From: Micromussa lordhowensis
Taxonomy: Eukaryota; Cnidaria; Anthozoa; Scleractinia; Lobophylliidae
Assembly (NCBI GenBank): GCA_964020085.1
Contig: OZ026600.1
Coordinates: 19,590,194 to 19,654,193 of the forward strand
Length of the DNA: 64,000 bases
Reading direction: 5' to 3'
The position numbers were made by a program, and so were the translations under genes. Below, piece by piece: positions 1 to 64,000 of the stretch (position 1 is the stretch's first letter; each line of letters opens with the position of its first letter). The notes under the pieces were generated by a model that saw only the letters and a program-made list of their open reading frames with translations, was not told the DNA's origin and did no database searches.

Positions 1-800
1 TATTTCCATCTGCATATAGTCACAATAGCGCAAAATATTAATTAAATACTGTACTTTGATTTAACTTCTTGGTCTTTTTTTCATTTCACACGTTTCACAC
101 ATTAAAAATTATAATTACTTCTGCAAAAAAGAAAAAAAAAGAAATAATTACCCACAGTCTCTTGCGTGACGCTCGAGGATATCGCGCTGTGAGCGTGTAT
201 TCGGCTTCAGGCTCCACACTATTTTCTTACGCAGCTAGAGACTGTTAACAACCTGAGCTTGCTGATAATCCCGTTTCGTAATCAATCACGCCAGGGTTCT
301 GACACACTTAGCGTCACTAACCTCAAACGGAACTGAACACTGTTTTCCTATGGCCACTAACTTGGAGGAGTACGTGATGTGTGACGAGCGTGACAAGAAT
401 GAATGGAGTCGTAATTTAAATTCTTATAAAACTTGCGTATGCAGGTCGGAAGAATCATTAACAGCGTGATCAAAATGCCTGTATCGTACATAAAAACAAC
501 TTGTAACCTAACATATCAACATCTACCCAAATATTACGAACTGACATTGCTTGAAATCAAAGTGAAAGGGCTCAGCTTCGACTAACGAAAGCGTAAGGAC
601 AAAAATGAACGGAAGATATAAATAACCGTGGCCATACCACACAAATAAAGTGGCACCTTACCATCACCAAATAACCGTGACCATACCACACAAATAAAGT
701 GGCACCTTACCATCACCTTAGCTTGCGTTCGGATGCATGTTTCAAAATTTTCAACTCTACGAGTCATAAGGGCAAAGCACTCATCATAAACTGCGTCACT
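1..800. other. Noncoding flank downstream of the Hsp20-like gene
   Basis: I see no gene in this stretch. It is AT-rich and contains one tandem repeat (621-716, listed separately). The last coding base of the minus-strand Hsp20-like gene is at 801, so part of this stretch should be its 3' untranslated region. I could not place a polyadenylation site with confidence. Confidence 0.5.
621..716. repeat. Two-copy tandem repeat, 48-bp unit
   Basis: A unit beginning aataaccgtg(g/a)ccatacc occurs twice back to back, at 621 and 669. The copies are nearly identical, with one clear substitution near the start. It lies just downstream of the Hsp20-like stop codon and probably in its 3' UTR. Confidence 0.8.
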
Positions 801-3800
801 CTATATAAAAACTTTATCTTTATCAGTTGCAGTTTTAACCATATTAATGTTCCTTACCGCGCCTTCAGCGCGATTCATACCTAAACTGTTATTTGCATAA
901 AGAAGTTCTTGCGCTCTCGGGCTTCCTAATTCAACTGTCAGTGTCATTTTACTCTCATCAAAATACGCAGTACTAGTTCGCCGTCTGCAAGATGAGGATT
1001 TCTCTTTGACTCCTTCAACGATGTACTGTCCATCAAGAGCATTATACCTCGCTCTAATTGATTTAGGGTTCACCCCCGGGGGTATGGGAATAGCTCTTGA
1101 AAACTTCGCACCCTCCACTCCCATGTTGATTCTCTGGGTTCGCCTTCCTTCCAGTAACACGTGGTCACCCTCAACTCGCAACTTCATGTCTTCCGGGCGA
1201 TAAGTTCCGATGTCAAGGCATGCAATACGGACGGTGTCTCCGGCCTTTTCAGTGCTTGACTTATCTTCATCCAGCGAAAAGAAGTCTGAGGAAAATCCAG
1301 GTGAATTGAGTAGATCGGTTAATATTCGTTCGCTGTCACCAGAAAGGCTGTAATAAAAGAGAAAGAAAGGAAAAAAAAAATAACTGTAATAAGCGTTGAC
1401 AAATCTTCATGGCAGCCGGTCTCTCATAAATTCCTCTTGTAAAACAAGATGTGAAAAATGCATAATAGCTGTGTCTTCAATTACCAACGAAGGAACAGTA
1501 ACAAGTCTCGTAGGTCCTAAGGGGTTTTGGATCATCTTCGGAAATCTCCGTAATCACTGGTGACCAAAACTTTATTCGGAAAATTCTCGCGACCAATGTT
1601 CGTACACTCTTCAGTTGTAATGCACCTATTTAGTGCAGTATTACACGCTTCCACGGAAGACACGTGTCGCCTGCTTTTGTCAACGACAAGTTCTCGAGCG
1701 GTCACACGCTTTGCCAAAAATTTAAAAAGCAGGTCCGCAAAGCGTACTTGTGAAAAAAATTAGTTTCCATTGAGACGTTATAAGCCGGTTTTCGCCAGCG
1801 CACTAGCATAAGTATAAGCAACATACGTAGAGTGCTTTTGTTTAATAAATTTCTTGACAAAAGGCGCTCATTATTAACATCGCATGTCACCTGCCTTTGC
1901 TTTTGCGCTTGTGAAAACCTTATGTAGTGAGATTGTAGATTTTCATCATCGTCTCTCGGTTTTACTTATTCCTTTCAAAATCGTATAATTGCATTGCCAG
2001 AAATACTTAATCTAGGGAGTTCATGCGAATATTTTCCCTACCGCTTGTCAGAACGGGCAGGTGTGTTGTTTACTGAGTGCTACATCAACTGAAAGAACTA
2101 TTGCAGAATATCTGACTATAAGGAAAGGATACGACAAAAACTACGGCTTAATAACTGCTTTTCTTCAGCCGCTAAAAAGGCCAAGTATTTTTTTTTAACA
2201 AAAGCAATTTTAAAATTTCATTTCGAATGAAGACGTGATGCAAATGAGTTATTTTGGGAAAATCGAAAGATCTAGAAGTTCTTGTTATTGTGGGAACACG
2301 TGGATTTGAATATCACTTTTTCATTACCATATAATTAATGACCTTTCATTTGCCCCTCAAATTGAATTGAGTTGAATTAAAAACTCGACACCAGTCATTG
2401 ATCAATTCCTCAATTCACCGTTTTACAAGTAGCAGAACCTTTTCGCTCACAGTAGCAGTTGTTTAAAGAGAACCAGACTTTACCAGCAACAGCACGAAGC
2501 ATTTATCATAACTAGCATTTGAAATTATATTTTAACTTAGGTATGGAAGCGGAAAAGACTCGAGGTCAGACCGGAGACGAGAGCTCGTCCTGTCATCTTC
2601 TGAGACAGTCTTGACACGTCCTGCGGTAGCTGGCTAATTTTAAAACAGACTTGGTCTAGGCAATCAATAGCACAGCCAGGAACCTTACAAGCTCCTAAAA
2701 TAGAGAGGCTTTTTTGAAACAAATCTACATATCACACTCAGCCTCCCGTGGTTCGTGACAACGCTACAAAACCGAAACCAAAGAAACCATAGAGAGATAT
2801 GAAAAGGGCAATTTAAACAGACAAGCATTTCGTTCTTCTGCGTATCGCCCGTCAATTGACTATTTCGTAGCAGTAGTTATCAATGAGGTAGTGGTAGTAG
2901 TAGCAGTAACGAAAGAAAACGGAGAAGAATAATAGCATAAAAAACGTAGACTAAACAACTATACTAAGCTGCAGGTTGTAAGAAAAAGCAATTGGTGGGG
3001 TGGGATTTTCCACTGCTAAGCCAAATATAATCGAAAATTCAAGAAACGTGCTCTAAAAAAACAGATGCGCTGTTCCAGATTATCGCGGTAGCAAGACCGA
3101 ATTCTAAAGCAGAACTCTCGAACTCGAGGTTGTTTTGTTTTGCGTTTGCCCTCCGACCTTCCAATCAAAGTAAATTTATAACATGATGACTAAAGTCGGT
3201 CATCAGCTCCACGAGGCCTTTTTAAATTTGAAAACTTGGGGAACTCTAATCGTACAAGGCTGTACCAAGTCTACAATACCATAACATTTGATAAAAATAC
3301 AAGACATACAGCAATGAAGACAATGTACAACCCACAATATCCCAGGTTACTTGTCAAACCGACAATTTCTTTGACCAAGTGGTGTAATTTTCAAACAAAA
3401 AGTATAAAATTAAAATTTGGGTTAAGATCGTAGATAAATCTTCTCGACGCGTTGTTTTATTGTGAAAACAACCCGGCAGAGCACAGGACGAGTCCAGTTC
3501 TCATCAATGATATATCGAGATGTCACAGAAATGTTCCGTTTTGCTCGGCGGGTTTTGATCATTGACCAAAACAGCTTCATAACATGTGCTTTGTGTAGTT
3601 AAAATTGACCAACGAGAAACATCAAAGTGCTAAGCTAGCACTGAGAATAAACGAATCGCCGCTAATTTATATTCCAAATCACAAAAGAGACTCCAAAACT
3701 GAGTGGAACAATTTCCACAAAGACAACCAGTTAAGGGCTACCCGTAAAACTGAAAACACAAAAATCGTTTCAGTTCCTTTTAGATCCTTTTTCGCGGAGG

Positions 3801-6800
3801 CGTTTATTTACCAAATCCGCGCCAGTAATGCAAATCTAAGAAATCTATCGTCAGCATTTTGGACAACGACGAAGGATTAGGAGCACCGTTAATAAGCTTT
3901 TTTAAGTGCAATTTGAAATGAAAATTGTTCACACCGGGCATGAACGAATCGAGAGTAAAGAAATGAAAGCAAACCTTTTCTTAAGTTCCTCAAAGTGATC
4001 CGAGCTTTTGTCAGCCATGCTAGTTGGGTTCCCGGCGACGGCTCCTAATGCTTAAATGCGTAGCGTTACAGCCTCTTCCTTGATCACGCCGGTAACACGA
4101 GTCGAGAGCTGCACAGGGACATCAGAATTGAACAATTTACACTGCTACTGAAACAACTTGTAGTCACTCGTAGACACGTCCATGCATGAGATACGACCTG
4201 AAGAGTTTTCTTGTATAGGTTACACGTTTTCTGTACGTCTGTTAGCGATGTGCCTCACCAGTTTTTGGCACGGGGGATGAATGCGACGAAATCACGTTTG
4301 CCTTCAATGACGCGACAATATTTCTATTGTAGACACTGTACCTGTAAATTGCTACGGGGTTATAATGCTTTACGTAACATTTGACGCGTCCACAAATTAA
4401 CAAGAACTCAGCGCGGACTCGCCGGTGAAATCTAAAAAAACTTTGGCTTGTCAATAACCGTGCTCTTTTTCCTCAACGCGGAAAGTTAGCGGCGAGCACT
4501 CAAAGCGAAGTGAAATCCATCTTGTTTACCAGGTTTCATCTCGGCCGGTTGAGAACTTGTTCCAGAATGTTCTAAGCCAAAACAACGACCCGCGAAATTA
4601 AGGTTCACTGAATATGTTATCTCTTATTCGACGTGTGTCTTCCAAGTTGTTTGCATAAGAAATCAAACAAGTCTTATGTTTCACAAACGCTCAAAATGCA
4701 AAACCGAAGTTTCTAGAACGAATAGAAAGAGAAACAAATTCTTCAAACGGGCTTCTGGCTTCTAGGCAGCGAGTTGCTTAGAAGTTCAATAAAGACGGCA
4801 TTCTCTTTCCGACAGATTTTAAAGAGGAGTTTTTAACCAGAGTTTCAAGACTTTTTTATGCCAACGAACCCAACAAAAATAGGTGAACATACCTTAAAGA
4901 AATCGTGCTCTTAAAACTAATTCATGAATGGTCAATGGAGAATACTTAAACATAATTCGGGCATTTCAGTAGGCTGAGATATCTTGATTATAATATTTTC
5001 ACATTAACCCGATTAGGTTCTAAAACTCGTTGTTTGCACAAATGAACAAAATTAGCCGGATCCGAGAGAAAATTACAATAACAATGGAGTGCTCTCTTTG
5101 AATTATAAGGGTCGAAGTATTTGCCATCTAATGAAATACAAACGAGCTCTCCACACGAACATTTAATTTGATTCCCCCCACAAAAGTAAAATTTGTAGTT
5201 GACATCCTACGTCCACACACACACAAAAAATATTTCTTGACGCTTAACATCAAATGAAATAATCGGGTTCTGGTATCTAGGGTTCTGTTTCAAAGTCAGA
5301 AACAAGATTTCACGTTGCTTTCCTTTCTTTCCCTGAAGAAAACAAAAACCTCAAAACTATATGGATGAGCAATCGATAACACGTTGAATTTAGTAGAGGA
5401 TATTTTTCCACTTAACATCAGGCTGGGATCACGTTGTTGAAATGTTTTGAAATGATCCGAGCAGACATCGCGTGATCTACCGCTGATTTGAGTTTACGAT
5501 CGCATTTCAAGGCAATTACAAAGATAAACAGTCCTGATATTCTTAGCTGCCGCCGGTGTAATTTGAAAACTTCAACCGCGCAATTGAACGCACGCCAATT
5601 GTGCGAGAGAATCAGGAGAATTGCGGAGCAGAAGCTACATTTGCAGAAGACGTCGCTATTTTCAAACCAGACGACTGTGGTACTGCATACCTAAGTAGAA
5701 AATTTATGAAGGCCTCTGCTCTTGTATATTAATTAGCGACGAACACTTTGAATAGAGATAACAACCTGGTGACACAAAAACCCTGATGATTTCTTAAATG
5801 AGGCAAACAAGAGCGCTAACACGCTGGGATATTGTCGAACAACCCAAAACGCACCCCTGAGATTTATTCCCAAACAAACAACTTCTAGAAGATGCACGTC
5901 GGATAATAGTATCTTTGTATCTAGTATTCTTGGTGTTTTCGCCTACAGGTCAATTAAGGATTGGAATTGTAATTTCATAAACAATGATAAAATGGATAAC
6001 AAACTTAACCTCCGTAACCCGACTAACAGAACGACACGCTTCGTGACAGGGTAACCACGCCTCGTTTTCATGGGTCACTTCAGAATGACAAAAACATATA
6101 GCTTTTGTAGCTTTTGAAAAACCTTGGCCCAGAAAAAGGCTAGAATTTAAGCTCTGTATAATTTCTGTGAAATTATACAAATCCCTCAACTGCGCCTTGA
6201 GATGTTGGTAACAACGCCTCGTTTCGAACTACCGGCTTAACTGGACCAAAAAAAAAATCTAGCTTTTGAAAAACCTTGGCCCAGAAAAAGGCTAGAATTT
6301 AAGCTTAGCTGAAATGATACAAATTCCTCAAATGCGTCTTGAGATGTTGGTATAATTATGCGAAATTTGTGGAGACATATCTTCTCAATCTAAAAAAACA
6401 ACAAGCCTTAAACTGAAGGTACAGTAACTTTAACCTGCTCTGTATCAACAGGGGTGAAATCTCTCCTGAAGCGCAACCGCAAATCGTGTTATGAGGTTTT
6501 CAGAACTTTCCAGTCTATGCCCCAAAGGCCAAAGGTTTCGATACAATAACAGTTGAGTCTGAGAAAAAATGTCCTTTTTAGGGTTTTGGTCGAGAATCGC
6601 CCGAGGTAAATTCGTTTGAAATTTATGAAACGATTTTCTATCTAACAGTCAAGTTGCAAATTGCGAAACTTAACACAGGCAAAATACAAATAATGGGTGA
6701 AAGTAAACCTAAGGCGTTCGTCATTTTTTGTAAGCTTCATTTCAAATGGATACCCGCTTGGATAAAGTTTACTTTTATATGTTGCCTTCAAGATACGCTT

Positions 6801-9800
6801 AAAGAAATTGGCAGTGCTAGAAAGTTAAAAATCAAGAATACGCTAATTGATAGTGCGCGTGCGTATTTTCCTCGCACTTGTTCCGAGAAGAACGGAGTTG
6901 TATCCAAGCGTTAAGCGTCCAGAGGTGTACAACGCCTTCAGGCAAACTTCAATTCAAGAAGAAGCAAACGCCGGGATACACGCTCGTCTTGGAACACTTG
7001 CGAAGAAAATACGCATGCGCGCCATTCAAAGCATGCGAGAAGAAACGCACTCGAGGTATTTCAGGCCTTGTCCACAGGTTCTTTCAGGATTCAACCAGAG
7101 AACTACTGGGTGGTCACGGTGAAACAAAGAATTGTTTTGTTTAACGTTTTGAACATTTAAATAACAAAAACAATGTTTGAAAACAAATATCTTCCCTGTA
7201 TGGCACAGTACTGAACAGTAAATGTCATCAAATTTTTAATTTTAACCTGTGCATTCTTGCGATAACTAAGACATAAAAAGACCATGGAATAGACCGTTAG
7301 TTGGTCAAAAATAGCCGTCGTCTTGTCTTCTCGATTTGTTATTATTAAATTTAATGAACCTGCTGCAAAGAAGCGAAACGGCTTTTCGAATTTGGCTTGA
7401 GTTGGACGTCGCAGGTTTACGCCAAAGAAAAATATTTTATCCTGAAGAGAAAAAATATTCCGTCCTTAGCACGCGCCAGCAACGATCAAAAATCCGGTTT
7501 TAATTTGCTTATAAATGTGTTCGTTCCATGGCTGCTTAAGCACTTTGTAGGCGACGGAAAACTGTACTAATTGACGGCTCATAGAGAGCAAGACAATAGC
7601 GCACACTTCGAGGTTTCGCGGCCTATCTGCGATATCTATCGATAGATCCTTCTCGAACAACGTGAGATTACTTAGCAATGCAACAGAAAATTTTACTGAT
7701 CGCGATAATAATGAGCGAAATTTCTAGCAAGGCGTGTTCAAGGCCTGAGATGATTTAGCCATGATAACTGCGTTTCTCTCTCTTTTTCCCCTACGAGTAC
7801 ATGATATAATTATAAATTGGCTTGGTTAAATAAAGGCGATAATTTTGGAAAATTTTAAAACCGCTGGGTCGGGGTTAAACGAGTCTTAAGTGTAGATTTC
7901 ACCACAGGAATATTTTCTTTGAGAACATAGCTTAATGTCACCATTGGATCGCTGACAAATTTAAATCCCATTAATTTAAATCTGAACTCTAGAAATTTCG
8001 GAGTGAACATTTTTGCATAATTGCGGTCACCAAAAACGATCAAAAGAAGAGTTTGTAAGTGGAAAAATAATTTTGTTTTGATATACATTTATTCAAGCAG
8101 ATAATCTCTAATCTTGCCAAAATTGGCATTTTCCAATCTTGCAAAATTTACGAAAGTATAGGTGTACCAAAGAAACACAAGCAAGGTGTATGATTCGAAA
8201 ACCTTAACAAGAATCCAAGAAAACCAATCAAGCCCCTTATTGTCAATTTTATGTCCCGCAGTCTGGAAGCTCACTTTAGATGTATATGTATATTTATTTT
8301 TTCTTCAATTCGTTGTAATTTGAAAGAAAGGAAATTAAATCGTCCTCCAGTCCTTTAAATGGGCCGAAAGGGAAACGATTTGGCATTTTCTTACCGCGAG
8401 AAAGGAATCGCTTATACCACATGCCGGGAACCGAACACGAGTCGTCTAATAGTAGATTGGTAAAAGACGCTTCTAGAAGTTCTTACAAGACAAACCACAA
8501 CCGCTAGACGTGTCAAACGGCACACGAGAAAAACCCTCCGTTCCCTTCGAAATTTAGATTTCAAGTTGTGCTTAGGAGCCGAGAGGCAAAAAAACTTCAG
8601 ACAAACTTCATACAAGTTTATCGATAGAAGCAAGCGATTATTTTCCAACGTGGTTATTGAATGAAGTCGGTTTTAATAATCATAGACCCACAGCGCTGCG
8701 CTATAATTACAAAACGGATGTCTCAAATAAAGGAGTGTTAGGCACAACACCAGTGAAAGTTGTAACAAAAAGCCGTATGGTTTTATTGAAACTGTAAGTT
8801 ATTCCCTGAATAGAAGACCACAATCTACCGATATCAGCGAAACGTCGTCGGCAGCTTGTTGAGCCGACAAGGTTACAAGATACTAAGGCCGGAAAATCGC
8901 CAAGAACATGAACTCATCACGTATTATAAACTAGAATTTCTAAAAAAGAAATGCACTCATATGGCAATGGGTGAAAAGTACCCACAGTTTTGCCGGTTTC
9001 GTGGGAGTATAACAATTGATACTTTATAAGCCCACAAAAGGCTACGAACTTTCTATGGGTTAATGGTTTTGAACGGGTTACCGATGGGAAACTAATTTCC
9101 GCCTCTTACAGAACACAATCTATAAATTACTGCTGAATAATTTAAATAGTGAAATATAATTTATATCTCGCACAACAAAGAAAATGAAAGGGACGTGGAA
9201 TCAAACTGATCATTACTATTGAGACGAGTCAATGATATCAATTTCCTCGCTACAGCCGGAAAATGTCGACATATTGATTAAATAAAAAAATTACTCACCT
9301 TGCCGACTTTAAGTGTCCCATCATGGTATCTGAAATAAACAGGAGAAATAAAAAGCTAAAGAGGGAATGTGATGCAGTTTGTCACACAATTTCCCCCCTC
9401 AGTATATAGTTTTTACTTTAACCATTCGTTATCGGTGTTCCGATCAAAAAAATAAAATAAAATTCAAATCGCGCGTCATAATAACCGTGCAATTTATGAA
9501 AATCCCTTCGTACATAAAATAATTATTATAAATAACGTACACGATCTGAATTTTAACAAGACAAATTGACCTTTATTCGGTTTCTTCAACAGCAAAACAC
9601 GGTTAAGTCACGGGATTTATTCAATATGATTATGATTTTTCCCATGCGTGCAAAATGCTGACCAACTTCTAAATTAAAACGCACTAGGCTCTTTGATCGA
9701 GAAAACATTTTCACCTAGTGTCATCTACTTTCATGTCAAATCCACATCAATTCAAGCACAAAAATAAAATACAGGCAGGCAAAATTTTCCCCGAAGATAT

Positions 9801-10267
9801 TTTTTTTTTAAAAAGTGGCATGTTTATGACATGTTATTCTTATACAATTGATCTGGTATACAGGGCTCCGTGTACACTTGGCTGCGTGGGTGTCACAAAA
9901 CGACGTTTAAAACTCTTTTCTTGATACTTTGTTACGAAATAAAGAACTCGGGATATGACAAGCATTCAGACGTAAGTGTGCATTGCAGAGAACTGTAATT
10001 TCTCTGATGAAGAGACCTCTTAAACTTTTATACGCAAGCAAACCAAGTTCAGATAACTCGGTCATTTTAAAACGGCTTACTACTGTAGCGGTAAAAAATA
10101 AAAACTGAACTCGAAAAATAAACTGAAATTTCCCGACAGTTCATCTTCAAACTGAACATTAAAAAAAGAAGGGAAAATAGGAGAGACAGTTATGAACATA
10201 TCAAGAGCAAACCTGTGAGACTTTGCGACATTTCGGATACATCACTTCCACGTCGACCTGTAGCCAT
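801..10267 (-). CDS. Small heat-shock-like protein with alpha-crystallin (Hsp20) domain, spliced
   Basis: Proposed exons on the minus strand are 10267-10213, 9329-9299, 4019-3975 and 1347-801. All junctions are GT-AG and the phases agree across every join, giving 225 aa. The protein starts MATGRRGSDVSEM. The last exon holds the recognisable part: a beta-sandwich pattern running from VRIACLDIGTYRPEDMKLRV through EGDHVLLEGRR and FSRAIPIPPGV to ARYNALDGQYIVEG. This matches the alpha-crystallin domain of small heat shock proteins, which bind unfolding proteins as ATP-independent holdases. The C-terminal tail is about 55 residues and I see no clear I-x-I motif. The 45-nt exon has its own ATG one base after its acceptor, in frame (MADKSSDHFEELKK), so it could also be an alternative first exon giving a 196-aa form. 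Its acceptor has a weak pyrimidine tract. The Hsp20 exon is secure; the upstream exons rest on splice signals and phase only. Confidence 0.68.
1348..3974 (-). other. Intron of the Hsp20-like gene, no further gene seen
   Basis: The stretch starts with a GTTTGC donor next to 3975 and ends with a TTACAG acceptor next to 1347 (minus strand). It is AT-rich. I found no protein-like reading frame and no repeat with clear ends. Confidence 0.55.
4020..9298 (-). other. Long intron or alternative-promoter region of the Hsp20-like gene
   Basis: No coding exon was recognised. If the 45-nt exon ending at 4019 is internal, this is an intron with a GTGAGT donor at 9298. If translation starts at 4018, part of it is promoter. 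It contains the direct repeat at 6108-6352. The short reading frames within it look like chance. Confidence 0.45.
6108..6352. repeat. Imperfect direct duplication, about 100-bp unit
   Basis: A unit starting tagcttttgaaaaaccttgg and ending gagatgttggta occurs at 6108-6210 and again at 6260-6352. The copies differ by small indels and substitutions, so this is an old local duplication. Confidence 0.8.
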
Positions 10268-11531
10268 GTCAGAGAAAAGACTGGAACGTTTGAGACTGTA
10301 GAAATGATGTTCAACAGAACTAGCTAAATCTTGATCATACGTGCTCGAGAAACATATACTATCGCGAAAAGAGCAGAAGTGACCACAACACGATCCGAGG
10401 TGAATCTATTGATGCTGCATAAATCAACAGGAACAATATACCACAACCAAGACCGAGAGAAAGTTCTGGAAGGACATCTGTGTCTTTTTCGATGCATTTA
10501 ATTGACACCAACAACAGAATTTGTGTGGCTTAATATTATTGAATGCGAATTTGAACGATCGAATTACGCCTCGAGAAAAACCTTATATTGTAAAAGAACT
10601 AGATTAATGAGAACGGGGCAGCTGACTCGTTTCCCTACTGCTCGTACTATTTGCCAATTCAAGATAATTGACCCTTCATATTTTCAATATCTTCTCTCGT
10701 GTTCAATGTTTTGGTGCATACCCACGTGGAAAGCCAACAAATTTCTTTAGACAGCTGCCTATCACTCAATTTTGCTGCCACAGGCCTTCAGAAGGAAGTT
10801 ACTAGAAGAAAAACCGTATGCAATAAGAGTAGCGGGATAAATTTTTCTATCTTCTTCATGGAAATTGAAGCGCGCAATCTCTTGATCTACGGCCATTTTT
10901 TTCCAGAGCAACCATGCACGCATCGTCTACGATCTAAATTATCCAAATTCTTCATTCATAATCCGCTATGTTCTTCCGCATGCTTGTTCCATTTTGGTTT
11001 ATTGTCACATCTTCGGCATTTTTCGACCTTAGAAAACTTGAGGCTAACTTCGATTTGATCCGGCACAATATTTAACACCACAAACTCCGCTCCGTATTGA
11101 TTACCGAATGTTTCGACCGCTCGGAGGGGCCAATATCGCATGTACATGCCACATCCGACAATACATTGCCAAGCAAGCAGAAAATGGCGACAAACATAGT
11201 CCTCAACACAGTAATATTGTCTTGATATACCAAAAATTATCCAAACTGACAAAAAATAGAAATTTTTGACAGTCCTTGAGGAGAATTCATATTTCAATCT
11301 GGCATTGACTCGGCTTATTTATGTTATGCCCGTTCGTTTTGCTCTCAACGAATTCTCTGACTTAACATTGACAAAAATGATAATCTATGACAATCCTTAA
11401 CGGGAATTCATATTTCGATCTGGATCGAAAGAAGGGTTATTCATGTTTGCAACCATTCGACAAAGACCTAAGCGGCCATGTTGTCTTTTGTTGATGGTCG
11501 TCCAACATGGCGTTGTTGACGTCAGTCGGAA

Positions 11532-11870
11532 ATGATCAACTGGTCGCACGTTGAACAAATTTTATCCGCGTTAACTTCAATCGACGATAAGAATAATGCG
11601 AAACATTTGACCCTGAGGAAAACCAGTATTAAGTTGAGTCAGAACATTGTAGACACAACGGCTTTTTCTGGACGATTTTCGGATATAGACAAAATTCTTC
11701 TCGATAAAACTTCGACGATACTCCCCGCGTCTAAAATGAACACAGCAGCCCGGATATCGCATCATCACCGGTTAACATGGCATATAAAGCGACTAGGAAT
11801 GAGTTTATATTTTTGCAGACAACGAATGAAATTGGATTTAGACGATCTCGCATTGTGTTCGTCTAAATAA
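11532..11870 (+). CDS. Hypothetical 112-aa open reading frame, doubtful
   Basis: An uninterrupted frame starts MINWSHVEQILSALTS. It lies about 15 bases after a TGACGTCA palindrome, which is the core of a CRE/ATF binding site, so a promoter is possible. The protein matches no family I recognise. The composition is low in hydrophobic core residues and the end is Ser/Lys-rich. It could be a first exon or chance, and I lean towards chance. Confidence 0.15.
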   Translation: MINWSHVEQILSALTSIDDKNNAKHLTLRKTSIKLSQNIVDTTAFSGRFSDIDKILLDKTSTILPASKMNTAARISHHHRLTWHIKRLGMSLYFCRQRMKLDLDDLALCSSK

Positions 11871-11963
11871 AATTTATGCAGCCTTAAGCGAACCGGACAA
11901 TGACAAATGACTTTGTTTGAATTTTTTTTGGTTTAATACCGAAACAGCGAGTGTCATAATAAT

Positions 11964-12333
11964 TAGGGACCTTAAGCAATGACGACGGCGACGCCAAAGA
12001 CAACGCCTAGAAAAAAATGAATTTATATTTTACCCTCGAATTTCGCAGATGCCTAGATCTGCTCAGTGCGTCTATCGGTCTCAGAACTTGCTCAAGCTTA
12101 ATATGTAATGCCAGCGTTCAATTCCAAATGAAAATACGAAAAATAAGCCGCCGTCGCTCACGTTCTCCAAAATACCCAGAACTTGGTCATTTCACGTTGT
12201 TGTTTTACAGAGGACGGCGAAGAAATGTACCAAGAATTATAACGCACGTGCACAGCTATTGTTCTGCTCATTACACCTTTTGTTTTGTGGCGTTCTCGTT
12301 GCCGTTGCCGTCGTGGTTTGCTTAAGGTCCCTA
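11964..12333. mobile_element. MITE family A, copy 1 (370 bp)
   Basis: The ends are inverted: tagggaccttaagcaa at the left and ttgcttaaggtccc(ta) at the right. Just inside each end is a GC-rich run of gacgacggcgacg or tgccgttgccgtcgtgg type. It has no coding capacity of its own. A second copy in inverted orientation is at 41672-42467, with about 330 bp of shared internal sequence. It is a non-autonomous DNA transposon; I cannot assign the superfamily. Confidence 0.8.
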
Positions 12334-15300
12334 AAAATAATTTGTCCACAGGGCAGCCCTTGTTGTCTACCACTCCGTTAATGTATTCGTAAATCCGACT
12401 GATTTTTAATATTGTCTTAACGCGTGAAGCAAGAGAGAAAATTAAGAAAATATATATATTATTTAAAGCTGTAGTTAGGTTATGCCACTCTGATCATGTA
12501 TTCTTTGTTATAATCTCCGATTCTAAGAAACCCCTTTCAAAGCTGTCAATCTTCCACAGCACGTGATTCCAATGGGTTTCCTCATTTTGCGGCTTTATTC
12601 GATTCATCTAGAATAAATTGGCCCAATATCGCCCTAACGTTCTAATCAAAACAAAGAGAATAAAACATCTGCGATAAACGAATTTCTCTAGAGCGTCTGT
12701 CAAACGCAGAAAGCTACTGGCTTCATGTTAAACTAGCCTTCCAAATAATTTGCCATTATCAACGACAAGTCGATAACTGTATAGCTAAGCGGCTCACTTG
12801 TCGGCCGACGCAGTCCCCCAGCGCATTCGGAAAGTTATGACTAGAACGAAATCGCCTCCAAAAATAACTATTTCTTTTCGTATCATCGAGCCAGCCAAAA
12901 CAGTGCTCAATACTTAAAAAGGTCTTTCTCGATATCCGCTTTGCAGCTGCACGACCCGCTCTGTATAAATACACTTCAACTTATTTGATCAGAGCCAATA
13001 TTGCTTTCACGACATTTAATTGAAGCAACATCTGACTGTTGTGTTCCAGCTAAGAGCGATCAAGGTCAAACACTAATTTCTCCTCATAAGATCAAGAAAT
13101 TGCCAGGTACATAGGCGGTTAGAAAAACGAAAATCATCAACTATATAAAGGGTGTTTCGCTAAGAACTTCCGGTGACTACTCTCTCAGATTTTTTTCGGT
13201 ATTAACATCTTGAGACATTTTGGTGCGCAGCATCGCGGAACATAGTCTTACTGTAATATGGCAGGTCCGTAAGTATGCAGCGATAATACGCGCTAAAATA
13301 AATGTCTTACAACAGATTTATTGTCTTCCAAGGCTTTTTTTCTCTCTCAACAACACAAATTTAAGTAGTGTTTGTCGCTCTTGCAGAATCGCAATGTCGA
13401 AACATAGAACCTGTTAAATCGGTTAACTAGAGAAAAATACCACTGAGATAGTTGTACTCGTTTCGTGCATTATTTGTTGTCTGTTGAGGGTAGTTTAGTT
13501 AAAGGACACATAGAAACAGTTCATTAATTGTCTACTTTTAACGGCACATCAACTAATGTATTAATCCGAGGTTAAGACATCTCTATCCCTAACACTGAGA
13601 AACATCTCAAATTGCATTATCACGACCCCATGAACTTCAATAAGACAAAATCGAGGCTGTACGATCACAAAAAAGGACATAAAGTTTTACCTTGAGCAAG
13701 AGACATCCCTCATGGAAAGTTTCTCCGAGCCAACCGTCAAAAAAACTGCCGAACGACGAGTTCTGCTTAAAAATCAAAGCGCATACTAAACTAAGCACGT
13801 TCATGTGCGAGGTTTTTAGGCGACTTTCAATTCTTCGGTCGTCACTACAGACGTAAATAAAGAACTCTATTTTCGGATAAGTTTCTGGAAACGGCCTACA
13901 GGCCGGAACATGTGTTGTGTTTTGAAATAAACCTCGTACAGGCGACTAAAATACGACAAATCCAAGCATTATGTATTGGTCCGGAAACACAGCGAATTTT
14001 CCGGAGGCCGTTGAACTATCCATTCTCAATAGCAAATCTTTTTAAAGATTCACACGAAGTTCTGTCAGTTTTTTTCCCTTTTTTTTCGTTGTCTCAATAC
14101 AGTATCTTGAAGTCGCACATGGTAAATCACAACACGTCTCTGGTAGAAGAATATTAACACCGCTTGGATGGTCAGCAAACTCAAATAAAAAATGGATAAT
14201 AACGTCTTGAGTTGAGAAACTAATAATATTGTCAAACTGACAATAAAATCTGAGCGCGCGGTATAGACCAAAACAGAAGCCGCCGGGATTTTAATTTTTC
14301 CACGGTGATTAAAGTTCTTAACAAGCTAGTCGCCCGCGTTAGATCGCGTGTTTCATTCTGTCCGTGTTTATGAGAGCCACAAAACAATTTATAAATGATA
14401 AAATCAACAAACCAAGTAAGAAAAACTCATATACCCGGAATTTTCTCGATTACTACTTCTTTAAGAAAGCTACGGAAGAAACAATTATTAAACTCCTTTT
14501 TAAACAAGAGAAAATGAAAACTACAGTAAACATGTTATACTGCAAGCACAACTTCGTGACTAAGCAATTTTATGACGTCCTTGTAATCCAGTTTTTCTCG
14601 ACATATTCCACCGTGATGGGGCATTTCCTGCTCAATCTCGCATTAGAAGACAAATCTAATTTCAGAAAAATCTTCTTACAGAGTACCGGCTAACAGATAT
14701 GAGGGAAACAATCACAATTGATTTATCTCCTTGATTTATCTCCTTGATAAGTTATATTCTTTCAATGAGCTTTCACCTCGTCATGAAGAAACTATATCTT
14801 TACCAGAATGGAAACTTAAGTATCGGGACAAATTTAGCCACTGAATATTCACCAAATAAAGATACCGCAAACACTCAAAGTTGCGTAATAAAAGCTATTT
14901 CAAAATTCTCCATCAAATATATAATTTGATGGAGGAGGTATCATGCTTTGGTATAAAGGAAAACAATTACTAAGTAATGTAGTCCCCGAGAACATTCATT
15001 CAACAGTTTTTGAAAATTGCTTTGCTTTTTACTTCCGTGACTGCACTTTCCGATAAATATCCAGTAAGGTTTACGAAAACAGATCCAGCAATTTCGCCGA
15101 CATTGTGACGACTATTTATAGAACGGGATAGACTTCGTCCAATTTCTGAGAAGACGAGAAATTTAAATGCTCAATGACTCATGTCACACAACTGTTCTTT
15201 AAAAATACTCTCCACGTTTTCGCCTTGTCAATTTACAGCTTCAACAAGCGTGTACACCCATATAGCCGTTGTGTAAAAGCAGATTTGTCTACCAATATCA

Positions 15301-15556
15301 TTTGTTTTTGCTTTCCAGCGCTAAAGATAGATCACGTTGATATTTTTATCGTCAGGTATAATGAAATTTGAAATACGCACGAAACAGTCGGCGTTGCCGA
15401 ACAATTGTGCTAAACGAAGTAAAAATAAAATGATACTTTACTTCTTGGAGTGGTGTCATTTTCCAAATAACATTTCCCGTTTTCCAGCAACTGTCTAATG
15501 AAATTCACTTTCCAGTTAATATTGGGTCAAAGTATTTTCTTTCAACCTACTTAAGT

Positions 15557-15577
15557 GTTGTGTGTGTGTGTGTGTCA
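15557..15577. repeat. Short (GT)n microsatellite
   Basis: A short run of gt dinucleotides (gttgtgtgtgtgtgtgtgtg) in intergenic sequence. Confidence 0.6.
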
Positions 15578-16275
15578 TTTCTTCAATTTTTTTTTGGAAG
15601 TTTGTGTAATTAAAAATATTTTGCCGCAAACGATATCAATTACCACATGTAGATCGGTAGACGAAAACAGTCCTTTAACAAGTGCTTCTGGTCAGTAAAT
15701 ATCTCCACAAACACCCACAATAGCATATTTCAGGGAGGCCTCCCTCCGCCAACGCCTTAACTTGTCTTACGCGCGGCCAGCTGGGAACAAAACTTCGTAT
15801 ATGTTCGGAAAGGTTTCGTAGCCACTCCGAGAAGTCACGAACGTAACATCATTGGCGCATTTTTCGACAAACATTTTCCGGAAAACGTAAACGTATACCT
15901 GTGGACGGGACCTTAGGATTCTTTTGGATATCCGACCAGAAATACACATAAATTTCTCATAACGATTAATAATTCATCAAGTTAAAATCATAGCCATGAC
16001 GATGTTTGGAAATACATGTATGTCCTTATAAACTAGCATAGGTTTATAGAAATTTGATTTCTTCTGTTTTATATCAAGTTTTGATAGAGAAGAATACCCA
16101 AGAAAAGTCAAACACGACAGACAGTGTTTCATCACATTTCCGAACACCTAGGTGTTTGTCAAAAATACTCCGCTGCGCTTCGTCTTTTCAACTCTCTTCT
16201 ACGTCTTTGGAAAATGTGACGAACCATTCCCTCTTGGTGTATATATTGTGGGCAGCTAGGTGAACTCACCGATAA

Positions 16276-26313
<10,038 letters not shown>

Positions 26314-26513
26314 ATTTTCTCTATTAGCTTTGTCACCTGGCCTTTTTTTGAGAAGGCGAGGCTACTTCGTATTACCCTTTAGTGTCTTTTAGTGTCCATT
26401 CACAAAAAAAAAACTATTAGAAAAGAGCAGTTTAGAAGGATTTTTTCTCTCAATGACACGTTCTGCTGGCTTTGACAGGCACACATAGAAACCGTTTCTT
26501 ATAAACGTGCAGG
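26314..26513. promoter_or_regulatory. Compact bidirectional promoter, PEX6 / RNR small subunit
   Basis: Only 200 bp separate the PEX6 start codon (minus strand) from the reductase start codon (plus strand). The PEX6 start lies in AATATGGCGGACGG, which resembles a YY1 site (ATGGCGG) at the initiator. I saw no TATA box in a usual position for either gene. Shared control of the two genes is inference from spacing. Confidence 0.6.
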
Positions 26514-27518
26514 ATGTCTGAAAATAATTTACAGAAGAAACATGTCGAGGAGCCGTTGCTCAAGGAAAACCCCAACAGATTTGTCTTGTTTCCACTAAAG
26601 TACCCTGACATATGGAAATTCTACAAGAAATCTGTGGCATCTTTTTGGACGGTGGAAGAAGTAGACCTGGGAAATGACTTAGTTGATTGGGAGAAACTGA
26701 ACTTCCAAGAAAAACAGTTCATTTCACATGTTCTGGCGTTCTTCGCAGCGAGTGATGGCATAGTGGGAGAGAACTTGGTCGAAAGATTCTATCAAGAGAT
26801 ACAAGTACCCGAGGCAAGATGTTTCTACGGATTTCAAATCGCGATGGAAAACATTCACTCTGAAATGTACTGCCTGTTAATTGACACTTACATCAGGGAC
26901 AAGGGAGAGAAGGAGAAGGTTTTCAATGCTATTGAAACTTTTCCCTGTGTCAAGAAGAAGGCACAGTGGGCTTTTAAATGGATGGATAAAAGTTCTACTG
27001 CTAGTTTTGGAGAAAGAGTTGTTGCATTTGCGGCTGTCGAGGGGATATTCTTCTCCGGTGCCTTTGCATCAATTTTTTGGATCAAGAACAGAGGCCTAAT
27101 GCCGGGTCTGACATTTTCTAATGAGTTGATTTCCAGAGATGAAGGCCTCCATTGCGACTTTGCATGCTTGATTTTTTCGCATTTAAGGCAAAAGCCAAAT
27201 AGGGAACAGGTTAACGAGATTGTATGTGATGCGGTTGCTATAGAGAAAGAATTCTGGATAGGGGCCTTACCATGTCGTTTGTTGGGTATCAATTGCCACT
27301 CCATGGCAGAGTACATTGAGTTTGTTGCTGACAGGCTGTTGGTGGCATTAGGACTTGAAAAGCATTATAACACAAAAAATCCTTTCCCATTCATGGAAAA
27401 CATTTCTTTGGAAGGCAAAGCTAATTTTTATGAGCGAAAAGTTTCAGAGTATCAAAGAACTGGAGTCATGAATGAGAGATGGGAAAATTTTGTATTCACC
27501 CTTGATGCTGATTTTTAG
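26514..27518 (+). CDS. RRM2: Ribonucleoside-diphosphate reductase small subunit (R2), single exon
   Basis: This 334-aa protein is full length for the core fold but lacks the long N-terminal extension of vertebrate R2. The six di-iron ligands are visible: D51 (EEVDLG), E112 and H115 (MENIHSE), E176 (AAVEGIFF), E210 and H213 (RDEGLHCD). The radical tyrosine Y119 (SEMYC) is present. The C-terminus ends FTLDADF, the tail that docks into the large subunit. R2 generates the tyrosyl radical for the conversion of ribonucleotides to deoxyribonucleotides in the cytosol. No intron interrupts the frame and no poly-A remnant follows the stop. A KEN triplet sits at 17-19, but not at the position of the vertebrate degradation box. 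Whether it is the R2 or the p53R2 type cannot be settled by eye. Confidence 0.95.
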
Positions 27519-28412
27519 CAAGCCAACATTTATTTAATGTGAACACTGGCTCTTATATTAAATTCACTCACAACCTAAGGGTTTTTCTCCGAGTCCTCCA
27601 GTTTTCCTCCCTCCACTGAAACCAACATCTCCAGTCCCGCCGCGCTTTGCGCTCTTGGTTCGCACGCTCTCACGACTATCTAGAAAGGGACTGCTAGCAG
27701 TCTAAATTTGATCTGAATAGACCCGCATGAAAACCAGCTAGGGCTAAGGTGTTTTCCTCTCTAAATGTTATAATTTATTTATTATTTATTGATATCACAG
27801 CAGTCTCATTGATGTCCCAAAACAGGGAAATCTGAGTCATGCAAATTGGTGCCCCAAACCAATCATGCAAGAGTTGAACTATTTTCTTGTGCAAACACTC
27901 TCTTTTATTTCAATAAATTTCCATTGCTTCTAGCCACATGAGTGTGTTATAAGTTTTATCTCTATGAACATTATAAGATGAAATTCATCAGTTGTAAAAA
28001 CTAGTTTATGGCATAAAGAAATAATTTATAATTCCTTTTGGATGGCATCCCGTTAACTTTGAAGTCTTTTATTGAGAATAGATTAAATCTAATAAGTTAT
28101 TTGTTGATAGGAAACATCTATTTGTGTATTACTGGACATAACTGAATTGCGCCTATAGCACTTTGCCTTTTTCCTTCCTACCTTCTTTCTCCACAAAGAG
28201 CCTGCTCGCACGCTGAAGAGAAAAAAGTTATTTGGATTAAAGAGAAGATAAAAAGCGAACACAGTAATCCAAAGTAAAAAAAAAGGGAAAGAAACATGTG
28301 AGAAAATTACTGGAGGAGAAGCTCCAGGAGACGTTTGGTCAACCCCCACCCTACCCCCAGCGACACAATTTGTCTCTCCCTTAGTGTCCAGTTTCCCTGA
28401 GCGGGATTCAAA
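27519..28412. other. 3' region of the R2 gene and promoter of the next gene
   Basis: There is a possible polyadenylation signal (caataaatt) near 27910. No gene was recognised. The last bases before 28413 read caaaATGGCGGGAGACTC, so the next gene also starts within an ATGGCGG initiator context. Confidence 0.5.
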
Positions 28413-31400
28413 ATGGCGGGAGACTCAGTTATCCGCGCGAGCTTCGATGGAATATTGAAGCCAGCGAGCCCGTCGTTACAGAATTGCATCAAAGTTTCAA
28501 ACAGTGGAAGATACTTCAGTGCCTTGTGTGACTTTGGAGCTGTCTTTATTTGCCAGTTGACAGGTATATCAGAAACAAAAGTAGAGGCTGCTCCCCTGAA
28601 TAAGTTAAGTTCAACCCGACAACCATCCCCGGAGATATTTTTCTGGCCAGTCACCGGAACGGAATTTCCACACTTCGCGACTCTGCTTCTGTAAGAAAAA
28701 GTGCTCAGGAGCTCTTCCGCTCTTGAAGAAAACTTTCGCCTGAAAATATTGTAAGTGGGTAACCTGGGCATGCCTGGGGTAACCTGGCATTGGGATAGTG
28801 TCCCATCTTGGGAGAGTAACAGCTCTCCAAGGTTTTCTGGTCAGAAACTATTTTCTCGCAATTGAGACTTACCTTTACATGAAACCCTCCATTCTTTAGG
28901 TGAGGAGGATAGAAGATGAAGAAGAACTCTTCCTAACATGTCTCACAATATGGCTTGCACCATGAGTAGGCCAGATGACCCAAATTTATACTGCACTGTG
29001 ATTGATTAGGCAAGGGGCTACAGTATCTTACCCACTTGGGGTTGCCCTATGCATCTCACAAGGAAATAGTGTCCTGTATGTCCTTTAAATCCCTTATTGA
29101 CCAAGCTTGCTTAGTCAATATGACTTGATATTGGTCTTTCAGTCTATACTTTCGCAAAAGAAACCAATCTTGACAATACTGACCATTATGCGGCGATCTT
29201 GACCTCATGCTTGGTCAATTATCCATATGTATCACAATTACATTTTCTTTTACTTTTAATTGCAGTTAATTAGTATGTAGCCTATAATAAAGTATACAAT
29301 CAGCTGGGAGGGAGGACTTCCATATAAAATGGACAGAGGTGTTCTTCATACCTTTTAGGGGTTAAAAAAGCGTATTTGTTTCGTCATAGGGTGTTCAGCC
29401 TCACAAGAACTAACGCAGGAGCTTTTCGTGTACCTTTTATAGGTACTGAGCCCAAACAGTATGACAGTCAGTCACCTCTTAGGGGTTCTTTTCAAAATTT
29501 CTGATTAGCACCCCCGTCCATTTTATATCGAGTCCTCCCCCCCCAACCCTGGAATAACCAGGTTTATTTGCTTATCTAAGCCACAAGCTTACAGCTACAA
29601 GTGATTGTATATCAACAATATATGTGACAGAGGCAAAAACCTGCAAGCAACCAGGTTACATGTTTATTCCAGTTTTTGTTTATTTCTTTTTCTTTTTCTT
29701 TTTCTTACTTTTTTTCTTCTTTTGATCCATGACATCCTAGAGGTTGGTGAAGACTTCAAGGTAGTCTTAGTTAAAAGACTTGCATTTGGCAAAGGTGAAC
29801 TTCTTGAGGGTCATGCCTGGTCCAGTGATGATCAAATATTTGCTGTAGCTGGATGCAAGATTTATCTTTCTAATGTAAGCATTATTGCATAGGAAGTAGA
29901 TCAAGTTTACTCAGTATGTATAATTTGCTTTGTGCTTTTGTCTTAGGGTATTTTCTCACTCAAGAACCTTTTTACCAGTATTATTTCTCAATTCTAATGT
30001 GCCTTTTGCAACAAGTGCCAGTCACATGGTATAAAATCAGCCATGCTGCCATGGTGGAAAGCTAACACACTGGACTTCAAAACAAAGAGAAGCCAAGCTT
30101 GACTGGTTGTAGCTTGATATTTGGTTTGGAGGTTGTTGTTGCTTTCTTTTACCATCCAGCTGCAGCTTGGTCGATTTTTCCATGTGATGGCCATTGCTAA
30201 AAGCTTGACACTGATTCTGAATCTGCAATGATGGATGTCATAAATTATAAGGAGATTTCTGGGCACAGCTTATGTAATGTGCTACAGATGTATGTTTTAT
30301 TGTGCCTACCAAGTTGCTTTGAGCATGTATACAGACATCAATTGAAATATGTTTCTCAAAAGTTGACATACCAGTATTAATAAATAATTCTCACAATAAA
30401 GAAGCAGGTTGTTTTGAAACAAGAAGATATCCTCTCAATTAACTCTAAGTTAAAAAGCTGGGATGCTTTTAGGGAGAAAAATCTCACCTTGTCAGATTAA
30501 CTCCTCCTACAAGGCATTTTTGTGCCATTTCATCTAACTGGAAACGTTAACTGTTCCTTAAAGATGGAGAGAATAATAACCAAATTGACAAAATTGTCTC
30601 GGACAATGATGTTCAAGATATAACTAGAAATTCTAAATCAATCTATTCCACCCTAGTCAAATGAATCCAGATTCCTCAATGCCCAGTCAAAGTTTAATTC
30701 CTTATATAGTGTCTCTGATATTATAGACTGAAGATATTCCTTATATAATATCTCTGATATTATAGACTGAAAAAATCTTTATCAACTACCGGGTCAAGTC
30801 ACTCTTGACACCATCACGAGAGCCTTTCAATACAAAATCCTAAATCGTATTCTCTACACTAATAGAATCCTGTATTTATAAAATAAATTTTGTTCCTTCT
30901 CCGATGTGCACTTTTTGTGGAGATCACGAAGAAGCTCTCAAGCATCTTCTAATCAGCTGTGCCTACATGTACATATACACTAAAAACTTTTGGCTTTCTG
31001 TTATTTCTTGGTTAAATACTTACAAAATGAAAATTGATAAGCTTGATGAGATAACGATCCTCTTTGGTATCTCCAATGACAATCCAGGGTATTGTTTGTT
31101 AAATGACATAATCATTCTTGGGAAATATACCATTTATTTATGCCATTGTAAAATTATCAAGCTGTCTTTATCCTTACCGAAGGCCAAAACAACAGAAACT
31201 CAAAAACTAAAATTTTTAATTGCAAAAAAGAATAAGAAAGAATCATAGATATTTTTTCAATTGTTAAGTAGCAGGTATACATGTAAAATTAAATATACAT
31301 ACAGTATTCTGATATATAAATGTATCAATATAAATTATTAGGGGGAGATATATTATTTATCAACTATACCCATAATTAGATCTAGCTGACTGTGAATGTA

Positions 31401-34400
31401 ATATAATGTAAATTTTTAATTAGTGTTAGTGCGCCAGTAATAAGGACGAATGACACGATAATAGCAAAATTAAAAACACTTTACTAAGGACAACAGAGCC
31501 TCTACAAAATGCCGAGTAAAATAACAACGTGGGCCACGAGAAGATGCCCGTATAACACATGCGCGGCCGACAATAACCGCTGGCGCAACTCCTTCTTCTT
31601 CTTCTGCGTAAATAGAACACTAACGTGTATGAAGTAAAAGAAACCTAACTAGAAGGTTGTAACCGGTAGTAACGGTCCATGACACCACTTAGTTAAATGG
31701 ACTATTTCTGAAGTCACTGTCATAAAACACTAGTCAAGAATGTACTCCTGTAAGTATGCTGGAGATCGGTGGACCCACTGGGGTCTTGGCTCAGAGGGAA
31801 CAAAGGCAGAAAGACGATCGGTGTCAGAAGGGGTGGTGTCTTCTTGGTGCTCGGTGTGATGCAGGGAGGAGGCTGTAGGGTCTGGGCTAGGTGGCCGTAA
31901 CAGGTCCGGTGGGGCCGAGGGCTGTTCGCACGGCTCGGCTGCTCAGGAATCTCCTCACATTCGTCGTCGTCAAGTGTAGGGACAACAGAAAGGTATGATG
32001 GTGGAGGAAGGGTGTGCGTGGTACAGCGTAGCACTCGGTGAGCTTCACCTTGTAAGATGTAGCCCTGAGTTGCGAGCCAGAGAACTTCTTAATAAAGCAC
32101 CATTCGCCATCGATGCTAACGATGAGATAGCGATTGCGGGCGCGTGACTTGTCTCTGTCAGACTTCACGTAAACCAGGTCACCAACCTGCAAGGGGGGGA
32201 CGGGAGCTTGTGGCCGGGAACCGCCTTTGGCCGCTTCGCTGAACAGGATGGTTGGTTTGACGAGCATTCTGTTTCGCTAAAATGTGTTGCAAGTCATTGA
32301 TGGGTATCTGTTCATTGGAGAACTGGTTCCGTTGTGTCCAAAGTTCCCGTGAGGACAGGCCTTGGCTGCGGAGTCGCGAGTTGAGCCGGGCAGTGGCAAT
32401 GGCAAGACAGAGTTCAGTAACTGGACCTCCGCCGGGCTCCTGGCGCAATAGCTCCTCTTCCAGTTCCAGCACAGCTCGTTCGGCAACAGGATTTTTGTTG
32501 GTGTTTTTAACGTGGCCAACTTCGACAGAGATGCCAAGATGTTGTAAGGCATGGGTGTTTTTCAGCGAGACGAACCCAGGTGCAGGGTTGACACGAATCA
32601 CAGCTTGGGGACCATCGAGGGGATGTAGGCCCACCACTAATCAGGCGAGGGCATCACGAAGAGTTTCACTCTTCTCGTCGGGTACAAGGCACGATGTAGT
32701 GTAAGAGGTGGCACATTCTCTCAAAAGTAAGATGAGTTGGCGACATCGGCTGCAAATGACATGCCTACAACCTCTGGTGCATCTTCGGATGACTGGCTGG
32801 TAAGGGAGGTAGGGAACTTCTTGAGTGAGGCACAAATGTGGCAGGAGTCTGATACTCGAGCAATAGCAGCACTCATATCCAGGGCAAAGAAGTAATGCTG
32901 GATGACCATTTGAAGTTGGTGCTTGGAGGGGTGGTCAAGCTTGATGTGAATGGCGGTAAGTAGGCTGTCAAGGACAGAACGAGGTACGACGATCAACTCA
33001 ATAGGGCGGGAGAGTGGTTGTTGACGCAGAATGACGAGCAGGCCATCTTTGGAAATGGACGTGACGTTAAGGTAGCGCTTTACGTCTCTAATGTTAGTCA
33101 GTTTCTTGGAAGGGCGGGTGCCCTGTTTCAAGTGAGCACAGACACGCCGGAGATCGGGGCACTCATTTTGAACGCTGAACCATGCAGGTCTGCTGGTGAA
33201 GGGGAGGCGCTTGGTGTTTTCAAGGACTTCTTGAGTGGAGATGCCGCATACTACAGAAGACTCTGATTCGTGCACGAAAGAGCAAATTTGGCAGTTCGGT
33301 TCAGTGCAATCAAGGGCATTCCGACTTGCAAAGTCAGAGGGTAGATTGGCGGTGCCAGCGAGATGCTGGAGGCTAACTTGGTACCTGCTGACGGTGGTCA
33401 AGAAGGAGGTAACACGGGGACCGGCAGAAAAGTTTCTGCAGGGCCTGAATGCAGGGCTGGCTATCTGTCAGAACGCAGGCACGGTGCTTGGATTGTATTA
33501 TGAAGGGGCTAAAGTGTTTTATGGCGGCTGCTATAGACAGTGCTTCCACTTCACAGGGTAACCATGTGACCTGATGCTTGCGTAGTTTAGAGCTGAAGAA
33601 GCCGGCAAGGAGAAGGCAATCTTGGTGGGTAACGTACAAGGTGGCTCCAAGACCGCGTCGGGTGACTGAGCCATCAGTCACAATCCAAAGCTGGTCAGAG
33701 TCATGAGGGAGGACGATGGACTGGTGCGTTTGAAGGGCATCTTGTGCTGTGGTGAATTTCTGACGAAGGTTGTTATCCCACTGGACATGGTCGTGAGATT
33801 GTAGATTGGCCAAGGATGATTCAAGTGGATCCACAAGTTGAGAGCAGTGAGGGAGGACACGGCTAAGGACTTTGTAGGCGCCGATGAAGGAACGCATACC
33901 TTTCACAGACTCTGGAGGAGAGCAGGTTGCAAGTGCAGCAATGCGGTGGGGACTTGCAGATAAGGAGCCCTGTGACCAGATCCAACTCAATATGGTGGTT
34001 GTTTTGGGGCATATGACAGTCTTAGTGGCAGACAGACGGAGGTTACACCGGGCAAGGGCGTCAAGTACACGAGACCAGTTAGTGATAAGCTCATGCGGGG
34101 TGTCGCCACCACAATAAAGATCGTCGGCGAGCTTTGTAACGCATCCCTCTTGGAGGAAGTCACCAAGGACACGACACATTAATTCCTCCAATGTGGTCTC
34201 TGAACCGGGCATTCCCATGGCTGACCTGGTATACACTCTGATGCCGCGAAACGGAGTGGCCACACCGCAGTGGAGGTCATGGAGGTCTTTGATAGAGGTA
34301 TCTGGTAAAAGGCACGGGTGAGGTCAGACTTTTTTATGTACTTCCAAGGGGCAATGGTGCGAAGAGTAGAGTCAACGTCAGGCATCAGGGACGGTTGGGA

Positions 34401-37400
34401 TTTGCTGTAGCGTCCGACGTCTGTGAAGGCTGTAACGAGACAAAAGCCGCCAGAGGGTTTTTTAACGAGAAATGAAGGGTTGAGGTACTCAACGGTAACG
34501 CCGATGTCCTCCGGACGCCGGAAGACCTGGCATTGTTCCAACTCGTCAAACTTCTGTTGCAATTCAACTAGCTTGTCACGGGAATATTGGGGAACACGGC
34601 CTTTGCATTGTGGAGGCTGCACAGGTCCCATATTGACAGAGGCTTGGACAGGACCAGCTATGCCGTTGTAACCAACAATGGCAGGGTTAAAAACTTCGTC
34701 GTGAGTCTGGAGCACTTCGCGGAACTGGTTGTGGATGGTGTTGGGTAGGATGTTGTCAGGGTCAACTTCGACAGCATCTGAGAAGAACCCAGGCTGAGGT
34801 GAGATGCTTCCACCAGGGTGGAGAAGTGGTGGGTGTGGTCCAACGGGTGACGTGGCAGTCACAGCTGTGACAGTGTGGCGAGCTTGGCAGAGATGTTCGT
34901 GGCGTCGGACAGTCCTTGGCTCAGCAGTGTCGTTGACTAAACGAACTCTGCTAGCTACTGCTTCTACAATTTGGGGCCGAGGCCAAAGTTGTGAAACTTT
35001 GGCGCATTTGTTGGATGGTGCGTCGGTACAGGCTTCTATGGCTAAGGTACAGTCAGGATCTATGTTAGGTGGTAGGTCCAGTTCAAGATATTCCCCAGGG
35101 AGGACCACTGTTGTAGGGGCGGATGAGCGTAATACATAAGACTGGGTGCGACGGACGGCGTGAGCCTGGGAAATGACACCTGATTCGGGATGGTAGGCCA
35201 GTATTTCGGAGCCTTGGATAAGAACCTGTCCCTTTGCTGGGCGAACGGATATGTCATTAGTGATCATGAATGGAGTTCCAGCTAAAACATCAACATCCAA
35301 GTCTTCTACTACGAGTGCGTCAAGAGTGAGGTGTTTGTCAGATCGTGAAAGAGTGAGGTGGATCTCGCCAACAACGACAAGAGGCGTAACTTCATTAGCT
35401 TGTAGGGCCTGCTGGGATGTTTTTACGATGGGAGCGGCGATGCCACGAGCGACGGAGGCTTTGATCATGCTGGTTTCGGCACCAGTGTCCAAGGTTAGTT
35501 TAAGCGAGTGGTGATGGTAGAAGGCATTGAAGTGGGGGGATTGTTTTGTGCTCACACGGCAAGACACAACCCTGGCTGAGGAACGGGGAGAAGAAGCAAA
35601 GTCCTCCACTTCAGGTGGACAGAAGAAATCAGAATCAGTGGGGTCATCGTCGTCATCGGGGCTACTTGCCAGGCGTGCTTTGGCGAGGAAAGCGCAGTCT
35701 TCAGCAGGTAGGTAAGTGCACTGACTTAAGAAGTGACGGTCATTGCATCCAGCCTGCTTACACAGGTGGCAAGACTTGACTTCTGGTTTAGTAGATGTCT
35801 TTTGGAAGCGGTTGTAAGGGCCCCTTGGGGGCGGCTGTCTGAGCTTACACTGTAGATGCCGTGGAACGCAAGATTTTAGCATCAGCATTGTTATTGATCT
35901 CTTCCAAGAGGGAATCCAATGCCTGAGAAATTTCAGGTTTGAGAGTTGCAAGAGACTTCGACCGGAGCTCGGTACTGTAGCGTTGCTTAAAGGGGTTCAG
36001 TCACGGTATTTTCAGTTATTTTAAGCATCAACAAAATTAACGTTAAATGAAGAAAACCTAAAAATAATACTTTACAAAGATAGAAGATCTTCAAAGAGAT
36101 GATAATAAACCATAAAGGAACACAGATGGTCAAGGATGGAGAAGATTGACATGGGTTGCAAACAACGCCGGGAACTTCGCCATGGTGCGAGATATTTCCA
36201 TTTGCCACTAATAAATTATCTTCAATAAAGGACGTCAGACGTTGATAGAGATCCTCGGGGCGCTCGGCAGAGGCAAAAGTGATGTTGTTGAAGTCGAGGA
36301 AGTGGGCGCCGGTTGATTGGAAACCGAAGTGAAGGCAAATCGCTTGCCAGATGGAGCTCATGGAGGTTGAGTTCTTGACGATGGTGTTACGAGAAATTAC
36401 AGGACAATAGTTCGCAATTTGTCCAAGCATTAATTCAAGATGAGTACACTTTTGTTGTGCTGTTCTGCGGGAAGCTTGAGGTACGGAATCGGGGTCGTCC
36501 TGCAGGCCACGACGAGGGCTACCGGGGGATTTCTTCAACCATGTCACGCCATCGGCAAGAAAGCCCGCGAAATTGCGGTCAAGAGAAAGAATGTACTGAA
36601 GATTTTGTCGCCAGGCTTCGAACGACGTTATCGTTTCCTGCTTGGTTAAGGACCACTGTTTTGGTGCTCTTGGATTCATTTCGTGTTCTCAAGTGAATAC
36701 AGGAAAGGCAAAATGTGTACTCAGCTGTGGGACCTTGTGTGTTGTTGACACAGCTATCGACTAAGCTGTTTTGCTAGTTCCTCGCTTGGAAATCGGGCGA
36801 CGATCCGTTATGAGCTAGCTGTCTCTAAGTACGAGACAAGGGTAAGTTCCCACGGCTGCCACCACGCCAGTAATAAGGACGAACGACACAATAATAGCGA
36901 AATACAAACACTTTACTAAGGACAACAGAGCCTCTACAAAATGCCGAGTAAAACAACAACGTGGGCCACGAGAAGATGCCCGTATAACACATGCGCGGCC
37001 GACAATAACCGCTGGCGGTGGGTAGTGTAAGCGTAAGCTTTAGTGTAATTACTAATTATGTTATTATTTGTATCACTCTTGTAATTGTGTTTTAAGCAAT
37101 ATTTAATAAAAAATTTATGTTAAAAAGAAACATTGAAATTTATGATGTCTGTGGCAACCATGTTTTAAATGTTGTATTTGTTATCAGGTGTGTCAGGGAT
37201 TTACCAGCCTTTATACCATTCCCTTGTATTACATGCCAAAAGACATTTCCCTAATATTGACTGATTGTTCCTCTTTACATAAGGTAGGCAATCTCTACAT
37301 TCTTGTCTATTGGATTTTTCTTACAAAATAATGCGTCATTATTTTATATTGGTTTTAATTAATGATCATCATGCAAAATTGGATTTGTAATTAATAGTAA

Positions 37401-40400
37401 CTCCCAGTCTGTGGCTATACATGTACTTTTAAATTTATTCAGTTCTTGACAAAAACTGGAAGAAACAAAGATATAAATAACAGTTTTTCCCTTGGATTTT
37501 GCAGGAGTACAGTTTAGCTGTTGCTGGCCCAAATGGAGTTGAACTGTATCAAATGGAGATACAAGATAACTTTAAAATGGTAACTGTAAAACTGCATATT
37601 AGAAAATATGAAAATAATTGAGCATGCTGTAATTAACCAGTGCAAGTTTAATGTAGCTACATAAAGCTGCTGACATGCTTTAATAGAGTTTGAGTTATAG
37701 TGCATGCTGCTTTACATGTACAGAGTAATAATGTCATACATGAAAACTGAGTTTTTTGGATAGTTTTCTTATACTATTTTCACCAAGTAAACTTGCTTTG
37801 TGTGCCTGTGATTCAAAAAAAACTTGACAAGTGAAAGGGCACTGACAATTGCACCTTGTGCTTCTCAATCCACTTCTCATGTGTTCTCAAGAATAGCTGC
37901 ATATCTGCCATAACGATGGCAATTTACAGCGCCACAGACTAATTCACTTTATTATGCTAATTATGTGTAATAACAACACTCGGGTTGACTCCCCTACAGG
38001 GTAAGAGAGAGAGCACTAAATGAACAACTTGAATGAGAAATGCTGTGAGAGTCTTTAAAACAGTCTATAACTCGACTGAAACTCAAACACAGAGAACATG
38101 TTTCATATTTCTTTTAGAAAATTCAGAGACAAAAAAAAAGAAAACAATGTGGGATAGGAACAAGGCAAAAGGCAAGGGGGTGGGGCATTGTGTGCTTGTG
38201 TGCTCGAAGAAAAAAAGCTCATAGGAAAAAAGCTTTGGCAAGCTGGTTTGTGAATCATCGCAGAGATTTTTTGGGGTGGAAGGCAGACACCTTTCTGGAT
38301 TTTGAGAGTCCCTCGCCCGAATGGCAAGTGCTGTCAAAATTTGTTTTCCAACACTGCATGCCATCATTATGTCAATACACTGTAGCTTGTGCTAGTTCTG
38401 TGTTTCTATCGAGTTATGAAACAAAATTTTAAACCAATCAGTGCACATATTTCCTTTGGGCTGTGTTCTAAATGAGTATATAGGAAGGCGCTTTGATTTT
38501 GACTATATCTCCTTACTGAAGCAGACTTTCTTCTTTACTTTAGGGTGCCTCCTCATCTCTCCATTCAGATCAGGCCATTGCACTGGTGGAATTTTCTCCT
38601 GATGAACATTACCTAGCTGTGGTATGTTAGCTCTGTTTAACATACATGTGCTAATATACATGTACTCATTTATAGTTGTCACATCACAGGCAGCCCAGAC
38701 GTGCTGTTAGTGAAATTAATTTATAAACAACAGAGCCGAATATGTATGTGAAGTTACAAGCAAAATTAACTGCAAAGGAGTCAAAATATTTATCAAATAA
38801 TTCAAAATAAATGTTGGTTTGCCCTAATACATTTGTCTATTTCTTTGTCCTGGTCAATATCTGGTCTATTTTACTGCATTTTCTCAGTTAGTTCGCTTGC
38901 CATCATGGCTGCGTGGGAGCTATTATCTTAAAATTATATTAAGGGTCCAAAGGGTGTTTAAAAATCGAAATATTGTAAGACACAACCTGCATACCTTTAG
39001 CTGAATGCCTCCTTGTTCATCCTGGCTGGTTTAAACGGCATTTTTTCGCTTTTTACAATATGAGGTATCTTCCACTATAAAAGAAGTAAAGGCTGGCTAC
39101 ATGGTCAACGGACCATCTCCACGCGAAGCTCAATAAACTCCCAAATAATCGACGGATCTGCTCCAAATTACGATCAGCTGAACCATATATTCCGTGGTTT
39201 CCTGGATAGTGCTCGCTCGTGGAGATGGTCCATTGACCATGTAGCCAGCCTTTACTTCTTTTATAGTGGAAGATCCCTCATATTGTAAAAAGCGAAAAAA
39301 TGCTGTTTAAACCAGCCAGGATGAACAAGGAGGCATTCAGCTAAAGGTATGCAGGTTGTGTCTTACAATATTTCGATTTTTAAACACTCTTTGGACCCTT
39401 AATATAATTTTAAGATAATAGCTCCCACGCAGCCATGATGGCAAGCGAACTAACTGAGAAAATACAGTAAAATAGACCAGATATTGACCAGGACAAAGAA
39501 ATAGACAAATGTATTAGGGCAAACCAACATTTATTTTGAATTATTTGATAAATATTTTGACTCCTTTGCAGTTAATTTTGCTTGTAACTTCACATACATA
39601 TTCGGCTCTGTTGTTTATAAATTAATTTCACTAACAGCACGTCTGGGCCGCCTGTGGTCACATAACTTTAAAAATATAGTTTTTCAGTTAAAGCTAGAAT
39701 TAATATAAATTTATATGGTTGTTATCATTTTTGTTAACAAATAACTTAACAGTAATGTTTTATGAACAATTTAACACATGGAGTACCGGGGAGGGGATGA
39801 CTCTTGTCCACAGGATGTGTATGTGGCCCATTGTATATTGCATCCATTTATTTTATTTATCAATTTAAAATTTGTTTTTTTATTTTATTTTTTTGAAATT
39901 GCAGGCAGCACTTGATGGCCATTTTGGCATCTGGACTGTCTCAAGCTTGGACACAGACCAAAAAGGTTTATTAATGAGTTATTCACAGAGAGGGACACAA
40001 GGATGTTGAAATATAACAAACTGCTTCCAATTTGTTTTTCCTCGATGCCTTTCCAAAATGTCTGTTATAAGTGTGATTTTTGCTAGCTGCTTACATGTTT
40101 TACCTTTAACAACCCTAGTCTTTCAGTTTCTTCTAACAATCTTTAAATTTTGCATAATTATCTACAGAGTTTTGGTATGTCCACCATAAAACTGTGTGCA
40201 TCACTAGCATGGAATTTTCACCTCTATGCCTTTCCAAAATGTCTGTTATAAGTGTGATTTTTGCCAGCTGCTTACATGTTTTACCTTTAACAACCTTAGT
40301 CTTTCAGATTCTTCTAACTATCTTTTTTTTGCATAATTATCTACAGAGTTTTGGTATGTCCACCTCAAAACTGTACGCATCACTAGCATGGAATTTTCAC

Positions 40401-41382
40401 CAGACAGCACCATGGTTGCTGTGGCAGGTTGGGAAGGGTCCTGGCATTTGTACAGAAAGGTATGTTTTTTGAAGTCCCTTAATAAGGCAGAACACTAAAA
40501 ATATACGATTTCATTCCATCTTAGCTACACAAATTTACAGTGGAATCCTGATTTCTTGAACCCTCATTTTATCCAACCTCCCGATAACTCGAACCAAAAG
40601 TCGTTCCCTCTCCTCAGTCGAACACTGTAATTTTACCCCCGATTTCTCGAACTCTCCGATTTCTCGAACCAATTTGCGTTTCCCCTGGAAGTTCGAGAAA
40701 TCGGAATTCCACTGCATTTATATTAGTATTATCTTTTGCTTTTGTAGTATGTAAGGTTTTCATTCAGTTGGCACAGGATTTTACATGTTGACCACGATAT
40801 TTGTACTTGTCTCATTCCTACCGGCCGCATAAAGGTTAAAAAACTTGACTAGTTAGAATTTTGGGAAAAGAAATCGTGGGATGATAAGCCTCTTATTAGA
40901 CGTTTTGATGTGCAGTAATAAAGAGTATTGCTGAGAATTTTTACTCGTTTTTACTTTCACTCACTCAACGGGCTCGTCAAAATACGGCACAACTCGTAAC
41001 AATGCAAAATGATACTACACACCATAACGTCTAATAAGAGTTATGTATTTCATAGACTCTTATATGATTTATTAGAACTAGTGGGTCTCGGTGTATATTT
41101 TGAGTCACAGTTAAAATGACAATTCTAAACTCTGGCATCATACAGTTGAACGATGTTGATATCCCTTTCTTTTTTTCTGAACTGTACATATTACATTTCC
41201 TTATTCTAGATAGTTCCGGATGAGAAGGTGACATGGGAAAAAGTATACTACTGCGCAAGCGTTGATAGAGTGTCTGGAGATCTACCTGGTTCCTTCATAA
41301 GCTGGTCTCCAGATAACAGATTTGTGAGGTTAGTAAAATGTTTTAGTTATTTGTTCCTTTCTGAAAACTTACAAATAACCTG

Positions 41383-41418
<36 letters not shown>

Positions 41419-44400
41419 GAGAGTTTTCATTGGTTAGCCATCATGGGCTATGGGCCATTATACCATGCTCTACAAATATGGTAAGCATACGCGTAATTTT
41501 TTTTTTGGAGGCGTTTCTATTTTTTTTAAAGTTTAGTTTGCTATACTTTTGGGGCGTTTTTTAATAAAACAATGAAATATAAAAAAAATATTATCCCACT
41601 CGCCCTTCGCCCTTGTTGGATATGAGATGATTATAGGCAACTCATATCCAACGTGCGCTTGTGGAATATTTAGGGACCTTAAGCAAACCACGCCAGCAAC
41701 GGCAACGAGAACGCCACCAAACAAAAGGTTTAATGAGCAGAACAATGGCTGTGCACGTGCGTTATAATTCTTGGTACATTTCTCAGCCGTCCTCTGCAAA
41801 ACGACGACGTGAAAAGACCAAGTTCTGGGTATTTTGGAGAACGTGAGCGACGACTGCTTATTTTTCGTATTCTCTCTTGGAATTGAACGCTGGTATTACA
41901 TATTAAGCTTGAGCAAGTTCTGAGACCGATAGACGTACTGAACAGATCTAGGCATCTGCGAAATTCGACGGTAAAATATAAATGCATTTTTTTCTAGGGG
42001 TCGTCCTTGGCGTCGCCGTCGTCATTACTTAAAGCCTGGTTCTCATATGCCGCCGACATACCTGGGACATAGCCGCCGGCACGGCCTGGGACAACGCTGC
42101 GGCATATGTGAACATTTATCGCCGACACATAATCTGTCCCAGGCATTGACCGCCGGCTTGCCTGCGAAGTCGAGCTGAGTTCAACTTCGCAGGCAAGCCG
42201 GCGGTTGTCGGCAATGAAAATATTCTATGTGAACATCATCTGCGGAGAAATGCGGACGCAAAGTATGGCGTAACAATTCCATTTTTCCCACAATTCCTTA
42301 TTTTCAAAGTGACGCATGAAGCATTTCGCGCCAGTTTGAGTACGTCGGCGATCCATCGCAGATGCGCCGGGGACCCACTGGAACAGATGGCCGAACGTTG
42401 TCTGTTGTAACCGGCGACTACGTCGCAGGTAGGTCTGCGGGATATGAGAACCAGACTTAAGGTCCCTATTGTTAAATATTCAGCCAGTTGTGTATATACT
42501 GTTGGCAGTGCCTTTGTATGCTTTAGCTTACCAGGTCTTCTCTGCTAATAGGCTAGATTTTCTCTAAGCTGTCCGAACACTAAAACTGTCTTGCGTGGCG
42601 AGGAGTTGGCAAATGATCGAGAAGTCAATTTTTTCCTGGATTTTTCAACTCACTTTAAAGAAGTTTTTTTAAAATTCACTTTAAAGAGGTTTTGAAGAAA
42701 CTTCTTATTAGAACCTTTGAATTCATTTTTTATCGTCCTCTTCTTACCAAGCCATGGGACATATGCATTACTTACAAACAAAATTTGGATGGTAAAATTT
42801 CGGACATGTCATTTTCGGACACTTTTTATCTCATTTTGGACAAATTCTGGACTAAAATTTAAGGTAAACTTAATTAAGCTTAACTAAATTTACGCCTACA
42901 AACCGCGCATTAGACAGAAATAAGATCTGTGAAAATAATAGTTTTACTGCACTCTTGAGGTTTTACGGATACATCGACAAACTAAATAGCCCAAATTAAA
43001 TCAAGACTTTATGTATCTCAAACAATTTCTCAACATAAAGGAAATTAAGAGCTCTGGAGCTACTTAAAAGTTTCATCCTGTGTTTTATACATGCTATATA
43101 AGTCAGCCAATCAGAAATTTTACTGGAAAGCCGTTGTATACATTATTCGACGGTATTACATCCAATCCTCGCATTGATTGAGTTTACCACTGTATTTTCT
43201 ATCGCATTGTATAAACTACTTATGCCATGCTCTCTCGTGCTATACCATCGAATTTTCAACTTTTCACGTGTGTATATCGGGAAAATTTGGCCCGCCATGC
43301 CAGAGAGTACTAGTTACTCGTGCGATAGTCCATATACTTTTTAGTCCGAGATAAAAATCGTCCAAATTGTTTTTACAAGTAATATAAATCCTATTGAATT
43401 CATTCAACCATTTGAATGTATTATTCCCAAGGGTGATTGTAATCGTCTGAGTAAATGTCTACCAGTATTTCGTGATATTTCCAAGCATTTGCCACGACTA
43501 TATAGAATTCCCCAAACTAAGTAACGAAAAAAACTAAGGACATATGTCAGTGGCATTAAATAAGAGAAACTTTAAAACAAAATTAATCCATGGGACTAAA
43601 ATTAAATGTTAAATTGAAGTGCATTATGTTCAAATCCCAGGTTGACTCAATGCAATGACAAGACGTCTTGCCTGTCGACCTTTGATACTCACACTTCAGT
43701 CACCACGGAAATTCCTCTTGATGTCATCGTGAAGGGAATAACTAGTGTCAGGTACAGTGTAAGCATGCGCAACCTCGATCACAAGTGAAGCAAAAGACGA
43801 GAGCCTGGGATCGAGGTTGATACATGAAGTACTAAGATACACGCATAATCCATTCTAGGCGACTTGTGAGCTTTTTTTTAGATGCACCAATGCCTCAGTT
43901 CGTCACTGAAGACTTAGAGAAGCAGATAGAGACGTTGCCGTCCTGACGAATTATCCATTTACAAGCCCTCTCTGTAATGACACACGCAACGAACCAGAAG
44001 CGTAGTAGGCCATTTCCGAGTTTCTTTTGTGCCTCTGTTTCAAAACGAGTCCCCGTGAAACACCTTTCATTTGAAAAATGAGTTTGATTTGCATGAGAAC
44101 GCGGAACACATTTCTATATGACTGGTTGCGCAAGACTCATTTTGACACAGGGGCGAAAGGCAACTCGGAAATGCCTTATTTTCCAGATACCCCTCTTTGT
44201 AAGCGCACACAAAATGTCCTTTTGAGCCAACTTCTTAGTTTCTCGTACAAGTCGCACTTGAGCAGATGGTTCGACTTGACGTAGAATCCAACTTGTGTCC
44301 ATCTTTGCAATGAGAAGCATAATCGAACGCACTGGAAAAAAGATAGGTTAATCTCGCCCAGGCAGGCTATGCTTCTTCAGTGTAGAAACTGACATTTGAG

Positions 44401-47400
44401 CTAATAACCAAACTTCTTTTATTTAGTTTTAATTTTGCACCCATGCACGTTTGTCACCTTTATTGAAATTTGATATTTCAACAATATGTTAGTTGTCAAA
44501 CTTTTTATGTGTTCTTTTTAATAGAGGATTGTCAGGGAACTGCACCCTCTGTGTGTTGAGATCAAAAAAGGGGTGTTTTGTGGTTAAGTGGCCAACAAGT
44601 GTGCCGGGTGAGTTGTGTGTATTCTCTCTCGTGTAGATGTTAAGAAGATATTTCTAAGAACGAATTTTATAAAACGCAGTAAAAACCCTTTGATCGCTCA
44701 CTAACAAGTTCTCAGAGAAAAATGCAGTCACTTTATGCAATTCAAGATGAGCGTTATTGAATGGAAGTCGGTCAATGTATTCTATAGCCTGGCAGGCAGA
44801 TGTAAGCCGAGATTAATGCTCAGATGAATACTTCTCCATAGTGGTAGACGACCGCTGTTTGGTTGAGTCCTTAAAGTGAAATTGCCTAGGTTCTGTTCTG
44901 CTTCCTTCTCTTCCAGACCTCTCAACCAATCAGATGCCGGGAAAAAGAACGAAAACCGAAACCAATCGCTTCTTGTTCCCGTGCGCTTTCTGGAGCTTAG
45001 CGCCTGTAACGTGTACTTCGAGCTCTGTTTGGTCCGCTATGTTGTTCACTTTTTGTGTAAACTGGCTATTATGGTTGCATTCTAGTTCTTGACCGACACC
45101 TGCGGTTTTTTGTACCACCAAGATTTCAAAGAAACAGCCAAAGCTCTCCTTTGCTTCTCCTTGGGAGTGCCCCCATTAGCGACTATCTCTAGTTGTGACT
45201 TTCGTCGTGAAACTCCGTTGGAATTGTTTCTTTAACTCTGTAATCACGAGCTTTTGTTAGTGACTGCTCCGGTAAACGACCGTGACCACTGTTTTGGGAA
45301 GTAGCAACTGGCATTTTCTTTTGTGTTAGTGAAGTTTTCATAAGCTGCCGATTAGTCAAAACTTTATAACTACTAAATTTACGGTTATAGTTCTGTAACA
45401 TATATTTCTAATAAGCTTAATTCCCACTATCGACATAAGGATCATAGCCATAATCATAATCATAAACATAAGATTCTTATGTTCTAGTGGGAACGGCCGC
45501 GGAAATTTTCTATGGCACTTGCCAGCGACTCTTCAAAGCTGGACGCCATCTTGAAATGGGCCGCCCGAAAGTACTGGACCTGTAGATATTAATTGGCCAA
45601 AACACAATGACCCCGTTGTGTCATTATGATTGTTCATGTCGTTATGACTTTCGCGTTCCCACTACAAATAAAAGCAACATAGTCATAGTCACAGACATAA
45701 TCATAATCATAAGAAAATGATCGTTCATTTTCTTATGATTATGATTATGTCGAGCATAAGGGCGCTTATGACTATATTTCTGGACGTTCCCACTAAGACA
45801 TAACAGCGTTGTGTTCGTGATTATGATTATGATCCTTTTGTCACTAGTGCCGCTAGTTACCGGGGAACTAAGCTTACAGTGATGACTGTCATCTTCCTTA
45901 GAAGACTTCTGGATTAAATCCTATTGACGAACCTCTTGGTCTTGTTAATAGGTTGACGGAATTTTCCGTTTTGCGAGGGATTTAAGAACTATTTGGAGCA
46001 GTTGCGCGCGTTAGTGGAGGTCGTTCAAGTTCTACCAAGTTCAATCAGGAACCCCTTCCGTCAGAAACCGTAGACTAAAAGTACAATTGATAACCATTTT
46101 GCATATCCTAAGCTTTAATTCCAAACCTGGCGCAAATGGCCAGGCTATCATCCTTTTAGCGCGATGCCGCTCTCAAAATTCTACACTCGCAGGCGGCCAG
46201 CTCTACTTACAACCACGTTTTCGAATTACAGAGGTGGTTGCTTACGAGATCTTCTATACTGCACAAATCTGTAAGAAATGCTTGGCGTGGAACATGGCAC
46301 TGACTATTCTCACTATCTTAGGTATAACCCCACTCATTTCTGTTTGGATTTATGAGAGCATCTTTGTTACCTTCCCACAGCCTCGGTCAAGGCCACTGCT
46401 GCTCACGAAGAAGAAACAAAGCTTTTATTTCAAGAATCCTTGGAGGGATCTTTGCTGGTGGAACGTTCAGTTACAGGTGGAGTTACTTTGCGGTGGAGAA
46501 GGGCTCCACAAGACATCCTTGCCTTACTAAGGAAGATAAACGAAGAAGGGTCAGAAATAACGGATAGTTATAAACCATCCGAAATGCAGCAGTGTTCAGC
46601 GCGTGAAACAATAAGTGACTATGAAAACCAACGCGATAAAGAGGAGCCAAGGAGTGTGCACTGCAATCAAGATGAAATCTTCAGAACTGAAATTCTGCAA
46701 CAAGATGCTGATCATGTTAAATCATTTACAGACTGCGGACAAGAAAATAGCACTCAGCATTTCAAGAAATCTTTAGAAGGTAGCTCTAACAATACAGAAC
46801 TAAGCAATGATAGGTCAGAAACAGACGATCTGCTTTTTGTGACAAACGGCCGCTCGAATGAACACAGAAGTTCGAAAGAAGTAGAACGTGACTCGCCTGG
46901 AAGGCCAGTCGAATTCCATTCTGTTGGGTCTGACGAGAATACCTCGAGAAACACGACTCAAACAGGCAATGTGCTGACATCTTCAGAGGAGAATACTTCT
47001 AGGAGTGTGCGCACCTCTGGTGGACCTTTTACAGAAGGACGCTGTAGGAAGTCAAACGAACAATCTAATGTTCCATGTACGTCCAGGCTATCAAATGAGG
47101 TTGTGTTCATAGAAGCACCATTTCTGAATCCAAGACTCTTTCAGAGGTCTGACACTAACAGCTCGTCACCGTCACTAAGGAGAACTGTGAAATTGTTGAT
47201 CTCAACAAATTATGTCATAGTCGCCATCTTGCCTCTGCTAGCTTATGTCTATCACAACGAAAAGGAGGAATGGCAAAGTCTGCTGTTTCCCGTTGCAGTG
47301 AAGAGCTGCTGTATCGCACAAGGTAAGTTCGAGTTAAAACCTATCTGTAAGTACTAGGTAAAAACCCTTCTCCACGTGAACACTTCCGACATGCCTGACT

Positions 47401-48391
47401 CACCTACCAGGGATAAGTCGCTGCATATGGAGCATGCGCAAAACTAGGATACCCATACGGTTAGGTCGAGCGAGAAACCCTCCCACCAGGGACATTTTCC
47501 CCCATACTAACAAGCCCTTACTTTCAAACTTAACCTTTCTTGTTTTATAGTACGGTGGACAAAACTGTTTTGGATCGACGTTTTACAACAAAACTTGAAA
47601 ACAAACAAAGTGACCCAAATAATTTTGTGATTGTCTTAAACTTTATTCAATTCCACACATGGGAACTTATTTTTATATGGATCACGCAAGGAAGGCTTGC
47701 GTTACACCTTCACCAAATTTGGTAAACTGAGTCACAAAATTATGCAAAATCACGTGATTTCTGAGAAAACAAAGTCACACTCGGAGTGTTGTTTTGTGAA
47801 GAAACTCCATGTGTTGGTGGATATTTTGTCAAGATTTTGATAAGAAAGGATGCGAAAGACTTATAACTTACTTGGCCACTGAAATACGATACTATCTTCA
47901 GAAACTGATCTTAAGTCTTTAAACTGTTTTTTTGCCACTAGATCGGTCGTCCACCTGTTTTGAAGATGCTGCCTGTAGCTCACGCTTCGTACAAGCCACA
48001 ATAGCGAAGCGCGCCAGTGACGTCATGACTCAAACAAGACTCAGACAAACAAACCGGAATGGCGGACGATTTTCCTCAAACACTTTCTAAAACAGCCGGT
48101 GTTGCTAATACACATTTTTGAAACGAAAACTTCGCCTAGATTCCCTCTAGTACACTCAGAACACGCTGATGTTGTATGAGTCTCGTGGGGGTATAATCAT
48201 TTGCGTAATGTAAAAGCGTTGTCGGCCAAGAGCCTCAGACGCTGCTATTTGTGCTGACAGGAACATTTCCGGGCCTGTTTCAAGGCTCATCTACCGGGAG
48301 CTTTCCATTTTCTCGCATTTTCTTGCATAACAGCTTGAAATGTAAACTTTGTTTGGTTTGCCTTGTGGCCCTTCAGTGGTAGTACCACTAT

Positions 48392-48434
<43 letters not shown>

Positions 48435-51400
48435 AACCGCTGATGTATCACAACAGCATTAGTGCTCTTTAAATGGATTATGGCTCCTTCCTTATGCCAT
48501 CTCGTCGAATTCATGAAAAAAAAAATCCACAAACACGTACTGACGTGACGATGTTCTTCGCACAACAACACTGGTCTAACACTACGATCTCGATATAAAG
48601 CATAACTATTTTTTCTTTCTCAAAAATGCGCGTAATTTTCCGTACTTTTGCTTGCGATACAGTCCGCAAATTTAGCTTCGCTGTAACCTAAGTCTTCCTT
48701 GCGTGATCTATATGAAAAGAACTTTCCATCAGTGGAATTTAATAAGGCTTAAGACAAAAATTTATTTGAAATCGCTTTGCTTGCTTTAATTTTTTTTTCG
48801 TAAAACGTCGATCCAGAACAGCTTTGTCCAGCGTACTAATTATTGAAGCTTACTATAAGACCTTTTGGTGTGCTAAAGGGTAATAGACCATTTCCGACTT
48901 ACCTTTAGCCTCTTTCTCAAAGTGAATCTTGGTGCTAATCCTTTCATATGAAAATGAGATTTCATTCACATGTAAATTAAACTCAATTTTTCATCAATCA
49001 CCAGGCCTCACTTTGATAGAGAGGCTTAAGACAGCTCGGAAATGGGTTATTCTTTTAGCCAGCTACTTGTACTAGTGGAAGTAAAACATAATTGTTTTGA
49101 TGGGGACTGAAAGAGAACTACACGATTCATGTAACTGTCGTATTCTGTCTCGCTGGGTAATGTAGCACAGGAGTGCAAAATTCAAATTCTTTTGTTCCGT
49201 GTTTGGCACTAAAAAAATTTAAGGTCGGTATTTTGCCACCGAGGTAGGCTTGCAATTTGAAAAGCAATGCTGTATGATTTACTTTTATTTGAGTCGGTAG
49301 GCTTCATAAGGATAGCGCTCGATTAAAAGACTCTGTTGGACACCTCATTACTTATTATCCATTATATTCTTGGATATTTATCTATAATAATTTGAACTTT
49401 TCAGGCAAATACCTTGTGCTTCTTACCAATGAAGGAGCACTAAGGATTTGGTGTTTGCAAAGCATGACAATGTTCTACAGCTCTCTGGAGGTTCTTTGTG
49501 CCACTAAGAGTGACTTTGAAAGGTAATATTTCTTTCGATGAACGCCAGAGTAACTATATCACATGTAAGTTGTTCGTATTAATCAAAATTAACTCGGGAA
49601 AACCATCGATGATCGGCGAGGATGCGAGTCCACAATTTTGTAGGTTTCCGGGCATAACAACCGCGGTTTACACTTCCCTTTCTAGGGCTTCTCGTATTGG
49701 GGCCATATATTCAAGTTATAGATATTATTCCACAAGAACCGATCAACTTCAACGCGCTTCTTTCTAAACGTATTTCTAATTAGAAATATTCTATTCTGTT
49801 TTTCTTTTTTTTCCCAACGATAGTGTCGAACATTTTAGTCATTACCTCCATCAGTTCTCAACTGCAGTGTTAATTAGAAACGAAACAAACTCAAGATACT
49901 GGGGACTTCGACGTAATCAATAGTAAACAACTGAAGAAGTAGTAGTAGTATTCTGTGCATGTTTTTTTCTTCATTTGCATTGGCCGAGAGCCCACTACAT
50001 GACCTGCAATAACTACCTACAAATAATGGTCTGCTCATGCGTAGTGTCGTCTAAATGTACTTTGCTGCAAATAAAATTCTGCTCATGCGTAATTGTAACC
50101 ACGCTCTTGTGTGAAAAATGGCAGATCGCTTCCCTGAGCTGTAAGACAATGATCTGAATATGAAAACAAACTTGGTGATCGAATGATAAACCATTATTGA
50201 ACTCGGTTATCGCACAATACAATGTGATTTGTCACATTAATTATTTGCCTCAGCCTTCGGCTTTGACGAATTGATCTGCTCGCCACTGACAAATCACAGC
50301 ATTTTGTTCAACCTCGTCTAATAATTGTTAATTCAAGGAAATATAATTTTAGTTCAAGATAGCAGGAAATTCGAGATGGCGAGGTTCAGTAATTCCAGTT
50401 TCTTTCTCTTCTTTCTTGCAACAAAGGTACGTCATGACAGGACATCTATTTGAGCCCCAGTTTTCTATCGTCGAGCTGGACAAGACTGGTGCAGGAGAAG
50501 TGTTACGCGTTTCTTTTCAGCCAAGTAAGTCGAGAAACTGTAATGTCCGGCCTCCAACGCCTGTGTTACACCTGTTCTTTTACCATAACATCATCAAAGT
50601 CCCGGCACTAAATCGTTAGCCAGGTTACAATGCCCCGAACTGGTCGCTTCAATTACACTCCTACAAAAGGACAACAATCAACGCTTACTCTGTTATTTGC
50701 GCATTGTGCATTTACATAGGTGATAACGTTGGTAGGGGATTCCTATACTTAGTACGAAAGAAAGCCATTTCTTCTGTTATTGTTTGAATTGGAAAAAGGA
50801 ATGACCACAGTAGCCTTTTTTTGTTGTTGTTTGCTGGATTTAATGTCCTGGTCCCAAAGGTTTCATCTTCCTTCTTCTGAGGCCATCCCACGACTCAGAG
50901 TTAATTAAGAAATGCCGAAGAGAAACCTTCTGGTCAGGATATGCGTGTAGAGATGCCGTGACCACAACAATTCCTCGTTACTTATCTTAGCGCTTTCAGT
51001 TTTCCGTGTCTAACCGTTTTCACCATTGACAAAGTTACTTGTTACTTGTTGTTTCTGCTTGTAACTGGAACTTTCAGGCCACAGTGAGTCCAGAGTGTCT
51101 GTGACACGTTTGCTGGTATGTTACCCTGGCCTACTGGGCGTTGGCTGTGCAAGTCACGTGTGTGGCTGTGTCGGTCACCTCATCATCTTCAAACAACGAC
51201 AATATTCTGAGGATGGTGATGAGACGAGTCGAGATCATAAGGAGTTATCTCTTGTAAAATGGGTCGTCATTATACCAGGTACTAACGTTAACAAAACTAT
51301 AACGGCATATTACTTACTGGTAGAGCCATAAAATAACTTGATATCTTGAAAGCTCGGTGCACTGTCGTCTATTTATCAATTAAACTTTAAACCCGAGTTT

Positions 51401-52336
51401 CCTAAGAGCGAACAGTACAAAACCTACGATTGTAAATATTTTTAAAGTAGCAATCAACAGTAAAGCTCATTTCTAGAGTAACACGCACGTGCGATCGGGA
51501 GGAAACAATCAGATTCGCCAATAGAGTACACTGAGTATTTGCTGAGTAAAGAAAGATCCCAAGATTAAAATACCAAAACTGTAGAAAAAAGGCAAAAACG
51601 CGGCTGTAGAACAGTGTTCAGCAAACTACAGGAACCCAGTAGGAAGTGAGGATGCCTAACAATGACGAGGATGGAAAGAGATTTCCGTGTAGACTGCAGA
51701 CCGGCTTGAAAACGTGACGCTTATTCGCGAGATTCGTTGACATAAATAAAAGGTTTAAGCTTCTAAAGAATTAAACGATTTTCATAAAGAGGGTGTGCCC
51801 TCCCTGCCTTTCTCCTTCCCTCCCTCCCGCTCCCTTGCTCCCTTCCCATGTGTCCCTTCCTTACCTTTCAAGCCTCCTCTTCTCCTCCTCTCACTACTCT
51901 TCTTCTCTACTTCTCTACTTCTCCCTTTCCTCCCACTTACCCTAACCCTCCCTCCCTCCCTCCCTCCCTCGCTTTTTCCTCCCCTTGTTCCTCCTTTCTT
52001 CCCTTCCCTACCTCTCTACCCTCTGTCTCTCACTTCGCTTCTCTTTCTGTCGTCCTTCTCCGCCCTTCCCCTCCCCACCAATGAGCGAGTATTTGTTTGT
52101 TGCTTCTGTCAAACGTATTACTTGTAATACAAATCACAGCTGTTCTTAGCTTGCCTCAAATTTTTAAGCTCTTGATAATTTTAGACTGTTTTTATGGTTT
52201 TCCATTTCGTTTTTTCGTAGAGCTTCGCATTACTAGCTCATTTCTTGAGGAGCCAAACTGTTCCTTGGAGCAATTCATCATTGGTCATCACGGAGCTTTG
52301 GGTCAACTGAACAACTTGACGGCTACAACTCCATAA
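28413..52336 (+). CDS. WD40-like beta-propeller protein, 14 exons, family not assigned
   Basis: Exons: 28413-28563, 29741-29874, 37188-37283, 37505-37579, 38544-38621, 39905-39965, 40347-40459, 41210-41328, 44525-44607, 46381-47322, 49405-49522, 50427-50524, 51078-51278 and 52221-52336. All joins are GT-AG and in phase; the product is 794 aa. Repeated blade-like strands are visible: [74 protein letters not shown] and [12 protein letters not shown]. Exon 10 (314 aa) starts with more structured sequence ([15 protein letters not shown]), then has about 190 residues rich in Ser, Asn, Glu and Arg that should be disordered, then returns to hydrophobic propeller-like strands. There is no signal peptide. 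The first intron-rich half hosts many transposable elements. The function is unknown to me; a scaffold role would be typical of propellers. The exon structure is strong; the family is open. Confidence 0.85.
29090..29260. repeat. Dispersed repeat, copy 2
   Basis: This shares ccttattgaccaagcttg and gtcaatatgacttgatattgg with 17880-18130. It lies in intron 1 of the propeller gene. Noncoding. Confidence 0.5.
30430..31429 (+). mobile_element. 5'-truncated LINE, split by the LTR retrotransposon
   Basis: The frame at 30904-31248 contains a cysteine/histidine knuckle ([19 protein letters not shown]-x2-C-x7-H-x4-C) followed by [11 protein letters not shown]. This combination is typical of the C-terminus of some LINE reverse transcriptases. 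The upstream frame is broken by stops. The 3' untranslated part runs to 31429, where the LTR element begins, and appears to resume at about 37023-37130, ending in AATAAAAAATTT. The LTR element therefore inserted into this older LINE. Confidence 0.7.
30715..30772. repeat. Short tandem duplication, about 37-bp unit
   Basis: The block tctctgatattatagactga occurs twice, each time preceded by ttccttatata. A local duplication inside the decayed LINE. Confidence 0.6.
31430..31587 (-). repeat. 3' LTR (158 bp)
   Basis: It starts tgcgccag and ends ctggcgca in window orientation, giving TG...CA ends. It differs from the other LTR by roughly six substitutions or indels, so the insertion is not recent. 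The polypurine tract lies immediately inside. Confidence 0.85.
31720..32640 (-). pseudogene. Integrase C-terminal half of the LTR element, frameshifted
   Basis: Frames at 32637-32179 and 32267-31887 carry the end of the integrase core ([20 protein letters not shown], which includes the likely catalytic Glu) and a downstream domain ([20 protein letters not shown]) similar to the C-terminal DNA-binding module of retroelement integrases. At least one frameshift separates them. Confidence 0.7.
32641..34263 (-). pseudogene. Reverse transcriptase palm, RNase H and integrase zinc finger, frameshifted
   Basis: The frame at 34263-33373 has the palm motif LADDLYCGG (variant of the usual Y-x-D-D box) and the RNase H start [19 protein letters not shown]. 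After a frameshift near 33400, the frame at 33401-32721 has [12 protein letters not shown] and the integrase HHCC finger (HPSKHQ...[12 protein letters not shown]). A further frameshift near 32725 leads into the integrase core. Without its intact frame the element is not expected to be autonomous. Confidence 0.8.
34179..35951 (-). pseudogene. Gag zinc knuckle, aspartic protease and reverse transcriptase N-terminus
   Basis: This 590-codon frame contains a CCHC-like knuckle ([18 protein letters not shown]), a retroviral-type protease active site ([13 protein letters not shown]), a spacer and the reverse transcriptase fingers ([15 protein letters not shown]). A frameshift near 34260-34290 cuts it from the palm domain. 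Confidence 0.82.
35987..36679 (-). pseudogene. Gag-like protein of the LTR element
   Basis: It starts [15 protein letters not shown]. The first about 170 residues look like a Ty3-type gag ([43 protein letters not shown]). The last about 55 residues are hydrophobic and AT-rich and do not fit gag, which suggests a small insertion at about 35995-36165. Confidence 0.7.
36865..37022 (-). repeat. 5' LTR
   Basis: The core 36865-37017 matches the other LTR at roughly 96 percent by eye. The outermost bases differ (ctggcggtggg instead of ctggcgca), so the extreme end is eroded or was altered at insertion. Confidence 0.8.
38685..39656. mobile_element. Foldback element, about 970 bp, 430-bp inverted arms
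   Basis: Almost the whole element is one inverted repeat. The arms 38685-39110 and 39235-39656 are near identical, around a spacer of about 120 bp. The ends are cacaggcagccc... and ...gggccgcctgtg. The 7 bases gtcacat flank it on both sides (38678-38684 and 39657-39663). It has no coding capacity. It lies in intron 5 of the propeller gene. Confidence 0.9.
40045..40402 (+). repeat. Tandem duplication including a splice acceptor and half an exon
   Basis: A 181-bp unit (40045-40225) is repeated at 40226-40402. Each copy contains the intron end ctacag and the exon start AGTTTTGGTATGTCCACC. Only the second copy continues into the full exon 40347-40459. The first is an orphan acceptor at 40167/40168 with a truncated exon. 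Confidence 0.85.
41672..42467. mobile_element. MITE family A, copy 2, carrying a nested MITE
   Basis: The ends agggaccttaagcaaacc and cttaaggtccct match copy 1 at 11964-12333, which lies inverted relative to this one. Near the right end the copy is split by a 424-bp element at a TTAA site. Confidence 0.85.
42033..42456. mobile_element. TTAA-flanked MITE nested in MITE family A
   Basis: The left end agcctggttctcatat and the right end atatgagaaccagac are inverted. TTAA occurs directly outside both ends (42029-42032 and 42457-42460). The host copy of family A has just one TTAA here (cttaaggtccct), so the TTAA was duplicated on insertion. TTAA duplication is the hallmark of piggyBac transposases. 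Noncoding, GC-rich, with internal repeats of the word gccgcc/gccggc. Confidence 0.85.
42770..43390. repeat. Dispersed repeat family B, copy 1
   Basis: It shares with 53325-53690 the words cattactt(a/g)caaa, ttcggacatg, cgcctacaaa, tctgtgaaaat, aggttttA and ttagtccgagataaaaatcgt, in the same order. About 200 bp not shared with the other copy sits inside. Noncoding. Confidence 0.6.
44008..44175. mobile_element. Palindromic MITE family C, copy 1
   Basis: The ends ggccatttccgagt and actcggaaatgcc are inverted and the interior is also partly palindromic (gcctctgtttcaaaacgagt / actcattttgacacaggggc). It lies in an intron of the propeller gene. Confidence 0.65.
45413..45876. mobile_element. Palindromic element with cataatcataat internal repeats
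   Basis: The ends aagcttaattccc and ggggaactaagctt are inverted, with CTTA(A) at both edges. The interior alternates cataatcataatcat and its complement several times, together with ttcccacta / tagtgggaac pairs, so smaller units are nested or duplicated inside. Confidence 0.6.
48395..48433. repeat. (TC)n microsatellite
   Basis: An uninterrupted run of about 20 tc units in the large intron after exon 10 of the propeller gene. Confidence 0.95.
48886..49047. mobile_element. Palindromic MITE family C, copy 2
   Basis: The ends gaccatttccgac and gctcggaaatgggtt are inverted. The interior pairs gcctctttctcaaagtga with tcactttgatagagaggc. It has the same plan as 44008-44175. Confidence 0.65.
51790..52081. 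repeat. Polypyrimidine tract, about 290 bp
   Basis: Nearly all bases are C or T (repeats of ccctccctccct and cttctctacttctc). It lies in the last intron of the propeller gene. The open frames over it are compositional artefacts. Long pyrimidine runs can form triplex DNA and may affect splicing of the last exon. Confidence 0.9.
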
Positions 52337-52578
52337 GTCTTGTGAGTATCACGTGGTGGCATGGAAACCGTCAATTTTAGTGTTAAAATGTATATTTTTA
52401 GTATCACCCAACTAGTTGACTAATGCAAATCCTGTATTTTAATTGGCTACGCTACTCGAGGACTATTAGTCATAGTCCTCGAGCGCCATCGAGCGTGACG
52501 CTTTCTTTCGGTTTATAGTCCCAAATAAAAATTTCTTCACCTTACATTTGTTAACTTTCTTATTGCCATTTCTGTCCG

Positions 52579-52610
<32 letters not shown>

Positions 52611-52753
52611 GTCAATAGCCCTTTCGGGCTACGGGTCTAATTGTTAACTATTACAATATTACGTTTACGAGCAATACTTCCTATTTGTGTACAAACTGTG
52701 GAAATTAAAGTTCTTAGTTCTTAAAGTTCTTTTTTATGAGTAATCGAAAATAG

Positions 52754-53217
52754 CTAAGTGCTGCGTTCCGTACAAACGTATCAAGGGTGAAGTACCCTTA
52801 CATACTGAAGGCTCTTTAATACTCAATAGTCAGCAACACAATCGTGCTACAAGGTATAGCAACACTAATTTTATTTGTGCAAGATTTAATCGTATGACTG
52901 AAGGCGGTAGATCATTTGCAGTTACTACTTGTCAACTTTGGAACAGCTTAAGTCTAGAACTCAGGAATTCTGTATCATTAGAATCTTTTAAGAACAATTA
53001 TAGAAACAATCTTTCTGATGTACAGCCGAAACTACATCATTTTATAGTTTAACATTTGATTCATTATTTTCTCTCAAGTTATGTTTTATTTTCATTCACA
53101 ATTCGTCTTCTTATATTATATTGTGTTAGTTTTGTAAGAATTTTTTTAGATAGAGGGCCACAAGTGTATTAGTTATCTTAACTATTCCGTGCCACCCTCT
53201 CTAAATAAAGTGTATTA
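52754..53217 (+). mobile_element. 5'-truncated LINE, reverse transcriptase C-terminus
   Basis: A frame ending at the stop 53050-53052 reads CARFNRMTEGGRSFAVTTCQ then LWNSLSLELRNSVSLESFK. This is the usual C-terminal pattern of CR1/L2-like LINE proteins (G-R-S-F, LWNSL, LR, S-x-x-x-FK). After an untranslated stretch the copy ends in AAATAAAGTGTATTATTAGTA. It starts abruptly at about 52754. Confidence 0.75.
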
Positions 53218-53324
53218 TTAGTAAGTGGAAACATTTTGTTCGTAAATCAAGTAACATTACTCAAGGTACGTTATTTGCACGCTATCTGTGGCCTTCTTTG
53301 TCTAGTCCTTAAAGAAATACATTA

Positions 53325-53690
53325 CTTGCAAAAAATTTCGGACGTTCCATTTCAGACGTTAATTTCCGGACAGTTTTTTTGCTCATTTCGGAAAAATGTC
53401 GGACAAAACTTTCGGACACTGCTGAAACAAAGCTTAAGCAAAAACACGCCTACAAAACACGAATTAAACTTCATCTGTGAAAATGATACTTTTACTACAC
53501 CCTCTAGGTTTTATAATTCACCGTGTCTCAACTACTAGACTTCGCTTCATAAAGGAAACTAAGAGCTTTGGAGCGTCATAGCCTAACATTTCGGACGCTT
53601 AAACATTTCGAACGATTTAATTGTCGGACACCTTTTTTAGTCCGAAATAAAAATCGTTCGAATTTTCTTGGAAGTAATGTAGCTTGCAAA
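53325..53690. repeat. Dispersed repeat family B, copy 2
   Basis: The shorter copy of the family described at 42770-43390, in the same orientation. The motif ttcggac recurs many times within it. Noncoding. Confidence 0.6.
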
Positions 53691-54180
53691 CGTTAAAATT
53701 TCGTCGGATGATCAGTTCTTCGTACACCAAAATCAATTTCGAGCACTGTATTTTAAAGTATATGTAAACAATTATCTATGATATTTTAGTACTTTTTTAA
53801 CTGGCAAAGGGACAGATCCAATAATGAAGAGAAGACCCCGTTATGTTTTCGATACTTCTTTGGACTAAGAGTGCACCTTGTTTATTTACCACAACAACTA
53901 AGGAAAAAATTCGTGATGGGGCACATCCAGTAATGAATAACGCACACCATCTTCTTAACACCAACATACATCGATGAGGCACCTTTACAAGTGCAATTGT
54001 ACTCAATCGTATTTGTAAGTGGGTCAATTTTTCCATCTTGAAAAACGTACTCTAGATCTGCGGCTCCTTCAGTCGAACATGTGGCACCAACAATCTTCAT
54101 GCCCTGAAAAGAGAAATAGCTAACATTGAAAACAAGCCGTAACACGCAGAAAAATGAGATTAGAAGTTATCCTCGATTTT
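53691..54180. other. Stretch without an assigned gene
   Basis: A minus-strand frame (54145-53882) includes a block GAADLEYVFQDGKIDPLTNT preceded by a possible acceptor (ctcttttcagGGCATGAAG, minus strand). The block at about 54103-53960 (GMKIVGATCSTEGAADLEYV, then CTCKGASSMYVGVKKMV) could be one exon of a minus-strand gene. Its other exons would lie in the insertion-rich DNA or outside the window. I do not recognise the family. Confidence 0.3.
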
Positions 54181-54184
54181 TTAA

Positions 54185-54737
54185 AGTGCCACTATGATCA
54201 AATTCTCGATACCCATTTTTTTACATTTTCGTACACAATAGGTTTTTCCTAGATATCTTGCCAAATTTCAATGTATTACGAACATTAGAACTTGCGGTTT
54301 TTGGACCTTTATTTCCGAGAATCTACGGCCGCCATTTATTTCCCTTGTTCCAAGTCTTGGTTGAGAATTGGAGAAAATGACATCATTTTCTCAAAAATAC
54401 CACACCGGTTGAAATTATAATAACAACTAATGTCGAAAATTGCTCGAATATATGCGCCAAAGTTTTTGTTATTCTTTATGCGAATTGCTGTGCTAATTGT
54501 TATTATAATTTTAACCCGTGTGGTATTTTTGAGAAAATGACGTCATTTTCTCCAATTCTCACCAAGACTTGGAACAAGGGAAATTAATGGCAGCCGTAAA
54601 TTCTCGGAAATAAAGGTCCAAAAACCGCGAGATATAATGTTCGTAATAGATTGAAATTTGGCAAGATATCTAGGAAAGACCTGTTGTGTACGAAAATGTA
54701 AAAAAATGGGTATCGAGAATTTGATCACAGTGGCACT
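54185..54737. mobile_element. Palindromic MITE, 553 bp, TTAA-flanked
   Basis: The arms of about 240 bp are inverted copies. The left starts agtgccactatgatcaaatt and the right ends aatttgatcacagtggcact. TTAA lies directly outside both ends (54181-54184 and 54738-54741). It has no coding capacity. The TTAA flanks suggest mobilisation by a piggyBac-type transposase. Confidence 0.88.
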
Positions 54738-54944
54738 TTAACTTCGATAGAATTCGTGGTTCTGGAAGTCAAGACCGCGCATAAAGAGGACTGGCACTAG
54801 TCAGAGTCGTGACGTCGACCCGGTATCTCGAAACCAACAAACAACAAAGAAGTAGTGCGTCGGAGTGAGTTGGTCGGGTTTTTGGCTTAATATTTTAATC
54901 CAAATGTCAAAAAGTGACTCGGATTCCGAGCAAAGCTACTGTTC

Positions 54945-55093
54945 AGGCCTGGGTTGTTCGAAAGGTTGATAACACTATCCGCCGGATAAATCACTATCCA
55001 GCGTATAGCGTGGTTTGTTTTCTTAACACTTGTCCATTGGATAGCGATTTATCCGGTGGACATCGTTATCCACCCTTCGAACATCCGGGGCCT
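54945..55093. mobile_element. Small MITE (149 bp) inside the acidic-protein exon
   Basis: The left end aggcctgggttgttcgaaagg and the right end ccttcgaacatccggggcct are inverted. The next 25 bp inward (gataacactatccgccggat / atccggtggacatcgttatc) also pair. It has no target duplication that I can see. Confidence 0.75.
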
Positions 55094-55288
55094 GATGATT
55101 TGGAGTTCAATTACATCTCTGGCCCGTACATGATTGAAGCAGTTGAAGTCGAAGAAGCAAACTCGAATGAAGTCGCGTTGCCAACAGACGACAACTTAGA
55201 CCCAGACACGTTCATACCATACGAGGACGAACCCATGGCGAGTGAAGAGTGGATTTCCGAGTATGAGAAAAAGCAAAAAACCCAGGCT

Positions 55289-55664
55289 TACGGGGCGCCG
55301 TACTGGACAATATTGCAAACATTACTTATATGTGCTTAACTCCTACTTAACGTGACATACTTTATCTTTGTTATGGTCATTGCGATATAATTATGACAAA
55401 ATCTAAATAAACGTGCTAAACTTACTTTATATTCTGCAGTCATTGTCATTTAACCATGCCAAAGTCTAAATAAACATGCTCAATTTATTTTATATTCTGT
55501 CTGGTCATTGTCACATAACCATGCCAAAATCTAAATAAGCATGCTCAACTTACTCTATACTCTGTATGGTCATTGTCATATATCCATGCCCAAATACACT
55601 TTTATTTAGCATTCAAATTCCTATGCGTATGCAGTATGGTATGATGCACCGCGCGCCTGTACGA
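55289..55664. repeat. Left terminal inverted repeat with 64-bp subrepeats
   Basis: About 375 bp, the inverse of 62708-63081. Inside, units of about 64 bp start at roughly 55371, 55436, 55501 and 55566, each with tggtcattgtca-like and aaataa(a/g)catgctca words. Subterminal repeats are commonly transposase binding sites. Confidence 0.9.
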
Positions 55665-55749
55665 CAAAATCGTCACCAGATCTCCCTCAGCTAATGCAAG
55701 ACCGCCATGTTGGATGTTTTACCACGTGCTTTCAGTGATCAGCTGAGTA

Positions 55750-58334
55750 ATGGAGGAAAGGAGCAAAGATTTTCGAGAAGCGTTATCAAATATCGCTCGT
55801 CAGGCAAGGTCATTGTTGCAAAATTTTAATGATAGTAATGTACAGCCTATTGAACAACGAATGTTGGAACAAAGACCTCGTGATTCGGGAAATATATCGG
55901 CGAGAACGCCATCATCAAGTCAGGCTAATGTAAACAACAGCAATGTGGAAAGCACAGCGGTGGCCGCACAGTTAAGGAACTTATTTCCGACTGTTGGTAA
56001 AAGATCATTTGGTGGTAAGTCGTTGAATAGCAAGTGTATTAAAGGTAAGAAGCCTCCAGCCAAAAAAGCAAAGAAAGATGTAGTGCATAAAGACGTGGTT
56101 CTTCTTCCTTCTCCTGACACGAAGTCAGTGCCTACCCACCAGACGCGATGTCGGTTGGAATACAACGGATTTGTTGTTCATGCATTTCCAGTAGACAAGC
56201 CCCTGCAGGAAGAAGATCTTCGAGCTCAAATTAGAGAGTTATTCCCATCCCTTGCAGAAACAGACTTTGAATTTGTAAAGTCCTGTTACGGTCAAATTAT
56301 TACACCAAAATTGGCCACTGGTGTACATTTCTCAGCTTCACGTGTTCTTGGCCTTGCTGGACAAGGGAGCATATACATTCGACCAGAATGTGATATCTCT
56401 GCCAGTCTTTGTAGTGACACTGATAGTCCTCCCCAGAGTCCTGAACATTATCCAAGTGGTGGACATCCAAGCCAAAGTTCACTGCTTCCTGAACAAGTGG
56501 AAATTGCTGATGATGGCGAATGCAGTGGTTTGTCAAATGTTTCATACCTTTCAACTGCAGCAGCAGTGCAACAAATCGACGAGGGCTGGATAAGTTAAAA
56601 GATATGTTCCCTGGGAAAAGCACCAGTATCCTGCAGAATGCCCTTACCTGCCATGGGAGTGTCAGCCGGGCTGCTCTTTCCCTCTCCTCCCAAAATCTCC
56701 CTTTTGAGAGTGACACTGGTGATGAAGGTGATGATGATGATAGCCTCTTGGAGCCTGTTTTCTCCCCAGCAAATGGAAAAGCAGATTCCCTGGATACAGT
56801 GTTGAAGGAACTTCAGAAAGGTTTGAGTACCCAGAAAGAAAAGCTCAAAGTTGACGAAGAGGATGTTTTCAATGATGTGATGGCCTACTATAAAGATCCC
56901 AGCTTTGATCCTTCAAAGCGACTAAGAATCCTTTACTCAGGACAGCCAGCTGTGGACACAGGTGGAGTAGCCAGGCACTTCTTTAGCCAGCTTCTCCAAG
57001 TCATACAGTGTATCTCAGATGTTCTTCCAGGGCACCAATTACAAAAGTCCTGTTTATAATGCCGACATTGTAGCTTCTGGTATGATGAAATACATTGGAA
57101 CAATCATTGTGCACAGCATTTTGCAAGGAGGTCCTAGTTTCCCTGTGTTTAGTCCCTCTGTTTATCGCTACATAGCAACAAGGGATGTTGATACAGCAAT
57201 GGATACACTGAACTATGGAGACTGCTCAGAGCCCGTGAAAAATATTATTGACAAGGTATTGTACATGTTATGTCTTTGTGTTGCATACTAACAATAATGT
57301 TGATTCGTCTCTTCCCTTTTAAGTTGTTTGCTCTTTAAATAAGTTCTATCTTTCAAAAAGTGCTGGTGCTACCTGAAGGGAAGTCAGCCTCTTTGTTTAT
57401 ATCAGAGCCAAGGTGGACAGAAGGTGACAAAATTTATAATATTATTTCCCACCCAACTAGGTATGAGGGAACTGTAAACACATGAAAAATGATGCTGGCA
57501 TCAATGTGCACTGTCTATTGAATGAACATAAACTTGAAAAGATTTATCCTTAAGGAAGGAAGGACTGATCGCAATATTTTTTATTAACAGATTGCCCAGG
57601 CTGAAGATGTCTCCACACTTGACCAAGAAGAATGTGCTAGTTTCTTGTCTGAATGTGGCCTGCCAGTAGTGTTATCTGTAAGTCTTGAAAAGATAATAAT
57701 ACTAGAAAGTGATTTCTTGAAAATTTCTGATTTAAGGCAAGTTCCTTTTTTTCATTTCACAATAATAGTTTATTTAGTGTCCCAAGCTATCATAGGAGTT
57801 CTTTACCCCCAAAACTAAAGTAAATGATTTTATTTTTCAGAATGACAACAAAATGAGGGTAATTCAAGGGATAATAATTCACGATGTCATAAGCCGACCC
57901 AAGATTGTTCTAGATCAGCTTGGAGAGGGTCTGGCTTTCGAGCTAAAATGGCAGAGTGCCCTGACATGTTTGAGAAGCTGTTTGTGCCTAGCATTGATAG
58001 TAGGTTGAGTGCAGCACAATTGGTTAATGTACTACAGTTTCCATCGGAGATGAGTGAAGATGACAGAACTGTTGCAAATTACCTTAAACAGTACTTACAT
58101 AAGGCTGATATTGAAATGCTTGAAAATTTTGTCTTTTTTGTCACTGGTTCCTCTAGTTTGCCCAACTTCGGATTAAGTAGAATCAATGTAAAATTTGACA
58201 ATGTCCCTTCTATTTTTGCATCAACATGTTTTCTTTTATTAACTCTTCCAAATTACTTTGAAAGTGAAGAAAGTTTCAGTTTATTGCTAAATGCTGTCAT
58301 TGGTTCTGTAAAGAAATCCTTCAACTGTGTGTAA
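55750..58334 (+). pseudogene. HECT-domain E3 ubiquitin ligase on the transposon, broken in this copy
   Basis: It starts MEERSKDFREALSNI. The N-terminal about 275 residues are basic and Ser-rich with a KKPPAKKAKK nuclear-signal-like patch. Next is a short CUE-like stretch (DKLKDMFPGKSTSIL), an acidic linker, then the HECT domain: LRILYSGQPAVDTGGVARHF, NYKSPVYNADIVASGMMKY and the C-lobe with active-site cysteine in IFASTCFLLLTLPNY. Two introns with normal signals are seen, 57256-57590 and 57678-57840. Frame breaks lie near 56585, 57020 and 57935, so this copy is probably dead. HECT enzymes accept ubiquitin on the cysteine and pass it to a substrate. Its position inside the inverted repeats, on the opposite strand to the transposase, marks it as transposon cargo. 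Confidence 0.85.
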
Positions 58335-58943
58335 TTCATATCCACTGGTTATTCAGTCATTGACTCATGACATTGAAGACTTGTTAACATATAAAAGTTA
58401 AAGAGTTCAATTGTTCACTTTTAGGCGGAATATTCTCCCACTGATACTTCAGTGGCATTTGTTGTTGTTATATTGATTTTTTAAGAAGCATTGCAGCCAC
58501 ATGACTATTATTGTTGGCATGTTTACATGGTGAAGCCTGGTCCTTCAAGGTTTAATTGATAATTATGTTTAACTTGATGTGTGCAGAAGTTCATGTACAT
58601 GTAGGACCATTTTTCAACTTTCATACTGTACTTTCACTGGCATTGACAAAAGGTAGCAAAACCAGTGTTAACTCATTTTCACCAGTAGTTTTGAGTTATT
58701 TTGAAGCTACAACCCCGGACAAAACTGTTGAGACATTTCAATACAATTTTCAATTTCGCGCGATGTTATCATCATGTCCAAAAGGAACAAATTCGTCCCC
58801 CTCCCCACCCCAGGTGCAATGTTGTTTCGGCTCAGCAGTTCAAGCGTGCATTTCTTGTGTTACTGCAAACAACATTGCAATAGGGGAGGGGGGAAAACAG
58901 TCTTTTAATTTGCGACAGTAAGCATTTTTGTCAGGGTGAGTGC

Positions 58944-60132
58944 TAGCCTGAATTTCAGCCGTCTCCTCCTCTCGCTAAGTCTCGGGAGAGAGACGTCTGA
59001 AAGCACTGGGCGATAATGTCGTCCAGTGACGTCACGAGTCAAAAGTGGTAATTTATGAACCTTCACTAGACAAAACCGTTAAGTTTGGTGGACGTCAATC
59101 ATCTCCGCCTCCTTATCGACCGTATAAAGTCGACCGTATATAGTCTTAAACTTTGCAGCGGTCCACTCGTAAAAATTAGCATTTTACTTTCAGTATGCTC
59201 GGTTAGCTCACTAAATACACTGGAATTAAATATTCCTTGAAGTTTGTAACTTGACTCGTGCGGCTTGGGTTTCTCAACGGCCATTCGCATGCATGAATGA
59301 CCCCGAGAGCAAGCAAATGTCGCACACCGAGCAAATCTACACATGAACTAAATTATCTATGTACGTATTCATGGGGCTACGGACTAAACAAAACTTCTAA
59401 TAAACCTGATAATTTTATGGTAATAGGTCGTAAGGTTTATGGGTTTAAGTATATGTTCAGTCCGTATCCCCAAGAAAATACTTGCAGAATAATTTGTTTG
59501 CTCACGTGCAGATTTGCTTGCTCTCGGGGTCATTCACGCATGCGAATGGCCGTTGAAAAACCCGACAAATGTCTTCATTTAAGGATTTGAATGAGTGCTT
59601 TGCCAATGTATTTAGTGTGCTAGCCGTACATATCGAAAGTACGGTAAAATGATAATATTTTACGAGTAAACTGCTGCAAGGTTTCAGGCTTTTTTTTCAG
59701 GTAAATTTTGCATATGACTATGCTTCGTTTGGAAAATGGCTGTACCGCTTTGAAAGCTCAATCACCACTGACGAGTGGAGCCATACATATTAAGGGTTTT
59801 CCATATCCCGTAGGCAAGTTTACGAATACATCGCTTCCGCTAAGAATTTTCCTGTTGCGGATTGAGGTTTTGAACCCCAAAGGTCGAGCATACACCAGAA
59901 ACGGCTTTAACTCTTGTGGCGTTAGCTCGCGATTTTCTTCGAACGCGCGACGTTTGGCAATAAAATTATTCAAATTATCCGCGGAGGGCGAATAAATTAA
60001 ACACAGCAACCAATCAGAAGCACTACAAGGTTTTCTGGTAGTGACGTCACTGGACGACATTATCGCCCAGTGCCTTCAGACGTCTCTCTCCCGAGACTTA
60101 GCGAGAGGAGGAGACGGCTGAAATTCAGGCTA
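58944..60132. mobile_element. MULE-like transposon (1189 bp) with 9-bp target duplication
   Basis: Inverted ends of about 114 bp start tagcctgaatttcagccgtc at the left and end gacggctgaaattcaggcta at the right. The 9 bases ggtgagtgc occur on both sides (58935-58943 and 60133-60141). Long inverted repeats with a 9-bp duplication are typical of Mutator-like elements. It carries no transposase; part of the inside encodes a helicase fragment (59758-60060). A second internal inverted repeat pairs about 59270-59345 with 59505-59575. Confidence 0.88.
59758..60060 (-). pseudogene. RecQ-like helicase fragment carried by the MULE-like element
   Basis: The frame reads KILSGSDVFVNLPTGYGKPL after an upstream stretch rich in Phe and Leu. 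RecQ helicases have a matching motif 0 and Walker A (D-V-F-V-x-x-P-T-G-x-G-K-S). Here the residue after the Walker lysine is Pro instead of Ser, which should abolish nucleotide binding. Only about 100 codons are present and the frame begins within the inverted repeat. It looks like a captured gene piece and not a working enzyme. Confidence 0.65.
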
Positions 60133-60141
60133 GGTGAGTGC

Positions 60142-61102
60142 AAAAAATAGGTATATTTGTAATGTGTCTCAACAGGTTTTGTCCGAGGTTGTAGCTATCC
60201 TCAAATTCTGATGAATCAGGAAATTATGTTGTAGTTGTTCACTTGATTGTTCAGGTATGGGGAATACCTGCATCAGCCCATGTCGTTTACTTACTTGTAG
60301 TGCTACTTGGCAAACACCTCTTTTCAATGGCCAAAAAGCTGATTGGCTTGTAACAGTTGAGACAAAAACTATGACAAAGTGACAATAAATGTTGTGTTTT
60401 AATTGCCATTTTATGCTTTCCTCGATTTGTAACTCAAGTCTCCACATATATGTAACCACGGTACCTGTAGAAGTTGGCCACGTTATATAAAAAATGCTTG
60501 TGGCAATTAATTATCAAAGGGTAATAATGTAATTTGTAAAAGGTGCTATTGGGTGAACTAAAACATAAATTTTATATTTTAATCAGTTGGAGTCCCTCAA
60601 TACACCAACAAATGGACCTAAATGACCTGCTTGTTTGTCTTTATAGGATTTCAGTTGTCTTATGATTACCTTGTGACCTGTTTTGGTGCTGCTAATGGCA
60701 AAAACATTAATTAACTGTAACAATACAACAAAAATGTTAAACGAAAAATTCAAGTGGTAACCTTAAACAGAACGGAAATACCTGTCCAGTAAATTAACCG
60801 TGGAAACAACTATTTGAAAGAAAACATTAGTTGTCATTACTGTGTGGCATGTGCAAATTGTCTTTAATTAAACTCACATGCTACATATGTCTTGTGAAAT
60901 GAGTGGAAGACACTGAGGCAGTTGTTCCTAGTTATGACATGGCTGTATACAAATAAATTTCTATTCAATTTAGCAAACCCAGACTGTACCTCCATGTCTT
61001 TTTCTTCCACTACTGAGCAAGCATTTTTTGGCACTAACATTACTTTTCCCAGTCCTTTAAAGGGACCTGTTACGTTTCCCCCAGTTACTCCCCACACAAT
61101 AG
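60142..61102. other. Transposon interior between the HECT 3' end and the transposase 3' end
   Basis: I recognise no gene here. It should hold the convergent 3' untranslated regions of the HECT gene (plus strand) and the transposase (minus strand), apart from the MULE-like insertion to its left. Confidence 0.45.
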
Positions 61103-62661
61103 TTATGTTCTAATTATTCCTGAAAGCATAGCATGAACAACCCCTACAAGCTCGACATATTTGGGGATTCTTTCATCTTTTCTTAGGTTTGTTGGTACCA
61201 AGGAATGAAGGTGGTCTAGTTGACTTCCACTCAAAGGTATGTTACTGCTTGGAACAACTACCTCTTGATCCTCCTCTGCAACAAAACTGTCATCTTCATC
61301 TACTCCGTACCAAAACAGTTCGTCCTCTGTTAAAATGACTGACATCTAATGGCGAGTTCTTGTCAATTGCAGTTCTTAAAATGCCCTCAGTCCAAAGCTG
61401 AAGAGGAGATGAACCACCTTCCGTGCTAAGACCATGGTAATTCCATTGTCTGGTAAATTCTTCCAGAGATTTGTTAATTTCCTGTGAATACACAAGATGA
61501 AGTGATAACAAATGAACTTCATTAACAGGGTCTAACAGGCCAGAAGTTTCCATCATGTTAAACTCGTCTATATAACTTTTGAGAACACCACTGGTTACAT
61601 CCCTATGAAGCCGTTCCACTCTTTGATTGTGAACTGAACTTCCAGTTATCATGCTTCCTCTGTTCACTCCCCGGCACTCCAACATCATTCGGGCCACGCC
61701 CATGTTTAAGACCATGGTCACTTCTAACTCTTGAAGGTATGCCATACGATTGGCAGGTATTCTGAAACAATTCAAGTACTGTATCTGATTTGTTATTGTC
61801 TGCACAGTACATATATGGTATCAACCTGGAATATCCATCAATAGCGGTATGTACCACAAATCGCCAACGTATCATCTTGTGATTTCCGTCTATGTGCCAG
61901 AGGGCATTTGGACATCACACATTGTACTTTCGTCTACGTATGGTCCCTCTCCACCGAAGTGCTGTTCCAACTGGATCCAGCTCGCGCATCATCTCTCGGA
62001 CTCTCCATCGCTGCACTCGTATTCCCCTGCTTTGTAAAGCACCTAACATCCGGGTTTGACCAATTCCAGGAGTGATAGTCGTTATTTCTTGTATGATTTC
62101 CCTTAGTTCACCATTTCCAGTGGCAGACCAGTTCATCTCTTCCTCGTCATCGATTTGAAACTCTTACCGCCTTCTAGTTAGGGTTTTTGTGGAGATTCCG
62201 AGAAGTTCCGCTATTCTGACCCAAGGAAAGTGTAACTCTCGGAGAAATAGTATTTGCCTTTTGGAAACCTCCAGTTTCGGTTGACCTCTCATACCTGTGT
62301 ACTCCCTCTTACATTGGTGGGCTGGCCCACTAACTGTGTCTTCACGTAAATAATCTGCCATATTCTCAAAATAGATTCGGAGCCTGGCCAAGTGTGTGGA
62401 CAGCTCATCCATGTTGCTATGAAAATTTGCCATTTCTAAATCACGATCTGAATTGATGAGTTCGGAAGCTCTCTCTTTCAAAATAAAAACAGTTTCCCCA
62501 GCTTCTGAAAGCCTTTCGTGCAACATTTCTATTCTGTCTATGTCCCCAGCTGATGAAAATGCATAAATGCATTGTTCTGCTTCGGCAAGTAGTGCTTTTG
62601 TCCGTTCAAAAAACGATATGAGTCGATTCTCTGATCCACCGATACCACCAAGAGCCGCCAT
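61103..62661 (-). pseudogene. DDE integrase-like transposase (IS3EU-like), broken in this copy
   Basis: It starts MAALGGIGGSENRLISFFER. Residues 1-130 are a predicted coiled coil, followed by a helix-turn-helix (FPWVRIAELLGISTKTLTRR). The catalytic domain shows the three acidic positions: Asp in [14 protein letters not shown], Asp in SRVRSDHG, and Glu in [12 protein letters not shown]. The C-terminus is acidic (DELFWYGVDEDDSF). Two stop codons interrupt the frame (62164-62166 and 61915-61917), and frameshifts occur near 61690 and 61345, so the protein is not made intact. The D-D-E spacing and the order helix-turn-helix then integrase core resemble bacterial IS3 transposases. Confidence 0.88.
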
Positions 62662-62707
62662 TTTGGTTCAGTCACTGCCCGCGAGAGACCTGGTAACAAA
62701 ATGAGCT

Positions 62708-63081
62708 CGTAAAGCGCGCGGTGCATCATACCGTACTGCATACGCATAGGAATTTGAATGCTAAATAAAAGTGTATTTGGGCATGGATATATGACAATGA
62801 CCATACAGAGTATAGAGTAAGTTGAGCATGCTTATTTAGATTTTGGCATGGTTATGTGACAATGACCAGACAGAATATAAAATAAATTGAGCATGTTTAT
62901 TTAGACTTTGGCATGGTTAAATGACAATGACTGCAGAATATAAAGTAAGTTTAGTACGTTTATTTAGATTTTGTCATAATTATATCGCAATGACCATAAC
63001 AGAGATAAAGTATGTCACGTTAAGTAGGAGTTAAGCACATATAAGTAATGTTTGCAATATTGTCCAGTACGGCGCCCCATA
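62708..63081. repeat. Right terminal inverted repeat with 64-bp subrepeats
   Basis: The inverse of 55289-55664. The extreme end reads ggcgccccata. The 6 bases after it (ctggct) pair with caggct before the left end as the imperfect target duplication. Confidence 0.9.
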
Positions 63082-63429
63082 CTGGCTGGCTTTGAAAGGA
63101 AGCTTCAGGGCCGTTATGAAGGAATACAACTTGTGAATGTTTGTCGTGAGTGTTTGTCGTGTGCTTCGATTTCCGTATCGGTTGCACGATTGGTGCCATC
63201 CTCCTTATTTAAGGTTATATATACGATCCTGCAGGTGCGAATGTGGAAGATGTAACTCTCAATACCTGCAGAACCCCAAAGAGTTAAAATCACTGGTAAT
63301 CTTGGCAAGTATTTTTTGTACAAGGGTACTCATCTTGTCAAGTTCACGTAAATAACATCAGAGGCAGAAGCATTATTTTATAATTTGTTTAATGTCTCAT
63401 AAAGAAAACTATATTGTATTATTCATGTG

Positions 63430-63530
63430 ATATCCAGACTACTCAAGAACCTAGAAAACGTTATCAGCCTTCAGCCTCGGCTGATAACTCTTACCTCAAC
63501 CGTTCTGGATATAACAATAAAACTCTTCCT
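63430..63530. repeat. Short hairpin repeat
   Basis: ttatcagccttcagcctcgg ctgataa forms a compact stem-loop. Similar words (gcctcagccttcggctttga) occur near 50250, so this is probably a small dispersed repeat family. Confidence 0.4.
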
Positions 63531-63699
63531 ATAACAAATTTTCACTCCAAGCTATTGCTAATTATTGCACTATATTTTACACACAGTGACTGAGACATTA
63601 AACTACTGAGAACAAAATTGACAAGTGATTTAGAATACAATGTGAATGTTAAAAAAATGGTCTGAAAACTTCTCCCCATCCTCATAGATTCAGTCTCAT

Positions 63700-63915
63700 T
63701 CATTCTGCTGGTAACTGATTTCTTGGGCAAGTAGTTACATTTCTGTGCCCTTTCATGGGTTGTTTGCAGGCAGTACAGTGCCGGGGATTTCCTCTAGAGG
63801 TCTGTGGCTGCTGCTGGATCACGGTCACTGTAACTGAAATAAACAAGTGTGGTGTAATTAGCCTTACATATGATTCTGAGATAGTGGGGTTAAACTGTTC
63901 TAAGCATTTGCTCAT
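63700..63915 (-). CDS. Possible zinc-knuckle exon at the window edge
   Basis: The minus-strand frame contains CTACKQPMKGHRNVTTC, a C-x2-C-x4-H-x5-C knuckle like those in retroelement gag proteins and several transposon-linked proteins. No other part of the protein is in the window, so both the ends and the nature of the gene are unknown. Confidence 0.35.
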   Translation of the reverse strand: MSKCLEQFNPTISESYVRLITPHLFISVTVTVIQQQPQTSRGNPRHCTACKQPMKGHRNVTTCPRNQLPAE

Positions 63916-64000
63916 TTTAAAATGTAAATTACCTGGGGCTGTCGGGGCACATCTTGGACAGTATTTCCTTTTCTTTCAGTCCTCTTCTCGATAGCCTCCT

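Follow-up and report, generated by a model that had tools for sequence, protein, structure and literature searches.

A 64,000-nucleotide stretch of contig OZ026600.1 from the coral Micromussa lordhowensis (the window) contains a ubiquitin ligase gene of the HECT type next to a transposase gene, both enclosed by long inverted repeats. The locus raises the question whether the ligase is a regular component of a transposon or a host gene caught up in one. The initial annotation had proposed a DNA transposon with a HECT gene inside its ends, and the inverted repeats, the ends, the flanks and both genes are borne out by the analysis. The locus is very probably a degenerate cut-and-paste transposon of the IS3EU/GingerRoot type, in whose lineage a ubiquitin ligase with ubiquitin-like, CUE-like and HECT domains is the standing second gene.

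Boundaries and inverted repeats

The transposon is 7,793 bp long (55289-63081; Table 1). It starts with TACGG and finishes with CCATA, in agreement with the TAC...ATA ends first noticed. The arms, originally put at about 375 bp, are indeed long but measure 368 nt each, and they are 99% complementary, with 4 mismatches in 368 positions. The 24 bases adjoining the TAY end are found at exactly two places in the window, one in each arm; two matches were obtained in none of 100 shuffles. Within each arm a 65-bp unit is repeated 3.7 times, and these subterminal arrays are candidate transposase-binding sites.

The near-matching 6-mers reported on the flanks are present as CAGGCT and CTGGCT. They agree at five of six bases, with one mismatch; among pairs of 6-mers taken from both flanks, about 0.5% agree equally well. 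When the flanks are joined with a single copy of the 6-mer, the reading frame is uninterrupted, which is weak support for precise insertion.

The two genes lie on opposite strands, as had been described, and converge, but they are separated by one or two nested elements placed between their stop codons. The inner nested element has its own 93-bp inverted repeats, which are 99% alike, and a perfect 7-bp duplication, GTGAGTG. It possibly sits inside a second one.

Table 1. Features of the transposon and its surroundings (window positions)
Feature	Position	Strand	Basis
Putative target-site duplication, left 6-mer CAGGCT	55283..55288	.	sequence
Left terminal inverted repeat, starts TACGGGGCGCC	55289..55656	+	inverted-repeat pairing, shuffle test
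Subterminal 65-bp array within left inverted repeat, 3.7 copies	55358..55595	+	repeat analysis
Left repeat, inner end; encodes MQYGMMHRA	55629..55655	+	translation compared with HECT relatives P0002, P0004
HECT exon 1: N-terminal helix, basic cluster, ubiquitin-like, CUE-like, HECT start	55750..57255	+	relatives P0001-P0018
Basic cluster KKPPAKKAKK in HECT exon 1	56047..56076	+	alignment A1
CUE-like ubiquitin-binding domain, approximate bounds	56586..56700	+	
HECT intron 1, GTATTG..AACAG	57256..57590	+	splice borders; join compared with P0167, P0181
HECT exon 2	57591..57677	+	relatives
HECT intron 2, GTAAGT..TTCAG	57678..57840	+	splice borders, relatives
HECT exon 3: remaining HECT N-lobe and C-lobe	57841..58334	+	PF00632, 9.5e-11
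Predicted catalytic-cysteine codon, HECT C-lobe (FASTCFLLLTLP)	58227..58229	+	alignment with TC of HERC6, HERC5, E6AP chains
Possible outer nested element, not part of transposon proper	58705..60196	.	21-nt ends, 95% complementary
Inner nested element, not part of transposon proper	58943..60133	.	93-bp inverted repeats, 7-bp duplication
Transposase gene, integrase-type DDE core	61106..62661	-	PF24764, rve; relative P0019
Predicted transposase catalytic codons	D 61888-61890, D 61717-61719, E 61614-61616	-	derived from sequence
Right terminal inverted repeat, finishes GGCGCCCCATA	62714..63081	-	inverted-repeat pairing, shuffle test
Subterminal 65-bp array within right inverted repeat	62775..63012	-	repeat analysis
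Putative target-site duplication, right 6-mer CTGGCT	63082..63087	.	sequence

The transposase gene

The proposed DDE integrase-like transposase is confirmed by matches to PF24764 in two frames of the gene (7.3e-39 and 1.6e-32) and to rve (7e-8). The gene starts 52 bp inward of the right inverted repeat and is broken by two in-frame stops and two frame changes; its relative P0019 has an open frame of 518 aa at 96% identity. In alignment A2, which holds 38 of the 120 transposases listed among 571 matches, each of the two predicted catalytic aspartates is present in 38 of 38 sequences and the glutamate in 37. Upstream of the DDE core, a loose HHCC pattern was found in one of these 38 relatives (P0053) and is absent from P0019, in which a weak HTH_23 match lies below the cut-off.

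The HECT ligase gene

The ligase gene is on the plus strand and starts 93 bp inward of the left inverted repeat. PF00632 is found in one open frame of the window (9.5e-11; 42.3 bits against a cut-off of 23.9) and over residues 432-683 of the HECT read-through (8.3e-13). The two introns are both bordered by GT..AG, and the exon joins, compared by eye, match relatives that run on continuously at those points (P0167 and P0181 at intron 1). An intron-containing HECT gene with its cysteine had been claimed; the introns, the profile match and the cysteine position hold, but the gene is broken by three frame changes, two in exon 1 and one in exon 3. With stops and frame changes across both genes an intact copy is rejected, and this copy makes neither ligase nor transposase intact.

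The product combines ubiquitin-like, CUE-like and HECT domains, which is not known from any named animal HECT subfamily. The Pfam CUE profile is matched at E up to 1 in all 18 HECT-gene relatives, with scores above the cut-off of 21.1 bits in P0007 (27.5) and below it in P0001 (15.7) and P0017 (13.6). The basic cluster, which resembles a nuclear-localisation signal, keeps 5 or 6 basic residues in each of the 17 A1 relatives that cover it (P0008 does not). The HECT profile scores 47.1 bits in P0167 and 31.0 in P0181; at E 0.01 no Pfam family is matched by P0177 or P0185. A first structural model (mean pLDDT 44.4) gave no Foldseek match at E 0.001, whereas for a model with a mean pLDDT of 57.8 all 50 matches listed, of 104, are HECT ligases (best E 1.4e-3; TM-scores 0.20-0.39 by query length). 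The A1 profile matched nothing in the PDB below E 0.057.

A profile search recovered 65 relatives of the gene. Open frames of 401-567 aa cover exon 1 in sixteen protein clusters (P0001-P0016), which are 44-94% identical to the read-through, and P0017 and P0018 match as well. This openness is in part a selection effect, since most of what the protein database contains is open frames. The mean pairwise identity, counted in 17 of 18 rows (P0018 left out), is 0.75 in the HECT N-lobe, 0.71 in the ubiquitin-like domain and 0.56 in CUE, and 0.40, 0.34 and 0.34 in the three linkers. By this measure, the domains are kept while the linkers drift.

Association of the two genes

Two other HECT clusters, P0002 and P0004 (89% and 85% identity), start with nine residues, MQYGMMHRA; the left repeat encodes them at its inner end, and the right arm encodes them too (62741-62715). 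Relatives of both genes were found in Xenia, which is an octocoral (soft coral). There, LOC124453910 (HECT) and LOC124453911 (transposase) have consecutive numbers, and each is on a contig of 1,119,675 bases; this numbering and contig size, from which the Xenia neighbours are known, suggest that the two genes travel together. Matching contig sizes were seen by eye only in Xenia among the 65 HECT relatives and the 120 listed of 571 transposase matches. The A. millepora relatives of both genes, LOC122949535 and LOC122955897, are on contigs of unequal size. The HECT clusters have up to 272 member sequences, a size that suggests many copies, with the qualification that members may stem from many samples.

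Almost every HECT relative in the protein database is without visible genomic context, and a second DNA-level copy of the transposon was not found in the viral-contig or genome-contig collections searched. The data examined, which held no second DNA copy, contained neither a copy of the element lacking the HECT gene nor a HECT gene at one host locus outside the repeats, the two observations that the initial annotation had listed against its own proposal.

Possible mechanism and role of the ligase

Because each gene starts just inside one repeat and the genes converge, each arm probably supplies a promoter, along with transposase-binding sites. Judging from the anatomy, the transposase would cut at the TAY ends and insert the element with a 6-bp duplication. 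The near-identical arms suggest that this broken copy was mobilised by enzymes from intact copies. The ligase would most likely act in trans in the nucleus, where its ubiquitination target would be either the transposase or a host protein of chromatin or DNA repair; transposition would then either survive silencing or be kept within tolerable limits. The initial annotation had already named silencing factors or the transposase as possible targets. The transposon may tag proteins to help itself. A host protein is the slightly favoured target; the transposase is a distinctly less probable one.

If the transposase were the target, the ligase would regulate or clear the transposon's own enzyme instead of disarming the host. 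The joint travel of the two genes (the P0002 and P0004 leaders and the Xenia pair) is consistent with such self-limitation, and the CUE-like and ubiquitin-like domains would suit the handling of a ubiquitinated partner. Nothing found, however, sets it apart from action on a host protein, and we regard it as rather unlikely.

The HECT protein might also be catalytically inactive, its fold being kept for a different task such as binding DNA or protein as a second subunit. The domain is divergent: in a single-sequence search the C-lobe aligned with the TC of the solved HERC6, HERC5 and E6AP structures at E 0.01-0.03. The residue preceding the cysteine varies, being T or A. The cysteine itself, however, is at the catalytic position in all three sequences that cover it (alignment A3, 20 proteins and one window ORF), and a phenylalanine is fourth from the end, an important position in HECT ligases, in three of three. 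An idle domain is improbable.

Less probable still is incidental cargo: one copy would have captured, or landed around, a host HECT gene, and the pair would share neither history nor function. DNA transposons are known to pick up pieces of host sequence, this copy has both genes broken, and the database entries for HECT relatives almost all lack visible context. The repeat-encoded leaders and the Xenia pair argue against such a capture, which is largely rejected on these grounds; the cluster sizes, possibly multi-sample, point the same way.

Relation to known transposons and ligases

In the available text of PMC10045372, IS3EU elements have TA..TA ends, usually 6-bp duplications and an integrase-like DDE transposase without the HHCC domain, and Ginger1 is described with that domain. 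Fungal TET-positive IS3EU elements have TAYGG..CCRTA ends, 6-bp duplications and, as accessory genes, an alpha-kinase and a TET/JBP dioxygenase, according to the available part of PMC12730594. The coral end motif agrees with both definitions. Compared by published descriptions, the transposon is not of a new type: in its ends, putative duplication length and transposase type it follows IS3EU/GingerRoot as described. A new superfamily unrelated to IS3EU/GingerRoot is very improbable and was rejected on the end motif and transposase type. In its favour, the comparison was with descriptions, and the open-access literature searched yielded no HECT gene in IS3EU, but the terminal motif, the putative duplication length, the transposase type and the missing HHCC all suit IS3EU.

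The coral element differs from published IS3EU/GingerRoot elements in its HECT gene, the words HECT and ubiquitin being absent from the available text of PMC10045372, which also makes no mention of 368-bp arms with internal 65-bp repeats. The fungal elements share their terminal motif with it, and their alpha-kinase gene is opposite to the transposase, as the HECT gene is here; they differ in their fungal hosts and accessory genes, and the available part of PMC12730594 lacks the words HECT and ubiquitin. Ginger1 has the integrase-type DDE transposase in common with the coral element, whereas its HHCC domain was not found here.

With HECT E3 ligases (PF00632; the HERC5/6, E6AP and NEDD4 families) the coral protein shares the HECT profile, the catalytic-cysteine position and, by the low-scoring Foldseek matches listed, a putative fold; here it is transposon-borne and joined to ubiquitin-like and CUE-like domains. 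Ubiquitin-ligase activity is also tied to a transposon-derived recombinase in RAG1/ProtoRAG, where the RING is within the recombinase itself, whereas the HECT protein here is separate.

In the open-access literature (Repbase and closed-access work were outside the search), no paper was found with 'IS3EU' and 'HECT' together or with a HECT gene in a transposon or coral context, and 'transpos' has 0 occurrences in the available text of PMC2837046. The initial annotation knew of no described superfamily with this gene pair as its standard layout; the superfamily is very probably IS3EU/GingerRoot, and what stands is that no HECT-carrying IS3EU was found in that literature.

Implications

Many eukaryotic DNA transposons have a transposase only, or one helper added. 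It can be proposed, tentatively, that an entire lineage of animal IS3EU elements may depend on its own ligase as a fixed second component that ubiquitinates a host silencing or repair factor in the nucleus. If true, the HECT ligase would be the counterpart of the alpha-kinase and TET genes in fungal IS3EU elements, and the second-gene slot of the superfamily would serve generally for counter-defence. Some viruses act directly on the host protein-tagging system; if a transposon-borne ubiquitin ligase is conserved, a selfish element would do so too. Some of the coral genes that carry the annotation 'G2/M phase-specific E3 ubiquitin-protein ligase-like', among them the HECT relative P0177 of Acropora muricata, could be transposon genes. 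The ligase would give a testable handle on the resistance of animal transposons to silencing and on the control of transposons in cnidarians.

The element and its superfamily

The two arms of the transposon are alike across 368 nt with four mismatches and terminate in TACGG and CCATA, which bears out the initial annotation of inverted repeats of about 375 bp with TAC...ATA ends. The outer 24 bases of the arms occur nowhere else in the window, and a 65-bp unit is repeated 3.7 times inside each arm. The flanking 6-mers, rightly described as near-matching, are CAGGCT and CTGGCT, equal at five of six positions, a level reached by about 0.5% of flank 6-mer pairs. Fusion of the flanks with a single copy of the 6-mer leaves a frame open through the junction, as is expected of a clean insertion.

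Features of the transposon (window positions)
Feature	Position	Strand	Characteristics
Transposon, whole element	55289-63081
Left arm, inverted repeat	55289-55656
Right arm, inverted repeat	62714-63081
Integrase-type DDE transposase gene	62661 to ~61106	minus	PF24764 and rve
Nested element	58943-60133		93-bp inverted repeats (99%), perfect 7-bp duplication GTGAGTG

The element fits the IS3EU/GingerRoot superfamily. In PMC10045372, IS3EU is grouped together with GingerRoot and has TA..TA ends and, usually, 6-bp duplications; in PMC12730594, TET-positive IS3EU elements of rust fungi have TAYGG..CCRTA ends, and in all of these TET-positive elements the TET/JBP gene is flanked by the transposase and by an oppositely oriented alpha-kinase gene. 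These fungal elements resemble the present one in having the transposase on one strand and a protein-modifying enzyme on the other. In the open-access literature searched, no paper combined 'IS3EU' with 'HECT' and no report of a transposon-borne HECT gene of this kind was found. The initial annotation named no described superfamily with this gene pair; the superfamily is most probably a known one, and what is new within the literature searched is the HECT gene.

The two genes

The assignment of a DDE integrase-like transposase is upheld by its profile matches and by the aligned transposases: both aspartates are present in 38 of 38, 37 of the 38 retain the glutamate, and 1 of the 38 shows a loose HHCC pattern. 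The window's gene is interrupted by two in-frame stops and by two frame changes. Its relative P0019, in which the frame is open (518 aa), shares 96% identity with it over the full length. Among the best 120 listed of 571 matches, named relatives include Acropora, Dendronephthya, Paramuricea, Xenia, Clytia, fish, sponge, beetle and fungus.

The recurrent second gene encodes a HECT domain with its catalytic cysteine, and ubiquitin-related domains. Two HECT relatives, P0002 and P0004 (clusters of 30 and 7 member sequences), share 89% and 85% identity with the window's protein read through its frame changes. Both start with MQYGMMHRA, which the window encodes twice, at 55629-55655 in the left repeat and at 62741-62715 in the right. 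After these nine residues the leaders continue to agree with the window, at 68-85%, as far as the HECT start and beyond, with one small insertion and with frame changes on the window's side. An independent, distant case of the pair, judged by the relatives' gene records, is provided by the octocoral Xenia sp. Carnegie-2017, in which the HECT relative P0181 (LOC124453910) and the transposase relative P0075 (LOC124453911) each come from a contig of 1,119,675 bases. The named HECT and transposase relatives of A. millepora lie on contigs of different size, which counts against pairing. Comparison by eye of 65 HECT rows with the 120 listed of 571 transposase rows gave no further relatives on equally long contigs, and no second DNA copy of the element was matched in the viral-contig or genome-contig collections.

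Nested element and state of the copy

The nested element sits between the stop codons of the two genes, and perhaps a second one, likewise between them, surrounds it. Its minus-strand ORF (59758-60075) gave no Pfam match at E 0.001 and includes LPTGYGKPLI, which we take to be similar to the RecQ-helicase Walker A motif; its middle is an imperfect palindrome of ~550 bp (59142-59690, 70% identity). In P0186, another HECT relative, the HECT frame continues into a stretch resembling the tail of the reverse transcriptase of a retrotransposon, which suggests a nested insertion within another HECT copy.

The coding sequence (~3.6 kb) holds seven disabling lesions, and the arms have diverged by ~0.5% each. 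Because arm divergence is low relative to the seven lesions, the genes had probably lost function before the copy moved, mobilised by the enzymes of intact copies; the contrast could also stem from conversion between the arms or from sequencing errors.

Other features of the window

A palindrome of ~1,000 bp (38669-39672, 93% identity to its own reverse complement) and smaller ones (54181-54741, 20234-20395, 17264-17324, 45694-45751 and 42149-42205) are perhaps foldback or miniature elements. LTR-retrotransposon-like ORFs occupy 32721-36688, with an RNase H match above the Pfam cut-off and sub-threshold matches to protease, reverse transcriptase and integrase zinc domain; a direct repeat of ~154 bp (31432-31585 and 36865-37017, 96%) may form the terminal repeats. 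A dispersed 367-bp repeat is inverted between 11972-12338 and 41666-42032 (93% identity). One uninterrupted 337-aa frame (26505-27518) spans the entire ribonucleotide reductase small-chain profile (PF00268, 1.5e-112), so that this region has no intron; adjoining it on the opposite strand is a tentative PEX6-like gene (24709-26361, under cut-off; 20828-21622, AAA).

Constraint and proposed function of the HECT protein

Across 17 of the 18 HECT relatives' rows, the domains are more alike than the linkers: pairwise identity averages 0.75 for the HECT N-lobe, 0.71 for the ubiquitin-like domain and 0.56 for the CUE-like domain, whereas three linkers reach 0.40, 0.34 and 0.34. This contrast favours constraint on the protein, as judged from sequence comparison; open frames are a weaker sign of it, because the protein database is enriched for them. 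The protein would act as a ligase and, judging by its basic cluster, in the nucleus, and may benefit the element. We think that the likeliest target is a host chromatin or repair protein, and next the transposase itself.
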